DNA from: Cupriavidus oxalaticus
Lineage (GTDB): Bacteria; Pseudomonadota; Gammaproteobacteria; Burkholderiales; Burkholderiaceae
DNA length: 64,000 nucleotides
Reading direction: 5' to 3'
Assembly (NCBI RefSeq): GCF_004768545.1
Contig: NZ_CP038640.1
Coordinates: forward strand, 1-64,000
Part shown: in pieces, positions 1 through 64,000 of the stretch
How positions within the stretch are numbered: position 1 is the first letter of the stretch
How the letters are laid out: each line of letters begins with the position of its first letter
Notes under the pieces: model-generated
Databases searched by the model: none
What the model saw: only the letters and a program-made list of their open reading frames with translations
What the model was told of the DNA's origin: nothing
Position numbers and translations under genes: made by a program

Positions 1-84
1 CGCCTCAGTAACCTCCTTCTGGTCGAGCACCCGCTGTACCGCCGCGACGATCGCATCGACAACATCCTTGACTCTTTTGTTCAC
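1..84 (-). CDS. tfdC: Chlorocatechol 1,2-dioxygenase, N-terminal 28 codons only (runs off the left edge)
   Basis: The reverse strand reads from a GTG at 84 leftward without a stop. The product starts (M)NKRVKDVVDAIVAAVQ, which matches the helical N-terminus of intradiol chlorocatechol dioxygenases (TfdC/ClcA type; VTEAEYRAG follows in the family). A GGAGG ribosome binding site lies just upstream, and the in-phase GTG is the only start that fits it. The enzyme would cleave chlorocatechols to chloromuconates using Fe(III). It diverges from the LysR gene at 280, the classic tfdT/tfdC arrangement. The iron ligands lie outside the window. Confidence 0.85.
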   Translation of the reverse strand, partial: MNKRVKDVVDAIVAAVQRVLDQKEVTEA

Positions 85-156
85 TTTGCCTCCGTCATGA
101 AAACATGAACACGTGGTCGACAATTGCCCCGCACAGTCATAATAGAGACGGCAATC

Positions 157-205
157 CCATACCGTCCAATACCTTTTCTCCGCCTAGACCATACGGTTTC
201 GGTAT
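157..205. promoter_or_regulatory. LysR-type operator in the tfdT/tfdC divergent promoter
   Basis: A CCATAC..AATACC half (157-173) is followed after 17 bp by the dyad ATAC-N7-GTAT (191-205), which satisfies the LysR T-N11-A rule. The same 49-bp layout with identical spacing recurs at 13531 and 29541. The dyad is the likely recognition site and the AATACC side the likely activation site for tfdC. Confidence 0.75.
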
Positions 206-279
206 GTCTTTCCCTAGTTGCGAGACCGCAGGTGCTTGCTCACAATCGCCTTGTAACAGGCAGCGCAACGGGACGGAAC

Positions 280-1176
280 ATGGAAATAAGACAGTTGAAA
301 TACTTCGTCGCGGTCGCGGAGGCGGGAGGTTTCGGAACAGCGGCACAGAGGATGCACATATCGCAGCCACCGCTTACTCGTCAGATCCAGGCCTTGGAAC
401 GCGATATTGGGGCAAAGCTTTTCGAGCGGACGGCACGGGGCGTCGAACTCACCGCCGCCGGAAAGGTGTTTCTTGATGACGCGCGTCAGTTGCTCGCGCT
501 TGTGCAGCGGTCTTCGCGGCGATCGCAAGCTGCCGCTAGAGGCGAATCGGGTGAGCTGAAGCTCGTCTACTTTGGGACTCCTGTCTTTGAGACGGTTCCG
601 GCGTTCGTCAGAACGTTCCTCGCAACGTATCCCGACGCCACCGTCGCCGTGTCTCACATGACCAAGGAAGCTCAGCTCGAGTCTCTTCTTTCAGGGGTGG
701 TGGACATCGGATTCGGGCGCTTCTATCCGGTGACCGAAGGCGTGTCGAGTTGGAACATTGGGACGGAGACGCTTCACGTCGCCGCTGCCGATCCGTGGGA
801 CACACGCGTTTCCCGTGCCCGTGCAGTTGTAGACCTACTCGATGTGCCCCTCATTCTTTATCCACGCGGCGACCGACCAAGTTTCGCCGACAAGGTAGTT
901 TCCATATTTAGAACGGAAGGAGTGGAGCCAAAAATCGCAGCCGAGGTCGAAGATGTCACTACAGCCCTTGCACTGACTGCCGCCGGAATAGGCGCTACAT
1001 TGGTGCCAGCTTCCGTCGCACATGTTCGATGGCCAGGCGTGACATTCCTTGAGCTTGAGCCACAGAAGCTCTCAGTTCCGGTCAGCTGCGTGTTCCGCAC
1101 AGACCGTAGGGGCCCCATAGTTGACTCAGCGTTACAGGTCGTTGCCTCCCTTACTAAAGGGATGAGCAGACGCTAA
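280..1176 (+). CDS. tfdT: LysR-type transcriptional regulator, full-length TfdT-like
   Basis: 298 aa. The N-terminal winged helix-turn-helix (about residues 1-60) has the ClcR/CbnR/TfdR signature of RQLKYFV, HISQPPLTRQI and LFERTARGVEL. A periplasmic-binding-protein-like effector domain (about 90-295) follows and contains RPSFADKV and VEDVTTALALTAAGIGATLVPAS, as in chloromuconate-sensing regulators. The ATG at 280 fits the family length. An upstream in-frame start would add an unrelated extension. It diverges from tfdC with a shared operator region. It is visibly more AT-rich and more divergent than the two other LysR genes in the window. As I recall, the pJP4 tfdT is cut short by an insertion sequence; this one is complete. 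Confidence 0.85.
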   Translation: MEIRQLKYFVAVAEAGGFGTAAQRMHISQPPLTRQIQALERDIGAKLFERTARGVELTAAGKVFLDDARQLLALVQRSSRRSQAAARGESGELKLVYFGTPVFETVPAFVRTFLATYPDATVAVSHMTKEAQLESLLSGVVDIGFGRFYPVTEGVSSWNIGTETLHVAAADPWDTRVSRARAVVDLLDVPLILYPRGDRPSFADKVVSIFRTEGVEPKIAAEVEDVTTALALTAAGIGATLVPASVAHVRWPGVTFLELEPQKLSVPVSCVFRTDRRGPIVDSALQVVASLTKGMSRR

Positions 1177-1350
1177 GGTCACCCGACCAATTAATAGGCG
1201 CTATACGCTAGACGCCGTGTGCGGACCAAGCTTCACGATCCATTCTTTCTTCGTCTAGCACCGAACGCCTTCTTCACAACGCAAGCGTGCTCCCCGCAGC
1301 GATTGCAATGGGGAGCAGCAGAAACCGGTGCTGTCACCACGCCTTCTCGA

Positions 1351-2747
1351 CTACGTCTCAATATTTCGTGTTCGGGTCTCCGGAAGGAAGATCAGACCAA
1401 CGACGAAAGACGCTGCTGCTATAACCACCGGATACCAGACGCCGGCGTAAATGTTCCCTGTAGCAGCCACGAGAGCGAACGCGGTCGTTGGGAGAAATCC
1501 GCCGAACCATCCGTTTCCAATGTGATACGGAAGTGACATCGCGGTATATCGAATGCGGGTCGGGAACAGCTCGACCAATGTCGCCGCAATTGGTCCGTAC
1601 ACCATCGCGACGAAAAGCACCAGACCAGTGAGCATCAGCATTACCATCAGGTAATTGGGTCGGCACAACCTGGATAGCCGACCGCGTTGATTTGCTTGGC
1701 GAGCGCGGCATAGAATTCTTTGACTTTTGCCTTGCGTTCAGCCGAACTTAGCGTGGCACCTTCAAAGCTTTCGATGACCCGATCACCCACGTGGACCGCC
1801 GCTACAGTCCCAGCGGGTGCATCCACATTTCTGTAGTTGACCGAAGCCTTCGCGAGGAACGATTTAGCAATGTCACAGGAGTTCACAAATTCCGACGTTC
1901 CTACGGGGTTGAACTGGAATGAGCAAGTTCTTGGATCGGCCACGACGGTTACCGGCGCCCGTGCCTGGGCTGCAGCCAGAGCAGGATTCGCGTACTTTGT
2001 GAGCCCGTGAAAGAGCGGAAAAAAGTGGAGAGCAGCCAGCAAGAACCCCGCAAGCATGATCGGCTTGCGTCCGATGTGATCTGAGAGAGAGCCGAAGAAT
2101 ACGATCATAGGCGTCCCGATGACGAGCGCGCCGGCCACAAGCAGATTTGCTGTCACCGCCTCGACCTTCAGCGTTTGGGTCAGGAAAAATAGTGCATAGA
2201 ACTGACCCGCATACCAAATGACAGACTGTCCAGCTACCAGACCGAACAGCGCAACCAGTACAAGCCGCACATGTTTCCATTGCCCGAATGCTTCCTTGAT
2301 CGGCGCCTTCGAAGTCGCATTCTCCGCTTTCATCTTAATAAATACCGGAGATTCGTGGAGGCTCAATCTAATCCAGACGGACATCGTGACCAGCACGATG
2401 GAGAAAATGAATGGAACGCGCCATCCCCAGTCGGCAAACTTCGCCTCACCAACCGAGAGTCGTACTCCGAGCACCACCAGAAGGGAGAGGAAGAAGCCGA
2501 GCGTGGCGGTGGTCTGAATCCAGGATGTAAACGCACCACGCTTTGCCGGTGGCGAATGTTCAGCCACATAAGTAGCTGCACCACCGTATTCGCCACCAAG
2601 GGCCAAGCCCTGGACGAGCCGTAGAATGACAAGCACGGCGGGGGCTGTGATACCTATCGAGGCGTACGCCGGCAGCACCCCAACGAGCGAGGTCGAGGCA
2701 CCCATCAGTAGGATCGTGACGAGAAACGTGTATTTCCGCCCCACCTC
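1351..2747 (-). pseudogene. Major facilitator (MHS/proline-betaine type) transporter, 5'-truncated and frameshifted
   Basis: The reverse strand encodes an MFS transporter with conserved MHS-family segments: GRKYTFLVTILLMG, RLVQGLALGGEYGGAATYVAEH, SDHIGRKPIMLAG, and near the end VYGPIAATLVELFPTRIRYT and SLPYHIGNGWFGGFLP. Two lesions are visible. The first roughly 90-100 residues, including the first helices, are missing and the frame abuts a truncated tfdD at about 2747. A single-base frameshift near 1651-1660 also separates ..GYPGCADP from NYLMVMLMLTG. It lies between tfdT and the tfdD remnant, on the opposite strand. The substrate is unknown and the gene is very probably dead. Confidence 0.85.
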
Positions 2748-3635
2748 CTCGGAACTGATGCGTTCAACGTTTCAGGTGCACTGCAAACCATGGCGCGTGC
2801 CGTCACCGGAAACGCCTCTGCAAAGGCTGCGGTCGAGATGGCGTTACTGGATCTCAAAGCTCGAGCGTTAGGCGTATCGATCGCCGAGTTACTTGGCGGG
2901 CCGTTGCGCAGTGCGATTCCGATTGCCTGGACATTGGCGAGCGGAGATACGAAACGCGATCTCGATTCTGCCGTCGAGATGATTGAAAGACGACGACACA
3001 ATCGCTTCAAAGTCAAGCTTGGCTTCCGGTCGCCCCAAGACGATCTCATCCATATGGAGGCTTTGTCAAATAGTCTCGGATCGAAGGCCTACCTTCGCGT
3101 TGACGTGAATCAGGCTTGGGACGAGCAAGTGGCGTCCGTCTACATTCCTGAACTGGAGGCGCTTGGCGTGGAACTCATCGAACAGCCGGTCGGCCGCGAA
3201 AATACGCAAGCGTTGAGGCGGCTCTCCGACAACAACCGCGTGGCCATCATGGCCGATGAGAGCCTGAGTACGTTGGCCTCGGCATTCGATCTCGCGCGCG
3301 ACCGAAGTGTGGATGTCTTTTCGCTGAAGCTTTGCAACATGGGAGGGGTCTCGGCGACGCAAAAGATAGCAGCGGTCGCGGAAGCAAGCGGGATTGCATC
3401 GTATGGCGGAACAATGCTTGACTCGACGATCGGCACATCGGTTGCACTTCAGCTCTATTCTACGGTTCCATCGCTTCCGTTCGGTTGCGAACTGATCGGT
3501 CCCTTCGTGTTGGCAGACACGCTGAGCCACGAGCCACTCGAGATCCGGGATTACGAACTGCAGGTTCCCACTGGCGTAGGTCACGGCATGACGCTTGACG
3601 AGGACAAGGTGCGCCAATACGCACGCGTCAGCTAG
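2748..3635 (+). pseudogene. tfdD: Chloromuconate cycloisomerase, N-terminally truncated
   Basis: The open frame can be read back to about 2748 (LLGTDAFNVSGALQ), but the first ~90 residues of the ~370-residue family, the capping domain over the active site, are absent. The barrel domain is intact and carries the expected catalytic and metal residues: the KVK motif (FKVKLG), Asp in RVDVNQAW, Glu in IEQP, Asp in MADES and Lys in FSLKL. The 5' part was lost at the junction with the broken MFS gene. An internal ATG at 2790 could give a 281-aa barrel-only protein, which I would not expect to work. tfdE and tfdF follow in the same direction. Confidence 0.85.
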
Positions 3636-3709
3636 GCAAAACGCGCAGCGCAGGCCGCGGCTGTGGATCGCCTCGAATGCAACTGCGCATGTGTAACTGG
3701 AGACTAAAT

Positions 3710-4414
3710 ATGTTATCAGACGGCGTTGAGATCACGTCGCGCTCGGGTGGTCGCTTTGGTGCCTACCTCGGAAAGCCGACGACGGACTCCGCACCCATCG
3801 TCGTGATCGCGCAGGAGATTTTCGGGATCACGCCTTTCATAAGAGAAACCGTGGAATGGCTCGTTGGTGCGGGCTTTGGTTGCGTGTGTCCGGATCTGTA
3901 CTGGAGACAGGCGCCGAATATCGAGCTTGATGCAAACGTACCATCGGAACGGGAACAGGCGCTTGCGTTGTTTCGCGACTTTGACATGGAGGCAGGAGTC
4001 AATGACCTTTCATGCGCCATTGAATACGCTCGTGCGCTCCCTTTCTCGAACGGTCGTGTCGCTGTAGTCGGGTACTGCCTGGGAGGTGCGCTGGCGTTTG
4101 ATGTGGCGGCGCGATCATTGGCCGATTGCTCAATCGGCTATTACGGCGTGGGACTTGAAAAAAAGGTCTCACTGGTGCCAGCTATTACACGACCGGCGAT
4201 GTTCCACATGGGTACCAAAGATCACTATGTCACAGAAGAGGCCCGTAGCATTCTCGAAGAGCATTTCGGTCGAAACAAAAATCTGAGTCTGCACTGGTAT
4301 CCAGTGGGGCATTCATTTGCACGGTCATCCAGCCCAAATTTCGATCAGGCGGCGACAACTGTGGCCAATGCTCGGACGCTCGAACTGCTTGCAATGTTGA
4401 AGGACCCTTCATGA
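3710..4414 (+). CDS. tfdE: Dienelactone hydrolase (tfd-I copy)
   Basis: 234 aa alpha/beta hydrolase that opens cis/trans-dienelactones to maleylacetate in the chlorocatechol ortho pathway (cytoplasm). The catalytic triad is visible: nucleophile Cys in GYCLGG, Asp in MGTKDHY and His in VGHSFA; the oxyanion region IAQEIFGI is also present. The ATG at 3710 is chosen because GGAG lies 7 bases upstream and it gives the standard family length; an ATG at 3689 has no such site. The last four bases overlap the start of tfdF, so the two are translationally coupled. With tfdC and the tfdD 5' end gone, its original promoter is no longer upstream. Confidence 0.93.
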   Translation: MLSDGVEITSRSGGRFGAYLGKPTTDSAPIVVIAQEIFGITPFIRETVEWLVGAGFGCVCPDLYWRQAPNIELDANVPSEREQALALFRDFDMEAGVNDLSCAIEYARALPFSNGRVAVVGYCLGGALAFDVAARSLADCSIGYYGVGLEKKVSLVPAITRPAMFHMGTKDHYVTEEARSILEEHFGRNKNLSLHWYPVGHSFARSSSPNFDQAATTVANARTLELLAMLKDPS

Positions 4415-5475
4415 AGAAGTTCACGCTTGACTACCTGAGCCCGAGGGTCGTCTTCGGGGCGGGCACTGCTTCTGCATTGCCAGATGAAATAGGACGCCTT
4501 GGCGCACGCCGGCCCTTGGTATTAAGCAGCCCGGAACAACGCGAGTTAGCGAAGGATATCGTCCGTCCGATAGGTGACAGGGTAGCTGGATATTTCGATG
4601 GCGCGACGATGCATGTTCCCGTCGACGTCATCCAGAAAGCCGAGCGGGCTTTTAACGATACTGACGCCGACTCAATCATCGCGATCGGGGGAGGATCGAC
4701 CACCGGACTCGCAAAAATCCTTTCGATGAACCTTGACGTCCCAAGTCTGGTTATACCAACGACCTATGCCGGTAGTGAAATGACTACCATTTGGGGTGTC
4801 ACGGAAGGCGGAATGAAGAGGACCGGCCGCGACCCCAAGGTGCTACCGAAGACCGTGATTTATGATCCATTGCTCACGGTCGATTTGCCGCTTGCTATCT
4901 CGGTGACGAGCGCCTTGAATGCGATCGCTCACGCCGCAGAAGGTCTGTACTCGGCCGACCTCAATCCCGTTCTCGAGACCATGTGTAAGCAGGGCATATG
5001 CGCCTTGTTCGATGCAATCCCGCGCCTGGTGGCAAAGCCGACTGACGCCGAAGCGCGTACGGATGCCCTTTTTGGGGCATGGATGTGTGGCACTGCACTG
5101 TGCCACTTGGGCATGGGGCTACATCACAAACTCTGCCACACGCTTGGGGGAACCCTTAATCTTCCCCACGCGGAGACACATGCAATCGTACTACCACACG
5201 CACTGGCATACAATCTGCCGTACGCCGCGCCAGCTGAGCGACTGCTTCAGGAAGTCGCCGGCAGTAGTGACGTCCCGAGCGCGCTATATGATCTCGCCAG
5301 AAATGCTGGAGCACCACTCAGTCTCGCCGAAATCGGTATGCGGCCTGAAGATATTCCGAGGGTACGCGACCTCGCGCTAAGGGACCAATATCCGAATCCG
5401 CGTCCGCTGGAATCGGACGCATTGGAAACATTGTTAGTCAATGCGTTTCGTGGGCGAAGACCGGATTTCAAATAA
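4411..5475 (+). CDS. tfdF: Maleylacetate reductase (tfd-I copy)
   Basis: 354 aa, family length for maleylacetate reductases of the iron-alcohol-dehydrogenase fold. It reduces (chloro)maleylacetate to 3-oxoadipate with NAD(P)H. The Rossmann-type GGGSTTGLAK segment lies near residue 95. TTYAGSEMT and the GMGLHHKLCHTLGG helix, with the family's conserved histidines, are present. The start overlaps the tfdE stop by four bases. This copy and the one at 25704 share the same motifs but are clearly divergent along their length, so they are not a recent duplication. Confidence 0.93.
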   Translation: MKKFTLDYLSPRVVFGAGTASALPDEIGRLGARRPLVLSSPEQRELAKDIVRPIGDRVAGYFDGATMHVPVDVIQKAERAFNDTDADSIIAIGGGSTTGLAKILSMNLDVPSLVIPTTYAGSEMTTIWGVTEGGMKRTGRDPKVLPKTVIYDPLLTVDLPLAISVTSALNAIAHAAEGLYSADLNPVLETMCKQGICALFDAIPRLVAKPTDAEARTDALFGAWMCGTALCHLGMGLHHKLCHTLGGTLNLPHAETHAIVLPHALAYNLPYAAPAERLLQEVAGSSDVPSALYDLARNAGAPLSLAEIGMRPEDIPRVRDLALRDQYPNPRPLESDALETLLVNAFRGRRPDFK

Positions 5476-5819
5476 TGTGACCTGCACTCCGCGTTTAGTA
5501 CGGTAGCGGTGAAGAGCCCGTTCCAAAGTCGACATCGGGTCTTCAAGCTAAAGCGAAGCACATGAATTTGCATCCACTGTTCCTTGTGGAGCATCGCCAG
5601 CCTTCGCGCGAAAAAGGCCGACTGTACTGGAGGTGGCTCGGATTTTCTTTGCGCGAAGTGGCTCATTTTTACTTTGCGCGCAACAAAGGCTCTTCAGCCT
5701 TACTATTCATCGCGCGTTAAAGACGGTGAAGTTTAAAAAATCGACTTGGCCGAACGCGAGATGAACAATCCCTGTTTCTTCTCACAAAGAGAGAGACATA
5801 ACAATTGACGGAGGAAGAC
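5476..5819. other. tfdF-tfdB spacer, 344 bp
   Basis: No convincing gene. It contains repeats of the TTTGCGCG type and the purine-rich GGAGGAA ribosome binding site for tfdB at 5810-5816. A separate tfdB promoter is possible, but I cannot point to clear -35/-10 boxes. Confidence 0.5.
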
Positions 5820-7616
5820 ATGGCATTGACGATCGAAACCGACGTGCTGGTCGTTGGCACCGGGCCGGCGGGCGCTTCGGCGGGGGCACTGCTTGCGCGA
5901 TACGGTGTCAGGACGATGCTCATTAACAAGTACAACTGGACGGCTCCGACGCCGCGTGCCCACATCACCAACCAACGCACAATGGAGATCCTGCGTGATC
6001 TCGGTCTCGAAGCTGAAGCCCGCCTCTACGCCGCGCCGAATGACCTAATGGGCGAGAACACCATCTGCGCCTCGTTGGCCGGCGAGGAGTTCGGTCGGAT
6101 TCGCACCTGGGGGACGGATGTTCGCCGGCGCGCCGATTACGACGAATGTTCGCCGACCTCCATGTGCGACCTGCCACAGAACTATCTCGAGCCGATTCTC
6201 GTCAAGTCGGCCGCACTCGACGGCTGCAAGGTGCGCTTCGACACAGAGTATCTTGGACACGAACAGGATGCTGACGGCGTGTCGTCGCGCTTGCGCGATC
6301 GTCTGAATGGCGAAGAGTTTACCGTCCGGTCGAAATATCTGATCGGCGCCGACGGCGCCAACAGCCGCGTCGTGTCAGACCTGGACCTGCCGCTCGAAGG
6401 TACCATGGGCAAGTCCGGTTCCATCAACTTGCTGTTCGAGGCTGATCTCGACCGCTACGTCGCGCATCGTCCATCGGTCCTTTACTGGGTCATCCAGCCC
6501 GGCTCCGATATCGGCGGTCTCGGCATCGGCGTGGTGCGCATGGTCCGGCCGTGGAACAAATGGCTGGCGATCTGGGGGTACGACGTCGAGCAGGGCCCGC
6601 CGGAGATCTCGGAATCCTTCGCCCGCCGCATCGTCCACAATCTGATCGGCGATGACAGCGTGCCGCTGAAAATTGAGGGCATCTCGACCTGGACGGTCAA
6701 CGACATGTACGCGACCCGGTTGCAGCAAGGACGGGTCTTCTGCGCCGGCGACGCGGTCCACCGGCATCCGCCGACCAACGGACTCGGCTCAAACACCTCC
6801 ATCCAGGACAGCTTCAATCTCGCCTGGAAGATCGCCATGGTGCTGAACGGCACGGCCGACGAGAGCCTGCTGGACACCTACACGATCGAGCGGGCGCCGA
6901 TCGCGAAGCAGGTGGTCTGCAGGGCGAACAAGTCGCTTGAGGATTTCCCGCCGATCGCGATGGCTCTGGGGTTGCCGCAGGCCAAGAGCGCCGACGAGAT
7001 GAAGAGCAACATGGCTCGCCGCAAGGAACCTGGGCCCGAGGCGCAAGCGCAGCGCACGCGGTTACGCGAGGCCATCGCCGGGACCAATTACGTTTACAAC
7101 GCCCACGGCGTCGAAATGAATCAGCGTTACGACAGTCCCGCGATCGTGGCAGACAATTCGCCGGACGAAGTCTTCCGCGACGTCGAGCTCTATCACCAGG
7201 CGTCGACGCGGCCTGGAGCGCCCATGCCGCATGTCTGGGTCTATGCGAGTGGTGATGGACACCGTATCTCAACAAAGGATCTCTGCGGGAAGGGCAACTT
7301 CACTCTCTTTACCGGGATTGGCGGCGCAGCCTGGCAGGATGCCGCGGCGGCCGTGAGCCGGCAACTCGGGGTGGCAGTGACGGTGCGCATCATTGGGCCT
7401 GGCCAGGCCTACGAGGATCATTACGGCGACTTCGCGAGAATTTCCGAGATCATCGACACCGGCGCCATCCTGGTGCGGCCGGATTTCCACGTCGCCTATC
7501 GGGCGACGTCCTTGCCGGCCGATGCGGCAGGCGACCTCGTGTCCGCCATGAGGCGGATCCTCGGACGCCAGTCAGAGAGGTCGAGCGCGCTGCGCGTTAC
7601 GTCTCGAGCTATATAA
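5820..7616 (+). CDS. tfdB: 2,4-dichlorophenol 6-monooxygenase (tfd-I copy)
   Basis: 598 aa FAD-dependent aromatic hydroxylase that converts 2,4-dichlorophenol plus NADPH and O2 to 3,5-dichlorocatechol. Residues 8-20 form the FAD-binding GxGxxG (VVGTGPAGAS), YLIGADGANSRV is the mid-protein NAD(P)H/FAD (DG) motif, and FCAGDAVHRHPP is the GD motif near residue 310. A thioredoxin-like C-terminal domain follows. The ATG at 5820 has GGAGGAA 4-10 bases upstream and gives the TfdB length. It follows tfdF as in tfd-I clusters and is more GC-rich than tfdDEF, which suggests a separate origin. A divergent second TfdB lies at 23919. Confidence 0.95.
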   Translation: MALTIETDVLVVGTGPAGASAGALLARYGVRTMLINKYNWTAPTPRAHITNQRTMEILRDLGLEAEARLYAAPNDLMGENTICASLAGEEFGRIRTWGTDVRRRADYDECSPTSMCDLPQNYLEPILVKSAALDGCKVRFDTEYLGHEQDADGVSSRLRDRLNGEEFTVRSKYLIGADGANSRVVSDLDLPLEGTMGKSGSINLLFEADLDRYVAHRPSVLYWVIQPGSDIGGLGIGVVRMVRPWNKWLAIWGYDVEQGPPEISESFARRIVHNLIGDDSVPLKIEGISTWTVNDMYATRLQQGRVFCAGDAVHRHPPTNGLGSNTSIQDSFNLAWKIAMVLNGTADESLLDTYTIERAPIAKQVVCRANKSLEDFPPIAMALGLPQAKSADEMKSNMARRKEPGPEAQAQRTRLREAIAGTNYVYNAHGVEMNQRYDSPAIVADNSPDEVFRDVELYHQASTRPGAPMPHVWVYASGDGHRISTKDLCGKGNFTLFTGIGGAAWQDAAAAVSRQLGVAVTVRIIGPGQAYEDHYGDFARISEIIDTGAILVRPDFHVAYRATSLPADAAGDLVSAMRRILGRQSERSSALRVTSRAI

Positions 7617-7969
7617 GGAGTGGCGTCGCGATCTATTCGAGGTGAGACGGAAGCGCTCACCTCGGGTTGCGGGAGGGGAAGCGTGATCTTGCGCAGCGTG
7701 AGATGGCGTGTGGCGACGCGGGAAGGTTGTCGCGCGATTAAGGCAAGGCGGTGCGCAACGACGTGACGTGTTTTCTGGACCGGACGTAACTGCAGATCAT
7801 CTAATTTGGGAAGTTCGTACCGGTGTCGACCGCCTTGCTGATGATGCTATTAAGCACGTGAGCAGACGACGGGCCGGTGCAGCCAACGTTGAAAAAAGAG
7901 CGCTTGATTGCAATGTCGACGACACGATCTACATTACTGTCATTTGAATGACCGCTTGCTCGTGCGGAT
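7617..7969. other. Intergenic region with no recognised gene
   Basis: About 350 bp. Short open frames exist on both strands (for example 7708-7947 plus), but none resembles a known family or has a good ribosome binding site. The sequence probably belongs to the edge of the degraded mobile-element region that follows. Confidence 0.5.
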
Positions 7970-8172
7970 TCAACCGGTGGATGCAACAGTTTGCTGAAAT
8001 CGTTCGGCGGGCGTTCCGTGGTTCAGGGTTTTCCTCGGTCGCCCATCCAGCCGCCTCGCCACGGTATTGAGTAGCCAATTGGTACACCGAAATGTAGGTG
8101 CCGTTGGGGATGTCTCGATAGCCCGTTCGCATTTTCATTCGACCCGCGCTGCCAAGGATGCTGGGGGTTCAG
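7970..8172 (-). pseudogene. IS30-family transposase, C-terminal remnant with frameshifts
   Basis: Read on the reverse strand in three successive frames, the segment gives PQHPWQRGSNENANG, then YRDIPNGTYISVYQL, then LNTVARRLDGRPRKTLNHGT followed by PAERFQQTVASTG and a stop. This is the order of conserved blocks at the C-terminus of IS30-family DDE transposases (PWQRG..NEN..NGLLR, then N..RPRKTL). At least two frameshifts and the absence of the N-terminal two thirds mark it as a dead fragment. Confidence 0.8.
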
Positions 8173-8175
8173 TAA

Positions 8176-8546
8176 CTGCAGGCTGAACTGCGCCAGGTGA
8201 ACCAAACGCTGATCGTCAAGCAAAATGAAATAACCCAGTTGAACAGAGAAAGCGCGCGGCTCGTCGCCGAAGCCGGCGTCGCGACAAGGCATCTACGCGA
8301 GCTGCAAGCGCACAGCAAGTAGTTACAGAATACGTTGAACCAGTCGCTCGCCGACCACGCACGCACCAAGGCCGAGCACGATGCGCTGCTAACACCGCGA
8401 GGACTGAGGCGACTGAACTGACGCGGCTGCGCGAAGCACGTGAATCGCTGACCGCCGATCTGACGAAGCTCACAGCGCAGTTCGACGAGCAGCAGTTGCT
8501 CGGGGACTATCGGATGCGTCTGGGCCTCACGGACGCGGCGGGATGA
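8176..8546 (+). pseudogene. Degenerate coiled-coil protein fragment
   Basis: The frame reads LQAELRQVNQTLIVKQNEI..LNRESARLVAEAG..LRELQAHSK, then a TAG stop, then LNQSLADHARTKAEHDALL. After a frameshift it continues TEATELTRLREARESLTADL..LTAQFDEQQLLGDYRMRLGLTDAAG and ends at a TGA. The heptad-like, Gln/Glu/Leu-rich pattern suggests the C-terminal coiled coil of a plasmid DNA-binding protein, perhaps KfrA-like; that assignment is a guess. It directly abuts the transposase remnant, so an insertion or deletion event probably removed its 5' end. Confidence 0.6.
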
Positions 8547-8710
8547 AAGCGCCAGATTCCGCATCAAAAGGATGGGGATCTACGCCGGAACCCCAGAAAA
8601 TTCCGTCGTTCCACATTGTGAACATTAATCGGCTTATTCCAGCCGAAGAATGTTGGAGCGACGTCCGGTGAGTGACATGACGGTCTCGGTCACACGGACC
8701 ATCAGGACCG

Positions 8711-9283
8711 TTACGCGGGGCCCAGTTCGATTACATTGTGGGACAGGTCGAGACAATCTTCGCAGTCCCGGCAAACCCAGTGCAGCATCGGCCCGACCGG
8801 ATCTGGATGGTCGCTGAACGTTGTCAGCGCCGCGTCGTACTGAGCATCGGACGTGCTCGAGCGCAGTATCCGCTCGAGATTAGACTCGATGCTGTCCAGG
8901 CTGCATTCACCGATGCCGGACTTGAACACCGTCACACCGCCTGACGGGTTGACCGCGAAGAAGAAAAACGCCTTCGTGTCGACCATGTGCGACAGGATTG
9001 TCCTGGCGATGAAGTTGCTCGGATTGATCAGCGCATTGAAGATGCGGTAGCCGTAAAACTCTAAGCCGAAGTGTACGACCTCGAAGTCGTCGGTGCCGCG
9101 TATCGAGTGGCCAAAGTTGAAACCGCTGCGTGTTACGTCGTTCGGAATGTCATCCACCGGCCGCAGTGCCAGGCAAGCATAGTGCGTCTGGCCCTCGGCC
9201 ACGAGTCCCATCGCAAAGCAGGGCGCGCGCTCGGCCAGCAAGGCCTCGACAAAATTCCGGTTCATGCGGAGCGTTGGCAGCAT
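8711..9283 (-). CDS. Hypothetical protein
   Basis: 190 aa from the ATG at 9283, which has GAAGGA upstream; a TTG at 9307 would add eight residues. I do not recognise the family. The protein has a hydrophobic run KAFFFFAVNPSGGV, six cysteines or more including a CRDCEDC cluster near the C-terminus that could bind metal, and no signal peptide. It stands alone between the mobile-element debris and the tfdA operon, so context says little. It is intact, unlike its left neighbours. Confidence 0.6.
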   Translation of the reverse strand: MLPTLRMNRNFVEALLAERAPCFAMGLVAEGQTHYACLALRPVDDIPNDVTRSGFNFGHSIRGTDDFEVVHFGLEFYGYRIFNALINPSNFIARTILSHMVDTKAFFFFAVNPSGGVTVFKSGIGECSLDSIESNLERILRSSTSDAQYDAALTTFSDHPDPVGPMLHWVCRDCEDCLDLSHNVIELGPA

Positions 9284-9352
9284 CGGGCATCCTTCATCGT
9301 GAATCAAATCAACATTTGCCGACCTGGCTGTGCGGTGCGTCGACGTCGAACA

Positions 9353-9796
9353 TCAAAGGCTATACGTTCTGCCTGGCGCGCCCGGGCCCGCGGCGACGGA
9401 GAAGGCGGGCCAGTGCAATCCATCGTGCAACGCTATCCATGCGACCCGGACGGCCAGGCCCACGCGCAATCGCGCCGGATCGCACTCGACCAGCCAGCTG
9501 AGGATTCGCAGGCCTTCGTTCAGGTCGACCCAGGCCTGCGTGCGAGGGGCGCCGGACGCCGCCGGCGCGTCCATGCGATCGACGGTCCAGCTTGCCAGCA
9601 CCCCGTCGCCGCTGACCTCGCGCCATTCCAGTCCGCGCCGCCCCGTGTAGACGCTGCCAGGCCGCGGATAGGCCTGCCACTGCCCTGTCTGCGTGCAGAA
9701 CTGGGCCAGCAGCCGCCGCTCGCGCGTGCCCGCCCAGAACGCCGCGGTGTCCATGTAGTGGCCGATGGCCCCATCCGAAGTGCGAGGGCTGTTCAT
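9353..9796 (-). CDS. DUF35-type OB-fold protein, thiolase partner (copy 1)
   Basis: 147 aa. The length, the position four bases overlapped (ATGA) with the thiolase gene, and the layout (helical N-terminus, YPRP, then a beta-rich OB-like half with WTV..AWVDL) fit the DUF35/OB-fold partners of thiolase-like proteins. Those partners usually carry a four-cysteine zinc ribbon near LLAQ..YPRP; here only one Cys is left in that segment (AQFCTQTGQWQAYPRP), so the zinc site seems lost. The last residues (TYSL) lie outside the duplicated block and differ from copy 2 (ER). It probably works as a subunit with the thiolase. Confidence 0.75.
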   Translation of the reverse strand: MNSPRTSDGAIGHYMDTAAFWAGTRERRLLAQFCTQTGQWQAYPRPGSVYTGRRGLEWREVSGDGVLASWTVDRMDAPAASGAPRTQAWVDLNEGLRILSWLVECDPARLRVGLAVRVAWIALHDGLHWPAFSVAAGPGAPGRTYSL

Positions 9797-10959
9797 CGTT
9801 CCAGCACGAGCGCGCTGCTCATCATCCAGGCCCGGCCATAGGCCAGGCCGCCGATGCCCGTGACCAGCGCATTGCGCGGATCCTCGACCTGCGTGGCGCC
9901 GCCTTCGCCCCCGAGCTGGCGCACCGCTTCCACCAGGCCGAGGCCGCCGGCGGCCAGGCCCGGCTGACCCGCGGAGAGTTGACCGCCGCCCGTGTTCAGC
10001 GGCAACTCGCCGCAGAATCTCAGGTCCGTCTGCTCGACGAAGGCGGCGCCTTCGCCCCGGGCGCAGAAGCCCAGCTGCTCCAGCTGCAACAGGACCGCGA
10101 TGGTGAAGTCGTCGTAGAGCTGCAGCATGTCGATCTGCTGCGCAGTCAGGCCGGCCTGCCGCAGCGCGCGCGGACCGGCCTGGACGAAGCCCGACGCGAG
10201 CAGGTCGGGCGGCTGTTCCTGCACATCGTGGTTCGTGCGTTCGGCGTAGCCGGCCAGGCGCACGCAGCGGGACAGCCCCATCGCGGACGCCGTCTCGGCC
10301 CGCATCATCAGGACGCCGTTCGCGCCGTCGCAGAACATCACGCTGTCGAGCAGGCGCATCGGATCGGAGACCTTGCGCGACTGCAGGTAGTCGTCGACGG
10401 CGAGCGGCCTGCGCAGCTTCTCGCACGCGCGCTCGTTGGCCAGCGCGTGCCCGCGCTGCGTGACCACGATCTTCCCCAGCGCGGCATCGGGCGCGCCGTA
10501 ACGCTGTTCGTAAGCGTTTTGGATCAGCGCAAAGAAGCCGGGCGGGCGCGCCATCCCGGTCGGCGCGACGAACTCGTCGTGGTAGCCGCGGAAGCTGGCT
10601 GCGAAGCGGGTGCTGGGCGCGTCGGCGCCGAGCACGAGCGCCACCTTGCAGTGCCCATCGCGCAGCGCCGAAGCGGCAGCGGCTACGGCGGACAGCAGCG
10701 CGCACCCTCCCGTGGTGCCGGTCGCCAGCCAGTCGAGCTCCAATCCCAGCGCGTCCGACATGAAGGCCGCGTGGAAGGGATTGCTGCCCTCGCTCAGCGC
10801 GGCCGTGACCGCCAGCCCGTCGATATCGGCGGGCGCGATGCCGTACTTGCGTGCGAGCTCGTCCAGGACGTCCGCCGCCAGCTCGTAGGCACTTCGACCC
10901 GACCCGAAGACAACGGGTGTTTCGGCATAGCCGCCGATGACGATGTCGGATGCCGCCAT
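9793..10959 (-). CDS. Thiolase-fold protein, SCP2/lipid-transfer type (copy 1)
   Basis: 388 aa. Thiolase superfamily, related to the lipid-transfer (SCP2) thiolases that pair with DUF35 proteins. The nucleophilic Cys region is visible in TTGGCALLSAVAAAASAL. The C-terminal motif normally written GGxLSxGHPxGA reads GGGQLSAGQPGLAAGG, so the catalytic His of classical thiolases is a Gln. That argues against ordinary thiolysis and is compatible with an aldolase-like or other acyl-CoA role, as in Ltp2-DUF35 aldolases. It lies five bases downstream of the ligase gene and overlaps the DUF35 gene by four, so the three form one operon behind tfdA. Confidence 0.8.
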   Translation of the reverse strand: MAASDIVIGGYAETPVVFGSGRSAYELAADVLDELARKYGIAPADIDGLAVTAALSEGSNPFHAAFMSDALGLELDWLATGTTGGCALLSAVAAAASALRDGHCKVALVLGADAPSTRFAASFRGYHDEFVAPTGMARPPGFFALIQNAYEQRYGAPDAALGKIVVTQRGHALANERACEKLRRPLAVDDYLQSRKVSDPMRLLDSVMFCDGANGVLMMRAETASAMGLSRCVRLAGYAERTNHDVQEQPPDLLASGFVQAGPRALRQAGLTAQQIDMLQLYDDFTIAVLLQLEQLGFCARGEGAAFVEQTDLRFCGELPLNTGGGQLSAGQPGLAAGGLGLVEAVRQLGGEGGATQVEDPRNALVTGIGGLAYGRAWMMSSALVLER

Positions 10960-10964
10960 CCGGC

Positions 10965-12506
10965 CTACGCTGCCGCCGACGATGGCGCGATGCTGTCGAT
11001 GTACTGCTGCTTGAGCTTGCGGCGCGCAATCTTGCCGCTGTCTTCGCGCGGCAGCACCGGCATGCTCAGCAAGAACCTGGGGCAACGCAGGCCTCCCAGT
11101 CTGTTCTTGAGCGTGGCCCGCATCGTTTCGAGGTCGACGCGCGCGCCGGCGTGCGGCTCGACCACGAGGACCAGGACTTCGCCGAGGTCCCGGTCGGCGA
11201 TGCCGAAAGCGACGCAATCGCGCACCTCCGGCAACTTCATCGCTTCCTCTTCGAGTTCCGCCGGAAGTATGTTCACGCCGCCGGAGATCACCATGTCCTT
11301 CTTGCGATCGCTGATCCACAGGAAGCCGTCCGCATCCAGATGCCCGACGTCGCCGAGCGTGATCCACTCGCCGCGTCGAAGCTCCGTCAATGCCTCGGGC
11401 CGATTGTGGTAGGTCACCAGATCGGCAACGTCGGCGTGAACGAGGATCTCGCCCTTGTCGCCGATGGGCACCGGATGTCCTTCGTCATCGACGATGGCGA
11501 TGCGGACGCCCTCGGGCGCCTTGCCGACGGTGCCTGGGTGCGACAGCCATTCCTCGGACGTGCAGGTCGCGATCACGCCGATCTCGGTGCCGGCGTAGTA
11601 CTCGATGATGACCGGGCCCCACCAGTCGATCATGGCCTGCTTGACATCGCGCGGGCACATGGCCGCCCCATGCGTCACGGCGCTCAGCGTCGACGTATCG
11701 AAAGCGGCTCTGCGCGCCGGCGGGAGGTCGAGCAGCCGGCTGAACATCGTGGGCACCACATGCATGTGGCTCAGGCGATGGCGCTCGACCAGGTCGAGAA
11801 GATCATCCGCGTCGAAGCGCGGCTGAAGCACCAGGACTTCGCCGAAGCGCAAGCTGTTGAGCGCATAGACATAGGGTGCCGAGTGGTAGAGCGGCCCCGT
11901 CAGCACGGCCCGGATCGGCCGAATCTCTTGCCCGTGCGCCAGACGAACCCTCAGGCCGAACTTCGCCGCGAGCTCGGGCGTGCCGTTGGCGCGCTGCACG
12001 CCCTTCGGGCGGCCCGTCGTGCCGGAGGTATAGAGCAGACTGGCCGGCGCCGCGACCGGCAAGGCCGTCGAAGGCTCCGATGCCTGGAGCCAGCCTTCAT
12101 AGTCGACCGTGCCCGGGTTCGCCGTGCACGACGCATCGGACAGCCGATAGGCCTGCCGGATCTCGGGCGGCGACGCGGCTTCCAGCACCTTGCAGGCCTC
12201 GGGCACCGCGGATGCAACGCCCTTGAGCAGATCGGTGTGCGCGACGAGCACACGCGCTTTGCAGTCCTCGAGGATGAAGGCGATCTCGTCCCGGTTCGCA
12301 TGCCAGTTCAAAGGCACCGCAACGATGCCGGCGCGGTTCGCGGCCAGCGTCATTTCGAGCACCGGAAAGTCATTGCGCATGAGGATGGCGACGACATCAC
12401 CGGGCCTCAATCCCCATGCCGCCAGGCCGCCCGCCGCTCGAAGGACGCGCTGCGCCAAGGTGTCGCCGTCCAGGCTACGGCTGCCGCTGATCAGGGTTGC
12501 GTACAT
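10965..12506 (-). CDS. AMP-forming acyl-CoA synthetase (copy 1)
   Basis: 513 aa. ANL superfamily ligase: ATP P-loop LLYTSGTTGRPKGV, the motif IIEYYAGTE, the GDVGHLDADGFLWISDRKKD hinge region and the catalytic lysine in PREDSGKIARRKLK. It would activate a carboxylic acid to its CoA thioester in the cytoplasm. The substrate is unknown; the position 42 bases after tfdA suggests a phenoxyalkanoic acid or an aromatic acid derived from one. The ATG at 12506 gives a short but usual N-terminus for the fadD/menE-like branch. Confidence 0.88.
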   Translation of the reverse strand: MYATLISGSRSLDGDTLAQRVLRAAGGLAAWGLRPGDVVAILMRNDFPVLEMTLAANRAGIVAVPLNWHANRDEIAFILEDCKARVLVAHTDLLKGVASAVPEACKVLEAASPPEIRQAYRLSDASCTANPGTVDYEGWLQASEPSTALPVAAPASLLYTSGTTGRPKGVQRANGTPELAAKFGLRVRLAHGQEIRPIRAVLTGPLYHSAPYVYALNSLRFGEVLVLQPRFDADDLLDLVERHRLSHMHVVPTMFSRLLDLPPARRAAFDTSTLSAVTHGAAMCPRDVKQAMIDWWGPVIIEYYAGTEIGVIATCTSEEWLSHPGTVGKAPEGVRIAIVDDEGHPVPIGDKGEILVHADVADLVTYHNRPEALTELRRGEWITLGDVGHLDADGFLWISDRKKDMVISGGVNILPAELEEEAMKLPEVRDCVAFGIADRDLGEVLVLVVEPHAGARVDLETMRATLKNRLGGLRCPRFLLSMPVLPREDSGKIARRKLKQQYIDSIAPSSAAA

Positions 12507-12548
12507 CTTGTGGGGCCTTCGCGAAAAGGGCGTGCGCCATGGCGTGCG

Positions 12549-13412
12549 CTAGACGACGGCATCGTCCAGGGTGGTCGCCCGGCGCAGCTCACGCCTGGCC
12601 GAGATGTCGTACCTGCGTCCGCGGTGAAGAACGCAGCGGTTGTCCCACATCACCAGATCTCCCACGTTCCAGCGATGCCGGTACACGAATTCCCGCTGTG
12701 TCGCGTGCTCGAGAAGCTCCGCAAGCAGCATCCGGCCTTCGGCCACCGGAAGGCCTTCGACGTGGCTCGCGTGCGCGCCGATGAAGAGAAACTTGCGCCC
12801 GGAGCCGGCGTGGGTTCGAACCAGCGGCCAGGTGACCGGCGGCATGGCATTGCGTTGCGCTTCCGAATAGTCGGTGTCGCCGAGCAGGAAGCGGGAGTTC
12901 AGTGCGTAGTGCTCGGCACGCAGCCCTTCCAACTCGGATTGGAGGTCCCGAGGCAGCGCGTCGTATGCCGCACGCATGTCGCAGAACTCGGTGTCGCCGC
13001 CCGACGGCGGAACCACCACCGCGGAGAGCATCGAGTAGCGGGCAGCAGGTTGCTGAAAGGAGCTGTCGCTGTGCCAGAGCTGGTTCGCGAAGTTCCCGAC
13101 CACCTCGCGCGCATCGCGTTGCGCGACCTTGCCGTCGAGACTGACGTTCGAGATGTCCGCCAACTCCGCGTACTTGAATCTCGAAGGTCTTTGATTGACC
13201 TTGATGAAACCGCCTTCGAGTGGCCCGAAATTGCGCGCGAAGGCGATCTGCTGATCCTGACTCAGGGGCTGCCCCCGGAACACCAGCACCGACTTCTCGT
13301 CCATTAGCCGTTCGATCTCTCGGACCTCGGTCGAACCCAAGGCCTCTCGAAGGTCGATGTCTTCGACCCCTGCGGCGAAAAGAGGATGAAGGGGATTTGC
13401 GACGACGCTCAC
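12549..13412 (-). CDS. tfdA: 2,4-D / alpha-ketoglutarate dioxygenase (copy 1)
   Basis: 287 aa Fe(II)/2-oxoglutarate dioxygenase of the TauD/TfdA family. It converts 2,4-dichlorophenoxyacetate, 2-oxoglutarate and O2 to 2,4-dichlorophenol, glyoxylate, succinate and CO2. The iron ligands are visible as WHSD (His113, Asp115) and the distal VLHRGRR histidine (about 262); the 2-oxoglutarate-binding Arg follows in RRELRR. Translation starts at a GTG. The sequence looks essentially identical to TfdA of pJP4 as I remember it. It diverges from a TfdR-type regulator and leads the ligase-thiolase-DUF35 genes. It differs from copy 2 at about 21 positions, mostly near the N-terminus. Confidence 0.95.
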   Translation of the reverse strand: MSVVANPLHPLFAAGVEDIDLREALGSTEVREIERLMDEKSVLVFRGQPLSQDQQIAFARNFGPLEGGFIKVNQRPSRFKYAELADISNVSLDGKVAQRDAREVVGNFANQLWHSDSSFQQPAARYSMLSAVVVPPSGGDTEFCDMRAAYDALPRDLQSELEGLRAEHYALNSRFLLGDTDYSEAQRNAMPPVTWPLVRTHAGSGRKFLFIGAHASHVEGLPVAEGRMLLAELLEHATQREFVYRHRWNVGDLVMWDNRCVLHRGRRYDISARRELRRATTLDDAVV

Positions 13413-13530
13413 TTTTTTGCTCCTTTTCTAAGAGACTGTTTCAAAAAGACGGCTCAGCGCGCCTGAAGATGGTTCCAGCAGACGAGAGAGCAGCCGAGTT
13501 TTATCATGGCGGTAGTCTAGAAATGCCGGG

Positions 13531-13579
13531 CCATATGGTCTAATACCTTCCATCAGCGCGAGCGATACGGGATCGGTAT
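13531..13579. promoter_or_regulatory. LysR-type operator in the tfdA/tfdR divergent promoter
   Basis: CCATATGGTC, AATACC (13542-13547), 17 bp, then ATAC-N7-GTAT (13565-13579). The spacing equals that of the sites at 157 and 29541. It should control tfdA copy 1 to the left and autoregulate the regulator to the right. Confidence 0.75.
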
Positions 13580-13618
13580 GGCTCTCCGGCAGCCGGAGCC
13601 AGCCACCAGGAGTGAAGA

Positions 13619-14506
13619 ATGGAGTTTCGACAGCTTCGCTATTTCGTTGCTGCCGCGGAGGAGGGCAACGTCGGTGCCGCCGCGCGGCGGCTGCATATTT
13701 CCCAGCCCCCGGTCACGCGACAGATTCACGCGCTCGAACAGCATCTGGGCGTGTTGTTGTTCGAGCGCAGCGCGCGCGGCGTGCAGCTCACGCCCGCCGG
13801 GGCCGCGTTTCTCGAAGATGCACGGCGCATGCTCGAACTGGGTCGGACTTCCGTGGACCGGTCCCGCGCCGCCAGCCGGGGCGAGATCGGCCAACTCGAT
13901 ATCGGCTACCTCGGCACGGCGATCTACCAGACCGTCCCGGCATTGCTCCATGCGTTCACGCAGGCGGTCCCGGGGGCGACGCTGTCTCTGGCCCTGATGC
14001 CCAAGGTGCGGCAGATCGAGGCCCTGCGTGCCGGCACCATCCATCTCGGTGTCGGCCGCTTCTACCCCCAGGAGCCTGGAATCACGGTGGAGCACCTGCA
14101 CTACGAACGGCTGTATATCGCAGCGGGTTCGAGCATTGCGCGCCAGCTGAGACAGGATCCGACGCTGCTGCGGCTCAAGAGCGAGTCCCTCGTTCTTTTC
14201 CCCAAGGAGGGGAGGCCGAGTTTCGCTGACGAAGTGATCGCCTTGATGCGCCGGGCCGGGGTCGAGCCGCGCGTGACGGCGATTGTCGAAGATGTCAACG
14301 CGGCCCTCGGGCTCGTCGCGGCCGGCGCCGGCGTCACGCTGGTCCCGGCCTCGGTGGCCGCGATTCGGCGGCCCTTCGTCCGGACGATGGAGATGGCCGA
14401 TGCGAGCGCCAAGGTGCCGGTCAGCCTGACTTACCTGACCGACTCTCGCGTACCCGTGCTTCGCGCATTTCTCGATGTCGCAAGACGCGGGAAAGGACAG
14501 AAATAG
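13619..14506 (+). CDS. tfdR: LysR-type regulator TfdR/TfdS (copy next to tfdA)
   Basis: 295 aa LysR protein of the chlorocatechol group. It has an N-terminal helix-turn-helix (RQLRYFVAAAEEG, HISQPPVTRQI) and an effector domain with GRPSFADEVI and VEDVNAALGLVAAGAGVTLVPAS. It matches my memory of TfdR/TfdS of pJP4, where two identical copies exist; here the copies (see 29629) differ at about 18 residues. It probably binds the 49-bp element just upstream and activates tfdA with a chloromuconate-type inducer. A short toxin-like remnant follows. Confidence 0.92.
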   Translation: MEFRQLRYFVAAAEEGNVGAAARRLHISQPPVTRQIHALEQHLGVLLFERSARGVQLTPAGAAFLEDARRMLELGRTSVDRSRAASRGEIGQLDIGYLGTAIYQTVPALLHAFTQAVPGATLSLALMPKVRQIEALRAGTIHLGVGRFYPQEPGITVEHLHYERLYIAAGSSIARQLRQDPTLLRLKSESLVLFPKEGRPSFADEVIALMRRAGVEPRVTAIVEDVNAALGLVAAGAGVTLVPASVAAIRRPFVRTMEMADASAKVPVSLTYLTDSRVPVLRAFLDVARRGKGQK

Positions 14507-14516
14507 CGCGGCTGGC

Positions 14517-14555
14517 TACGTGTACGATTTCGTGTTCGAACGCGAACTCCGTCAA
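14517..14555 (+). pseudogene. ParE-type toxin remnant (13 codons)
   Basis: Just after the regulator stop, the frame reads YVYDFVFERELRQ. This parallels LYDFVLERELRR inside the toxin gene at 30837, which sits downstream of the other tfdR copy. The antitoxin gene and the rest of the toxin are missing here. Similarity is short, so confidence is moderate. Confidence 0.5.
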
Positions 14556-14690
14556 GCAACTCGACCATCCATCGCCGCCGTCAGGCGCCAGCGCGAAGAC
14601 GACTACCATCGAGATAGATCACCCGCCGCGTGGCGCCCGCAACGGGCCTCCTCGAAGGCGAATGCAACCCCGCTCCCCTCAGCACGGCAC

Positions 14691-15098
14691 ATGGCCACCC
14701 AAGATCGAACCCAGGCGGCACGCAAGAAGACATCGGGCCCGGCCGCGGCCAAACCCGCCAGCGAATCGACGCTGTACGTGCAATCGGTCGAGAAGGCGAT
14801 GAAGGTGCTGATGGCCTTCGACGGCTCCAAGCGCCAGCTTTCGCTGTCCGAGATCTGCACGCTCACGCAGCTCGACCTGAGCGCCGGGCAGCGCTTCACT
14901 TTCACGCTCACGGCGCTCGGCTACCTCAACAAGGAATCGGAAAGCCGCAAGTACGAGCTCTCGCCGCGGCTGCTCGACTTCACCTACCATTACCTGGCGT
15001 CGAGCGACGTGGTGAACCGCGCCACGCCCTTTCTGCAGCAGCTCAGCCAGATGACGGAGGAGGTCTGCAACCTCACCGTGCTCGACGGGCCGGACATC
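14691..15098 (+). repeat. 408-bp inverted repeat, arm 1 (5' part of iclR)
   Basis: The bases from the iclR start codon through codon 136 recur, apparently without mismatch, in reverse orientation at 16326-16733. The match stops exactly before the ATG on one side and after GACATC on the other. Confidence 0.92.
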
Positions 15099-15530
15099 GT
15101 CTTCGTGCAGCGCATCGTGAGCCGCAACGTGCTGCATCCCAACGTGATCGTCGGTACCCGCCTGCCGGCCTACTGCACCGCGCCGGGGCTGGCGCTGCTG
15201 TCGACGCTGCCCGAGGCCGAAGTCGATGCGCTGCTCGACGCCAGCACGCTGGTCAGGCACACGCCCAGGACCATCGTCGACCGCCGCAAGATCAAGGAGC
15301 GCGTGGCCGTCGCGCACGCGCGCGGCTTCGTGCGCACCGAGGACGAGTACTTTCTCTCCGACATCTCCACGGCCGCGCCGATCACCGATGCGCGCGGGCG
15401 CGGCATCGGCGCGATCAACGTCGCGGTGTCGCGTGCACGCTGGGAACCGGCGCGCGACGAGCAGCGCTTCGCCGACCTGGTGCGCAGCACGGCCTTCGCC
15501 GTGTCGGCGCCTCGGCGGCACGTCGCCTAG
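14691..15530 (+). CDS. IclR-family transcriptional regulator
   Basis: 279 aa. After a low-complexity Ala/Lys-rich leader (residues 1-25), the N-terminal winged helix-turn-helix (about 28-95, QSVEKAMKVLMAFDG..LSLSEICTLTQLD) and the IclR effector domain (about 105-275, with VVDRRKIKERVAVAHARGFVRTEDE in its centre) are complete, as in PcaR/PobR-type regulators of aromatic catabolism. Target and ligand are unknown; the neighbouring crotonase and Rieske genes are candidates. It is convergent with the chimeric gene whose first 136 codons duplicate its own. Two regulators of this family sit within 2.6 kb. Confidence 0.88.
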   Translation: MATQDRTQAARKKTSGPAAAKPASESTLYVQSVEKAMKVLMAFDGSKRQLSLSEICTLTQLDLSAGQRFTFTLTALGYLNKESESRKYELSPRLLDFTYHYLASSDVVNRATPFLQQLSQMTEEVCNLTVLDGPDIVFVQRIVSRNVLHPNVIVGTRLPAYCTAPGLALLSTLPEAEVDALLDASTLVRHTPRTIVDRRKIKERVAVAHARGFVRTEDEYFLSDISTAAPITDARGRGIGAINVAVSRARWEPARDEQRFADLVRSTAFAVSAPRRHVA

Positions 15531-15557
15531 CAGCGAGGCCCGGGCGGGGCCTGCGAT

Positions 15558-16733
15558 TCAGCGGCCCTTGAAATGCGGCGTGCGCTTCTCTGCGAAGGCC
15601 GCGCGTGCTTCGCGGAAGTCCTCGCTGTCGTCGGCCCGCGCCACCATGGCGTCGAGCCCGGCCCGCCGTTGCGCGACCTGGCCGGCGAGCACCGCATTCA
15701 ACTGCGCCTTCGAACCGGCGATCGACAAGGGCGCGGCGGCGGTCATCGGTGCGCCGAAGCGCAAGGCCGCCTCGACGACATCGCCCTCGGCCACCGCGTC
15801 GGCGAAGCCGGTGCGGCCGATCTCGTCGATGCCGAACATCTGGCCGCTGTAGAGCCAGCGCCGCGCGTTGGAAGCGCCGATCAGCCAGGCCAGGCGCTGC
15901 AGCTGGATGGTCGGATAGACCAGGCCCAGCTTCGCGACCGGCACGCCGACGCGCGCCGTCGCGTCGGCCACGCGGAAGTCGCAGCACATGGCCAGGCTGC
16001 AGCCGCCGCCGGCACAGACGCCGCTGATGGCCGCGATCACCGGCAGCGGGGCGCTCTGTACCGCGGCATAGGCCTCCTGGATGCGCTGGCGGTAGACCTC
16101 GGCGTGCGCGGGATCGGCCTTGGCCGCCGCGAAGGCGACGATGTCGTCGCCGGCGCAGAAGTGGCCGCCGCTGCCGGTGAGCACCACGAGCCGGACCGAG
16201 CGGTCCTGCGCGAAGCGCTCGAAGGCGGCCTTCAGGTCGGTCCAGGCGTCGAAGTCGCAGGCATTGCGCCGCTGCGGGCGGTCGATGGTGACGATCGCGG
16301 TGCCGTCGCCGCGCTGATCGATGAGGATGTCCGGCCCGTCGAGCACGGTGAGGTTGCAGACCTCCTCCGTCATCTGGCTGAGCTGCTGCAGAAAGGGCGT
16401 GGCGCGGTTCACCACGTCGCTCGACGCCAGGTAATGGTAGGTGAAGTCGAGCAGCCGCGGCGAGAGCTCGTACTTGCGGCTTTCCGATTCCTTGTTGAGG
16501 TAGCCGAGCGCCGTGAGCGTGAAAGTGAAGCGCTGCCCGGCGCTCAGGTCGAGCTGCGTGAGCGTGCAGATCTCGGACAGCGAAAGCTGGCGCTTGGAGC
16601 CGTCGAAGGCCATCAGCACCTTCATCGCCTTCTCGACCGATTGCACGTACAGCGTCGATTCGCTGGCGGGTTTGGCCGCGGCCGGGCCCGATGTCTTCTT
16701 GCGTGCCGCCTGGGTTCGATCTTGGGTGGCCAT
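15558..16733 (-). CDS. Chimeric protein: IclR DNA-binding N-terminus fused to a crotonase-family enzyme
   Basis: 391 aa. Residues 1-136 are identical to the start of the IclR regulator at 14691. Residues 137-391 form an enoyl-CoA hydratase/isomerase-fold domain beginning ILIDQRGDGTAIVTIDRP, which is where such enzymes normally start, so almost the whole crotonase is present in frame. The oxyanion-hole segment GSGGHFCAGDD and GVCAGGGCSLAMCCDFR are recognisable. The two glutamates of classical hydratases (ELA in the second motif and PE in the third) are replaced (CSL; VPVAKLGLVYP). The crotonase may thus be an isomerase, hydrolase or dehalogenase type. The fusion arose from the inverted repeat and may be an accident. 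Confidence 0.85.
   Translation of the reverse strand: MATQDRTQAARKKTSGPAAAKPASESTLYVQSVEKAMKVLMAFDGSKRQLSLSEICTLTQLDLSAGQRFTFTLTALGYLNKESESRKYELSPRLLDFTYHYLASSDVVNRATPFLQQLSQMTEEVCNLTVLDGPDILIDQRGDGTAIVTIDRPQRRNACDFDAWTDLKAAFERFAQDRSVRLVVLTGSGGHFCAGDDIVAFAAAKADPAHAEVYRQRIQEAYAAVQSAPLPVIAAISGVCAGGGCSLAMCCDFRVADATARVGVPVAKLGLVYPTIQLQRLAWLIGASNARRWLYSGQMFGIDEIGRTGFADAVAEGDVVEAALRFGAPMTAAAPLSIAGSKAQLNAVLAGQVAQRRAGLDAMVARADDSEDFREARAAFAEKRTPHFKGR
16326..16733 (-). repeat. 408-bp inverted repeat, arm 2
   Basis: Reverse-complement copy of 14691-15098. It lies between the truncated second iclR gene and the crotonase sequence, supplying the start codon and 136 codons of the chimera. Confidence 0.92.
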
Positions 16734-17281
16734 TGAACACCGTCAGCCGCCTCCGCGTTCGCGGCAGAGGCGATCCGTTCGATGTCCTCGTCGCGTTCGT
16801 TCGCCAGCAAGACCTTGCCGGCCGCCGACCTGCAGACTGGACGCAGGACGCCTGGCGGAAACCACAGCGCGTTGGTCTTCAAGCTCGGCAACAGCGACAG
16901 GATGAAGCGCACGTGAATGCCTTGGCGCAGTCCGACCATGACGCCGGCCTTCGTGCGCATCGCGAGGGCCTTCATGTCGGTCACGAAACTGTTCTTCGCG
17001 AAGAACGCCTCGTGCTGCCAGGCGCCCAGCAGCATGACGCGCAGCGTGGGGGAGAACAGGTGGTCCTTCTCGGAGAAGGCGAGGTAGCCCATCGTCTCCA
17101 GGCTGCCGACCAGCATCGAGGTGCTGGATTGCGGATAGCCCAGGGCGGCGGCGATCTCCGTGATGGTGGCGCCCTTCTGCCTCGCGGCGAAGTATTCGAG
17201 GATCTCGATCGCCCGGAAGGCCGACTTGACCGGCCTGGGCGATGAATCAAGGGTTTCTGCGCGCTTCGTCATCGCATCCAT
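16734..17281 (-). pseudogene. Second IclR-family regulator, 3'-truncated by the inverted repeat
   Basis: About 182 codons from the ATG at 17281 (or 17272): PVKSAFRAIEILEYFAARQK then ATITEIAAALGYPQSSTSML is an IclR helix-turn-helix, followed by the first half of the effector domain (GLRQGIHVRFI, SAAGKVLLANERDEDIERI). Sequence identity to this gene ends at the inverted-repeat boundary. The frame then runs out of phase through the repeat to a stop at 16622, so about 70 residues of the effector domain are missing. It diverges from the Rieske oxygenase gene with a 70-bp gap and was probably its regulator. Confidence 0.85.
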
Positions 17282-17351
17282 GATGCCGTTGGAGGGTGCT
17301 CGCCCTACGCTCGGTTGTTCCTGGATGGATGAACCGAAGGAGAACGAGAGC

Positions 17352-18428
17352 ATGTATCCCAAGAATTTCTGGTACGTCGGCGCGATGAAGCACGAGGTCG
17401 GCCGGCACCTGCTGGCGAGAACGCTGCTGGAGCAGCCGATCGTTTTCTTCCGCCGCATCGACGGCAGCGTGGCCGCGCTGGCCGACCGTTGCAGCCACCG
17501 CCGCATCTCGCTTTCGCTGGGGCGGCTGATCGGAGACGAAGTCCAGTGCGGCTATCACGGCCTCAGCTTTGCCGGCGACGGTTCGTGCACGGGCATTCCG
17601 GGTCAGGCGCGCGTCCCGCCCAGCGCCTGCGTGCGCTCGTACCCGGTGGTCGAGCGCGACGAGTTCGTCTGGTTCTGGCCGGGCGACCCCACGCTCGCAG
17701 ATGAGGCGCTGGTCCCCGACTATTCGGAGATCTGCAGCTCCGGACGCTTCGTCGGCCGGCCCGCCGAACCGCTGCTCGTCGAGGCGCCCTGCCTGTTCAA
17801 CATCGAGAACGTGCTGGACCTGTCCCACGTGACCTATGCGCACCAGGAAACCGTCGGCACGCCCGAGGTGGCGGTCACGCGCCCGACCGTGGACATCAGC
17901 GAGACCCGGGTCCTGGTGACTCGCAACTGGGACCGGGCCTCCACCGGACCTTCGTTCAAGAACCTGTTCGGCTGGGACTTCGTCAAGAACAGCCAGCGCA
18001 TCAGCTTCTGGCCCGGCGCCAACGTGCTGCTGGAAATCGAGGTGGAGCCGGTCGGCAATACCGATCCGGCCCAGATCAAGCGGCTGCGGGTCCCGGGGCC
18101 TTGCACGCCATCCACATCCACTACCCATTTCAAGTTTTCGGCGCTCTATCGCGATTTCCTGCTGGACAACGAAGCGCTGACCGCCGGCATGTTCGAACAG
18201 TTCCGCAAGACCGTGATGGAAGACAAGGTGCTCATGGAGAACCAGCAGAGGAACTGGGCGCTCGACGGCGTGGAGGTCGTTCAGAAGATGGAGCCGTCCA
18301 GCAGCGGCGGAATGATGGACATCGCGGTGGACCATGCGCCGCTCGCCGCGCGCCGTTGGCTTCAGCGGCTGACGATGGCGGAACGGAAAGCGCCGGAGAT
18401 CAGGCTTGCCGAGGTGACGCAAGGCTAG
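17352..18428 (+). CDS. Rieske non-heme iron oxygenase, alpha subunit (VanA/O-demethylase type)
   Basis: 358 aa, the length of single-component-oxygenase subunits such as vanillate or dicamba demethylase. The N-terminal Rieske 2Fe-2S site is C-S-H..CGYH (about residues 43-66). The catalytic mononuclear iron site is NVLDLSHVTYAH (H-x4-H, with the bridging Asp two residues before). AAGGAG lies 9 bases before the ATG. No ferredoxin or reductase gene is adjacent, so it would need one from elsewhere. The stop codon overlaps the stop of the convergent DUF35 gene (18425-18428). Its substrate is unknown; an aryl ether or methoxyaromatic acid is plausible for this branch. Confidence 0.85.
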   Translation: MYPKNFWYVGAMKHEVGRHLLARTLLEQPIVFFRRIDGSVAALADRCSHRRISLSLGRLIGDEVQCGYHGLSFAGDGSCTGIPGQARVPPSACVRSYPVVERDEFVWFWPGDPTLADEALVPDYSEICSSGRFVGRPAEPLLVEAPCLFNIENVLDLSHVTYAHQETVGTPEVAVTRPTVDISETRVLVTRNWDRASTGPSFKNLFGWDFVKNSQRISFWPGANVLLEIEVEPVGNTDPAQIKRLRVPGPCTPSTSTTHFKFSALYRDFLLDNEALTAGMFEQFRKTVMEDKVLMENQQRNWALDGVEVVQKMEPSSSGGMMDIAVDHAPLAARRWLQRLTMAERKAPEIRLAEVTQG

Positions 18429-18865
18429 CGTTCCGTTCTGCCTGGCGCGCCCGGGCCCGCGGCGACGGAGAAGGCGGGCCAGTGCAATCCATCGTGCAAC
18501 GCTATCCATGCGACCCGGACGGCCAGGCCCACGCGCAATCGCGCCGGATCGCACTCGACCAGCCAGCTGAGGATTCGCAGGCCTTCGTTCAGGTCGACCC
18601 AGGCCTGCGTGCGAGGGGCGCCGGACGCCGCCGGCGCGTCCATGCGATCGACGGTCCAGCTTGCCAGCACCCCGTCGCCGCTGACCTCGCGCCATTCCAG
18701 TCCGCGCCGCCCCGTGTAGACGCTGCCAGGCCGCGGATAGGCCTGCCACTGCCCTGTCTGCGTGCAGAACTGGGCCAGCAGCCGCCGCTCGCGCGTGCCC
18801 GCCCAGAACGCCGCGGTGTCCATGTAGTGGCCGATGGCCCCATCCGAAGTGCGAGGGCTGTTCAT
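18425..18865 (-). CDS. DUF35-type OB-fold protein, thiolase partner (copy 2)
   Basis: 146 aa. Identical to copy 1 (9353-9796) up to GAPGRT, then ends ER instead of TYSL because the duplicated block ends there. It overlaps the thiolase gene by four bases and is the last gene of the tfd-II operon. As in copy 1, the zinc-ribbon cysteines expected of this family are not present. Confidence 0.75.
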   Translation of the reverse strand: MNSPRTSDGAIGHYMDTAAFWAGTRERRLLAQFCTQTGQWQAYPRPGSVYTGRRGLEWREVSGDGVLASWTVDRMDAPAASGAPRTQAWVDLNEGLRILSWLVECDPARLRVGLAVRVAWIALHDGLHWPAFSVAAGPGAPGRTER

Positions 18866-20028
18866 CGTTCCAGCACGAGCGCGCTGCTCATCATCCAGGC
18901 CCGGCCATAGGCCAGGCCGCCGATGCCCGTGACCAGCGCATTGCGCGGATCCTCGACCTGGGTTGCGCCGCCTTCGCCCCCGAGCTGGCGCACCGCTTCC
19001 ACCAGGCCGAGGCCGCCGGCGGCCAGGCCCGGCTGACCCGCGGAGAGTTGGCCCCCGCCCGTGTTCAGCGGCAAGCCGCCGCTGAATCTTAGATCGGTCT
19101 TCTCGATGAAGGCGGCGCCCTCGCCCCGGCCGCAAAACCCCATGTGCTCCAGCTGCATCAGGACGGCGATGGTGAAGTCGTCGTACAGCTGCAGCATGTC
19201 GATCTCCTGCACGGTCAGGCCGGCCTGGCGCAGCGCGCGCGGACCGGCCTGGACGAAGCCCGACGCGAGCAGGTCGGGCGGCTGTTCCTGCACATCGTGG
19301 TTCGTGCGTTCGGCGTAGCCGGCCAGCCGCGCGCATTTGGACAATCCCATCGCGGACGCCGTCTCGGCCCGCATCATCAGGACGCCGTTCGCGCCGTCGC
19401 AGAACATCACGCTGTCGAGCAGGCGCAGCGGATCGGAGACCTTGCGCGACTTCAGGTAGTCGTCGAGGGCAAGCGGTCTTCGCAGCTTTTCGCATGCGCG
19501 CTCGTTCTCCAACGCGTGCCCGCGCTGTGTGAGCACGATCTTCCCCAGCGCGGCATCGAGCGCACCGTAGCGCTGTTCATAGGCGTTGTGCAGCAGCGCA
19601 AAGAAGCCGGGCGGGCGCGTCATGCCGGTCGGCGCGATGAACTCGTCGTGGTAGCCGCGGAAGCTGGCTGCGAAGCGGGTGCTGGGCGCGTCGGCGCCGA
19701 GCACGAGCGCCACCTTGCAGTGCCCATCGCGCAGCGCCGAAGCGGCAGCGGCTACGGCGGACAGCAGCGCGCACCCTCCCGTGGTGCCGGTCGCCAGCCA
19801 GTCGAGCTCCAATCCCAGCGCGTCCGACATGAAGGCCGCGTGGAAGGGATTGCTGCCCTCGCTCAATGACGCCGTGACCGCCAGCCCGTCGATCTCGGCC
19901 GGCGCGATGCCGTACTTGCGCACCAGCTCGTCCAGCACGTCCGCCGCCAGCTCGTAGGCGCTTCGACCCGACGCGAAGACGACCGGCGTCTCGGCATGGC
20001 CGCTGATGACGATGTCGGATGAAGCCAT
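18862..20028 (-). CDS. Thiolase-fold protein, SCP2/lipid-transfer type (copy 2)
   Basis: 388 aa, close paralogue of 9793-10959. It has the same Cys region (TTGGCALLSAV) and the same Gln in GGGQLSAGQPG where classical thiolases carry His. That the unusual residue is kept in both diverged copies argues that it is a real property of the family rather than a sequencing error. Differences from copy 1 are scattered and mostly conservative. The start ATG is five bases after the ligase stop. Confidence 0.8.
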   Translation of the reverse strand: MASSDIVISGHAETPVVFASGRSAYELAADVLDELVRKYGIAPAEIDGLAVTASLSEGSNPFHAAFMSDALGLELDWLATGTTGGCALLSAVAAAASALRDGHCKVALVLGADAPSTRFAASFRGYHDEFIAPTGMTRPPGFFALLHNAYEQRYGALDAALGKIVLTQRGHALENERACEKLRRPLALDDYLKSRKVSDPLRLLDSVMFCDGANGVLMMRAETASAMGLSKCARLAGYAERTNHDVQEQPPDLLASGFVQAGPRALRQAGLTVQEIDMLQLYDDFTIAVLMQLEHMGFCGRGEGAAFIEKTDLRFSGGLPLNTGGGQLSAGQPGLAAGGLGLVEAVRQLGGEGGATQVEDPRNALVTGIGGLAYGRAWMMSSALVLER

Positions 20029-20033
20029 GCGGC

Positions 20034-21575
20034 CTACGCCGCGGCCGGCGATGAGGCCATGCCCTCGAGATAGTGCTGCTTGAGCTTGCGGCGCGCTATC
20101 TTGCCGCTGTCCTCGCGCGGCAGCACGGGCATGCTCAGCACGCGCCTGGGGCCGCGCAGGCGTCCCAGCCGGTTCGTGAGCGTGACGCGCATCTTCTCGA
20201 GGTCGATGCGCGCGCCGGCGTGCGGCTCGATCGCCAGGACCAGGACTTCGCCCAGGTCCCGGTCGGCGATGCCGAAGGCGACGCAGTCGCGCACCTCGGG
20301 CAGCTTCAGCGCTTCCTCTTCGAGTTCCGCCGGGAAGACGTTGACGCCGCCGGAGATCACCATGTCCTTCTTGCGGTCGCTGATCCACAGGAAGCCGTCC
20401 GCGTCCACATGCCCGACGTCACCGAGGGTGAGCCACTCGCCGCGGCGAAGCTCCGCCATCGCCTCCGGCCGCTGGTGGTAGCTCGCCAGGTCGGCAACGT
20501 CGCAGCGAATGAAGATCTCGCCCTTGTCGCCCGTGGGCACCGGCTGCTCGTCGTCATCGACGATGGCGATCTCGACGCCTTCGGGCGCCTTGCCGACGGT
20601 GCCCGGATGCGAGAGCCATTCCTCGGACGTGCAGGTCGCGATCACGCCGATCTCGGTGGCGGCGTAGTACTCGATGATGACCGGGCCCCACCAGTCGATC
20701 ATGGCCTGCTTGATGTCGCGCGGGCACATGGCGGCGCCATGCGTCACCGCCTTCAGCGTCGACGTATCGAAAGCGCGCCTGCGTTCGGGCGCCAGGTCGA
20801 GCAGGCGGCTGAACATGGTGGGCACCACATGCATGTGGCTCAGGCGATGGCGCTCGACCAGGTCCAGGAGTCCGCCCGCGTCGAACTTCGGCTGAAGCAC
20901 CAGGAGCTCGCCGAAGCGCAGGCTGTTGAGCGCATAGACCAGAGGGGCCGAGTGGTAGAGCGGTCCGGTCAGCACGGCCCGGATCGGCCGGATCTCCTGC
21001 CCGTGCGCCGCACGCACCCTCAGGCCGAACTTCGCCGCGATCTCGGGCGTGCCGCCGGCGCGCCGGACGCCCTTCGGTCGGCCCGTGGTGCCGGAGGTAT
21101 AGAGCAGGCTGGCCGGCGCCGGCAGCGGCGGGGCCGTCGAAGGCGCCGAGGCCTGCAGCCAGTCTTCATAGTCGACCGTGCCCGGGTTCGCCGTGCACGC
21201 GGCATCGGACAGCCGATAGGCCTGCCGGATCTCGGGCGGCGGCGCGGCTTCCAACACGCGGCAGCCTGAAGGCACGCCTGCGGCGACCGCCTTGAACAGA
21301 TCGCTATGCGCGACGAGCACGCGCGCTGCGCAGTCCTCGAGGATGAAGGCGATCTCATCCGCATTCGCATGCCAGTTCAAGGGCACGGCCAGGATGCCCG
21401 CGCGATTCGCGGCGAGCATGACTTCGAGGATCGGGAAGTCATTGCGCATGAGGATGGCAACGACCTCGCCCGGCAGCAGTCCCCATGCCGCCAGGCCGCC
21501 GGCCGCTCGCAGGACGCGCTGTTCCAGCGCCTCGCCATCCAGGCTGCGATCGCCGCTGATCAGGGTCGCATGCAT
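20034..21575 (-). CDS. AMP-forming acyl-CoA synthetase (copy 2)
   Basis: 513 aa, same length as copy 1, with all ANL motifs (LLYTSGTTGRPKGV, IIEYYAATE, GDVGHVDADGFLWISDRKKD, catalytic Lys in EDSGKIARRKLK). Many substitutions separate it from copy 1, yet none hits a motif apart from G to A in EYYAGTE, so both look functional. It follows tfdA copy 2 by 21 bp and precedes the thiolase by 5 bp. Confidence 0.88.
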   Translation of the reverse strand: MHATLISGDRSLDGEALEQRVLRAAGGLAAWGLLPGEVVAILMRNDFPILEVMLAANRAGILAVPLNWHANADEIAFILEDCAARVLVAHSDLFKAVAAGVPSGCRVLEAAPPPEIRQAYRLSDAACTANPGTVDYEDWLQASAPSTAPPLPAPASLLYTSGTTGRPKGVRRAGGTPEIAAKFGLRVRAAHGQEIRPIRAVLTGPLYHSAPLVYALNSLRFGELLVLQPKFDAGGLLDLVERHRLSHMHVVPTMFSRLLDLAPERRRAFDTSTLKAVTHGAAMCPRDIKQAMIDWWGPVIIEYYAATEIGVIATCTSEEWLSHPGTVGKAPEGVEIAIVDDDEQPVPTGDKGEIFIRCDVADLASYHQRPEAMAELRRGEWLTLGDVGHVDADGFLWISDRKKDMVISGGVNVFPAELEEEALKLPEVRDCVAFGIADRDLGEVLVLAIEPHAGARIDLEKMRVTLTNRLGRLRGPRRVLSMPVLPREDSGKIARRKLKQHYLEGMASSPAAA

Positions 21576-21596
21576 GTCGTCGAACCTTCGATGCCT

Positions 21597-22460
21597 CTAG
21601 GCGACGGCGTCGTCCAGGGTCGTCGCCCGGCGCAACTCGCGCCTGGCCGAGATGTCGTAGCGTCGGCCGCGGTGGAGAACGCAACGGTTGTCCCACATCA
21701 CCAGGTCCCCGACCTGCCAGCGATGGCGGTACACGAACTGGCGTTGCGTCGCGTGTTCGAGCAGCTCCGCGAGCAGCATCCGGCCTTCGGCGACCGGGCG
21801 GCCTTCGATGTGGCCCGCGTGGGCACCGATGAAGAGAAACTTGCGCCCGGAGCCGGCGTGCGTTCGAACCAGCGGCCAGGTGACCGGCGGCATGGCGTTG
21901 CGTTGCGCTTCGGAATAGTCGGTGTCGCCGAGCAGGAAGCGGGAGTTCAGCGCGTAGTGTTCGGCGCGCAGTCCTTCCAGTTCGGACTTGAGGTCGGCGG
22001 GAAGTTCGTCGTAGGCCGCCCGCGTGTCGCAGAACTCGGTGTCGCCGCCCGACGAGGGAACGACCACCGCAGAAAGCATCGAATAGCGGGCGGCGGGCTG
22101 CTGGAATGAGCTGTCGCTGTGCCAGAGCTGGTTGGCGAAATTGCCGACGACTTCACGCGCATCGCGTTGCGCGACCTTGCCGTCGAGGCTGACGTTCGAG
22201 ATGTCCGCCAGCTCCGCGTACTTGAATCTCGACGGCCTCTGGTTGACCTTGATGAAGCCGCCTTCGAGCGGCCCGAAGTTGCGCGCGAAGGCGATCTGCT
22301 GATCCTGGTTCAGGGGCTGCCCGCGGAACACCAGCACCGATTTCTCGTCCATTCGCCGTTCGATCTCCCGGACCTCGGACGGACCCAGGGTGTCTCGAAG
22401 GTCGATGTCCTCGACCTCGCCGACGAAGAGAGGATGAAGGGAATTTGCGACGACGCTCAC
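21597..22460 (-). CDS. tfdA: 2,4-D / alpha-ketoglutarate dioxygenase (copy 2)
   Basis: 287 aa with a GTG start. Same iron and cosubstrate motifs as copy 1 (WHSD; VLHRGRR; RRELRR). About 21 residues differ, for example LFVGEVED in place of LFAAGVED near residue 15 and CDTRAAYDELPADLK near 165. The substitutions avoid the metal site. It sits 16 bp downstream of tfdK in the tfd-II operon, so its expression follows the operon promoter at 29.5 kb rather than its own regulator. The two alleles could differ in substrate range. Confidence 0.93.
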   Translation of the reverse strand: MSVVANSLHPLFVGEVEDIDLRDTLGPSEVREIERRMDEKSVLVFRGQPLNQDQQIAFARNFGPLEGGFIKVNQRPSRFKYAELADISNVSLDGKVAQRDAREVVGNFANQLWHSDSSFQQPAARYSMLSAVVVPSSGGDTEFCDTRAAYDELPADLKSELEGLRAEHYALNSRFLLGDTDYSEAQRNAMPPVTWPLVRTHAGSGRKFLFIGAHAGHIEGRPVAEGRMLLAELLEHATQRQFVYRHRWQVGDLVMWDNRCVLHRGRRYDISARRELRRATTLDDAVA

Positions 22461-22476
22461 TTTGTGCTCCTTTTTT

Positions 22477-23865
22477 CTAGCTGACGAGGGGATCGGCGAC
22501 AGGCCCCGCGGGCATGGCGGCGCGCTCGAGGTCCGAGGCTTTCTGAAGCCGGCCGAGCGCGACGACACCGGCGCCGGCCACCAGCAGGGGCGCGGCGGCG
22601 ACGATGAAAAGCGTGCTGATCGAGGCATCGGCGGCGATCAGGATGCCCGCGATGGCCGGGCCGATGATCGATCCGAGCTTGCCGATCGAGATGGCCCAGC
22701 CGACGCCGTTGGCCCGGTTGGCGTTGGCGTAGAACAGGCCCATGGACCCCATCAGGCCGACGTGGCCGCCGAGCACGAAGAAGCCGACGATGAAGAGCAT
22801 CGACAGGAAGGCCGTGTCGGAGAGCGCCATCGAGCCAACCGCGACGACGAAGACCGCCGCGAGCAGCGGAACCGCACCCATCGCGCCGACGCCGAAGCGG
22901 TCGATGAGCCGGCTGGAGAACAAGCCGCCGAATGCGCCGCCCGCCGAGAAGAGGGTCAGGCCGATCGCGGCCAGCGTCGCAGGTCGGCCGGTTCCGACCG
23001 TCAGGACCGGAATCCAGCTCGCCAGGAAGAAGACGGTGACGGAGTTGGCGATGAACGCGAGCCACAGGACCGGCGTGATTCTGGACAGCCGGCCGCTGAA
23101 GAGCGATTTCACGGAATCCTTCCATCCGCCCACCTTGGCTCGGTCTTCTTCGGCTTCGAGCACGAAGCGGGTCTGGGCGTTTGCATGCGCGGAGGGATCG
23201 ATGGCATTGACGATCCGCGCGATCGTGTCGGCGCCTCTGCCTGCGAGCACCAGGTACTTGATGGACTCCGGCAGCGCGATGGCAAGAAGCGGCAGCAGCA
23301 CCAGGGGCGCGAAGCCACCGATGTAGAACAGCACCTGCCAGCCGAACACCGGCACCAGCCAGGCCGCGAACAGGCCGCCGACGCTGATCCCGATGACGTA
23401 GCCGATCATCACGAAGCCGACCACGCTGGCGTGGAAGCGCTTGGGCACGTACTCGACGTTGAGCGCGAAGCAGATGGGCGTGATGCCGCCGATGCCCAGT
23501 CCCGCGAAGAAGCGCAGCGCGGCGAGTTCGGTGACGTTGGTCGCGAGCACCGCGGCCAGCGTGAACGCACTGAAGATGAAGGTGCCGAGCAGGAACGCGG
23601 GACGGCGGCCGATGCGGTCCGCCAGGTAGCCGAACAGGAAGCCTCCCAGCATCACGCCCAGCAGTCCGGCGCTGAAGATGAAGCCGAAGGACGCCTTCTC
23701 GATGCCCCAGCTGGCAATGATCGTCGGCGACGCGAACGCGATCGCCTGCAGGTCATAGCCGTCGCACAGCATGATCAGGAAGGACAGGGCGAGCAGCATC
23801 ACGACCGTGCGGTTCGGCGCTTGCTTCTCGATGACCTCGGTGATGTCGATGGTGGTGTTTTTCAT
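22477..23865 (-). CDS. tfdK: 2,4-D transporter, MFS aromatic acid:H+ symporter family
   Basis: 462 aa, the TfdK length. Twelve hydrophobic segments are predicted by eye. The AAHS/PcaK signatures DGYDLQAIAFASP (first helix), GYLADRIGRRPAFLLGT (loop 2-3 MFS motif) and LPESIKYLVLAGR are present. It would import 2,4-D by proton symport across the inner membrane. The ATG at 23865 directly follows GGAGGAGACAT. Position between tfdB and tfdA repeats the tfdB-II-tfdK order of pJP4. Confidence 0.9.
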   Translation of the reverse strand: MKNTTIDITEVIEKQAPNRTVVMLLALSFLIMLCDGYDLQAIAFASPTIIASWGIEKASFGFIFSAGLLGVMLGGFLFGYLADRIGRRPAFLLGTFIFSAFTLAAVLATNVTELAALRFFAGLGIGGITPICFALNVEYVPKRFHASVVGFVMIGYVIGISVGGLFAAWLVPVFGWQVLFYIGGFAPLVLLPLLAIALPESIKYLVLAGRGADTIARIVNAIDPSAHANAQTRFVLEAEEDRAKVGGWKDSVKSLFSGRLSRITPVLWLAFIANSVTVFFLASWIPVLTVGTGRPATLAAIGLTLFSAGGAFGGLFSSRLIDRFGVGAMGAVPLLAAVFVVAVGSMALSDTAFLSMLFIVGFFVLGGHVGLMGSMGLFYANANRANGVGWAISIGKLGSIIGPAIAGILIAADASISTLFIVAAAPLLVAGAGVVALGRLQKASDLERAAMPAGPVADPLVS

Positions 23866-23918
23866 ATGTCTCCTCCAGGTGATCGTGATCGGCGCTTGCC
23901 GATCGGGCTTGTCCGGCT

Positions 23919-25679
23919 TCAGTGCGCGCAGAGCGCGCGCCCGAGCGCCGCGCGAAGCTCGTCGCCCGAGCTCTTTGACCACTGCATGGAGCGCCAGCAG
24001 ATGATGTTGTCGGGCCGCACCAGCAGCGCGCCGCTCTCCTCGATCTCGCGCACACGGGCGAAGTCGCCGTACAGGTCCTCGAGCTCCTGGCCCGGGCCGA
24101 TGATGTGCACGTCCAGGCCGATGCCGAGCGATTCCGCGGCGTGGCTCGCGGCCTCGAGCCACGGCGATCCGGTGATGCCCGAGAGCAGGCTGAAGCGCCC
24201 CTTGCCGCAGAGGTCGAGCGTCGACACGCGGCGGCCATGCCGCGTGAGCCAGACGTGCGGCACGGGCGCGCCGGGGCGGCTGCTGTGCTCGTGGTAGAGC
24301 TCCGCGTCGCGGCGGAAGCCCGGGTCCGGCGTCTCGTCCGCCGCGATCGCCGCAGAGCGATAGCGCTGGTTCATCTCGACGCCGTGGGCGTTGTAGACGT
24401 ACTGCGTGTTGTCGATGGCGGCGCGCAGTGCGGCGCGCTGCGCCTGCGCCTCAGGGCTCTGTTCCTTCAGGCGGGAGATGTTGCGCTGCATCTGTTCCGG
24501 GTCCTGGGTGTCGAACAGTCCCAGCGCGGCGAGGATCGGCGGGAAGTCGCCCAGGCTCTTGTTCGCGCGCTGCACCACCTGCTTGGCCACCGGCGCGCGC
24601 TCCTCGTCGTAGGTGGCGAGCAAGGCCGGCCCGGCTTTTCCGCGCAGGACGTGGGAGAGCTTCCAGCACAGGTTGAACGCGTCCTGGATCGAGGTGTTCG
24701 AGCCCAGGCCATTGGTCGGGGGATGCCGATGGACCGCGTCGCCCATGCAGAACACGCGCTTGTCGAACAACCGCGTGGCGTACATGTCGTTCACCGTCCA
24801 GGTCGAGGTCGACTCGATCTTCACCGGGATCGTCGAGTCGCCCAGCAGCGAGTGGACGATCTGGCGCGCATGCGCTTCGTCGACCGCCGGCGTGCCGTCG
24901 GCGATCTCGTAGCCCCAGATGCAAAGCCACTTGTTCCACGGCCGGACCATGCGGATGACGCCGATGCCCAGGCCGCCGACGCTGGAGCCCGGCTGGATCA
25001 CCCAATACAGGACGCTCGGCCGGTGGCCCACGTAGGCGGTCAGGTCGGCCTCGAACACCACGTTGATCGATCCGGAGACGCCCATCTTTCCTTCGACCGG
25101 CAGGCAGACCTGGTCCACGACGCGGGAGTTCGCGCCGTCCGCCCCGATGAGGTACTTGGCGCGGATGTCGTACTGGCGGCCCTGCAGGTGGTCGTGCACC
25201 GTCGCCGTGACGCCCGCATCGTCCTGCTTCAGGGAAACGAACTCGGTGTGAAAGCGCACGTCGGCGCCGCGCCGCGCCGCGTTGTTGATGAGGATCGGCT
25301 CGAGCAGGTTCTGCGGCAGATCGCACATGCGCGTGGGCGAGGCCAGGTCGTAGTCGGCCCGGCGCTGCGGGTGCGTGCCCCAGGTCAGCACCCGGCCCAG
25401 TTCGTCGCCGACCAGGCTCGTGCAGTAGACGTTCTCGCCCATCAGCTCGGCCGGGGAGGCCATCGTTTCGCACTCGGCCTCGATCCCGAGGTCGCGCATC
25501 ACTTCCATCGTGCGCTGGTTCGTGATGTGCGAGCGGGGCGTGCGCGAGGTGGTCGCGTATTTGCTGACGCACAGTGTCTTCACGCCATAGGTCGCGAGAA
25601 GCAAGGCCGAGGCGGCCCCGGCAGGACCGCTGCCGACGACGAGGACGTCGGTTTCGACGGTGCTGGTGGGTTCGTTCAT
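23919..25679 (-). CDS. tfdB: 2,4-dichlorophenol 6-monooxygenase (tfd-II copy)
   Basis: 586 aa FAD monooxygenase. FAD GxGxxG (VVGSGPAGAASAL) near residue 15, YLIGADGANSRVV near 185, and FCMGDAVHRHPPTNGLG near 305. It is clearly diverged from the copy at 5820 throughout, so it is the tfd-II isoform, not a recent duplicate. AAGGAGAC precedes the ATG at 25679. The 53-bp spacer to tfdK contains no terminator that I can see, so they are probably cotranscribed. Confidence 0.94.
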   Translation of the reverse strand: MNEPTSTVETDVLVVGSGPAGAASALLLATYGVKTLCVSKYATTSRTPRSHITNQRTMEVMRDLGIEAECETMASPAELMGENVYCTSLVGDELGRVLTWGTHPQRRADYDLASPTRMCDLPQNLLEPILINNAARRGADVRFHTEFVSLKQDDAGVTATVHDHLQGRQYDIRAKYLIGADGANSRVVDQVCLPVEGKMGVSGSINVVFEADLTAYVGHRPSVLYWVIQPGSSVGGLGIGVIRMVRPWNKWLCIWGYEIADGTPAVDEAHARQIVHSLLGDSTIPVKIESTSTWTVNDMYATRLFDKRVFCMGDAVHRHPPTNGLGSNTSIQDAFNLCWKLSHVLRGKAGPALLATYDEERAPVAKQVVQRANKSLGDFPPILAALGLFDTQDPEQMQRNISRLKEQSPEAQAQRAALRAAIDNTQYVYNAHGVEMNQRYRSAAIAADETPDPGFRRDAELYHEHSSRPGAPVPHVWLTRHGRRVSTLDLCGKGRFSLLSGITGSPWLEAASHAAESLGIGLDVHIIGPGQELEDLYGDFARVREIEESGALLVRPDNIICWRSMQWSKSSGDELRAALGRALCAH

Positions 25680-25703
25680 GAAGTCTCCTTGTTGGCAGGT
25701 TGT

Positions 25704-26783
25704 TCAGGCCGGCATCTCGCCGGCATGGGCGGCGCGCAGCAGGCGGGCGATGTCTTCGCGGCGCGCAGGGCGCGGATTCGCGTAGGCATCGGCGAGCGCG
25801 CGCTCGGCGGCTTCGTCGATGCCGTCCGAGGGCATGCCGATCGCAGCCAGGGATGTCTTTGGACAGGTGGCTTGCAGCAAGTCATGCAGGGCCGCGCCGG
25901 CGCCGCGCGAGGCCGGCGCGCCGAGGGCGGCCGCGACGCGTCCGAGCTCGGCAGGCGCGGCCGCCTCGTTGAATGCCGCCACATGCGGCAGCAGCACGGC
26001 GTGCATCGGCCCATGGGGCAAATCGAAGCGGCCGCCGAGCACGTGGCAAAGCTTGTGGTGCAGGCCCATCGAGACCATGCCCAGCACCGTCCCTGCCAGC
26101 CAGGCGGCGTAGAGCGTCTGCGCGCGTGCGGCGAGGTCGTCCGGCGAATCGACGGCGGCCGGCAGTCCTTGCGCCATCGCCCGGATGCTTTCTTGCGCCA
26201 GCAGCATGGTGATCGGATTGCCGTCGGGCGCGTACATCGCCTCCACGGCGTGGGCGATCGCGTTCATGCCGCTCGGGCCGGTGACCTCCGGCGGCAGCGA
26301 GCGCAGGTGCTGCGGGTCATAGAGCACGGTGCTGGGCAGCACACGGGGATCCCGGCCCGTGCGCTTGACGCCGTCGGCGCTCAGGCCCCAGATGGGTGTC
26401 ATCTCCGAGCCCGCATAGGTGGTCGGCAAGGCGAGGTAACGCATCCCGTGATGCAGCGCGAGCGCCTTGGCCAGTCCGATGGTCGAGCCGCCGCCGACCG
26501 CCACCAGCAGGTCCGCGTCGGCGTCCCGGACCACCTGCGCGGCGCGCTTCACCGTCGCTTCCGGCACGTGCATGACGGCGCCGTCATGGATGCCCGCGCC
26601 CCGCGCGCCGAGATCGCCGAGCACCCGGCCCGCCAGATCGTGCTGGTCCGGCGTGCAGAGCACCAGCGCCCGTCGCGCGTCCAGGCGCTCGACCTCCGCG
26701 AGGACCTGCCCGGTCGATCCGGCGCCGAAGACGACCCGGACCGGCCAGAAGCGCGCAACGAAGTCATTCAGTTCGCCGTGCAT
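25704..26783 (-). CDS. tfdF: Maleylacetate reductase (tfd-II copy)
   Basis: 359 aa. The iron-ADH-fold motifs GGGSTIGLAKALALH (nucleotide binding), TTYAGSEMTPIWG and MGLHHKLCHVLGGRFDLPH are present. It catalyses the NAD(P)H-dependent reduction of chloromaleylacetate (with chloride loss for 2-chloro forms) and of maleylacetate. The start codon immediately follows the tfdE stop (TGAATG), which indicates translational coupling. Full family length, no lesion. Confidence 0.93.
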   Translation of the reverse strand: MHGELNDFVARFWPVRVVFGAGSTGQVLAEVERLDARRALVLCTPDQHDLAGRVLGDLGARGAGIHDGAVMHVPEATVKRAAQVVRDADADLLVAVGGGSTIGLAKALALHHGMRYLALPTTYAGSEMTPIWGLSADGVKRTGRDPRVLPSTVLYDPQHLRSLPPEVTGPSGMNAIAHAVEAMYAPDGNPITMLLAQESIRAMAQGLPAAVDSPDDLAARAQTLYAAWLAGTVLGMVSMGLHHKLCHVLGGRFDLPHGPMHAVLLPHVAAFNEAAAPAELGRVAAALGAPASRGAGAALHDLLQATCPKTSLAAIGMPSDGIDEAAERALADAYANPRPARREDIARLLRAAHAGEMPA

Positions 26784-27491
26784 TCAGGTCTCCAGCAGGC
26801 TTGCCGTGCCGAGGTCCAGGCCGCGCCGCGCCATGGCTGCGCGTGCCGTGTCGGTCGAACCGAGATCGGCCAGGAAACCGTGGCCCGCGCCCTGCATCAC
26901 GTGCAGGTCGATCGCGTTGTTCGCGCGGGCCTGCGCCTGCAGCCGCGAGAGGTTCTGCGGACCCAGCAGCGCGTCCTCGTCGCCGACGACGACCGTGTGC
27001 CGCGCCCGGACCTGCGGCAGATAGTCGAACGGGACGTCCAGCGGATCGCGGTTCTCGAGGCCCTGCGGAAAGGGGTAGTAGGCGACGAGGCGCGACACGA
27101 CCTGCCGTCGCGCCAGCTCGAAGACGAAGAGCCCGCCGAGGCAGAAGCCCGCCACGCCGTCGATGCCCTGGCCGGCGATGAAGCCGATCAGTTCCTCGAC
27201 GTAGGTGCGGTCTGCCAGTCGATGACGTCGCTGGAAGGCGGCCTCCCGCGTCGGCACGGCCAATTCGCCGAAGGGCGCGAACGGGTCCGCCAGGAGCACT
27301 TCGCTGGCACCCTGGGCCGCGAGGTACGCGGCATAGCCGCGATAGAAGGCATTGCAGCCGTAGATGTCCGGCAGCACGAGGAGGCGAGGGCCCCGGGTCG
27401 CGCCGGCGTAGCGCAGGGCGCAGATGGCACCGTCGATGCTCCCCGTGGAGGCGGTCTGCGGGAACAGCGCGGGAGCGGTGTCGTGGCACAT
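26784..27491 (-). CDS. tfdE: Dienelactone hydrolase (tfd-II copy)
   Basis: 235 aa. The triad reads Cys in GFCLGG, Asp in VVVGDEDALLG and His in GAGHGFL. The N-terminal half (LLVLPDIYGCNAFYRGYAAYLA) carries an Asp instead of the QEIFG oxyanion segment of the tfd-I enzyme, placing this protein in the TfdE-II branch. It sits 21 bp after tfdC and abuts tfdF. Cytoplasmic. Confidence 0.9.
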   Translation of the reverse strand: MCHDTAPALFPQTASTGSIDGAICALRYAGATRGPRLLVLPDIYGCNAFYRGYAAYLAAQGASEVLLADPFAPFGELAVPTREAAFQRRHRLADRTYVEELIGFIAGQGIDGVAGFCLGGLFVFELARRQVVSRLVAYYPFPQGLENRDPLDVPFDYLPQVRARHTVVVGDEDALLGPQNLSRLQAQARANNAIDLHVMQGAGHGFLADLGSTDTARAAMARRGLDLGTASLLET

Positions 27492-27512
27492 GGGCGGCAG
27501 CCTCTCGCGGTC

Positions 27513-28274
27513 TCAGCCGGGGGACTTCTCGATCACGAAGTCCAGCGTCATCGCCTGCATGCCTTGCTCCATGGCCGGCGGCATCACGAGTTCGGGCTTG
27601 ACGCCGTTGCAGCAGTCGCTGTCGACCCACTCGCCGCCTTCGAAGTAGTACTGCGTGGTCAGTGCCTCGAAGCCATCCTTGCGGATCTTGAAGTGCACGT
27701 GCGCGGGGCGCCAGGTGTGGCTTCCCATCATGGTGAGCAGGGCGCCGGTCGGTCCCTTGTTCGGGATCTGGTAGGGCGCCGGCAGCGTGGTCTGCACGCG
27801 CCATTGGCCCTGCGCGTCCGTGCGGACCTTGCCCCGGTAGTAGTCGACCGGCATGTCGCCGTGGTAGCCGCCGAAGCCGCTGTACCGGCCGTCCGGCGTG
27901 GAGTGCCAGATGTCGATGACCGCATCGCTGACGGCGCGCCCTGCATCGTCCTTGACGGTGCCATGCAGGAGCAGCGGCTTGTGGTCGTCGCTGTCGTAGG
28001 TCTTGAGCTTGCCGTCGACGAAGGGGGCTTCCTCCTTGAAGTAGGGCCCCTGGATGGCGGGCGCCGACCCGCGCGTGGCGGCCGCTTTGATCTCGACGAT
28101 CGTGCTGTTGAGGAAGACATCGCAGAGCAGGCCCATCTCCTTGGCCTCGGCGACCTGCATCATGTACATCACGCCCGCCCGGTACTCTGATTCGGTCACG
28201 TCGTGTTCGACCAGCACCTTGCGCACGGCCTCGATCATGGCGCTGGCGATCTCGTGGACTCGGGGATTCGTCAT
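27513..28274 (-). CDS. tfdC: Chlorocatechol 1,2-dioxygenase (tfd-II copy)
   Basis: 253 aa intradiol dioxygenase. Helical dimerisation N-terminus (about 1-90, VTESEYRAGVMYMMQVAE) and a beta-sandwich catalytic domain with the Fe(III) ligands: Tyr in GRYSGFGGY and DYYRGKV, His in WRPAHVHFKI. It cleaves chlorocatechols ortho to chloro-cis,cis-muconates. Full family length. The N-terminus shows the same frame of conserved residues as the partial tfdC at the left edge (AxVxAVxxVL..VTEx), but the sequences are clearly different isoforms. Confidence 0.94.
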   Translation of the reverse strand: MTNPRVHEIASAMIEAVRKVLVEHDVTESEYRAGVMYMMQVAEAKEMGLLCDVFLNSTIVEIKAAATRGSAPAIQGPYFKEEAPFVDGKLKTYDSDDHKPLLLHGTVKDDAGRAVSDAVIDIWHSTPDGRYSGFGGYHGDMPVDYYRGKVRTDAQGQWRVQTTLPAPYQIPNKGPTGALLTMMGSHTWRPAHVHFKIRKDGFEALTTQYYFEGGEWVDSDCCNGVKPELVMPPAMEQGMQAMTLDFVIEKSPG

Positions 28275-28317
28275 GGGGTTCTCTCTTGAAGAAGATGAAT
28301 CGGATGGATGGAAGGTC

Positions 28318-29517
28318 TCAGGCGGCAGAGCGGCCGATGCGATGGGGCGCAGCGCGGGCGAAGCGCCGCACCTGGTTCTCGTCGAGCCGGATCCCGAGGC
28401 CCGGGCCTTCGGGGAGCCAGAGGGCGTGGTCCTTGTAGACCGCGGGGACTTCACACAGGTCTTCTTCGACCAGCAAGGGGCCGATGACTTCGCCCCCGTA
28501 GGGCAGCGCTTCGATCGAAGCAGCCAGCTGCATGTTGGCGGCCGTGCCGATCGAGGTCTCCAGGAAGGTGCCCATGTACACGTGCATGCCGCCGGCATTG
28601 GCGATGTCGGCCATGGCGCGCGCAGGGCGCATGCCGCCGGTCTTCATGATCTTCAGCGACACGAGCCCGGCCGCGGCCCGCTTCACGACCTCGGTCGCGT
28701 CGTGCAGGGACTGCACGCCTTCGTCGATCAGCAGCATGCTGCGCGCCTGCCGGTTGATGCGGGCCATGGCATCGAGATTCCAGCGCGCGACGGGCTGCTC
28801 GATGATCTCGATGCCCGCCGCCTCGAGCGGCCCGAGCGCCCGCATCGTCGTCGGCTCGTCCCAGGCTTCGTTGGGATCGACGCGCAGGCTCGCCTTGCCC
28901 TCGAGCTCCTTGGCGATCGCCAGGGCGCGCCGCAGGTCCTGCGCCAGCGGCAGCGCGCCCATCTTCAGCTTGAAGGCGCCGGCCTTGCCCGCCTCCAGCA
29001 TGCGCAAGGCCTCGTCGACCTCCTGCCGCACGTCGCCCGTCGCGAGCGGCCAGGCGACGCTGAGCCGGTCGCGAAAGCGGCCTCCGAGCAGGACGTGGAT
29101 GGGCGCGTCGACGATCTTGCCGACCGCGTCCAGCAGCGCCATCTCGATGCCGGTCTTGGCGAAGGCGTTGCCGGCCACGCGAGCATGGAGCTTGGCCATG
29201 ATGCGCGAGGCATCGAGCACGGGTTCGCCGACGACGAGCGGCGCCAGGTAGTGGTTGATCGTGGCCTGGATCGCCTCGACGCTGTCGCCGCTCCACCAGG
29301 GGCCGCAGGGCGTGATGGACTCGCCGATCCCGACGACGCCGCCCTTCGTATGCAGGCGCACGACCACGCTGCTCTGGTGTTTGGCGCCCAGGCGGGCGAA
29401 CTGCTGGATGCGGCGCAGCGGCAGGTCGACGATCACCGTCTCGACCGCTTCGATCTCCGCCGCGCTGCGGTCGGCGCTGCTGTCTCGGCTGTCGGCAATG
29501 GCTTTTTCAGTGAGCAT
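28318..29517 (-). CDS. tfdD: Chloromuconate cycloisomerase (tfd-II copy)
   Basis: 399 aa enolase-superfamily enzyme converting chloromuconates to dienelactones or lactones. Catalytic KxK in FKLKMG, metal ligands Asp in RVDPNEAWD, Glu in IIEQP and Asp-Glu in LLIDEG, and the second catalytic Lys in SLKIMKTGG. Family members begin near IEAVETVIVDLPL; this frame has about 20 extra N-terminal residues, so the true start could be internal, though no better ribosome binding site is obvious. First gene of the tfd-II operon and the only intact tfdD in the window. Confidence 0.93.
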   Translation of the reverse strand: MLTEKAIADSRDSSADRSAAEIEAVETVIVDLPLRRIQQFARLGAKHQSSVVVRLHTKGGVVGIGESITPCGPWWSGDSVEAIQATINHYLAPLVVGEPVLDASRIMAKLHARVAGNAFAKTGIEMALLDAVGKIVDAPIHVLLGGRFRDRLSVAWPLATGDVRQEVDEALRMLEAGKAGAFKLKMGALPLAQDLRRALAIAKELEGKASLRVDPNEAWDEPTTMRALGPLEAAGIEIIEQPVARWNLDAMARINRQARSMLLIDEGVQSLHDATEVVKRAAAGLVSLKIMKTGGMRPARAMADIANAGGMHVYMGTFLETSIGTAANMQLAASIEALPYGGEVIGPLLVEEDLCEVPAVYKDHALWLPEGPGLGIRLDENQVRRFARAAPHRIGRSAA

Positions 29518-29540
29518 GCCGCCAGTCTAGAAATTCAGTG

Positions 29541-29589
29541 CCATATGGTCTAATACCTTCGATCAGCGCCAGCGATACGAGATCGGTAT
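29541..29589. promoter_or_regulatory. LysR-type operator in the tfd-II/tfdR divergent promoter
   Basis: CCATATGGTC, AATACC at 29552-29557, 17-bp spacer, ATAC-N7-GTAT at 29575-29589. It differs from the 13531 site at only a few bases. It lies in the 111-bp gap between tfdD and tfdR and should serve the ten-gene tfd-II operon. Confidence 0.78.
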
Positions 29590-29628
29590 GGCTGCGCTGA
29601 GGCGGGGCCAGGGCACCAGGAGTGAAAA

Positions 29629-30516
29629 ATGGAGTTTCGACAGCTTCGCTACTTCGTCGCTGCCGCGGAGGAGGGCAACGTCGGCGCGGCCGCCCGGCGG
29701 CTGCATATTTCGCAGCCCCCGGTCACGCGGCAGATCCATGCGCTCGAGCAGCATCTGGGCGTGTCCTTGTTCGAACGGAGCGCGCGCGGCGTGCAGCTCA
29801 CGCCCGCCGGTGCCGCGTTTCTCGAAGATGCACGGCGCATGCTCGAACTGGGCCGGACCTCCGTCGATCGCTCGCGTGCCGCGAGCCGCGGTGAGATCGG
29901 CCAGCTCGACATCGGCTATCTCGGCACGGCGATCTACCAGACCGTTCCGGCGCTGCTCCATGCTTTCACGCAGGCGGTCCCCGGCGCCACCGTCTCACTG
30001 GCCCTGATGTCCAAGGTCCGGCAGATCGAGGCGCTGCGCGCCGGCACGATCCATGTCGGTATCGGCCGCTTCTATCCGCAGGAGCCCGGCATCACCGTGG
30101 AGCACCTGCACTACGAGCGCCTGCACATCGCGGCGGGTTCGAGCGTGGCCCGCCCCCTGAGCCAGGACCCCAGCCTGCGACGGCTGCGCGGCGAGTCGCT
30201 CGTGCTCTTCCCCAAGGAGGGGCGGCCGAGCTTTGCCGACGAAGTGATCGCGCTGATGCGCCGAGCCGGCGTCGAGCCACGCGTCATGGCGATCGTCGAA
30301 GACGTCAACGCCGCCCTCGGGCTCGTGGCGGCGGGTGCCGGCGTGACGCTGGTCCCGTCGTCGGTGGCCGCGATTCGGCGGCCCTTCGTCCGGATGATGG
30401 AAATGACCGATGCGAGCGCCAAGGTGCCGGTCAGCCTGACCTACCTGACCGACTCTCGCGTACCGGTGCTTCGTGCATTCCTCGATGTGGCGAGACGCGC
30501 GAAGGGGCAGAAGTAG
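29629..30516 (+). CDS. tfdR: LysR-type regulator TfdR (tfd-II copy)
   Basis: 295 aa. Same domains as the 13619 gene, about 18 substitutions apart, clustered between residues 160 and 195 in the effector domain (LHIAAGSSVARPLSQDPSLR versus LYIAAGSSIARQLRQDPTLL), while the DNA-binding domain differs at a single site. The two should therefore bind the same operators and may differ in inducer response. It diverges from tfdD and drives the tfd-II operon. Confidence 0.93.
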   Translation: MEFRQLRYFVAAAEEGNVGAAARRLHISQPPVTRQIHALEQHLGVSLFERSARGVQLTPAGAAFLEDARRMLELGRTSVDRSRAASRGEIGQLDIGYLGTAIYQTVPALLHAFTQAVPGATVSLALMSKVRQIEALRAGTIHVGIGRFYPQEPGITVEHLHYERLHIAAGSSVARPLSQDPSLRRLRGESLVLFPKEGRPSFADEVIALMRRAGVEPRVMAIVEDVNAALGLVAAGAGVTLVPSSVAAIRRPFVRMMEMTDASAKVPVSLTYLTDSRVPVLRAFLDVARRAKGQK

Positions 30517-30558
30517 GCGGGATGAGGCGTTGCATCGCAAACGCGCTACACTGGTTCG

Positions 30559-30840
30559 ATGAAGACTGCCAGCATTCCCTCCGTGCGCGTGGAACCCGAG
30601 TTTCGCGATGAGATCGAGCGGCTTCTGGGCGAGGGCGAATCCTTGTCGCAATTCGTCGAGGCCGCGGTGCGCGCATCTGCGCGGCAGCGAAAGAACCAGG
30701 CCGAATTCGTTGCCAGAGGGGTCAGTTCCCTGGCGAACGCAAGAAAGACCGGCGAATACTTCGACGCTGGCGAAGTCATGCAGCGCCTTCGAAAGAAGCT
30801 CGACCTGGCGAAAACGCGGCGGGCGACCGCATCCCGTTGA
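30559..30840 (+). CDS. ParD/CopG-like antitoxin of a type II toxin-antitoxin pair
   Basis: 93 aa. The N-terminal half (SIPSVRVEPEFRDEIERLL then GESLSQFVEAAVR) has the ribbon-helix-helix pattern of YlcI/ParD-like antitoxins. The charged C-terminal half would wrap a toxin. The stop overlaps the TTG start of a ParE-type gene, the normal coupling for such pairs. Because the toxin is cut by the insertion sequence, the antitoxin is orphaned. Promoter and autoregulatory sites are expected in the 42 bp upstream, but I see no clear dyad. Confidence 0.75.
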   Translation: MKTASIPSVRVEPEFRDEIERLLGEGESLSQFVEAAVRASARQRKNQAEFVARGVSSLANARKTGEYFDAGEVMQRLRKKLDLAKTRRATASR

Positions 30841-30997
30841 CCTACGGGATACGCTTCACGCGGCAAGCGCTCGAAGACCTGGAGCGTCTGTACGACTTCG
30901 TGCTCGAACGTGAGCTCCGTCGCGGAGGTGATCTGGCCTTCGCCGAGCGAGCGATCGAGGCCATCGAGAACGGGATCGCTGCATTGAGCTTTTCACC
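30837..30997 (+). pseudogene. ParE/RelE-family toxin, 3'-truncated by IS insertion
   Basis: Reads MTYGIRFTRQALEDLERLYD then FVLERELRRGGDLAFAERAI and ends FSP at the IS boundary (30998). The usual continuation (GRxxR..REL..PF..Y.IxY) is missing: about 40-50 residues, including the catalytic C-terminal part. The frame continues 11 codons into the IS. Start is probably TTG overlapping the antitoxin stop. Confidence 0.8.
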
Positions 30998-31114
30998 TGT
31001 TGGCGCCGACCGAAAACTGAGCCACTTATGAGGGTTGTGCCGACCCAAAATTGAGCCAGGTGTTCAACCTACTCTGCTGTTTTTTTGTGCAGCAGAGGAC
31101 GAGGAGTGATCACC

Positions 31115-32638
31115 ATGGACATGATTGGCAGGATCCGGCGTTTGCATGCCCGGAAGAACAAATCGGAGCGCGAGATCTCGCGCATGACGGGGCTGTCGCG
31201 CAACACGGTTGCGAAGTGGCTGCACGGCGAGGTGGATGGCCCGCCGAAGTACCGGCGCGGGGAGCAGCCGAACAAGCTCACTGCGTTCCACGAGGCGCTC
31301 AGGCAGGCGTTGAAGGCCGACGCCCGGCGGCCCAAGCGCGAGCGTCGCACGGCCAAGGCGCTGTACGCCGAGATCAGGGGCGCTGGCTACGACGGTGGCT
31401 ACACGCGGGTGACCGACTTCATCCGGGCGTGGCGCCAGGGCGAAGGTCAATCTGCGAGCGCCAACGCCTTCGTGCCGCTGGCCTTCGAGCTCGGCGAAGC
31501 CTTCCAGTTCGACTGGAGCGAGGAAGGGCTGGTGGTGGGCGGAATCTACTACCGCATGCAGGTCTCGCACATGAAGCTATGCGCTTCGCGGGCCTTCTGG
31601 CTGGTGGCCTATCCGAGCCAAGGCCATGAGATGTTGTTCGATGCCCATACCCGCAGCTTTGCAGCCCTGGGCGGCGTGGCCCGGCGCGGCATCTACGACA
31701 ACATGAAGACCGCGGTGGACAAGGTCAAGAAGGGTAAGGGCCGGATCGTCAATGAGCGCTTCGCGACCATGTGTGCGCACTACCTGTACGACCCGGACTT
31801 CTGCAACGTCGCCAGCGGCTGGGAGAAGGGCGTCGTCGAGAAGAACGTGCAGGACAGCCGCCGGCGCATCTGGATCGACGCGGCCAAGCAGCGCTTCGGC
31901 AGCTTCAGCGAACTCAACGCCTGGCTGGGCCAGCGGTGCCGGGCGTTGTGGGACGAGGTGCGCCACCCCGAGCACGAGCAGTTCAGCGTGGCCGAGATGC
32001 TCGAACACGAGCGGGCGCATCTGATGCCCATGCCGGCGCCGTTCGATGGCTACGTCGAGAAGCCCGCGCGCGTGTCCAGCACCTGCCTGGTATCGGTGGC
32101 GCGCAACCGCTACTCGGTGCCGTGCGAGCTGTTCGGGCAAATGGTCAGCACCAGGCTGTACCCGGGCAGCGTCGTCGTGGTGGCCAACGACCACATCGTC
32201 GCGCGCCACGACCGCCTGAGCAACGCCGGCGAGACGCGGTATGACTGGCAGCACTACATCCCGCTGCTGCAGAGGAAGCCCGGCGCGCTGAGGAATGGCG
32301 CGCCGTTCGCCGACATGCCCGAGCCGCTGCAGAGGCTGCGCCGTGGGCTGCTGCGCAACCCGGGCGGCGACCGCGTGATGGCGCAGGTGCTGGCCATCGT
32401 GCTGAGCGCCGGGCTGGACGCGGTGCTGGTGGCGGTGGAACTGGCGCTGGAGACCGGGCCGCCCGGCAAGGTGAGCGTGGAGCACGTGGTCAACGTGCTG
32501 GGGCGCCTGAATGCGGTGCCGATGCCGCAGACGGCTGCGACGCAGCTGAAGGTGAGCACACCGCCGCTGGCCAACACGGCGCGCTACGACAGCCTGCGTG
32601 CCGACAACGCCACCGAGGAGGCCGGCCATGACGCGTGA
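31115..32638 (+). CDS. istA: IS21-family transposase IstA
   Basis: 507 aa. N-terminal helix-turn-helix ([20 protein letters not shown]), then the DDE integrase core: first Asp in [10 protein letters not shown], second Asp in [13 protein letters not shown], Glu after [12 protein letters not shown], and a C-terminal region of the Mu-transposase type ([17 protein letters not shown]). GAGGAG precedes the ATG at 31115. Together with IstB it would carry out cut- or copy-based transposition. Intact. Confidence 0.93.
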
Positions 32639-33437
32639 CGTGACGGTTGAACTCAAGGCGTTGCGTCTGCATGGCATGGCCGGCGCCTGGGCCGACCTGG
32701 TGGAGCAAGGAACGAACGCAGGGGTGGACTCCTCGCGCTGGTTGATCGAGCACTTGCTGCAGGCCGAGGGCACGGATCGCGCCATGCGCTCGGTCAGCCA
32801 CCAGATGCACGCCGCGAAGTTCCCGGTGCATCGCGACATCGCCGGCTTCGACTTCGAGGTCTCGCCGGTAGATCGCAAGCTTGTGAGCACACTGGCCGCA
32901 ACCAACTTCACAGACGACGCACACAACGTCGTGTTGGTGGGTGGGCCGGGCACGGGCAAGACGCATCTGGCCACGGCCATCGGCGTATCGGGCATCACCC
33001 GGCATGGCAAGCGCGTGCGGTTCTTCTCGACGGTCGACCTGGTCAATGCACTGGAGCAGGAGAAGGCGCAAGGCAAGGCCGGGCGCATTGCATTGAGCTT
33101 GCTGCGCATGGACCTCGTCATCCTGGACGAGTTGGGCTACCTGCCGTTCAGCCAGGCCGGCGGGGCGTTGCTGTTCCACCTGCTCAGTCGCCTGTATGAA
33201 CACACCAGCGTGATGATCACGACCAACCTGGACTTCGCGGAGTGGTCCAGCGTGTTCGGCGACGCGAAGATGACCACCGCGTTGCTGGACCGGCTCACGC
33301 ACCACTGCCACATCGTGGAGACGGGCAACGAGTCGATCCGCTTCAGCCGCAGTACGGCAGAGGCCAAGAAGCGCATCAAGGCGCGCGAGCAGGCCCGCAA
33401 GGGCAGCAAGTCCGAGCTGCCGCAGGACGACTTCTGA
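32628..33437 (+). CDS. istB: IS21-family helper ATPase IstB
   Basis: 269 aa AAA+ ATPase related to DnaC. Walker [15 protein letters not shown] and Walker [13 protein letters not shown] are both intact, followed by sensor-1 [11 protein letters not shown]. It overlaps istA by 11 bases, with GAGGAGG before the ATG at 32628. It loads on target DNA and activates IstA. The 195 bp that follow carry only the right end of the IS. Confidence 0.93.
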
Positions 33438-33632
33438 AGCGGCGCCGCGCGGGGAAATCCGCTACGGGCTACGCCCTGCGCGGCTTCCCCCGCGCGCTCA
33501 ACTCAACATCGAGGAGGTCAAAGAGCCAGGACAGACCTACACTTATCCACCGCCGGCCCTCTGAAGGCCGGCCCCCACCCCTGGCTCAATATTCGGTCGG
33601 CACGGTGGCTCAGATTTGGATCGGCGCCGACA

Positions 33633-33737
33633 CCCCAAGGCGATCAGAACCAACGGCCCGAGGCAGCAAGCCGAGGCGAGGATGGCGGCAAGCCCTCCAG
33701 TGAAGAGCGCGCCGCGCCCGGTTTTTGGTTCAGACAT
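33633..33737 (-). pseudogene. merT: Mercuric transport protein MerT, first 35 codons
   Basis: Reverse-strand frame beginning [20 protein letters not shown] and containing the first Hg-binding pair of cysteines (ASACCLGPLV). The IS21-family element begins at codon 36. The rest of merT and all following mer genes are gone, so mercury resistance is lost. Confidence 0.92.
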
Positions 33738-33772
33738 GCGCTTGTCCTTTCGAATTGAAATTGGATAGCGTA

Positions 33773-33803
33773 ACCTTACTTCCGTACTCATGTACGGAGT
33801 CAA
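33773..33803 (-). promoter_or_regulatory. MerR-controlled promoter PmerT and operator
   Basis: On the reverse strand: TTGACT (-35, 33803-33798), a 19-bp spacer and TAAGGT (-10, 33778-33773). The dyad CCGTACATGAGTACGG lies in the spacer. This is the standard overlong mer promoter that MerR untwists on binding Hg(II). The divergent merR promoter overlaps it. Confidence 0.92.
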
Positions 33804-33808
33804 GCGAT

Positions 33809-34243
33809 ATGGAAAACAATTTGGAGAACCTGACCATTGGCGTTTTCGCCAAGGCGGCCGGGGTCAATGTGGAGACCATCCGTTTCTATCAGCGCAAGGG
33901 CTTGTTGCTGGAGCCTGACAAGCCCTATGGCAGCATCCGCCGCTATGGCGAGGCGGATGTAACGCGGGTGCGCTTCGTGAAATCAGCCCAGCGGCTGGGC
34001 TTCAGCCTGGATGAGATCGCCGAGCTGCTGCGGCTGGAGGATGGCACCCATTGCGAGGAAGCCAGCAGTCTGGCCGAGCACAAGCTCAAGGACGTGCGCG
34101 AGAAAATGGCTGACCTGGCGCGCATGGAGGCCGTGCTGTCTGAGTTGGTGTGCGCCTGCCATGCGCGAAGGGGGAACGTTTCCTGCCCGCTGATCGCGTC
34201 ACTACAGGGTGGAGCAAGCTTGGCAGGTTCGGCTATGCCTTAG
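33809..34243 (+). CDS. merR: Mercuric resistance regulator MerR
   Basis: 144 aa. N-terminal winged helix-turn-helix ([20 protein letters not shown]), long dimerisation helix, and the three Hg(II)-binding cysteines (THCEEAS, and [13 protein letters not shown]). Complete length of Tn501/Tn21-type MerR. It is now an orphan: its only target, the mer promoter, drives just 35 codons of merT. Its stop codon overlaps the transposon terminal repeat. Confidence 0.96.
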
Positions 34244-34276
34244 CGTGCTTTATTTTCCGTTTTCTGAGACGACCCC
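34239..34276. repeat. Tn21/Tn501-type 38-bp terminal inverted repeat
   Basis: Reverse complement starts GGGGTCGTCTCAGAAAACGG and ends AAAATAAAGCACGCTAAG. It marks the merR-side end of a mercury transposon and its junction with the IncP backbone at 34277. The other end of the transposon is not in the window. Confidence 0.93.
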
Positions 34277-34303
34277 TGCCTCGCCGGAAGTGGCGATGCT
34301 CGA

Positions 34304-34333
34304 GAAAAAAAGCCGCCTCGATCTCGGGCGGCT
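34304..34333 (-). terminator. Rho-independent terminator of the ssb-trfA operon
   Basis: Reverse strand: AGCCGCC, an 8-9-base loop, GGCGGCT, then a run of T (34311-34304). It sits 23 bp after the trfA stop codon, and the transposon inserted just beyond it. Confidence 0.8.
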
Positions 34334-34355
34334 CCAGGGGAGGGCAGGGGGGCGA

Positions 34356-35576
34356 TCACCGCTTGCAATGCACCAGGTCGTCGTTCACCCACGCACTTTC
34401 GACCAGGCCGTTTTCGCGCAGCTCGTCGCACGCTTCGCCTACCTGCTCGCGCCACTTCTTCGGCCGGGTGGAATCCGAGCCGCACATCAGCCGGAACGTC
34501 TCCAGCTTGAGCGGGTACGGCTCCTTGTGGGTGGCGAAGTAGTCGAACATGCGCCGCGCGGTGGGCGACAGCTTGCGGTACTTCTCCCACACGAATTTCG
34601 TGTAGTGGTCGCCGGCGAACAGCACCACGATTTCGGCGTCGATCTCGACCTGGCAGCGCGACGTGCGCTTGCCGCGATCCAGGACGCGGAAGCGCCGGAT
34701 CAGCGACACCGATTCGAGCCGGCCGATGCGTTGGGATGAGAACTGCATGGCCGACGCCTGGAGCCGCGTCAGGCATTCCTCGGCCCTTGTGTAGTACCGA
34801 CCGTTGATTGACCAGTCCAAGTCCTGGCAAAGCTCGTAGAACGTGAAGGAAACCGGCTCTCCGAGCGCGGTGCGCTTCGCGTACTCCAGCACCTGGGCGA
34901 ATACCAGCTCGTCGTCGTCGGCGCGCAGCTCGATCCCGGTGTAGGTGATCTCCACGTCTTTGTTGACGTGGTAGATCGACTGGCCTTGCAGCGCGGCGCG
35001 CGGCACCTTCTTGTTGCGGACGGTGAAGATCGCCGACCGCCCGAAGTCGTTGGGCAGTGCCCGCATGTGATCCGGCCAGGGAGCCAGGTCGAACAGCGAG
35101 AGCTGCATGTCCTTGATCTGCTGCTTCGTGTGCTTGAGCAAGGCCGTCTGCTTGGCCTCGCTGACCTTCTCGGCCAGCTCACCGCCGGCCGTTCGCTTCT
35201 TGGTCGCCATCGCACTACTCCGTTTGTCCTGGGCCAGCGCGCCGATCTGCTCGGCCATCTTGTTCACGGCGGTGCGCGGTTCGGGCGGCAGGCCCATCGT
35301 GCGCGCAAGCTCGGCCGATTCCTGCGCCATGCGCTCGGATCGCTCGACGGCGGCACTTGCCGGCGTCGGTAGCTTCGGCGGCAAAGCCGCCTCGTTGTCG
35401 CCGGCCGTGGCCGGCAGCTCGAAGAGGGAACCGGCGGGGCGGAAGGCCCCGCCGGCGCTGCCCGAGTCCCTGCGAGCGGCGGCGGTACGGGCGGCAAGGT
35501 CGGTGGCGTCGGCTTCGCTAAGCCCGCCCTCGATGAGCTTGCGCCTGTATTCCTGCTCGTTGAACTCGTTCTGCAT
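34356..35576 (-). CDS. trfA: IncP-1 replication initiator TrfA
   Basis: 406 aa long form, which binds oriV iterons and recruits DnaB. An internal start at 35210 (MATKKRTAGG) would give the 284-aa short form, as known for IncP-1 plasmids. The N-terminal 120 residues are the helicase-contact extension; winged-helix domains follow (SIYHVNKDVEITYTGIELRA, YEKYRKLSPTARRMFDYFATH), with a QLSLFD-type beta-clamp motif (DMQLSLFDLAP) near residue 160. It is downstream of ssb in one operon repressed by KorA and KorB. oriV itself is not in the window. Confidence 0.97.
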   Translation of the reverse strand: MQNEFNEQEYRRKLIEGGLSEADATDLAARTAAARRDSGSAGGAFRPAGSLFELPATAGDNEAALPPKLPTPASAAVERSERMAQESAELARTMGLPPEPRTAVNKMAEQIGALAQDKRSSAMATKKRTAGGELAEKVSEAKQTALLKHTKQQIKDMQLSLFDLAPWPDHMRALPNDFGRSAIFTVRNKKVPRAALQGQSIYHVNKDVEITYTGIELRADDDELVFAQVLEYAKRTALGEPVSFTFYELCQDLDWSINGRYYTRAEECLTRLQASAMQFSSQRIGRLESVSLIRRFRVLDRGKRTSRCQVEIDAEIVVLFAGDHYTKFVWEKYRKLSPTARRMFDYFATHKEPYPLKLETFRLMCGSDSTRPKKWREQVGEACDELRENGLVESAWVNDDLVHCKR

Positions 35577-35622
35577 CTAATCTCCCTCCTAGCATACTGC
35601 CCGGCCGTGGCCGGGCCTGGCC

Positions 35623-35964
35623 TTACTGGCCGCCGCCTGGCGCTTTGGTGTCCAGGTATTCGATTTCCTCGGCGATGAAATCGAAGCCGTATTCGGTCTT
35701 GCCGTCCTTCTCGTACTTCGTCGGCTCGATGCGGCCCTGGACGAACACCTTGGAGCCTTTGCCCAGGTACTTGCCCGCGTTCTCGGCCAGGCCGCCGAAC
35801 GACTTGATGCGGAAGAAGTCCGTCTGCTCCTGCTTCGCACCGGCTGCGTTGCGCCACACGCGATTGACAGCCAGGTCGAAAACGGCGCGGGCGCTGTTTT
35901 CGCTATGGCGAACGTCGGTATCGCGGGTAAGATTACCGATAAACTGGAACAGGTTGTGGCTCAT
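35623..35964 (-). CDS. ssb: Plasmid single-stranded DNA-binding protein
   Basis: 113 aa OB-fold SSB (MSHNLFQFIGNLTRDTDVRH, VWRNAAGAKQEQTDFFRIKSF, GKYLGKGSKVFVQGRIEPTKYE). It lacks the acidic C-terminal tail of chromosomal SSB, as IncP SSBs do. It protects single-stranded DNA during replication and transfer. First gene of the ssb-trfA operon, 46 bp before trfA. Confidence 0.95.
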   Translation of the reverse strand: MSHNLFQFIGNLTRDTDVRHSENSARAVFDLAVNRVWRNAAGAKQEQTDFFRIKSFGGLAENAGKYLGKGSKVFVQGRIEPTKYEKDGKTEYGFDFIAEEIEYLDTKAPGGGQ

Positions 35965-35996
35965 TCGTCATGCTCCTTTCGCTAATGGAGTCGTCA

Positions 35997-36008
35997 GTTT
36001 AGCTAAAC
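35997..36008. promoter_or_regulatory. KorA operator (OA)
   Basis: Perfect palindrome GTTTAGCTAAAC, the KorA site of IncP-1 plasmids, located between ssb and trbA over the trfA promoter. KorA represses trfA from here and affects trbA expression. Confidence 0.95.
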
Positions 36009-36028
36009 CTGCGTCCGTGGTCAAGAAC

Positions 36029-36041
36029 TTTAGCGGCTAAA
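36029..36041. promoter_or_regulatory. KorB operator (OB) at the trfA/trbA divergent promoters
   Basis: Perfect TTTAGCGGCTAAA, 20 bp from the KorA site and 36 bp upstream of the trbA start, allowing cooperative KorA-KorB repression. Confidence 0.95.
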
Positions 36042-36077
36042 ATTTTCTGCCGCCCGCACCGAGAAGGCATACGGGCC

Positions 36078-36440
36078 TTGTACAACTACATCTTCTTCAC
36101 GAACGTGCTCCGGCTGCTCGATGAGCGGCACATGACGAAAAAGGAGCTATCGGACAGGTCGGGGGTTTCGATCTCCTTCCTGTCCGATCTCACTACTGGC
36201 AAAGCCAACCCCTCCCTAAAGGTGATGGAGGACATTGCGCAGGCCCTTGAAACTCCCCTGCCGCTCCTGCTTGAATCGACCGACCTGGACAAAGAAGCCC
36301 TTGACACCCTGGCCGGCGGCAAGGCACCCCGAAGCCTGCCGCCAGGCTTCGAGCGCGTGGCGGCCGTGCTGCCAGAACACCAGGCGTTCATCGTCAAGAA
36401 GTGGGGCGAAGCGACAAGGAAGAAACTTAGAGGGAGTTGA
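36078..36440 (+). CDS. trbA: Transfer-gene repressor TrbA
   Basis: 120 aa from a TTG at 36078 with GAGAAGG upstream. It has an N-terminal helix-turn-helix (KKELSDRSGVSISFLSDLTT) and a C-terminal tail related to KorA's dimer domain (ERVAAVLPEHQAFIVKKWGE). It represses the tra and trb promoters and switches between vegetative maintenance and transfer. It starts divergently from ssb-trfA. Probable TrbA sites are seen at 36689 and 61771-61799. Confidence 0.94.
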   Translation: MYNYIFFTNVLRLLDERHMTKKELSDRSGVSISFLSDLTTGKANPSLKVMEDIAQALETPLPLLLESTDLDKEALDTLAGGKAPRSLPPGFERVAAVLPEHQAFIVKKWGEATRKKLRGS

Positions 36441-36749
36441 CGCCAGGATGTGAGAAGGGAAGGGAAGCGGCGCGGAACTGAGCCACAAGAGCCAGCCAAG
36501 TTTTAGCCGCTAAAGCCCGCCGGGGTGGCTCAACCCCCGGACAACCCATAACGCAAACGCCACGGGTTCGGCGCGAGGGCGCACGGAGCATGCGCCGCGT
36601 TGTCGCCTCTTTCGCCCCTGCAATCCGCGATGCAACGTCGCGGCCGAAGTCACCCTTGTGCGCTTCGGTGTTGCGGTCGAAATTAGTTCGGTATATCGTA
36701 TGAACCTGTGTAGAATGCGCGAAACGCAACGGCATACAGGGCATACGGA
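36441..36749. promoter_or_regulatory. trbA-trbB intergenic control region
   Basis: 309 bp without a gene. It holds a perfect KorB operator TTTAGCCGCTAAA (36502-36514) and a TrbA-operator-like CGGTATATCG (36689-36698; the consensus I recall is CGATATATCG). A likely trbB promoter has -10 TAGAAT at 36711 and a -35 overlapping the TrbA site. Confidence 0.75.
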
Positions 36750-37712
36750 ATGACCGACCAGAAACCAGAACACAACAGCATCAAGGAACGGGCGAAGAAG
36801 AAGCTCGAACGCGACATGGGGCCGGAGCTGCTGGCCGCCCTCAACGATCCCAAGACCGTTGAAATCATGCTCAACGCGGACGGCAAGCTCTGGCTCGAAC
36901 GCCTGGGCGAGCCGATGAAGTGCATCGGCACGCTGCGCGTCGCGCAGGCGCAAGCCATCATCGAAACCATCGCGGGCTACCACGGCAAGGAAGTCACGCG
37001 CTCCAAGCCGATCCTGGAAGGCGAGCTGCCCCTTGATGGCAGTCGCTTCGCCGGCCAGCTCCCGCCGGTTGTGCCCGCACCCACCTTCGCCATTCGGAAG
37101 AAGGCCGTCGCCATCTTCACGCTCGATCAGTACGTCGAACGCGGAATCATGACCGCGCCGCAGCGCGAGGCATTGATTGCAGCGGTGCGCGCGCACCGGA
37201 ACATCCTTGTGATCGGCGGCACCGGCTCGGGCAAGACCACGCTGGTGAACGCGATCATCAACGAGATGGTGATTCAAGACCCGACCGAGCGGGTTTTCAT
37301 CATCGAGGACACCGGCGAAATCCAGTGCGCCGCCGAGAACTACGTCCAGTACCACACCAGCATCGACGTGAACATGACGGCGCTGCTGAAAACCACCCTC
37401 CGCATGCGCCCCGACCGAATCCTGGTCGGCGAGGTGCGCGGCCCCGAAGCCCTTGATCTGTTGATGGCCTGGAACACCGGGCACGAAGGAGGTGCTGCAA
37501 CCCTGCACGCAAACAACGCCAAAGCTGGATTGGATCGGCTCGCCATGCTCATCAGCATGCACCCCGATTCCCCGAAACCCATTGAACCGCTTATCGGCGA
37601 GGCGGTTCACGTGGTTGTTCATATCGCCCGCGTCGAAGGCTCGCGGCGCATCCAGGAAATCTTGGAGGTTTCCGGGTTCGCCAACGGCCAGTACATCACC
37701 AAAACCCTCTGA
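36750..37712 (+). CDS. trbB: Conjugation ATPase TrbB (VirB11 family)
   Basis: 320 aa hexameric traffic ATPase of the mating-pair-formation type IV secretion system, on the inner face of the inner membrane. Walker A IGGTGSGKTTLVNAI near residue 150, Asp box FIIEDTGEIQC, Walker B MRPDRILVGEVRGPEAL, His box AATLHANNAK. First gene of the trb operon, under KorB and TrbA control from the upstream region. Confidence 0.97.
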   Translation: MTDQKPEHNSIKERAKKKLERDMGPELLAALNDPKTVEIMLNADGKLWLERLGEPMKCIGTLRVAQAQAIIETIAGYHGKEVTRSKPILEGELPLDGSRFAGQLPPVVPAPTFAIRKKAVAIFTLDQYVERGIMTAPQREALIAAVRAHRNILVIGGTGSGKTTLVNAIINEMVIQDPTERVFIIEDTGEIQCAAENYVQYHTSIDVNMTALLKTTLRMRPDRILVGEVRGPEALDLLMAWNTGHEGGAATLHANNAKAGLDRLAMLISMHPDSPKPIEPLIGEAVHVVVHIARVEGSRRIQEILEVSGFANGQYITKTL

Positions 37713-37728
37713 CTAGGAGTTACGACCA

Positions 37729-38193
37729 ATGCAAGCAACCTTCCCGGCATTCCGCCTCAACCGCAACGCCCTGTTCTACATGGGCCTCTTCGCCCTCCTG
37801 GCGTTCTTCCTGCTGGCCCCCCAGCACGCATTCGCCTCCGAGGGCACCGGCGGCTCTCTGCCGTATGAGAGCTGGCTGACCAACCTCCGCAACTCCGTCA
37901 CCGGCCCGGTGGCCTTCGCGCTGTCGATCATCGGCATCGTGGTCGCCGGCGGCATCCTGATCTTCGGCGGCGAACTCAACGGCTTCTTCCGCACGTTGAT
38001 CTTCATCGTCCTGGTCATGGCCCTGCTGGTCGGCGCGCAGAACATGATGAGCACGTTCTTCGGCCGTGGCGCGGAAATCGCCGCCCTGACCGATGGCGCG
38101 CTGCACCAGGTCAAGGTCGCCGCGCTGGACGTGGCCGGCTTCCCCGGCGAAGCCGTCATGCGCTGGGCCGAGCGCGGCCACATCGCGGGGTAA
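37729..38193 (+). CDS. trbC: Conjugative pilin precursor TrbC (VirB2)
   Basis: 154 aa prepilin with a long signal sequence (about residues 1-36, ending PQHAFA), two hydrophobic helices ([37 protein letters not shown]) and a C-terminal extension that is removed. By analogy with RP4, TraF trims it and joins the ends into a cyclic pilin. AGGAG precedes the ATG. Confidence 0.96.
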
Positions 38194-38196
38194 GTC

Positions 38197-38508
38197 ATGG
38201 CTCTGCGCGCGATCCCCATCCGTAGGGCCGGCAACCGAGAAAACCTGTTCATGGGCGGGGATCGTGAGCTGGTGATGTTCTCGGGCCTGCTGGCCGGCGC
38301 GCTGATTTTCAGCGCCCAAGAAGTGAGGGCAACGGTGTTCGGCATCGCCTTGTGGTTCGGCGCGCTCTTCGCGCTGCGCCTCATGGCGAAGGCCGATCCG
38401 AAGCTGCGACACGTGTACCTGCGGCACCGCCGGTACAAGCCGTACTACCCGGCTCGCAGCACGCCCTTCCGTGACAACACGCCGAGTCAAGGGAAGCAAT
38501 ACAAATGA
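38197..38508 (+). CDS. trbD: Mating-pair formation protein TrbD (VirB3)
   Basis: 103 aa inner-membrane protein with two closely spaced hydrophobic helices (LVMFSGLLAGALIFSAQ; TVFGIALWFGALFALRLM) and a basic C-terminus. Its stop overlaps the trbE start (ATGA), consistent with the VirB3-VirB4 partnership. Confidence 0.95.
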   Translation: MALRAIPIRRAGNRENLFMGGDRELVMFSGLLAGALIFSAQEVRATVFGIALWFGALFALRLMAKADPKLRHVYLRHRRYKPYYPARSTPFRDNTPSQGKQYK

Positions 38509-41063
38509 TCGAAGCAATCGCAATTGCCATTGCTGTGCTCGGTGCGGTTCTGTTGCTCATCCTCTTTGCCCGCATCCGGGCTGTCGATGCCGAGCTGAAG
38601 CTCAAGAAGCATCGCGCCAAGGATGCCGGCCTGGCCGATCTGCTCAATTACGCCGCCGTGGTCGATGACGGCGTGATCGTGGGCAAGAACGGCTCCTTTA
38701 TGGCCGCCTGGCTGTACAAGGGTGATGACAACGCCAGCAGCACCGAGGAACAGCGGGAAATGGTGTCGTTCCGCATCAACCAGGCCCTGGCGGGCCTGGG
38801 GAACGGCTGGATGGTGCATGTCGATGCTGTGCGTCGGCCTGCGCCGAACTACTCGGAGCGGGGCGTGTCATCGTTCCCCGACTCCGTTTCCTTCGCCATT
38901 GACGAGGAACGCCGGCGCTTGTTCGAGGGCCTGGGCGCGATGTTCGAGGGCTACTTTGTCCTGACCGTCACGTGGTTCCCGCCAGTGCTGGCCCAGCGCA
39001 AGTTTGTCGAACTCATGTTCGATGACGATGCGGTGGCTCCCGACCATACGGCGCGCACTACGGGCCTGATTGCGCAGTTCAAGCGCGAGATCACCAGCCT
39101 GGAATCGCGCCTGTCCTCGGCGGTCAAGATGACGCGCCTGCGCGGCCAAAAAGTCGTGTCGGAAGAGGGCAGGGAAGTCACGCACGATGACTTCCTGAGC
39201 TGGTTGCAGTTCTGCGTGACGGGCCTCCATCACCCGGTCATGCTGCCCAGCAATCCGATGTACCTCGATGCGGTAATCGGCGGGCAAGAGCTGTGGGGCG
39301 GCGTCGTGCCCAAGATCGGGCGCAAGTTCATCCAGGTGGTCGCCATCGAAGGCTTCCCCTTGGAGTCAACGCCTGGGGTGCTCTCGGCCCTGGCCGAGCT
39401 GCCCAGCGAATACCGCTGGTCGAGCCGCTTCATCTTCATGGATCAGCACGAGTCCTTGAAGCACCTGGACAAGTTCCGCAAGAAGTGGAAGCAGAAGATT
39501 CGCGGCTTCTTCGATCAGGTGTTCAACACGAATACCGGCTCGATCAACCAGGACGCGGCCGCGATGGTCGGCGACGCCGAGGCGGCCATCGCCGAGGTCA
39601 ACAGCGGCTTGGTGGCGGCCGGCTACTACACCAGCGTAGTCGTGCTGATGGACGAGGATCGGGAGCGCCTGGCGGCCTCCGCGCTCCTGGTCGAGAAGGC
39701 CGTCAACCGCCTGGCCTTCGCGGCCCGTATCGAGACGATCAACACGCTCGATGCGTACCTGGGCAGCTTGCCCGGCCACGGCGTCGAGAACGTGCGCCGG
39801 CCGCTCATCAACACGATGAACCTGGCCGACCTGCTGCCGACAAGCTCGATCTGGACGGGCAGCGCCACGGCTCCGTGCCCGATGTACCCGCCGCTGTCGC
39901 CGGCGCTCATGCACTGCGTGACGGTGGGCGCTACGCCGTTCCGCCTGAACCTGCACGTGCGCGACCTGGGCCACACCTTCATGTTCGGCCCGACCGGCGC
40001 AGGCAAATCGACGCACCTGGGCATCATCGCCGCGCAGCTCCGTCGCTACGCCGGCATGTCGATCTACGCCTTCGACAAGGGCATGTCGATGTACCCACTC
40101 GCGGCCGGCATCCGCGCGGCCACGAAGGGCAAGAGCGGCCTGCATTTCACGGTGGCCGCCGACGATGACCGCCTGGCGTTCTGCCCGCTCCAGTTCCTCG
40201 AAACGAAGGGGGATAGGGCCTGGGCGATGGAGTGGATCGACACCATCCTGGCGTTGAACGGCGTCAACACCACGCCGGCGCAGCGCAACGAGATCGGCAA
40301 CGCGATCATGAGCATGCACGCCAGCGGCGCGCGCACGCTCTCCGAGTTCTCGGTGACGATTCAGGACGAGGCGATCCGCGAGGCCATCAAGCAGTACACG
40401 GTGGACGGCTCGATGGGCCACCTGCTCGACGCCGAAGAGGACGGCCTGTCGCTGTCCGACTTCACGGTGTTCGAGATCGAAGAGCTGATGAACCTGGGCG
40501 AGAAGTTCGCGCTGCCGGTGCTGCTCTACCTGTTCCGCCGCATCGAGCGCGCACTGAAAGGCCAGCCCTCCGTCATCATCCTGGACGAAGCCTGGTTGAT
40601 GCTGGGCCACCCCGCGTTCCGCGCCAAGATCAGGGAATGGCTCAAGGTGCTGCGCAAGGCCAACTGCCTTGTGCTGATGGCGACGCAAAGCCTCTCCGAC
40701 GCGGCCAACTCGGGCATCTTGGACGTGATCGTGGAATCGACCGCGACCAAGATTTTCCTGCCTAACGTCTACGCCAGGGATGAGGACACATCGGCGCTCT
40801 ATCGCCGTATGGGCCTCAACGCGCGTCAGATCGAAATCCTGGCGACTGCCATTCCGAAGCGTCAGTACTACTACGTCTCGGAGAACGGCCGCCGTCTCTA
40901 TGACCTTGCCCTGGGGCCGATGGCCCTGGCCTTCGTCGGTGCGTCCGACAAGGAATCGGTCGCCACCATCAAGAGCCTCGAAGCCAAGTTCGGCCACGAA
41001 TGGGTGCATGAGTGGCTGGCCGGCCGTGGGCTGAATCTCAACGACTACCTGGAGGCCGCATGA
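38505..41063 (+). CDS. trbE: Type IV secretion ATPase TrbE (VirB4)
   Basis: 852 aa. An N-terminal hydrophobic anchor (IAIAIAVLGAVLLLILFARI) precedes a CagE/VirB4 N-domain and the ATPase domain with Walker A FGPTGAGKSTHLGI near residue 497 and Walker B SVIILDEAWLML near 690. It powers pilus assembly and substrate transfer. Overlaps trbD and trbF by four bases each. Confidence 0.97.
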   Translation: MIEAIAIAIAVLGAVLLLILFARIRAVDAELKLKKHRAKDAGLADLLNYAAVVDDGVIVGKNGSFMAAWLYKGDDNASSTEEQREMVSFRINQALAGLGNGWMVHVDAVRRPAPNYSERGVSSFPDSVSFAIDEERRRLFEGLGAMFEGYFVLTVTWFPPVLAQRKFVELMFDDDAVAPDHTARTTGLIAQFKREITSLESRLSSAVKMTRLRGQKVVSEEGREVTHDDFLSWLQFCVTGLHHPVMLPSNPMYLDAVIGGQELWGGVVPKIGRKFIQVVAIEGFPLESTPGVLSALAELPSEYRWSSRFIFMDQHESLKHLDKFRKKWKQKIRGFFDQVFNTNTGSINQDAAAMVGDAEAAIAEVNSGLVAAGYYTSVVVLMDEDRERLAASALLVEKAVNRLAFAARIETINTLDAYLGSLPGHGVENVRRPLINTMNLADLLPTSSIWTGSATAPCPMYPPLSPALMHCVTVGATPFRLNLHVRDLGHTFMFGPTGAGKSTHLGIIAAQLRRYAGMSIYAFDKGMSMYPLAAGIRAATKGKSGLHFTVAADDDRLAFCPLQFLETKGDRAWAMEWIDTILALNGVNTTPAQRNEIGNAIMSMHASGARTLSEFSVTIQDEAIREAIKQYTVDGSMGHLLDAEEDGLSLSDFTVFEIEELMNLGEKFALPVLLYLFRRIERALKGQPSVIILDEAWLMLGHPAFRAKIREWLKVLRKANCLVLMATQSLSDAANSGILDVIVESTATKIFLPNVYARDEDTSALYRRMGLNARQIEILATAIPKRQYYYVSENGRRLYDLALGPMALAFVGASDKESVATIKSLEAKFGHEWVHEWLAGRGLNLNDYLEAA

Positions 41064-41842
41064 GCATCGCCGACACCCTCAAGGGCTTGATCTTCAAGAA
41101 GCCCGCCAACTCCGCCGAGCCGCGCGATCCGCGCCGCTCGAAGGAACCGCTCGCCGGCGGCCGCCGTGCGGGCGAGGCCGAGAACCCCTACCTGGCCGCG
41201 CGCCGCACCTGGAACGATCACGTGGGCAGCGTCGTCTCGCAGCGCCAAACCTGGCAGGTGATAGGCATCCTGTCGCTGTTGATCGCGCTGGCCGGCGTGG
41301 GTGGCGTGATCCACATCGGCAGCCAGTCGAAGTTCATCCCCTACGTGGTCGAGGTGGACAAGCTGGGCCAGACGGTGGCCGCCGGCCCGGTGCAGGCCGC
41401 AGGGAAGGCCGATCCGCGTGTCATCCACGCCGCCGTTGCGGACTGGATGAGCTGCGCGCGCATGGTGTCGCCTGACGTGGCCTTGCAGCGCAAGTGCGTG
41501 TTCAAGGCGTACTCGATGCTCGCCCCCAACGATCCGGCGACGCCAAAGATGAACGAGTGGTTGAACGGCACGCCCGATTCCAGCCCGTTCAAGCGCGCCG
41601 AGAAGGAAATGGTCAGCGTCGAGATCAAGACCGTCATCCCGCAAACGCCCGACACCTGGCAAGTCGAGTGGGTGGAAACCACGCGCGACCGCCAAGGCAC
41701 GCTGAAAGGTCAGCCCGTCACCTGGCGCGCGCTCGTGACTACCTACATCGCCGAGGTCACGCCCAACACCACCGATGAGCAACTGCGGAACAACCCGTTG
41801 AGCATCTACGTGCGTGATTACTCCTGGTCCCGCATCCAATGA
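41060..41842 (+). CDS. trbF: Mating-pair formation protein TrbF (VirB8)
   Basis: 260 aa. A cytoplasmic leader of about 75 residues, one membrane helix (WQVIGILSLLIALAGVGGVI) and a periplasmic VirB8-type domain (YVVEVDKLGQTV..). The ATG overlaps the trbE stop. It is an inner-membrane assembly factor of the transfer channel. Confidence 0.95.
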   Translation: MSIADTLKGLIFKKPANSAEPRDPRRSKEPLAGGRRAGEAENPYLAARRTWNDHVGSVVSQRQTWQVIGILSLLIALAGVGGVIHIGSQSKFIPYVVEVDKLGQTVAAGPVQAAGKADPRVIHAAVADWMSCARMVSPDVALQRKCVFKAYSMLAPNDPATPKMNEWLNGTPDSSPFKRAEKEMVSVEIKTVIPQTPDTWQVEWVETTRDRQGTLKGQPVTWRALVTTYIAEVTPNTTDEQLRNNPLSIYVRDYSWSRIQ

Positions 41843-41859
41843 ATTCGAGGTCATCCACC

Positions 41860-42759
41860 ATGAAGAAAACCCTCTCCGCTTTGATCGTGGGCGCTGCTGT
41901 GGCGGTGCCCTCCCTGGCTCTGGCCGCCCCTGGCGACGACATTGCCGACAAGTATTTCAACAAGACCAACCCGACGCTGACCGCTCAAGAGCGCGCGGCG
42001 CTCGCCATCGCCAAACGGTGGGAAGCGGGGTCGGCGACCGGCATCAAGCCGGTGGCCGGCTCGGGCGGTGCCATCAAGTTCGTGTACGGCGCGCAGCAGC
42101 CGAGCATCGTTTGCGCGGTGCTCCAGGTGTGCGACGTGGCCTTGCAGCCCGGCGAACAAGTGAACTCGATCAACCTGGGCGACACGGCCAGGTGGACGGT
42201 GGAACCGGCCATCACCGGCAGCGGCGCGACCGAGGTTCAGCACCTCATCATCAAGCCGATGGACGTGGGCCTCGAAACCAGCCTGGTTGTGACCACGAAC
42301 CGCCGCAGCTACCACTTCCGCCTGCGCTCGCATCGCACCGAGTACATGCCGCAAGTCTCGTTCACGTACCCCGAGGAAGCGCAAGCCAAGTGGGACGCGA
42401 TCCAGCGCCGCGAGAAGCAGGAACGCACCGACAACACCCTGCCGGCGACGGGCGAGTACCTGGGCGATCTCTCGTTCGACTATGAGCTGTCCGGGTCGGC
42501 GAGCTGGAAGCCTGTGCGCGTCTACAACGATGGCCGCAAGACCATCATCGAAATGCCCGGCACGATGCAGCAGACCGAAGCGCCGACGCTCCTGGTCGTG
42601 CGCAAAGAGGGCGGCTTGTTCACCGACGACGAAACGGTGCTGGTCAATTACCGCGTGCAGGGCAATCGCTACATCGTGGACACGGTGTTTGACCGCGCGA
42701 TCCTGATTGCCGGTGTTGGCAGTAGCCAAGACCGCGTGACCATCAGCCGGAGGAAGTGA
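41860..42759 (+). CDS. trbG: Mating-pair formation protein TrbG (VirB9)
   Basis: 299 aa. Signal peptide MKKTLSALIVGAAVAVPSLA then LAAPGDD, followed by a VirB9/CagX domain (IKFVYGAQQPSIVCAVLQVC; RNYHFRL-like RSYHFRLRSHRTEYMPQVS). The start at 41860 is preferred for its signal peptide and the upstream GAGG; an ATG at 41839 overlapping the trbF stop is possible. Part of the outer-membrane core with TrbH and TrbI. Confidence 0.95.
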   Translation: MKKTLSALIVGAAVAVPSLALAAPGDDIADKYFNKTNPTLTAQERAALAIAKRWEAGSATGIKPVAGSGGAIKFVYGAQQPSIVCAVLQVCDVALQPGEQVNSINLGDTARWTVEPAITGSGATEVQHLIIKPMDVGLETSLVVTTNRRSYHFRLRSHRTEYMPQVSFTYPEEAQAKWDAIQRREKQERTDNTLPATGEYLGDLSFDYELSGSASWKPVRVYNDGRKTIIEMPGTMQQTEAPTLLVVRKEGGLFTDDETVLVNYRVQGNRYIVDTVFDRAILIAGVGSSQDRVTISRRK

Positions 42760-43250
42760 CCATGCGCAAGATCGTCTCTCTCGCGCTGCTCGCCCTCGCC
42801 CTGGGCCTCGGCGGCTGCGCAACCACCAGCCAGTACGGCAACTTCGTCCAGTCGGCCGCGCTCGATCAGCAGAAGCTCGCCACCGACGCGGTGCAGCAGC
42901 TCGCCACGCTGTACGCGCCGGCGCGCACGCGCCTGGAGCTGCAACAGCCGACGCCCGATCCGTTCGGCCAGGCGCTCGTCAAGTCGCTGCGCGACAAGGG
43001 CTATGCCCTCCTGGAGTACGCCCCGGCCGGCGCTTCCACGCAGGCCCCGGCCTCGGCGGCATCGCAGGCGAGCGCACCGGCCACCACGGCCGCGTCGGGC
43101 GGCCTGCCGTTGCGCTACGTGCTCGACCAGGCTGGCGACTCGAACCTGTACCGCCTGACCTTGATGGTCGGCAATCAATCCATCACCCGCCCTTACCTGG
43201 CGCAAAACGGCACGTTCGCGCCGGCCGGGTACTGGGTGCGCAAGGAGTGA
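42756..43250 (+). CDS. trbH: Outer-membrane lipoprotein TrbH
   Basis: 164 aa lipoprotein: signal peptide with lipobox LGLGGCAT near residue 23, an Ala/Ser-rich linker, then a small C-terminal domain (LRYVLDQAGDSNLYRLTLMV). Equivalent in position to VirB7. Start overlaps the trbG stop; a second in-frame ATG lies six bases in. Confidence 0.94.
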   Translation: MTMRKIVSLALLALALGLGGCATTSQYGNFVQSAALDQQKLATDAVQQLATLYAPARTRLELQQPTPDPFGQALVKSLRDKGYALLEYAPAGASTQAPASAASQASAPATTAASGGLPLRYVLDQAGDSNLYRLTLMVGNQSITRPYLAQNGTFAPAGYWVRKE

Positions 43251-43254
43251 CGCC

Positions 43255-44676
43255 ATGACAGAAAACGCCGATCAGATGGCACCTGACGCTTCGCCTGGCG
43301 AAGTGTCCAAGAAGGCGGGCGTCCGTCGCGTCAACAACATGCCCATGTACATCCTCGGCGGCGTCCTGCTGTCGTTCGTGCTGGTCATGGCCCTGGTCGC
43401 GGCGGATCGCGCGGCCAAGCAGAACGCGCCGGCGGACGGCCCCAAGGAGAAGGCCGGCAACACGTCGATGTTCGCCAAGGAGATCGCAGGCGACAAGACC
43501 GGCGGCTTGATCGAGCCGGCAAGCCCGCTCAAGGTGCCCGACATGCCGACCGGCCCGGCGTCGGCTCCGCTGGAGATCGCGCGGCCGTCCAACCCGGACG
43601 CGCCGCCGGCCCCGCCGGCCAACCCCGGCAACCCGGGCCAGCCGGTGAACGACGACGAGGCCCAGCGCATCCGCATGGCGAAGATGCAGATGTTCGGCGA
43701 AGCCGTGAAGGCCAAGACCACCGTGCGCGTGGATGCCCCGCGTAGCAACGGCTCCGCGCCGGGTGGCCCGAGCACCTACACCGGCACGCCGCAGACGCGC
43801 GATGAAATGCTGAACCGCATCGCAGCGGTGCAGCAGCAAATCGACGCGCAGCGCAGCAACGATCCGACCGCCGCCTATCAAGCACGCCTGGCGCAGATTC
43901 GCGGCATGGGCGTCGGTGGTGGCGGCGCGGCTCCGGCCGCCGGCGGCATGGGCGCGGGCGGTGCGCCGCAGCTCCTGCAAACCTCGACCAGCGGCGGCGG
44001 GCGCAACAGCATGGCGCAGTTCGGCCAAGGTGGGCAGGGCGACCGCTGGAAGCTGGATTCGCAGCCGGAAGCGCCGCGCACACCGTTCGAGCTGCGCGCG
44101 GGCTTCGTCGTGCCGGCCACGCTCATTTCGGGCATCAACTCCGATCTGCCGGGCCAAATCATGGCCCAGGTCGCGCAGGACGTGTACGACACACCGACCG
44201 GCAAGCACCTGTTGATCCCGCAGGGATCGCGCCTCGTCGGCTCGTATTCGAGCGACGTGGCCTACGGCCAAGCGCGCGTGCTGGTTGCGTGGCAACGCAT
44301 CGTGTTCCCCGATGGCAAGGCGATGGACATTGGCGCGATGCCAGGCGCGGACAGCGCGGGATACGCGGGCTTCCACGACCAGGTGAACAACCACTATGTG
44401 CGCCTGTTCGGCTCGGCCTTCCTCATGTCCGGCGTGACAGCAGGCATCACCTACAGCCAACGCCAGAACCAGGCCACAAACACCTATGGCGCACCGAGCG
44501 CCAGCAGTGCCCTAAGCGAAGCCCTCGGCCAGCAGCTCGGCCAGGTTACGGCGCAACTCATCGCCAAGAACCTGAGCATTTCGCCGACGCTGGAAATTCG
44601 GCCGGGGTATCGCTTCAACGTCGTGGTCACGAAGGACATGACGTTTTCCAAGCCGTACCGTTCCTTCGATTACTAA
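43255..44676 (+). CDS. trbI: Mating-pair formation protein TrbI (VirB10)
   Basis: 473 aa. One N-proximal membrane helix (MYILGGVLLSFVLVMALVAA), a long Pro/Gly-rich periplasmic linker (about 60-230) and the conserved VirB10 C-terminal barrel domain (PFELRAGFVVPATLISGINSD, GSRLVGSYSSDVAYGQ, RPGYRFNVVVTKDM). It spans the periplasm and links energy from the inner membrane to the outer-membrane pore. Confidence 0.96.
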   Translation: MTENADQMAPDASPGEVSKKAGVRRVNNMPMYILGGVLLSFVLVMALVAADRAAKQNAPADGPKEKAGNTSMFAKEIAGDKTGGLIEPASPLKVPDMPTGPASAPLEIARPSNPDAPPAPPANPGNPGQPVNDDEAQRIRMAKMQMFGEAVKAKTTVRVDAPRSNGSAPGGPSTYTGTPQTRDEMLNRIAAVQQQIDAQRSNDPTAAYQARLAQIRGMGVGGGGAAPAAGGMGAGGAPQLLQTSTSGGGRNSMAQFGQGGQGDRWKLDSQPEAPRTPFELRAGFVVPATLISGINSDLPGQIMAQVAQDVYDTPTGKHLLIPQGSRLVGSYSSDVAYGQARVLVAWQRIVFPDGKAMDIGAMPGADSAGYAGFHDQVNNHYVRLFGSAFLMSGVTAGITYSQRQNQATNTYGAPSASSALSEALGQQLGQVTAQLIAKNLSISPTLEIRPGYRFNVVVTKDMTFSKPYRSFDY

Positions 44677-44696
44677 CGCCATAGGAGAAAAGCACC

Positions 44697-45461
44697 ATGA
44701 AGCCGAAGTTTTTAGCCGCTAAATTGGCCCTCGTCATTGCTGTTTCGAGCACGCTGGCGGTCACACCTGTGCAGGCTGGCATCCCCGTCATCGACGGCAC
44801 CAACCTGTCGCAGAACATCATGACGGCCATCGAATCGGTGGCCCAGACGCTCAAGCAAATTGAGCAGTACAGCACCCAGCTCCAGCAGTATCAAAACCAA
44901 CTCCAGAACACGATGGCCCCGGCCGCGTATATCTGGGATCAGGCGCAATCGACCATCAACGGGTTGATGAACGCGGTCAACACGCTGGATTACTACAAGA
45001 CCCAACTCGGCAGCCTGGACAGCTACATCGGCAAGTTCCAGGACGTGAACTACTACAAGAACTCGCCGTGCTTTACGGCGGCAGGGTGCTCCGACGCGGA
45101 ACGCGCAGCACTTCGGAATGTGGCCCAGCTCGCGAGCGAGTCGCAGAAGAAGGCCAACGATGCCTTGTTCAAGGGCCTCGATAGGCAGCAAACGAATCTC
45201 ACGGCCGATGCAGCGACGTTGCAGCGTCTTCAATCGGCAGCGCAGGGCGCGCAGGGCCAAATGCAGGCCATCGGCTACGCCAACCAGCTCGCCAGCCAGC
45301 AGGCCAACCAGCTCTTGCAGATTCGTGGCCTGCTGATCGCGCAGCAGAACGCGATGGCAACCAAGATGCAGGCCGACGCCGACAAGGAAGCCCAGCAGGC
45401 GGCAGCGGCCGCACAACTGCGCCAGGGCAGCTACCGGGCCAGCCCGGCGCGCACCTGGTAA
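44697..45461 (+). CDS. trbJ: Mating-pair formation protein TrbJ (VirB5)
   Basis: 254 aa secreted protein: signal peptide ending TPVQA, then a helical bundle of low-complexity Gln/Asn-rich helices (LKQIEQYSTQLQQYQNQLQ). As a VirB5 relative it is a minor pilus component; together with TrbK it is linked to entry exclusion. A perfect KorB operator lies inside its first codons (44711-44723). Confidence 0.95.
   Translation: MKPKFLAAKLALVIAVSSTLAVTPVQAGIPVIDGTNLSQNIMTAIESVAQTLKQIEQYSTQLQQYQNQLQNTMAPAAYIWDQAQSTINGLMNAVNTLDYYKTQLGSLDSYIGKFQDVNYYKNSPCFTAAGCSDAERAALRNVAQLASESQKKANDALFKGLDRQQTNLTADAATLQRLQSAAQGAQGQMQAIGYANQLASQQANQLLQIRGLLIAQQNAMATKMQADADKEAQQAAAAAQLRQGSYRASPARTW
44711..44723. promoter_or_regulatory. 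KorB operator (OB) inside trbJ
   Basis: Perfect TTTAGCCGCTAAA within codons 6-9 of trbJ. As an intragenic site it probably serves as a KorB loading site rather than a direct promoter block. Confidence 0.93.
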
Positions 45462-45470
45462 GGGGGATTC

Positions 45471-45698
45471 ATGAAAGCAATCAAGGCTCTGTCCTTGGCC
45501 TCGGCCGCCCTCGTGGCGGCCTTGGTCGCCGGCTGCGACAACAAGCCGGCCACGGCCCCCATGCCGGAAGTGAACGACGAGAACTGCAAGCCCGAGAACA
45601 TCGCCAAGATCGAGGACAAGGGCGTCCAGCAGGCTTTTTCGTCGCTGTGCTTGCGTCGTGGTGGGGATTTCAAGCCCAGCCCGAAACGCGAATGGTGA
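45471..45698 (+). CDS. trbK: Entry-exclusion lipoprotein TrbK
   Basis: 75 aa lipoprotein (lipobox LVAGCDN near residue 21) with a small domain having two more cysteines (DENCKPEN, SSLCLRRGG). In IncP plasmids TrbK in the recipient's membrane blocks entry of related plasmids. AGGGGG precedes the ATG. Confidence 0.94.
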   Translation: MKAIKALSLASAALVAALVAGCDNKPATAPMPEVNDENCKPENIAKIEDKGVQQAFSSLCLRRGGDFKPSPKREW

Positions 45699-45708
45699 GG
45701 TGCTGACG

Positions 45709-47427
45709 ATGAGAATGCCAGCCAATCTAAAAACCCTCGCCCTGCCGCTGTTCGTCTGGCTGGCGTTCTTCGCGGTCGATGCCCACGCGGCCATCGACAA
45801 CGCCGGCGTGTTCGATAGCGTGCTGGATCGCTACCAGGCCGCCGCGAGCGGCTGGGCCGGTGTCATCACCACGGCCGCAACCTGGCTCTTCTGGACGCTG
45901 GTTGTGATCTCGATGGTCTGGACGTTCGGCATGATGGCCTTGCGCAAGGCCGACATTGGCGAGTTCTTCGCGGAGTTCGTCCGCTTCACGATCTTTACCG
46001 GCTTCTTCTGGTGGGCGCTAACCAACGGCCCTAACTTCGCCTCGTCCATCTATGCGTCGTTGCGGCAGCTCGCCGGCAACGCGACGGGCCTGGGCAATGC
46101 TCTGTCGCCCTCGGGCATCGTGGACGTGGGCTTTGCGATCTTCGACAAGGTGATGGATCAGTCCTCGGTGTGGTCGCCGGTGGACAGCATGGCCGGCATC
46201 CTCATGGCCGTGGCGATCCTGGTCATCCTGGCCCTGGTCGGTGTGAATATGCTTCTGCTGCTCGCGTCGGGCTGGGTGCTCGCCTACGGCGGCGTGTTCT
46301 TCCTCGGCTTCGGTGGTTCGCGCTGGACTTCCGACATGGCGATCAACTACTACAAGGTCGTCCTGGGCGTGGCCGCGCAGCTCTTCGCAATGGTGCTCCT
46401 GGTGGGCATCGGCAAGACCTTCCTCGATGACTACTACTCGCGCATGAGCGCCGGCATCAGCCTCAAGGAAATGGGCGTGATGCTGATCGTCGTCATCATC
46501 CTCTTGGCGTTGGTCAACAAGATTCCGCCGCTCATCGCCGGGATCATCACCGGCGCGAGCGTGGGCGGTGCCGGCATCGGCCAGTTCGGTGCAGGTGCTG
46601 CGTTGGGTGCCGCAGGCATGGCAGCAGCAGCGGCCGCGACCGGCGGCGCCGCTCTGGCCGCCGGCGCAGCCTCGGCCGCCGGTGGTGCCTCTGCCGTCAT
46701 GGCCGCCTTCTCGAAGGCCAATGAGAACGTGTCGGCAGGCACGGACGTTATGTCGGCCTTCTCGGGCGGCGGCAGCTCGGGCGGCGGTGCGGGCGGCGGC
46801 GGCGACGCCGGCACCGGCAGCACGCCCTTCGCTCAGGCTGCGGGCTTTAGCGGCAGCTCCGGCGGTGGCTCTTCGTCGGGTGGCGGCAGCCCCTCGACCG
46901 GCAGCAGCTCGGGCAGCTCGAAGGGCGGCGATAAGGGCGGCGGCAAAGCCGACGCCGGCGGCCAGGGCAGCAGCTCGACGGCCAGCACCGGCAGCAGTGC
47001 CGACAAGGCCGCCAAGAACGAACCCAAGCCCGCCGGCGGGGCAGGGCAAGGGCAGCAGGCCGCACCGGGCAGCACCGGCCCCGGCTTGCTCGCATCGGCC
47101 GCATCGGCCCTCGGCACGGCCGGCCGCATCGCCGCCGACGCCGGCGCGAACTTGGCGAAGGGAACCGCCGATGTTGCCAAGGCCAAAGCCGCGAGCCTGC
47201 GCGAAGCCGCAGCCGAGCGGATCGCCGACACCACTGGCGGAAAGATCGCCGCCGCGATCAAGGCGCAAGGAAGCGGCACGGCCGAGAACATCGACGTGCC
47301 CGACCAGCAGCCCGCGCCGAGCTTCGGCGACAACAGCCTGGCAGGCGGCCCTGCCGATGCCGATCCCGAGTCCGAAGTAGCTGCGTTCGCCAACCGCGAG
47401 CAAGGCCGCGACGGCACAACTGCGTAA
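45709..47427 (+). CDS. trbL: Mating-pair formation protein TrbL (VirB6)
   Basis: 572 aa polytopic inner-membrane protein. The N-terminal signal/anchor (LALPLFVWLAFFAVDAHA) and five or six further membrane helices occupy residues 1-310. The C-terminal 260 residues are a hydrophilic, Gly/Ser/Ala-rich low-complexity tail. The ATG at 45709 is chosen over earlier frames because it starts the signal sequence just after trbK. Confidence 0.94.
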   Translation: MRMPANLKTLALPLFVWLAFFAVDAHAAIDNAGVFDSVLDRYQAAASGWAGVITTAATWLFWTLVVISMVWTFGMMALRKADIGEFFAEFVRFTIFTGFFWWALTNGPNFASSIYASLRQLAGNATGLGNALSPSGIVDVGFAIFDKVMDQSSVWSPVDSMAGILMAVAILVILALVGVNMLLLLASGWVLAYGGVFFLGFGGSRWTSDMAINYYKVVLGVAAQLFAMVLLVGIGKTFLDDYYSRMSAGISLKEMGVMLIVVIILLALVNKIPPLIAGIITGASVGGAGIGQFGAGAALGAAGMAAAAAATGGAALAAGAASAAGGASAVMAAFSKANENVSAGTDVMSAFSGGGSSGGGAGGGGDAGTGSTPFAQAAGFSGSSGGGSSSGGGSPSTGSSSGSSKGGDKGGGKADAGGQGSSSTASTGSSADKAAKNEPKPAGGAGQGQQAAPGSTGPGLLASAASALGTAGRIAADAGANLAKGTADVAKAKAASLREAAAERIADTTGGKIAAAIKAQGSGTAENIDVPDQQPAPSFGDNSLAGGPADADPESEVAAFANREQGRDGTTA

Positions 47428-47444
47428 CCAAGGAGAGTCCAACC

Positions 47445-48032
47445 ATGAAGAAGAAACTGTTTGCCCTGGCCGCCCTCGTGGCAGCCCTCGGATCGACCGC
47501 CGGCACGGCCAGCGCGCAAGACGTGCTGACCGGCGACACGCGCCTGGCCTGCGAGGCGATCCTGTGCCTGTCGTCGGGCACGCGCCCGAGCGAATGCACG
47601 CCGTCGCTGTCGCGGTACTTCAACATCACGAAGCGCAAGCTGTCGGACACGATCCGCGCCCGCCTGAACTTCCTCCAGCTTTGCCCGGTGGCGAGCCAGA
47701 CGCCGGAAATGCAGTCGCTCGTGTCGGCGATCTCGCGCGGCGCTGGCCGGTGCGACGCGCAGTCGCTGAACTCGACGTTGGTGATGTGGACGGGCGGCTA
47801 CGACGATGGGCGCACGTACATCAGCAACCAGTTGCCTGACTACTGCGGGGCCTACACCGGCCACGCCTACACCGACTTCGCCAGCAGCGGCACGCTGCCG
47901 CGCTATGTCGGGACGCCAGAGCGGGGCGGGTATTGGGTCGAAGCGCGCGACTATGACCGCGCCTTGGCCGAGTACAACGAACGCATCCGGCGCGAGGACG
48001 AAGAGCGCCGCCGTCAGTCCTGGCTGAACTGA
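47445..48032 (+). CDS. trbM: Conjugal transfer protein TrbM
   Basis: 195 aa periplasmic protein. Signal peptide MKKKLFALAALVAALGSTAG then TASAQ, several cysteines for disulfides (LACEAILCLSSGTRPSECTP; LQLCPV; GRCDAQ; DYCGAY). Required for mating in some hosts, with a role not well defined. AAGGAG precedes the ATG. Confidence 0.94.
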   Translation: MKKKLFALAALVAALGSTAGTASAQDVLTGDTRLACEAILCLSSGTRPSECTPSLSRYFNITKRKLSDTIRARLNFLQLCPVASQTPEMQSLVSAISRGAGRCDAQSLNSTLVMWTGGYDDGRTYISNQLPDYCGAYTGHAYTDFASSGTLPRYVGTPERGGYWVEARDYDRALAEYNERIRREDEERRRQSWLN

Positions 48033-48045
48033 GGGAGGGGAGGGC

Positions 48046-48681
48046 ATGCCGTTCTTCGCCGATCTGCCGCCGCAGCTCCAGGAGCGCGTCGTCTGCTCGA
48101 TCTCGGCCGCCGTCAAGTACGAGGTGCCGGTCAACATCGTGTTGGCCGTCGCCGAGAAAGAGGGCGGCAAGCCGGGCCAGTGGGTGCGCAACTCGAATGG
48201 CACGCATGACGTTGGCCCGATGCAGTTCAACACCGCGTACCTGGGCGACCTGGCCCGATACGGCATCACGGCGAACGATGTGGCGGCTGCCGGCTGCTAC
48301 TCGTTCGACCTGGCCGCCTGGCGGCTGCGGATGCACATCCGCAACGACAAGGGCGACCTCTGGACGAAGGCGGCGAACTACCACTCGCGCACGCCGCAGT
48401 ACAACGCGGTGTACCGGGCCGACTTGATGCGCAAGGCGTCGAAGTGGGCCGATTGGCTCGAAGCTCGGTTCGTCACGCTTGACGTGACGAAGGCCGGGGC
48501 CACGCCCTCGACGCCCAGCCAGCCCGCGACGGTGGCCCAGCGGGCGACGCCGGCGGCCAGGCCGGCACCAGCACCCCAGCAGGCCGCCCCAGCGGCCGCA
48601 GCAGCTCGCAGCGTGTCGGTGGCCGGCTACGTGCCCCGCACGGTGTCTTTCAACACTTCACGCGAGGGGTCGGCCGAGTAG
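48046..48681 (+). CDS. trbN: Lytic transglycosylase TrbN (VirB1)
   Basis: 211 aa. Residues 1-145 form an SLT-type muramidase domain with catalytic Glu in VLAVAEKEGG and the conserved GPMQFN and AAWRLRMHI segments; a Pro/Ala-rich tail follows. It would locally open peptidoglycan for assembly of the transfer channel. No classical signal peptide is visible at this start. Confidence 0.94.
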   Translation: MPFFADLPPQLQERVVCSISAAVKYEVPVNIVLAVAEKEGGKPGQWVRNSNGTHDVGPMQFNTAYLGDLARYGITANDVAAAGCYSFDLAAWRLRMHIRNDKGDLWTKAANYHSRTPQYNAVYRADLMRKASKWADWLEARFVTLDVTKAGATPSTPSQPATVAQRATPAARPAPAPQQAAPAAAAARSVSVAGYVPRTVSFNTSREGSAE

Positions 48682-48695
48682 GCCGGCTCTTCCGA

Positions 48696-48708
48696 TTTAG
48701 CGGCTAAA
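48696..48708. promoter_or_regulatory. KorB operator (OB) upstream of trbO
   Basis: Perfect TTTAGCGGCTAAA ending one base before the trbO start codon, so it also covers the ribosome-binding region. Confidence 0.93.
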
Positions 48709-48709
48709 C

Positions 48710-48976
48710 ATGGACAAATTCCACGCCTTCATGATGCGGTACACGCTGGGCGTCGGCCGGTTGCTTCAAGCCTATTGCAAGTGGGCGGAAGGGCAGGCCA
48801 AGAACCAGCTCGATTTGCTTCTGCTGGGCCTCGGCCCGATCTTCGCCTTGGGCCTTCTGCTGTGGGCGCTGCCGGCGTGGATCGGCAAGCCCATCGCCTT
48901 CGTGCTCTCACTGCCAGCGCTCTACATCATCTTCCTGGTGCTGCGCGCCTACGCGATTCGCGGGGGCCGGCGCTGA
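48710..48976 (+). CDS. trbO: Conjugal transfer-region membrane protein TrbO
   Basis: 88 aa, same length as IncP TrbO. Two hydrophobic helices (LLLLGLGPIFALGLLLWALP; AFVLSLPALYIIFLVLRAYA) follow an amphipathic leader. Not essential for transfer in known plasmids; function unknown. Overlaps trbP by one base (TGATG). Confidence 0.92.
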   Translation: MDKFHAFMMRYTLGVGRLLQAYCKWAEGQAKNQLDLLLLGLGPIFALGLLLWALPAWIGKPIAFVLSLPALYIIFLVLRAYAIRGGRR

Positions 48977-49674
48977 TGAAGGCCCTGCGGATTCCTGATG
49001 GAACCGTCGAAGCGTTGAAGTGGCTCGCACTGGTTCTCATGACCGGCGATCACGTCAACAAGTACCTGTTCAACGCGACGCTGCCGGTGCTGTTCGAGGC
49101 CGGCCGCGTGGCGCTCCCCCTTTTCGTGTTCGTCCTGGCCTACAACCTGGCCCGGCCGGGCACGCTCGAACGCGGCGTGTACGGCCGCACCATGTCGCGC
49201 CTGGCGATGTTCGGCGCGCTGGCCTCCGTGCCCTTCGTGGCCCTCGGCGGCCTGTACGCCGGTTGGTGGCCGCTCAACGTGATGTTCACGCTGCTGGTCG
49301 TCACGGCCACGGCTTACCTGGTCGAACGTGGCGGCAAGCTGCACCTGGCGGCCGCCGGCGTGGTGTTCCTGGTCGGCGGCAGCTCGGTCGAATATTGGTG
49401 GCCGGCCGTGGCTTTCGGCCTGGCGGTGTGGTCGTACACGCGCCGGCCGAGCTGGGCCGCCGCGGCGGTCGCGGTGCTGGCCTGCGCGGCCCTGTGGTTC
49501 GTCAATCGCAACCTGTGGGCCTTGGCAGCCCTGCCGGTGCTCTTCCTGGCCTCGCGGGTGGATGTGCGCGTGCCGCGCCTGCGCTGGGCCTTCTACGCCT
49601 ATTACCCGCTGCACCTGGCCTCGCTCTGGTTGATCCGCATCCCCATGAGCAAGGCCGGCTACCTGTTCTTCTGA
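48976..49674 (+). CDS. trbP: TraX-like pilin acetylase TrbP
   Basis: 232 aa integral membrane protein of the TraX/acyltransferase family (ALVLMTGDHVNKYLF with the conserved DH; FYAYYPLHLASLWLI at the end) with seven or more hydrophobic segments. In related plasmids the homologue acetylates or otherwise modifies the pilin. Last gene of the trb operon in the usual order. Confidence 0.93.
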   Translation: MKALRIPDGTVEALKWLALVLMTGDHVNKYLFNATLPVLFEAGRVALPLFVFVLAYNLARPGTLERGVYGRTMSRLAMFGALASVPFVALGGLYAGWWPLNVMFTLLVVTATAYLVERGGKLHLAAAGVVFLVGGSSVEYWWPAVAFGLAVWSYTRRPSWAAAAVAVLACAALWFVNRNLWALAALPVLFLASRVDVRVPRLRWAFYAYYPLHLASLWLIRIPMSKAGYLFF

Positions 49675-49689
49675 TTGGAGTCCTGCCCC

Positions 49690-50121
49690 ATGCGAAAACC
49701 CGTTCTTCTGGCCCTCTCTCTGGCGTTCCTGGTCAGCGCGCAAAGCGCACTGGCCGCCGGCGACGCCGGCAACTTCGGCACGCCGATCAAGTCCGGCGTA
49801 TCGGTGTCCTTCCCCGACAGCAGCGCGACATTCCAGCCGACGCCAGAGGCCCTGGAGCTGCTGGCCGACGCTAGGAATGCGGCGATCATCTACATCAGCG
49901 GGCGCACCAGCACACTACGGCCCAGCGCGGCCGATGAGGCCCTTGCACTACGCCGTGCGCTCTCGGCCAGGTCGTACTTGGTGGCGCGCGGCGTCTCGCC
50001 GCTCAAGATCATGGTGAACTTCGCATCGGCCGCCGATTTCGTGGCAGACAACTCGACGGCCGAGGGCCGGCGCGAGAACCAGCGCGTGGACATTGAGGTG
50101 GTCTACATCCCCACCTACTGA
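49690..50121 (+). CDS. upf30.5: OmpA-family protein Upf30.5
   Basis: 143 aa. Signal peptide (VLLALSLAFLVSAQSALA) and an OmpA/Pal-like peptidoglycan-binding domain (AIIYISGRTSTLRPSAADEA, LSARSYLVARGVSPLKIMVN, NQRVDIEVV). Probably an outer-membrane-associated protein tethered to the wall. It follows trbP by 15 bp and may stabilise the conjugation apparatus. Confidence 0.9.
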   Translation: MRKPVLLALSLAFLVSAQSALAAGDAGNFGTPIKSGVSVSFPDSSATFQPTPEALELLADARNAAIIYISGRTSTLRPSAADEALALRRALSARSYLVARGVSPLKIMVNFASAADFVADNSTAEGRRENQRVDIEVVYIPTY

Positions 50122-50130
50122 GCGATCCGG

Positions 50131-50242
50131 CATCGCCATTCCTGGCGGTGCTGCAGGTCGCTCCAGCAGCTTCGCATCGTCGGCTCTGACGATGCAGGCC
50201 CGGCCGGCTTCCCTTGACAGCATCGCCATTTCTGACGATGCT
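50131..50242. repeat. Palindrome cluster 1 (three CATCGYC-GRCGATG hairpins)
   Basis: Three inverted repeats of the pattern CATCGYC-N5/6-GRCGATG at about 50130-50151, 50174-50195 and 50219-50242, in the gap before the upf31.0 methyltransferase gene. They match the five hairpins at 51932-52144. Confidence 0.85.
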
Positions 50243-50275
50243 GGCCAAGTCCCGATTTACTCCAGGAAGAAGGCC

Positions 50276-50950
50276 ATGAGATACCCCGGCGGCAAGGGCG
50301 GTGCCGGCGTCTACCAGACGATCATCAACAACATCCCGCCTCACGACACGTACATCGAAACGCACCTGGGCGGCGGCAACATCCTGGAGCGCAAGCGGCC
50401 CGCTGCCCGCAGCGTCGGCATCGACGTTGATCCCGAGGTGATCGAGGTCTGGCAGCAGCTCGACGTGCCCGGCCTGGAGCTGCACCACGGCGACGCCGTG
50501 GCCTGGCTGGAGTCCCACCAGTTCACCGGCTCCGAGTTCGTCTACGCCGATCCGCCCTACGTGATGGACAGCCGGCGCGGCGGCAAGCTATACCGCCACG
50601 AATACGACGACGCCGACCACGTGCGGCTGCTCGACGTGCTGGCCGGCTTGCCGTGCGCGGTGATGGTGTCGGGCTACAGCTCAACGATCTATGACAGCTC
50701 TCCCTTGGCGTCATGGAGAACCATCGACTTCAACGCGATGACGCGCGGCGGCATCGCTATCGAACGGCTGTGGATGAACTACCCCGAGCCGGCCGAGCTG
50801 CACGATCTGCGCTACCTCGGCAGCAACTTCCGCGAGCGCGAGCGCATCAAGCGGAAGAAAGCCCGCTGGCAAGCGAAGCTCGCCAAGCTCGATCCGCTGG
50901 AGCGGGCGGCGATCATGGAATGCCTGCGCGAGCTGGAGGCGGCCGAGTAG
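50276..50950 (+). CDS. upf31.0: Dam-family DNA adenine methyltransferase Upf31.0
   Basis: 224 aa. Motif I-like segment MRYPGGKGG at the N-terminus, THLGGGNILERK, and the catalytic DPPY in FVYADPPYVMDS (motif IV) in the order of D12-class N6-adenine methyltransferases. It probably modifies plasmid or incoming DNA to protect against restriction or to mark the plasmid. The ATG at 50276 is followed directly by the family's RYPGGK. It lies between two clusters of palindromes. The target is unknown. Confidence 0.92.
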   Translation: MRYPGGKGGAGVYQTIINNIPPHDTYIETHLGGGNILERKRPAARSVGIDVDPEVIEVWQQLDVPGLELHHGDAVAWLESHQFTGSEFVYADPPYVMDSRRGGKLYRHEYDDADHVRLLDVLAGLPCAVMVSGYSSTIYDSSPLASWRTIDFNAMTRGGIAIERLWMNYPEPAELHDLRYLGSNFRERERIKRKKARWQAKLAKLDPLERAAIMECLRELEAAE

Positions 50951-50951
50951 G

Positions 50952-51803
50952 TCACGCCTGCGCCTGGTTGTGCAGCGCCCATACGCGCTTGACCTGGCTT
51001 TCACTGCACCCGGCCAGCCTGGCCGTCTCTGGAATGCTGTGGCCTGCGCTGCGCAGCGCCACGATGCGTTCATGCACCTTTGTGTTGGCCTTGCGGCCGG
51101 TGTAGCGGCCGGCGTCCTTCGCCAGCTCGACGCCCTGCCGCTGCCGCTCGCGGCGATCCTCGTAGTCGTCGCGGGCCATCTGCAACGCCAGCTTCAAAAG
51201 CATGTCCTGGATCGACTCCAGCACCACCTTTGCCACGCCCTTCGCCTCGGCGGCCAGGTCGGATAGATCGACCACGCCAGGGACAGCCAGGCGCGCGCCC
51301 TGGGCGCGGATCGAGGCCACGAGGCGTTCGGCCTCGGGCAGCGGCAGGCGGCTGATGCGGTCGATCTTCTCCGCAACGACGACTTCACCGGGTTGCAGGT
51401 CGCCGATCATGCGCAGCAGCTCGGCGCGATCGGCGCGAGCGCCCGAAGCCTTCTCGCGGTAGATGCCGGCGACGTAGAAGCCGGCGGCCCTGGTGCTCTC
51501 CACGATGGCGGCCTGCCTGGTCAAGTCCTGCTCGTCGGTGCTGACGCGCAAGTAGATGCGCGCGACCTTGAAAGCGACGCCGGCGGCCTGGTGCTCGGTC
51601 GGCGTCCGCATGATGCGGTCGGCACCTTCGACCAGGCCATCGCCGCCGACGCGCAGCGGTGGCGTCTTGGCGAGCGCCTGGCGCGCTGCGCGTGACTGGC
51701 GCGGCATGGCCGCAATCTGTGTTTCCTGGGCGGTGCGCGGCGTGATGATCGCGCTGCGCTTCGCCTTGGTCTTGCCTGGGAAGTAGCCGTTGCGGCTGGT
51801 CAT
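50952..51803 (-). CDS. parA: Serine recombinase/resolvase ParA
   Basis: 283 aa. The catalytic serine is in IYLRVSTDEQD (about residue 88), then REKASGARADRAEL and VVVAEKIDRISRL of the resolvase catalytic core, and a C-terminal helix-turn-helix (HSIPETARLAGCSESQVKRV). An N-terminal extension of about 75 residues is unusual; an internal start is possible. It should resolve plasmid multimers. Convergent with upf31.0, with the stop one base away; hairpins at 51932-52144 lie just beyond its start and may be its res site. Confidence 0.9.
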   Translation of the reverse strand: MTSRNGYFPGKTKAKRSAIITPRTAQETQIAAMPRQSRAARQALAKTPPLRVGGDGLVEGADRIMRTPTEHQAAGVAFKVARIYLRVSTDEQDLTRQAAIVESTRAAGFYVAGIYREKASGARADRAELLRMIGDLQPGEVVVAEKIDRISRLPLPEAERLVASIRAQGARLAVPGVVDLSDLAAEAKGVAKVVLESIQDMLLKLALQMARDDYEDRRERQRQGVELAKDAGRYTGRKANTKVHERIVALRSAGHSIPETARLAGCSESQVKRVWALHNQAQA

Positions 51804-51931
51804 GGGTTCCTCCGGTCATTTTGGGTATACGCAAAGTGTCCGGTCATGCTACCCCCGGCCAAAAAGGCCGTCATGCGATTTATCTTGGCCGGGTCGTTAT
51901 TGGCGGGTCTAAATGGCCGCTCCGTGGATCT

Positions 51932-52144
51932 CATCGCCAGAAATGGCGATGCGAGATCCAGGGCAGGGCGGCCGCCATCGTCAGACCTGGCGATGGTCGA
52001 CGCCGGCGCGCATCGTCGGATGTGGCGATGCGAGCTCGAGGTCGGTGGCCACCGCCGGCGACCTGGTGCCATCGTCGGCAATGGCGATGCTGCAGCTCGA
52101 CGTGCGCGGCCTGGTCGTCTCGGCATCGTCGGATGCGGCGATGC
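51932..52144. repeat. Palindrome cluster 2 (five CATCGYC-GRCGATG hairpins)
   Basis: Inverted repeats at 51932-51951, 51975-51996, 52010-52031, 52068-52090 and 52123-52144, each CATCG[CT]C, 5-9 bases, then [GC]GCGATG or GACGATG. The spacing is roughly 35-60 bp. No coding frame spans them convincingly. Confidence 0.85.
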
Positions 52145-52156
52145 TCGAGCGAGGCG

Positions 52157-52188
52157 AAAAAAAACCGCCTCGGGGTGTCCGAGGCGGC
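52157..52188 (-). terminator. Rho-independent terminator of the tra operon
   Basis: Reverse strand: CCGCCTCGG, 5-base loop, CCGAGGCGG and eight T (52164-52157). It lies about 100 bp past the traC stop and separates the tra operon from the palindrome cluster. Confidence 0.88.
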
Positions 52189-52291
52189 AAGTCTGCATGC
52201 GGTTCAGGGAGGAAGAAACCGCGCCGGCGATCAGGGAGGAAAACCGCGCGGCCTGATGTGCAGCTCGGCCACTTTAGCCGGATTTTTCGAC

Positions 52292-55200
52292 TTATCCGAT
52301 GCGAGCGGCCCGCCGTGGGCGCTGCTCGATCTGCTGTTGCTTTTTCTCGACGTGCTTCTGCTCCTGGTGCTGCTGCTCGTCGCGCTGCACCTGGCTGATG
52401 GCCGCGCCGATCTGCCGCTTCACGCCCTCGATGCCCAGCTCGCTCTTGTGCGCCAAGTCGTTGAAGTCGGTGTGCTGCTTCATCGTGGACAGCGCCGCGA
52501 TCTGCGCGCCGCTCAACATCGACGCCTTGAGCTTGGCCGCCTCGTCGCCGGCCAGCTCGACCTTGCCGGCGGCGGCGTCGGCAAGGCGCTGCTCGGCGCG
52601 CAGGTGGGTCTTGAAGCTGTCGGGCGTGATGGCGGGCAAGTCGCGCGGGTAGGTGTTCTCGGCCGGCGCGAAGATCGGGAAGATCGCCTTGCCGCCCACG
52701 GCCTGGGCGGCCGCCTCGGCCTTCTCCCGGCCGGGGTTGTTGCCGTGGGTCATGACCAGGTGCCGGTCGTCGTCGCCGGCGATGATGATCGGCTTGTCCG
52801 GGAACTTGGCGTGCAGCGCCTTCGCCACGGCCTCAAGGTTGCCGCTGTCGAAGGCGGCGACCGTGGCGTGGCCCACGGCCTCGGCCACCTGGGCCGCCGT
52901 GGCGTAGCCCTCCGAGATCACCAGCGCCGGCGCGGCCGCCAGGGCGTCCATGCCGCCGACCGGGTGGAAGCATCCTTCCTTCTTCGAGTCCTTGGCGAAC
53001 CGCTTAGTGCCGTCCTCCTGGATGTATTGCATCGTCCATTGCTTGCCCTCTGCGTCGAAGGCCGGGATGTAGGTCTTCTGGCCTTCGCGGTCGGTCATCA
53101 CGCCGGCCTGCGCCTGGATGCCTTTGGCTTGCAGGTAGGGCGTCGGCTGCTCGATGGGCACGAGGTCGGCCATCTGCCGACCGACGCGCTGCGCGGTGGC
53201 CTCCTGGGCCTTGTCCTGCTCGACGGCTCGCTGTGCCAGCTTCTCGGCCGCCTCGGCCTGGAGCTTGGCCTTCTCCTGGTCGCTCAAGGCGTAGCCCTTG
53301 CTCTTCCAGGTAATGTCCGTGCCGGTCTTGTTGTTGATGATCCGCCCGGCCGGGTGCCCGTCCAGGTGGCCCACGTAGAAGCCATCGAGCGCGCCCTTCT
53401 TGCCGCCCTCGACCGGCACGCGGTGCCGCTTGCCATCCATGATCGGGTGATCGCCCTGGGCGTTGCTGCCGGTGAACAGGCCGGCGCTGCGCATGGCCTC
53501 GGCGAACTCTTCCCTTGGCGTCATCGCTGGCCCTTGCTGGGCCTGCACGTTCTCGGGCTTCCAGCGTTCGAGCTTCGCCGCGTCGGCGCGCGGGCCGACA
53601 TACCAGGACTTCGCGGCCTTGTCCCAAAGCGCGCCGGCGGCCTTGGCCGCGTTGCGCTGCTCGTAGGGCACGGCCAGGTACTGGCGGGCCTGCTGGGCCT
53701 GCTGCGCGGGCTTCTGCGCCTCGCCCTGGGCTTCGGGTGCCGGCTGGGCCGAACGCGGCTCTACGGCCGCTGTAGCGGCTCCCTGCGCCCATTTGGCGAA
53801 GGGAGCGGCATCGGTGCCCGGCGGCACGTACCAGGACTGTTGCTGCCGATCCCAACGCGCCCCGAGGCTCTTGGCCTCGTCCTTCTCCTTGTACGGCACG
53901 TTGATGTACTGCCGTTCGGGCTTCTCGGCCTGCGGCTGCGCCTGCTGCCGCTCGCGTTCCTGGCGCTCCAGCTCGGCCGCGCGGCGCTGCGCGTCGCTGT
54001 CGTTGAGCATGGCCGACGCCTCGGCGGTCTTGCGTGCCTCTTTAGCGGCTGAAATGTCCTCTTCGGTCGCGTTGGGGTCGCGCCGTACACGCTCTTCCTG
54101 CACGCGGGCCAGCTTGGCGGCGCGCTCGTGCTGGTTGTCGGTGCCCAGCGCATCGACCAGGTGCAGGCGCTCGGTCAGAGCCTCGGCCTGGCCCTCGGTG
54201 CGGGTGCCGGCGACGAAGGCAAAGGCGTCCTCGCCGAACTGCGCATCGGCCTTGCGCGCGTAGACCTGGAACGCCTGCGGCTCGATGCCGGCCTGGGCGG
54301 CATCGACGGTCTGGCCGTCCTGCTCGGCCACGCCGACGATGCGCAGCTCTCCGCTCCAGTCGGGCGGCAGCTCAACGCCAAGGTGTTGACGGGTCGCGTC
54401 GGCGAACGCCTGGCCGTCGATCTCGCCGGCGGCGAGCTGCCGGCGCGCGGCGGCGGCCTGCTCGATGCCCTGCACCGCGTCGGCAGGATGGGCGGCCAGC
54501 AGGGCGGCCGCCTGGTCGTTGGTCGGTGGGGTCATGTTCGCCTCCTGGTCTGCGACGGCCGCTTGCTGCTGGGTCAGCGCCGGCAGGGCCATCAACTGGT
54601 CGGGCGCGTAGTTGTTCAGCTCGTCCAGGCTGCGAACCTGGTGGGGTTCACCGTCCTGGTCGTGGAACGCAAAGATGCGCTGGCCGTCGCTCCACCTGGC
54701 TTCGGCGTCGATGCTCGACACGATCTGTTCGCCGTGCTGCTGGAGCTGCTGCGCGAGGTGGAGCTGTTCGGCCATGTTGGCGAACTCTTGCGCCAAGCCC
54801 TTGCGCTCCAGGTAGGCGTTGTCGGTGTCGGTGTGGCTCGGGTCGATGCCGAACACCGGCGACAGCCGGTCATGCGCGACCGCGTAGAACTGCTCGGGAT
54901 CGGTGCCGGTGATGCTGCCCACGGTTTCGAGGCCACGGCTGCGCAAGGCGTCTTCCAGGGTGTCGCCCTGGAATGCCTGGTAGTGGCTGAAAGACACGTC
55001 CGGGTTGTCCAGGACTTCGGCAATGTCCACGGCCAGGGCCTGGGCCACGGCTTCGTCCTGGGCCTGGCTCTGCTGCTGGTCTTGCTCCTGAACCTGCTTC
55101 TGCTCGAAGGCCAGCACGTAGTCGTGAATCTTCTCGGCATCGGCGGCCGCGCGGAACACCTCCAGCGGCTCGTCTTGCAGCGCCTTGATCCACGAACCCA

Positions 55201-56638
55201 CATAGGCGGCGTGCTGGCCCGGATCGTGGCCGATGCCCAGCTCGTCGCCGACGATCATGGAAGCGATTTCGGCGCGCAGCTCTTCCTTGGCGTACCCCTC
55301 GCTCCCGAACGGGTGCGCCAGGTCGCGGTCAAGGCGCGAAGCGTGGCCCGTCCAGTGGCCCAGCTCGTGCAGCGCGGTCGCGTAGTAGCGGTCGGAGCTG
55401 GGGAACTGGCCGCGCTCCGGCAGGGTGATGCTGTCGGTCGAAGGGCGGTAGAACGCCCGATCACCGGCGGCGTGGGTGATCGTCGCGCCCGAGGCTTTCA
55501 GGATGTGCTCGGCGCGCTCGACGGCGTTCCAAGTCTGTTCCTTCTTCGGCTGGAGCGGCGGCAGGCCGTCGATCTGCTCGCCGTTGAACACGGTCGCAAA
55601 GAACACGCGCGGCCGCTCCAGCATGACGGTTTCCTTGACCGGCTGGCCCTTCGCATCGAGGACGGGCCGGCCGCTGTCGTCCAGCTTGTCTTGCTCTTCG
55701 CTGAACTTCCAGTATTGAACCGGCGTGCCTTTCTCGCCCTTGCGAACCTGCGCGCCCACGGCGGCGGCCTGCTTGTAGGTCATCCAGCGCGCATCGCTGC
55801 GGCCCTGGGCCATCAGGTGGATGGCGTTGATCCCTTTGTACCGCTTGCCGGTGGTCGGGTTCATCGGCAGGTAGGCGTTGGGTTCGCCCGGCTCCCACGG
55901 CTTTTGCCACGGTGCGGTGCCGGCCTTGAGCTGCTCGATCAGCTTTTCGGCCACGACTTCGTGAAACGGCTTCTTCGGCTCCATGTTCTCGTCCCTTCGG
56001 AATAGCTCGTTGAACTGAGGGAAGTTCTGCTGTGTCCGGGAACGGTCGCGCAGGCCCTGGGCGACCATGCACACGATGTTGTGCAGGTCGTCGGCCTGCA
56101 TGGGCCGCACGCGGGCGATGCAGGTTTCCGTGAATGACTGTTGGCCGCGCTGCTGCACCTGGTCGGCGACCTGGTGCTGGCTCGGCTCGATGCCCTCGCA
56201 GTGCAGGGCAAACACTTCCTCGGCGCGCACGTCCAGGGACTGGCCGGCATAGCGCCGGTTCACGTCATCCCATAGCGGCTTGAGGGTGGGTTCGTTGCGG
56301 GCGGCCGCCAGGCCGTCCAGCAAGGCGCGCTTCTCGCCCGGCGCGAAGGTGTTGGCCCCGTAGTGGCCTAGCACCTCGTGCCGCAGCGTCATCAGTAGGT
56401 CGCCGGCGCTCTCGACGTTCTGCAAGGGCACGTCCACGCGGCCACGGTAGGCGCGGCCGGCGTGCAGCGTCTCCTTGGGCACGTAGCCGCCCTTCATGTC
56501 GGCCGGCACCTCGGCCGCTCGCGGCCCGTACAGCTCGGCCGCGTCCTCGCGGAACTTGTAGGCCAGCTCCAGCGCGCCGGGGTAGTCGCGGACGAAAGCC
56601 CGCGTCACCCCTTGCGCCTCGGCTTTCGTGATCGGCAT
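52292..56638 (-). CDS. traC: DNA primase TraC
   Basis: 1448 aa, the length of the IncP-1beta primase. The N-terminal ~220 residues are followed by an ArdC-like antirestriction/ssDNA-binding domain (EKLIEQLKAGTAPWQKPWEP, NAIHLMAQGRSDARWMTYKQ) with a zincin-like HELGHW metal site. Two DUF5710-type repeats follow (SLGARWDRQQQSWYVPPG; AAGALWDKAAKSWYVGPR). The C-terminal Toprim primase core has SEGYATAAQVAEA and IIIAGDDD. An internal start at 55983 (MEPKKPFHEV) could give a shorter form. It primes the transferred strand in the recipient. A near-KorB site (TTTAGCGGCTGAA, 54041) lies inside. Confidence 0.96.
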   Translation of the reverse strand: MPITKAEAQGVTRAFVRDYPGALELAYKFREDAAELYGPRAAEVPADMKGGYVPKETLHAGRAYRGRVDVPLQNVESAGDLLMTLRHEVLGHYGANTFAPGEKRALLDGLAAARNEPTLKPLWDDVNRRYAGQSLDVRAEEVFALHCEGIEPSQHQVADQVQQRGQQSFTETCIARVRPMQADDLHNIVCMVAQGLRDRSRTQQNFPQFNELFRRDENMEPKKPFHEVVAEKLIEQLKAGTAPWQKPWEPGEPNAYLPMNPTTGKRYKGINAIHLMAQGRSDARWMTYKQAAAVGAQVRKGEKGTPVQYWKFSEEQDKLDDSGRPVLDAKGQPVKETVMLERPRVFFATVFNGEQIDGLPPLQPKKEQTWNAVERAEHILKASGATITHAAGDRAFYRPSTDSITLPERGQFPSSDRYYATALHELGHWTGHASRLDRDLAHPFGSEGYAKEELRAEIASMIVGDELGIGHDPGQHAAYVGSWIKALQDEPLEVFRAAADAEKIHDYVLAFEQKQVQEQDQQQSQAQDEAVAQALAVDIAEVLDNPDVSFSHYQAFQGDTLEDALRSRGLETVGSITGTDPEQFYAVAHDRLSPVFGIDPSHTDTDNAYLERKGLAQEFANMAEQLHLAQQLQQHGEQIVSSIDAEARWSDGQRIFAFHDQDGEPHQVRSLDELNNYAPDQLMALPALTQQQAAVADQEANMTPPTNDQAAALLAAHPADAVQGIEQAAAARRQLAAGEIDGQAFADATRQHLGVELPPDWSGELRIVGVAEQDGQTVDAAQAGIEPQAFQVYARKADAQFGEDAFAFVAGTRTEGQAEALTERLHLVDALGTDNQHERAAKLARVQEERVRRDPNATEEDISAAKEARKTAEASAMLNDSDAQRRAAELERQERERQQAQPQAEKPERQYINVPYKEKDEAKSLGARWDRQQQSWYVPPGTDAAPFAKWAQGAATAAVEPRSAQPAPEAQGEAQKPAQQAQQARQYLAVPYEQRNAAKAAGALWDKAAKSWYVGPRADAAKLERWKPENVQAQQGPAMTPREEFAEAMRSAGLFTGSNAQGDHPIMDGKRHRVPVEGGKKGALDGFYVGHLDGHPAGRIINNKTGTDITWKSKGYALSDQEKAKLQAEAAEKLAQRAVEQDKAQEATAQRVGRQMADLVPIEQPTPYLQAKGIQAQAGVMTDREGQKTYIPAFDAEGKQWTMQYIQEDGTKRFAKDSKKEGCFHPVGGMDALAAAPALVISEGYATAAQVAEAVGHATVAAFDSGNLEAVAKALHAKFPDKPIIIAGDDDRHLVMTHGNNPGREKAEAAAQAVGGKAIFPIFAPAENTYPRDLPAITPDSFKTHLRAEQRLADAAAGKVELAGDEAAKLKASMLSGAQIAALSTMKQHTDFNDLAHKSELGIEGVKRQIGAAISQVQRDEQQHQEQKHVEKKQQQIEQRPRRAARIG

Positions 56639-56641
56639 GGG

Positions 56642-57031
56642 TCAGCCCTCCGACGCCTTGCGCGCGGCGGCCTGGGCAACCGTCTCGCCGGGCCGCAGGT
56701 CGTACAGCTCGCGGGCGTTCGTGGTGGTGATGAACGGCGGGATGTCGGCGCTCGGGCCTTCGTCGTCCAGGAATGCCGGCTCCAGCGCGCCATCGACTTC
56801 CACCAGGTCGTCGCCGCTCGCGGCGGCGTCCTGCTCGGACAGCGCGTCCTCCACGAACGCGCCCACGCGCTCGGCTTCGTCGGGGTCGAACTCGACCTGG
56901 AAGCCGGGCGTCAGCGCGTCGGCCATCTTCTCGCGCACGGCCTCGCGGCCGGCGGCGTCGTCGTCAACCGGCGGCAGGACGGCCAGCGGCTCGTCGTGGG
57001 CGGCGGTGTTGGTGGTGGTTTGCTCGTTCAT
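56642..57031 (-). CDS. traD: Transfer-region protein TraD
   Basis: 129 aa small acidic protein between traE and traC, with no membrane segment or recognisable domain; a weak heptad pattern ([20 protein letters not shown]) is seen. Identified by position and length as IncP TraD, for which no essential function is known. Confidence 0.85.
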
Positions 57032-57052
57032 GGTCGATCTCCTTCGCTGTGG

Positions 57053-59116
57053 TCATTCGGATGCCGGGCCGTTGCGGCCCTTGCTGTAGTCGGGCCGACC
57101 CTTGAGGTCGGGGTAGGTCTGCTTGCATGTGGGGAAGTTGCTGCAACCCCACCAGAATTGCCCCTTCTTCTTGCTCGGCCGGCGCGACAAGCCGCTGCCG
57201 CAGGCCATGCACTTGTGAAGGGATGACACCGGCGCGGCTTCCTTGCCGCCGGCGATGGTCACGGCTCCGCTGTTGGCCTTCGCCACCTGGTCGCGGATGA
57301 ACGTCTCTTGCTTCGTGATGAAGGCGTCCAGGGCGGCCGTGCCCTGCTCGACGCCTTTCAGCATCCGCTCGTAGAGCGCGGTCAGCACCGGGCTTTTCAC
57401 AACCTCGGGCAGCGCGTCGATGACGCTGCGGCCGAGGGTCGTGCTGATGATCTGCTTGCCTTTGACGGCCAGGAACTCGCGCCGCTTCAACTCGGAAATG
57501 ATCGACGCACGGGTGGCCGACGTGCCGATGCCGTCGCCCTCGCGCAGCATCTTCTTGTGCTCGGCATCGCTGACGAACTTGTGGATGTTCTCCATCGCGC
57601 GGATCAGCGTGCCCTCGGTAAAGCGCGCTGGCGGCTTCGTCTTGGCGTCCTTGCGGGTGGCGTCCGTGCAGGTCACGGCGTCGCCCTGGGCCATCGACGG
57701 CAGGGCCTGCGTGCCGCTGTCGTCGTCCTCGTCCTTCTCGCCTTCCTCGTCGGCCTGGCTGTACACGTCACGCCAGCCGTTGCGCGTGACTACCTTGCCG
57801 CTCGCGGCGAAGTTCTCGCCCGCGATCTCGACGCCCACGGTGGTCTGCATGTACTCGTGCAGCGGGTAGAACTGCGCCAGGTAGGCGCGCACGATCAGGT
57901 CGTAGATGTTGCGCTCGCGCTCGCTGAGGGCGGCCTTGCTGCCCTTCTGCATGGTCGGCACGATGCCGTGGTGCGCGGTGATCTTCGAGTCGTCCCACGT
58001 CTTGGACTTGATACGCGGATCGGCACCATCGACCAGGCCGGCCAGTTCGGGGTTGACGTGCTTGATCGCCTCCAGCACGCGCGGCGCGTCGGCGTGCTGC
58101 GACTCCGGCAGGTAGGCGCAGTCGGTGCGCGGGTACGAGGTCAGCTTGTGCGTCTCGTAGAGCGCCTGGCAGGTGTTCAGCACGTCCTCGGCGCTGTAGC
58201 CGAACTTGGCCGAGGCCAGTGCCGTAATGTCGGACAGGGCGAAGGCCAGCGGCTGGTTCTGCTTCTTGGCCTCCTGTTTGTACGCGGCGATGGTGCCCGG
58301 CTGGCCCTTGACGGCGGCCACCAGGGCGTCGGCGACGGCGGTATCGACAAGGCGGCCTTCGCTGTCCAGACCGGCTTGATCCTCCTTCGCCTTCCATGCG
58401 GCGGCGAAGCTGCCGCCGGCGTGCTGCACCACCGCCCGGATGGTGTGGTACGGCACGGCCTTGAATGCCTCGATCTCGCGGTCGCGGGCGACCACGAGGG
58501 CCAGCGTCGGCGTCTGCACGCGGCCCACGGTCAGCAGGGCGCGCGAGCCGCCGCGCTGCGCGCGCAGCGTGTACGCGCGGCTGAGGTTCATGCCGATCAG
58601 CCAGTCGGCGCGCTGCCGCCCGCGTGCAGCGTCGGCCCAGCCTGCATAGGTGGTGTTCTCCTTCAACGCGGCCAGGCCGCGCTTGACGGAAACGGAGTCC
58701 TGCGCGCTCACCCAAAAGCGGCGCACCGGCTTGCTGTTGCGGAAGTGCTCCAGCACTTCGTCAACCAGCAACTGGCCTTCGCGGTCGGGGTCGCCGGCGT
58801 TGACGATCTCCTTGGCCTCCTTGAGCAGCTTGCCGATCACGGCGAGCTGCTTCTTCGCGTCGTCCTTGGGCTTGAGAATCCAGCTCTCGGGGATGATGGG
58901 CAGCTCATCGACGCGCCAGACCTTCTTGCCGGACTGGCCGCGCGGCACGTCATCGGGCGTGTACTCGTCGGGGTCGGCCTGTTCGAGCATGTGCCCGAAG
59001 CACCAGGTCACTTTGTCGGTGCCGCACTCGATGAAGCCGTCGCCCTTGCCGGTCGCGCCCAGCTCGCCGGCGATGGCCTTGGCGACGGACGGCTTTTCTG
59101 CGATGAAAAGGCGCAT
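57053..59116 (-). CDS. traE: DNA topoisomerase III TraE
   Basis: 687 aa type IA topoisomerase. Toprim domain at the N-terminus (MRLFIAEKPSVAKAIAGELG with DPDREGQLLVDE), active-site Tyr in KLTSYPRTDCAYLPES near residue 335, and a C-terminal zinc-ribbon (CMACGSGLSRRPSK..WGCSNFPTCKQ). It relaxes DNA during transfer or replication; dispensable for RP4 transfer as I recall. Complete. Confidence 0.95.
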   Translation of the reverse strand: MRLFIAEKPSVAKAIAGELGATGKGDGFIECGTDKVTWCFGHMLEQADPDEYTPDDVPRGQSGKKVWRVDELPIIPESWILKPKDDAKKQLAVIGKLLKEAKEIVNAGDPDREGQLLVDEVLEHFRNSKPVRRFWVSAQDSVSVKRGLAALKENTTYAGWADAARGRQRADWLIGMNLSRAYTLRAQRGGSRALLTVGRVQTPTLALVVARDREIEAFKAVPYHTIRAVVQHAGGSFAAAWKAKEDQAGLDSEGRLVDTAVADALVAAVKGQPGTIAAYKQEAKKQNQPLAFALSDITALASAKFGYSAEDVLNTCQALYETHKLTSYPRTDCAYLPESQHADAPRVLEAIKHVNPELAGLVDGADPRIKSKTWDDSKITAHHGIVPTMQKGSKAALSERERNIYDLIVRAYLAQFYPLHEYMQTTVGVEIAGENFAASGKVVTRNGWRDVYSQADEEGEKDEDDDSGTQALPSMAQGDAVTCTDATRKDAKTKPPARFTEGTLIRAMENIHKFVSDAEHKKMLREGDGIGTSATRASIISELKRREFLAVKGKQIISTTLGRSVIDALPEVVKSPVLTALYERMLKGVEQGTAALDAFITKQETFIRDQVAKANSGAVTIAGGKEAAPVSSLHKCMACGSGLSRRPSKKKGQFWWGCSNFPTCKQTYPDLKGRPDYSKGRNGPASE

Positions 59117-59127
59117 GGTGTGTCTCC

Positions 59128-59664
59128 CTACCAGGTGATGACCGGACGGATCACGGTCTTGATTTGCGAACGATTGATCGGGCCGAAGTAGCGGCCGTCG
59201 AAGGATGTGGCGCTCACGTCCGACATAAGCAGCACCTCGGAATTGCCGAGCGTGTAGCTGTTGGACTGATAGCGCGGCAGCGGCCGACCGGCCTTGTCGG
59301 CCTTGATCGGCGCGCTGAGGGGCAGCAGCTCGCCGTTGACGCGCACGCCGTCATCGGCGACGGCGACGGCATCGTCTTTAGCGGCTAAAACGCGCTTCAT
59401 CATGTAGCCGTAGCCGCCCTGGCAGAAGCCGGCCCCGATGTAGCCCCTCTCCTTGGCGTCATCGAACACGCCGAGCTGCGGCGGGCAGAAGAGGACGTAG
59501 GCCCCCTTCTCCACCGGCGCGCTGCTCGTCCAGTACAGGCCGACCGGAATGCTCTTGGTGGTGTTCACGCGGGCACCGGCGGCATAGCCGCCGGCGGCCA
59601 GCAGCAGGGCGGCCACGCCCGCGATGACGACGCCTGCCGCGATGCGTTTCAGGATGCGGCTCAT
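59128..59664 (-). CDS. traF: Pilin-maturation peptidase TraF
   Basis: 178 aa membrane protease of the signal-peptidase-I fold. N-terminal anchor (VVIAGVAALLLAAGGYAAGA); catalytic Ser in TTKSIPVGLYW (about residue 37) and general-base Lys in YMMKRVLAAKDD (about 89). It cleaves the TrbC C-terminal extension and catalyses cyclisation. Start overlaps the traG stop. A perfect KorB operator lies inside at 59377. Confidence 0.95.
   Translation of the reverse strand: MSRILKRIAAGVVIAGVAALLLAAGGYAAGARVNTTKSIPVGLYWTSSAPVEKGAYVLFCPPQLGVFDDAKERGYIGAGFCQGGYGYMMKRVLAAKDDAVAVADDGVRVNGELLPLSAPIKADKAGRPLPRYQSNSYTLGNSEVLLMSDVSATSFDGRYFGPINRSQIKTVIRPVITW
59377..59389. promoter_or_regulatory. KorB operator (OB) inside traF
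   Basis: Perfect TTTAGCGGCTAAA within the traF coding sequence, near codon 93. Confidence 0.92.
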
Positions 59665-61574
59665 ATCGTGATGCCCTCCCCTTCCGTCTCGGCCTGTGCG
59701 ACGGCGCGCAGGCGGTCGCTGACCTTGGGCGCAGGGATCGCGGCGCGTGCCGAGAACACTGGGTCTTTGAAGTACAGGGGTTGCTTGCCGTAGATCGCCG
59801 GGTAGCCCGCGACGTAGATCACCATGTCGCCGGCTTCTTCGATCTCGCCCTGGGCGTTCTTCTTTGGCCCCGGCATGCGCAGGCATTCGTCGGGCGTCAG
59901 CAAGGGCCGCTGCACTTCCTGGTAAGTGCGCGACACCTGGCCCAGCATCGCCGCCGTGCGGCGGCCGCTGGTCGTGATCTGCTCCTTCACCACGGTGGTC
60001 TGCCCGGTGAGGCGGGACAGGTGTTCGGCCGTCTCGACGCGGTTGGGCGGGTAGGCGTTCTGCACGTGGCAGTTCGACGTGATGCTTTCGTCGTGGCCGT
60101 AGCCCGTCTCGCGGCTCTTGAGCTGGTTAATGTCCTGGCAGATGAGGTAGCACTTGATGCCGTAGCCGGCCACGAAGGCCAGCGACTCTTGCATGATCTC
60201 CAGCTTCCCGAGGCTCGGGAACTCGTCCAGCATCATCAAGAGCCGGTGCTTGTAGTGCGCCACCGGCCGGCCGCCCTCGAAGTCCATCTTGTCGGCCAGC
60301 AGGCGCACGATCATGTTCACCATGACGCGCACCAGCGGCCGCAGGCGGGCCTTATCGTTGGGCTGGGTGACAATGTAGAGGCTTACCGGGTCGTCCTCGT
60401 GCATCAACTGCTTGATGCGGAAGTCCGACCGGCTGACGTTGCGGGCCACCACGGGGTCGCGGTACAGGGCCAGGTACGACTTGGCCGTGGACAGCACCGA
60501 TCCGGCTTCTTCCTCGGGCCGATCCATCATGTCGCGGGCCGCCGAGCCGATGGCGTGATGGTTCTGGCCGTCTACGTGCCCGTAGGTCGCCATTTCCATC
60601 CAAAGCTCGCCAATGTCCCGGTTCGGGTCGGCCAGCATCGCATCGACGGACGGCAGCGTGGCGGTGCCGCCATCGTCCTTGGCCTTGTACAGCGCGTGCA
60701 GGATCACGCCGACCAGGAGCGCGAAGGCGGTCTTCTGCCAGTGCGAGTCCAGGCCCTTGCCGTCCGGGTCAACGATCAGCGTGGCAAGGTTCTGCACGTC
60801 ACCCACCTCGTATTCGGTGCCGAGGCGGATTTCGTCCAGCGGATTCCAGCAGACGCCGCCCGAGGTGCTGGCCGGCTCGAAGCGCAGCACCTTGTTCTTG
60901 GCGTGCTTCTGCCGCCAGCCGGCGGTCAAGGCCCACAACTCGCCCTTCAAGTCGGTGATGACGCTGCTCGCGCCCCACGACAGCAGCGTGGGCACCACCA
61001 GGCCGACGCCCTTGCCCGAGCGCGTGGGCGCGTAGGTCAGCACGTGCTCGGGGCCGCTGTGCCGCAGGTAGAAGAAATTGCCGTCCTTGTCCTGCCAGCC
61101 GCCCACGTACACGCCGGTAGCCGTGGGTGCGGCCTTGCCGGTGACGATCTCCAGGACGTTGCGCTCGCGTGGCAGCAGGCCGGCCGCCTGAATGTCCTTC
61201 TTCTCGGCCCAGCGGGCCGAGCCGTGCAGGTACTCGTTCGCCTTCGAGCTGTTGGACGTGACGACCTTCGCCACGGCCACGCCCAGCAGGCCCACGGTCG
61301 AAACCAGCATCCCCATGCTGCCGGCCTTCATGATCTCGTCCGGGTACTGGCTGTACCACTTGTACGTCCAGTGCAGGATCGACCAGGGCGCGTACACGTG
61401 GCCCACGTTGGGGCCGAGGGTCGCGTGATAGGCGAACGTGTGGGCGAAGAACTGCGTCGCGGCCTGGAGGCCGCCGACCATCGAGGCCGCGCCCAGCACC
61501 GGCAGCAGCTTGCTCGGCTTCGGTTTGGCGGTTCGGACTTGCGGCCCTACCGCGTTGTTCATCTTGATCTTCAT
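59661..61574 (-). CDS. traG: Coupling protein TraG (VirD4)
   Basis: 637 aa. Two membrane segments within the first ~105 residues, then the T4CP ATPase: Walker A TYAPTRSGKGVGLVVPTLL near residue 183 and Walker B LLMMLDEFPSLGKLE near 445. It links the relaxosome (TraI) to the Trb secretion channel and pumps DNA. The start overlaps the traI stop by four bases. Putative TrbA operators lie 200 bp upstream inside traI. Confidence 0.97.
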   Translation of the reverse strand: MKIKMNNAVGPQVRTAKPKPSKLLPVLGAASMVGGLQAATQFFAHTFAYHATLGPNVGHVYAPWSILHWTYKWYSQYPDEIMKAGSMGMLVSTVGLLGVAVAKVVTSNSSKANEYLHGSARWAEKKDIQAAGLLPRERNVLEIVTGKAAPTATGVYVGGWQDKDGNFFYLRHSGPEHVLTYAPTRSGKGVGLVVPTLLSWGASSVITDLKGELWALTAGWRQKHAKNKVLRFEPASTSGGVCWNPLDEIRLGTEYEVGDVQNLATLIVDPDGKGLDSHWQKTAFALLVGVILHALYKAKDDGGTATLPSVDAMLADPNRDIGELWMEMATYGHVDGQNHHAIGSAARDMMDRPEEEAGSVLSTAKSYLALYRDPVVARNVSRSDFRIKQLMHEDDPVSLYIVTQPNDKARLRPLVRVMVNMIVRLLADKMDFEGGRPVAHYKHRLLMMLDEFPSLGKLEIMQESLAFVAGYGIKCYLICQDINQLKSRETGYGHDESITSNCHVQNAYPPNRVETAEHLSRLTGQTTVVKEQITTSGRRTAAMLGQVSRTYQEVQRPLLTPDECLRMPGPKKNAQGEIEEAGDMVIYVAGYPAIYGKQPLYFKDPVFSARAAIPAPKVSDRLRAVAQAETEGEGITI

Positions 61575-63811
61575 CTACTCCTTCCTTTCGACGTTTTGAT
61601 GGAGCCTTTCGCGGTGATCGAGACGGCATCGCCGACCGCGATGCGCGTCAAGCGCCGGGCCGTGGCCTGGTCGATGGGCATAACCATGACCTCATCACCT
61701 CGTTTCAAGAGGGCCAGCGCCTGGCCCTCGATAGTCCTGGTGCCCTGGAACGTGAGCGCACCATCACCGGCAGTATATCGGGAATGCTTCGGTATATCGA
61801 AACCTTTTAGGCGCTTTGCCTCGCGTTCGGCGATGTACTTGTCGGCGGCGGCGACGCCCGGCGGCGTCTGGCCTACTCCTGTTCCTGGCCGAGAAATTCC
61901 CCGTCGCAGTGCGTGATCTGGTTGGGTTCCTTGCTGCTCCACGTGACGAGGAACATCACGCGGCAATAGCACTTCACTTCCGCCGGCGATGCGAACCACA
62001 CCGAGTTCGGACAGTGCTCGCAAACGGTGCTGGCTTTGGGGCGGCGGTTTTCTTCCAAGGCGTCCAACGTCGGGCTTCCGGTGGACGGTGGCGGCGTGAA
62101 GGCCGGCGTCGGCGCGGTCGCCTCGGCCGGCGGCTGGCCGGCCGTCGCCTGCTCGGGCGACGGCTGCGGCTCCGGTAGCGTGCTGGTCGGCAGCGGGCCG
62201 CTGTCCAGGGCCGCCAGCGCCGCGTCCAGTTCGTCCTCGATGCTCTGGTCTTTCGGTTCGCTCATGGGTGTTCTCCTTGTTCAAAAGCGCCTGCCGCCGG
62301 CTCTCAAGAGCCGGATCGGTGAAGGTGATGGGTAGCTGGGAATCGACGGCGGCGCGGATCATCTGCGCCTTGAACTCCACCGTGCCGTTGACGGTGATGC
62401 GGTTGCCGTAGCGTTGCATCGCCAGGCGCAGGGCTTCTTGCAGCCCTTCGCGCGTGGCCTCGCGGGAGACTTGCAGGCGGTCACCGTCATCGCGCACGGC
62501 GCTCATGCCGGCGCGGAAGATGATCGTCCCCTTCTTCGTGATGTTGTCCACCGCCGGCGCGTGGCCGGGCTTCGCCTGGCCCTCGCCCCGGATGGTGTTG
62601 CCCTTGAGGCCCTGGGCCGCCTCGCGGGCGCGCAGGGCGGCCAGGGCGTCGGCGCCGCCGTGCTGCGCCTCCTTCTTGAGCCAGTCGGCCCACGTGCGCC
62701 GGCTGTGCTCGGCGTAGAGGGCCGTGCGCTCCTGCTGGAACTGCTTGTTGATCGCCTGGAGTTCGCTGCGCAGGGCCTTGCTCGCCTGGGCGTACAGCAG
62801 CTTCTTGTTCGCGCGGCCCTCGCCGACCACCTTAATCGTGGCGCGGCGCAGGCGGTTCGACCTCTTGGCCGCCTCGATCAGCCGATCCTTGCGATGCCGG
62901 GCGCGCTCCAGGGCCTGGGCGCGCGCCGTGGTCAAGCTCTGCTGCTCGGCCTTGTACTTCGCGTACAGCTCCACGGTGTTGACGCGAAGGCGGATGGGGT
63001 CTTTGCGGTACTGCCGCTTCGCGGTGGTTTGCGCCTGCCGTTCGGGCGAAGCCTCGAACGGGCCAAGCCGCGCCTCCAGGCTCGGCTTGGAAAGGTCGCG
63101 GGCTACTGTGCTCGCCTTCACCATCGTTCCGTCGCCGGCCTCGAACACGAGGCCATTGGCGCGGACGCGCAGCTCCATTCCGTTGTCCCGCATGACCTGG
63201 TGCAGTTCCTGCCAGGACTGCGCGCCCTTGATCTCGTCCAGGCACTCGCGCTTGATCCAGCCGACCAGGCTTTCAACGCCGGCATGCCGCTCCATGTCGG
63301 CGGCCCGGCCCTCCGCGCCGCGCTTGCGCGGCTCGTGGTTGTCGCGCTCCAGGCCGTAGTCGCGCTCCAGGGCCGTGCAGAGTTCCGCCAGCGCCCGGTG
63401 CGGGTAGTACGGCTCGTGCATCGTGTGCCGCGTCGGGTGAATCTTGTTGATGGCGATGTGGATGTGCAGGTTGTCGGTGTCGTTGTGGACGGCACTGATT
63501 CGCTGATGCTCGCCATAACCCAGCCCGACGCAGATGCGTTCCTCAATCGCGCGCAAGGTGTCGGCGCTGGGCTGCTCGCCGGCCCGGAAGCTGACGATCA
63601 GGTGGTAGGTCTTGTCGCCCTTCGCGCGGGTGTTCGTGTGCTGGGTCGCCAGCACCTCCGTGATGGCGTCCTGGATGGAACCGGCTTCGCAGTTCGTCGC
63701 CTGCACGTGGCCCAGCCGGTGGTCTTTGCTTTGGGCGTCGGTGATGTAGTTCGCCAGGCCCGCGAAGTCGCTCTTGCCAAGCGAGCGCATCGGCACGTGC
63801 TTGGCGATCAT
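61571..63811 (-). CDS. traI: Relaxase TraI (MOB-P)
   Basis: 746 aa. Relaxase motifs: catalytic Tyr in FAGLANYITDAQSKDHR (about residue 22), motif II with SFRAGEQP, motif III HNDTDNLHIHIAINKIHP carrying the metal His cluster (about 110-120). The C-terminal third is low-complexity where traH overlaps in another frame. It nicks at oriT (expected beyond the right edge) and stays bound to the transferred strand. Upstream sits a perfect KorB site (63829-63841). Confidence 0.97.
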   Translation of the reverse strand: MIAKHVPMRSLGKSDFAGLANYITDAQSKDHRLGHVQATNCEAGSIQDAITEVLATQHTNTRAKGDKTYHLIVSFRAGEQPSADTLRAIEERICVGLGYGEHQRISAVHNDTDNLHIHIAINKIHPTRHTMHEPYYPHRALAELCTALERDYGLERDNHEPRKRGAEGRAADMERHAGVESLVGWIKRECLDEIKGAQSWQELHQVMRDNGMELRVRANGLVFEAGDGTMVKASTVARDLSKPSLEARLGPFEASPERQAQTTAKRQYRKDPIRLRVNTVELYAKYKAEQQSLTTARAQALERARHRKDRLIEAAKRSNRLRRATIKVVGEGRANKKLLYAQASKALRSELQAINKQFQQERTALYAEHSRRTWADWLKKEAQHGGADALAALRAREAAQGLKGNTIRGEGQAKPGHAPAVDNITKKGTIIFRAGMSAVRDDGDRLQVSREATREGLQEALRLAMQRYGNRITVNGTVEFKAQMIRAAVDSQLPITFTDPALESRRQALLNKENTHERTERPEHRGRTGRGAGGPGQRPAADQHATGAAAVARAGDGRPAAGRGDRADAGLHAATVHRKPDVGRLGRKPPPQSQHRLRALSELGVVRIAGGSEVLLPRDVPRHVEQQGTQPDHALRRGISRPGTGVGQTPPGVAAADKYIAEREAKRLKGFDIPKHSRYTAGDGALTFQGTRTIEGQALALLKRGDEVMVMPIDQATARRLTRIAVGDAVSITAKGSIKTSKGRSR
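61771..61799. promoter_or_regulatory. Paired TrbA-operator-like sites upstream of traG
   Basis: CAGTATATCG (61771-61780) and CGGTATATCG (61790-61799), one or two mismatches from the TrbA consensus I recall (CGATATATCG), spaced 19 bp apart. They are about 200 bp upstream of traG inside the traI coding sequence and probably belong to a traG promoter; the reverse strand has a TATACT that could be its -10. Confidence 0.55.
61873..62265 (-). CDS. traH: TraH, encoded inside traI in another frame
   Basis: 130 aa acidic, Pro-rich protein (MSEPKDQSIEDELDAALAAL; PNSVWFASPAEVKCYCRVMF; ITHCDGEFLGQEQE). It is read in a different frame within traI, as traH is in RP4, where it stabilises the relaxosome. 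The acidic N-terminus and the GAGAACACCCATG start with upstream AAGGAGA support real translation. Confidence 0.9.
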   Translation of the reverse strand: MSEPKDQSIEDELDAALAALDSGPLPTSTLPEPQPSPEQATAGQPPAEATAPTPAFTPPPSTGSPTLDALEENRRPKASTVCEHCPNSVWFASPAEVKCYCRVMFLVTWSSKEPNQITHCDGEFLGQEQE

Positions 63812-63828
63812 GGCCGCCCCTCCGGCTT

Positions 63829-63841
63829 TTTAGCCGCTAAA
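63829..63841. promoter_or_regulatory. KorB operator (OB) between traJ and traI
   Basis: Perfect TTTAGCCGCTAAA in the 34-bp gap between the traJ stop and the traI start. Confidence 0.93.
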
Positions 63842-63845
63842 GAAG

Positions 63846-64000
63846 TCAAGGCTCGGCCCTCGGCTGAACCACGGCCTTCATGATCCGGCTCATTTCGTCC
63901 TGGGTGGCCTCGATCCGGCCCAGCAGGGCCAGGATGGTCGCCTCGCCGAACTGGAGCGTTCGCACGTCATCGGTCAGCCAGAGCTTGAGCAGGCCGCCAA
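63846..64000 (-). CDS. traJ: oriT-binding relaxosome protein TraJ, C-terminal part (runs off the right edge)
   Basis: The last 51 codons, GGLLKLWLTDDVRTLQFGEA onward to RIMKAVVQPRAEP. This matches the C-terminal helix of IncP TraJ, which binds the oriT inverted repeat and positions TraI. oriT and divergent traK should follow immediately beyond 64000. Confidence 0.93.
   Translation of the reverse strand, partial: GGLLKLWLTDDVRTLQFGEATILALLGRIEATQDEMSRIMKAVVQPRAEP

Follow-up and report, generated by a model that had tools for sequence, protein, structure and literature searches.

The closest described counterparts of the proteins treated here are thiolase-fold aldolases that work with a DUF35 partner. 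For the bile-acid side-chain aldolase Sal the catalytic residues are given as Tyr302 and Cys304 of a YDCY motif, with a glycine at the nucleophile position and Gln352 in place of Tyr344 of Ltp2, and activity was undetectable for the Cys304 variants Ala, Ser and His (passages of PMC12329534). In the field of 2,4-D degradation, a 2019 regulon study noted the three genes following tfdA and, in its passages on them, predicted a beta-ketoadipyl-CoA synthetase and a thiolase with a CoA role in lower 2,4-D metabolism (PMC6449761); the CoA-dependent branch which the first-pass annotation had called undescribed was therefore predicted already. Bradyrhizobium sp. RD5-C2 is reported to degrade 2,4-D mainly by CadA, and its authors speak of "three ORFs", which go unnamed in the relevant passages.

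The tfdA loci of the window

The window, i.e. the whole analysed stretch of 64,000 nucleotides from Cupriavidus oxalaticus (contig NZ_CP038640.1), contains two copies of a four-gene set around tfdA. The latter encodes the 2,4-D-degrading enzyme of the textbooks, for which we know of no natural substrate. The features are as follows:

12549..13412, minus strand: tfdA copy 1 (2-oxoglutarate dioxygenase), pJP4 type; GTG start; Pfam TauD 1.1e-71; 99.3% to pJP4 TfdA
10965..12506, minus strand: AMP-binding acyl-CoA ligase, copy 1; Pfam AMP-binding 4.3e-61; PRK12406 subfamily
9793..10959, minus strand: thiolase-fold protein, copy 1; ATG start; Pfam Thiolase_C_1 7.8e-42; aldolase-like active site G85, YDDF 282-285, Q327, Q332, G370
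9353..9796, minus strand: DUF35/OB partner, copy 1; Pfam OB_ChsH2_C 9.8e-16, above cut-off; zf-ChsH2 below cut-off; zinc CxxC absent
21597..22460, minus strand: tfdA copy 2, pDB1 type; 93% to copy 1; dS 0 to pDB1
20034..21575, minus strand: acyl-CoA ligase, copy 2; 84.8% to copy 1 over 506 aa; protein identical in pDB1
18862..20028, minus strand: thiolase-fold protein, copy 2; 92.5% to copy 1
18425..18865, minus strand: DUF35/OB partner, copy 2; 100% to copy 1 over 144 aa; stop at 18425
22477..29517, minus strand: tfdD-C-E-F-B-K, in the same direction as copy 2 and forming the upstream part of its run
13565..13579, no strand: palindromic AKACC-N5-GGTAT site of CatR/ClcR/TfdR type with one mismatch, in the interval that separates tfdA copy 1 from the divergent LysR gene
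29575..29589, no strand: similar site ahead of tfdD, where the run leading to copy 2 begins
13619..14506, plus strand: TfdS-type LysR regulator, oriented divergently to tfdA copy 1; identical to the LysR protein adjoining tfdA in pJP4

The intergenic gaps in the order tfdA, ligase, thiolase, DUF35 amount to 42, 5 and -4 bp in copy 1 and 21, 5 and -4 bp in copy 2, none of the eight frames contains an internal stop, and a crude scan of the copy 1 operon found no terminator-like site. The proposal that both tfdA copies lead an operon holds for copy 1 but not for copy 2, whose tfdA is the seventh gene of the co-directional run tfdD-C-E-F-B-K-A-ligase-thiolase-DUF35. As the same order is found on pJP4, pEMT1, pEMT3 and pDB1, the arrangement is not due to chance, and the joint module proposed by the first-pass annotation is supported; the four-gene set is real, but it is also the tfdA locus of these four plasmids and not special to the window. 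The two palindromic sites, recognized by a motif given in a passage of PMC6449761, are only operator-like; judging from them, the module is probably regulated, and would be expressed, together with the 2,4-D genes.

For tfdA and the ligase gene a dS of 0 was obtained between copy 1 and pJP4 as well as between copy 2 and pDB1, and copy 1 switches from pJP4-like to pDB1-like sequence within the thiolase gene. The window carries one pJP4-type and one pDB1-type version, recombined inside this gene. That the four genes had recently been duplicated in tandem was rejected, since the copies represent two plasmid lineages which have since recombined.

Active-site residues and partner proteins

The thiolase-fold protein was aligned with PcaF and ten further thiolase-fold proteins encoded by the host genome. 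In this alignment the nucleophile Cys, the NEAF motif, the GHP His and the CxG Cys of PcaF fall opposite Gly85, YDDF, Gln332 and Gly370, so that all three residues expected of a Claisen or beta-ketoadipyl-CoA thiolase are replaced. Within a wider alignment G85, Y282, D284, Q327 and Q332 were conserved in 89 of 90 rows (window copies counted), the lone exception being an outgroup (31%) in which positions 282 and 332 are both His. The two features of an Ltp2/Sal-type retro-aldolase that can be read from these positions, the Tyr base in YDxF/Y and the exchange of the nucleophile Cys for Gly, are accordingly present as Y282 and G85 in the same 89 rows, and in Sal itself (PDB 9myr) YDxx, Q327 and Q332 of the query have aligned counterparts. 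The second catalytic residue, Tyr344 in Ltp2 or Cys304 in Sal, is replaced by Asp284 and Gln332, for which reason the tfd protein is not classed as Ltp2 or Sal and is only claimed to work alike. The acid step is left unexplained, because position 284 holds Asp where Sal requires Cys304. Furthermore, the plasmid forms carry a Cys at 86, one residue off the nucleophile position, which counts against an aldolase, and YDxF alone is no proof of one, as four of the 11 host proteins, of no known function, share YDxF and the Gly at the nucleophile position yet keep a His near 332. All in all, the protein looks like an aldolase, against its "thiolase" annotation. Of the two activities that the first-pass annotation had considered for the thiolase/DUF35 pair, the residues favour retro-aldol cleavage of the Ltp2 kind and disfavour thiolytic cleavage (Gly85, Gln332 and Gly370 versus Cys, His and Cys in PcaF).

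The DUF35 protein, encoded by an adjacent gene, may form a complex with its thiolase-fold neighbor. A zinc CxxC is absent from its first 75 aa in 69 of 70 rows, and the Cys4 or Cys3His zinc finger of the Ltp2/Sal-type partners is missing. The copy 1 ligase scored 799.2 bits against the PRK12406 subfamily (curated cut-off 701) and contains both the ATP-binding motif and the C-terminal Lys motif, by patterns which we take to be diagnostic of AMP-forming acyl-CoA ligases; the A7 pattern was unmatched in the pEMT3 and Limnohabitans ligases. TfdA copy 1 shows H114-x-D and a distal H263 in VLHRGR, in keeping with the HxD...H iron site of TfdA.

Distribution, apparent loss and constraint

Four plasmids, pAKD25, pAKD26, pIJB1 and pEST4011, carry tfdA (84-85%) but not the ligase, thiolase and DUF35 genes, so a requirement of this trio for TfdA function was rejected. 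In two of them, pEST4011 and pIJB1, the DUF35 stub alone remains behind tfdA, and because of it the set looks ancestral and lost in one lineage. The trio seems to have accompanied tfdA for a long time and to be dispensable for 2,4-D itself. No internal stop was found in the trio of pJP4, pEMT3 and pDB1, and between pJP4 and pDB1 omega (NG86) amounted to 0.289 for the ligase, 0.228 for the thiolase, 0.536 for DUF35 and 0.085 for tfdA; the trio values are 2.7 to 6.3 times that of tfdA, all being below 1.

The first-pass annotation had named travel of the set apart from tfdA, with no phenoxyacid context, as an argument against its reading, and here the picture is mixed. The DNA around the relatives was searched for tfdA-F and cadA: a relative at 78% in the Limnohabitans MAG L019 has neither tfdA alongside nor phenoxyacid genes in the DNA examined, and the same applies to 58 more distant loci. 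RD5-C2, by contrast, provides a phenoxyacid context in its tfd-cad cluster, where aldolase and DUF35 genes together with an unrelated ligase (28%) lie between tfdB and tfdF, upstream of cadA, its tfdA-like gene being on a separate contig. Among the 58 distant loci, 57 have DUF35 adjacent, 48 have a ligase coming after and 30 a crotonase immediately ahead, a neighborhood that fits a hydratase followed by an aldolase. Many relatives adjoin crotonase, ACAD, UbiD or NitT genes; TfdA-like proteins (1e-20; 31 and 33%) occur at two of the 58 loci and Rieske proteins 26-30% like CadA at five.

The relatives are spread over many soil and marine Proteobacteria, and those from metagenomes (P0005-P0015) reach 65-72%. 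The idea that Burkholderiales chromosomes carry the trio as a rule was rejected on the genome samples. Among the matches listed, with up to four candidates scored per genome, the thiolase was found at E 1e-90 in one genome out of 399 sampled from the order, that of the window itself, and at 1e-110 in 6/398 of the family (the window's own, two at 92%, three at 51-52%) and 3/399 of the Limnohabitans family (one at 78%, two at 49-51%). For the genus of RD5-C2 the count at 1e-110 was 8/265, namely RD5-C2 and seven genomes at 46-53%, with some 4 kb covered in each. On viral contigs there was no relative among 69 pattern matches. In the tree, L049 sits on a long branch at an open fork with no firm placement. 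A 65% TfdA match lies on an unannotated stretch of B. cenocepacia.

Possible roles and comparison with known systems

We give about an even chance to the reading that the trio encodes no Claisen thiolase but a CoA ligase together with a retro-aldolase of two subunits, the thiolase-fold protein and the zinc-less DUF35, and that it is an old companion of tfdA, switched by TfdR/TfdS and serving as an accessory side-chain shortener. The ligase would convert a carboxylic acid to its CoA thioester, and the thiolase-fold/DUF35 pair would cleave a 3-hydroxyacyl-CoA: Tyr282 would deprotonate the beta-hydroxyl, cleavage of the C-C bond would yield an aldehyde (or ketone) and the enolate of a short acyl-CoA, and the proton would come back from Asp284 or from a water held by Gln. 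Switched on by TfdR/TfdS along with the 2,4-D genes, the module may trim an aryl or aryloxy acid at its side chain, either ahead of TfdA or in parallel with it, and would not be needed for 2,4-D. The phenoxybutyrates or phenoxypropionates put forward by the first-pass annotation may be among its substrates. Against this reading, the operon offers no obvious means of introducing the beta-hydroxyl, a task that TfdA, the pJP4 crotonase or host enzymes would then have to take on, and the looser constraint on all three genes compared to tfdA also fits a decaying passenger.

Such a passenger, a remnant of some unrelated pathway which the tfdA donor once had, without a role in the plasmids and now being lost, is unlikely. 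The lone DUF35 tail in two of the four trio-less plasmids and the raised omega would agree with it, as would the report, in part of PMC12584615, that E. coli was given tfdABCDEF for complete 2,4-D degradation; the frames free of stops in the window, pJP4, pEMT3 and pDB1, the ligase motifs (save the A7 pattern noted above), an omega below 1 and the separate recruitment in RD5-C2 speak against it. Unlikely, too, is the published prediction of a beta-ketoadipyl-CoA synthetase and thiolase (passages of PMC6449761). It has in its favor the operator-like sites common to the trio and the tfd genes, the position beside tfdF in RD5-C2, and the cad transposon of Sphingomonas ERG5, which, as a passage of PMC3877037 has it, contains pcaIJ and pcaF, so that mobile clusters do carry this step. 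However, Gly, Gln and Gly replace the thiolase Cys, His and Cys, the host already has pcaF (above the family cut-off, contig C1) with pcaI 0.7 kb away, and many relatives lie with crotonase, ACAD, UbiD and NitT genes, in surroundings searched for tfdA-F and cadA.

TfdA and CadA both release glyoxylate, and its capture by the aldolase in the joining direction, with an acyl-CoA made by the ligase, would account for a trio beside both enzymes; aldolases of the thiolase fold handle aldehydes, as stated in part of PMC12329534. We consider this very improbable, since pEST4011-type plasmids manage without the trio and most relatives have no such oxygenase in the surrounding DNA examined.

If the aldolase reading is true, a YDDF, zinc-less branch is added to the thiolase-fold aldolases, the "thiolase" label on model plasmids is corrected, and partners of this kind, in place of a beta-ketoadipyl-CoA thiolase, would indicate the class of acid to seek for TfdA. 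A bolder extension, which we hold to be decidedly doubtful, is that TfdA was at first no cleaver of aryloxyacetates but opened a CoA pathway of three steps: the dioxygenase would hydroxylate a plant aryl acid, the ligase would turn it into its CoA ester and the zinc-less YDDF aldolase/DUF35 pair would cut the side chain to an aldehyde and an acyl-CoA, the 2,4-D plasmids having captured the whole operon and using its first enzyme only.

The tfdA operon of pJP4 resembles window copy 1 in its four genes of identical order at 96.5% DNA identity, but differs from it where copy 1 turns pDB1-like inside the thiolase gene. The tfd-cad1 cluster of RD5-C2 likewise has ligase, aldolase and DUF35 beside tfdB, tfdF, tfdR, tfdD, tfdE and tfdC, whereas its ligase is merely 28% identical and CadA takes the place of TfdA. 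The benzoylsuccinyl-CoA thiolase BbsAB (PDB 7PXP), a relative in sequence, is a thiolase/DUF35 pair too, in which BbsB aligns with HDxF and GHP and the tfd protein with YDDF and GQP. The Sal/Shy-DUF35 bile-acid side-chain aldolase (CtSal, PDB 9MYR) and Ltp2/ChsH2-DUF35 (PDB 6OK1, which we take to be Ltp2) share with the tfd pair the thiolase fold and the DUF35 partner as well as the Tyr in YDxF/Y and the Gly at the nucleophile position; Gln352 of Sal is matched by a Gln. The tfd protein has YDDF in place of YDCY or YDHF. Unlike in these systems, the tfd DUF35 lacks the zinc CxxC and is a separate protein instead of part of a hydratase, a ligase is included in the operon, and the context is formed by tfd or NitT/UbiD genes in place of steroid genes.

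The two gene sets and their plasmid setting

The first-pass annotation had placed tfdA, an acyl-CoA ligase, a thiolase-fold protein and a DUF35 protein one behind the other, and its coordinates proved correct on the minus strand. In copy 1 the genes are separated by 42, 5 and -4 bp:

13412-12549, minus strand, tfdA copy 1
12506-10965, minus strand, AMP-binding acyl-CoA ligase copy 1
10959-9793, minus strand, thiolase-fold protein copy 1
9796-9353, minus strand, DUF35/OB protein copy 1
22460-18425, second four-gene set (copy 2)

The proposal that both tfdA copies head an operon holds for copy 1 but not for copy 2, which lies downstream of tfdD-C-E-F-B-K in one co-directional run. A crude scan of 9200-13700 gave no promoter- or terminator-like site. 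Searching for AKACC-N5-GGTAT, as a possible sign of co-regulation, gave seven matches against a mean of 1.4, and none of 100 shuffles reached seven; these matches represent four places, three sites being counted on both strands:

13565-13579, palindromic site of this kind, one mismatch
29575-29589, palindromic site of this kind, one mismatch
191-205, third palindromic site of this kind
13929, fourth place, within the LysR gene

Since the window also carries TrfA, conjugation genes and a tfd set, it was assigned to an IncP-1-type catabolic plasmid; it lies on contig 7 of a host genome of 7,968,737 bases in 7 contigs. By description, its architecture resembles 'plasmid5' (tfdI part, tfdII with tfdA, tfdSA) in PMC10531765 and PMC11507517. 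A plus-strand frame (2790-3635) encodes a muconate cycloisomerase lacking most of its N-terminal domain, with genes for dienelactone hydrolase, Fe-ADH and FAD monooxygenase behind it; together these are probably a partial tfdI copy. Directly behind the copy 1 DUF35 gene, a minus-strand frame of 198 aa (8711-9307) gave no Pfam or NCBIfam match. A VanA-like Rieske oxygenase gene (17352-18428, plus strand) converges on the copy 2 DUF35 gene, overlapping its stop. A Rieske gene occupies the matching place on pJP4, pEMT1, pEMT3 and pDB1; none was seen beside copy 1. The minus-strand frame 15558-16733 is chimeric and joins the N-terminal portion of an IclR regulator to an enoyl-CoA hydratase, its first 423 bp being an inverted copy (99%) of the IclR gene at 14691. 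Such a chimeric gene, or an ORF31-ORF32 pair, appears in published descriptions of pJP4.

Distribution, ancestry and exchange of the trio

The first-pass annotation suggested that the set may be an undescribed CoA-dependent branch; the term 'undescribed' had to be abandoned. The whole set occurs on pJP4 and pEMT1 (96.5% DNA identity), pEMT3 (95.7%) and pDB1 (91.1%), and Cupriavidus pampae, Paraburkholderia terricola and Bordetella petrii carry it in their draft genomes; as a gene set it is not new. Furthermore, a 2019 regulon study (PMC6449761) names the three pJP4 genes and predicts that they have a CoA role in lower 2,4-D metabolism, as a synthetase and a thiolase for beta-ketoadipyl-CoA. 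Two later tfd papers, PMC10531765 and PMC11507517, contain neither 'CoA' nor 'synthetase' in the main text, and no further discussion of the trio (ligase, thiolase-fold and DUF35 protein) was found in the open-access literature searched.

Eight plasmid records contain TfdA at 80% or more, four with and four without the trio. About 1.3 kb behind tfdA, two of the latter, pEST4011 and pIJB1, carry a tail of DUF35 that is not annotated as such; over the 10.9 kb searched, it matched residues 98-142 at 55% (E 2e-11):

8171-8311 of the pEST4011 locus (L012), DUF35 C-terminal stub
8177-8317 of the pIJB1 locus (L115), DUF35 C-terminal stub

The tail was not found in the stretch searched of pAKD25 and pAKD26, whose likeness to pEST4011 stops before it. 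From the four trio-bearing plasmids and the DUF35 tails we conclude that the trio probably stood behind the common ancestor of these plasmid tfdA genes and was later lost from some plasmids; the stub may also derive from a different DUF35 gene.

Both copies were compared with pJP4 and pDB1 in 200-column steps. Copy 1 is pJP4-like at 99-100% from a point ahead of tfdA as far as about 10,830 and mostly pDB1-like beyond, with one step near 10,228 matching both poorly (0.93 and 0.91); copy 2 is pDB1-like with pJP4-like patches in the thiolase gene. Considering this mosaic and the identical DUF35 proteins (144 aa), two modules evidently met on one plasmid and swapped sequence. The recombination tract covers 9365-10900, and the copy 1 switch falls inside the thiolase gene.

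Relatives outside the 2,4-D plasmids

The closest relative without adjacent tfdA is a Limnohabitans MAG (L019; ligase 73%, thiolase 80%, DUF35 70% versus pJP4), which holds a TfdA-like match (42%) on a different contig. A genome scan for relatives gave 65 loci. Among 58 distant loci (L020-L080 minus L049, L078 and L080), DUF35 adjoins the thiolase-fold gene in 57; 48 have a ligase downstream and 30 a crotonase gene directly upstream. NitT transport genes (32), acyl-CoA dehydrogenases (27), UbiD (20), SDR (19) and aldehyde dehydrogenase (15) recur. The upstream DNA covered was below 1.2 kb for two loci and the downstream DNA below 2 kb for two, and genes outside were scored absent. This content would fit a pathway from hydratase to aldolase to aldehyde oxidation and decarboxylation. 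The loci appear as a widespread, variably complete cluster of NitT transporter, crotonase, YDDF aldolase, zinc-less DUF35, ligase, paired acyl-CoA dehydrogenases and UbiD/UbiX. In two alphaproteobacterial MAGs, L065 (1407) and L066 (387), the gene for a TauD/TfdA-like protein (31-33%) precedes the aldolase gene by about 6-7 kb.

Matches to tfdB, tfdC, tfdD or tfdF at 1e-20 were confined to Bradyrhizobium RD5-C2 among 82 loci tested, with about 4 kb covered for each of 17 (L096-L112) and DNA starting about 0.1-0.2 kb before tfdA for L016-L018. There the order is tfdB (65.6%), ligase (28%), thiolase (53%), DUF35 (44%), tfdF, LysR, tfdD, tfdE, tfdC, AraC and CadA; a tfdA-like gene (48%) lies on a different contig. 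According to PMC8446748, 'three ORFs' separate tfdBa from the other tfd genes, and most 2,4-D activity stems from the neighbouring cad1 cluster. As the RD5-C2 ligase belongs to another branch, the aldolase/DUF35 pair was either joined to a ligase twice or its ligase was replaced. RD5-C2 provides a second link of the pair to phenoxy acids, a single case which fits chance as well as function.

Active-site residues and the possible role of the trio

The tfd thiolase-fold protein was aligned with PcaF, ten other host thiolase-fold proteins and seven relatives. Relative to PcaF, the nucleophilic Cys is Gly85, NEAF is Y282-D-D-F, the GHP His is Gln332 and the CxG Cys is Gly370. Six of the ten host proteins keep Cys and GHP as in PcaF; in the other four (L122-L125), Gly and YDxF are combined with a His near 332. 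Of the 90 aligned rows (85 of them different, window copies included), 89 conserve G85, Y282, D284, Q327 and Q332, the outgroup L078 being the sole exception each time. The residue beside the nucleophile position, number 86, is Cys in 72 of the 90 and Ser in RD5-C2. L078 is again the exception to the missing zinc CxxC of the DUF35 partner (69/70 rows). The residues of the tfd protein are thus not those of a thiolase.

The best reading, to which we give about an even chance on sequence grounds, is that a CoA ligase and a retro-aldolase-type pair would be old operon partners of tfdA. The thiolase for beta-ketoadipyl-CoA predicted in PMC6449761 is less likely than this and appears improbable; the host already carries pcaF and pcaI on contig C1. 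Loss of the trio's role altogether is a minor but quite possible alternative. NG86 omega between pJP4 and pDB1 was 0.085 for tfdA, 0.289 for ligase, 0.228 for thiolase and 0.536 for DUF35, and against Limnohabitans 0.15-0.16 for ligase and 0.14-0.19 for thiolase; hence the three trio genes are constrained, though less than tfdA. For near-identical DUF35 copies omega was about 1, from very few changes.

Among characterised proteins, the Gly/YDxx pattern belongs to aldolases of steroid side chains (PMC12329534): in Ltp2 the residues are Tyr294 of YDHF and Tyr344, and in Sal they are Tyr302 and Cys304 of YDCY together with Gln352 and a Gly at the nucleophile position. The Sal structure 9myr aligns with the tfd protein at YDxx, Q327 and Q332. 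However, the tfd protein has Asp where Sal has Cys304, and was therefore filed neither as Sal nor as Ltp2.
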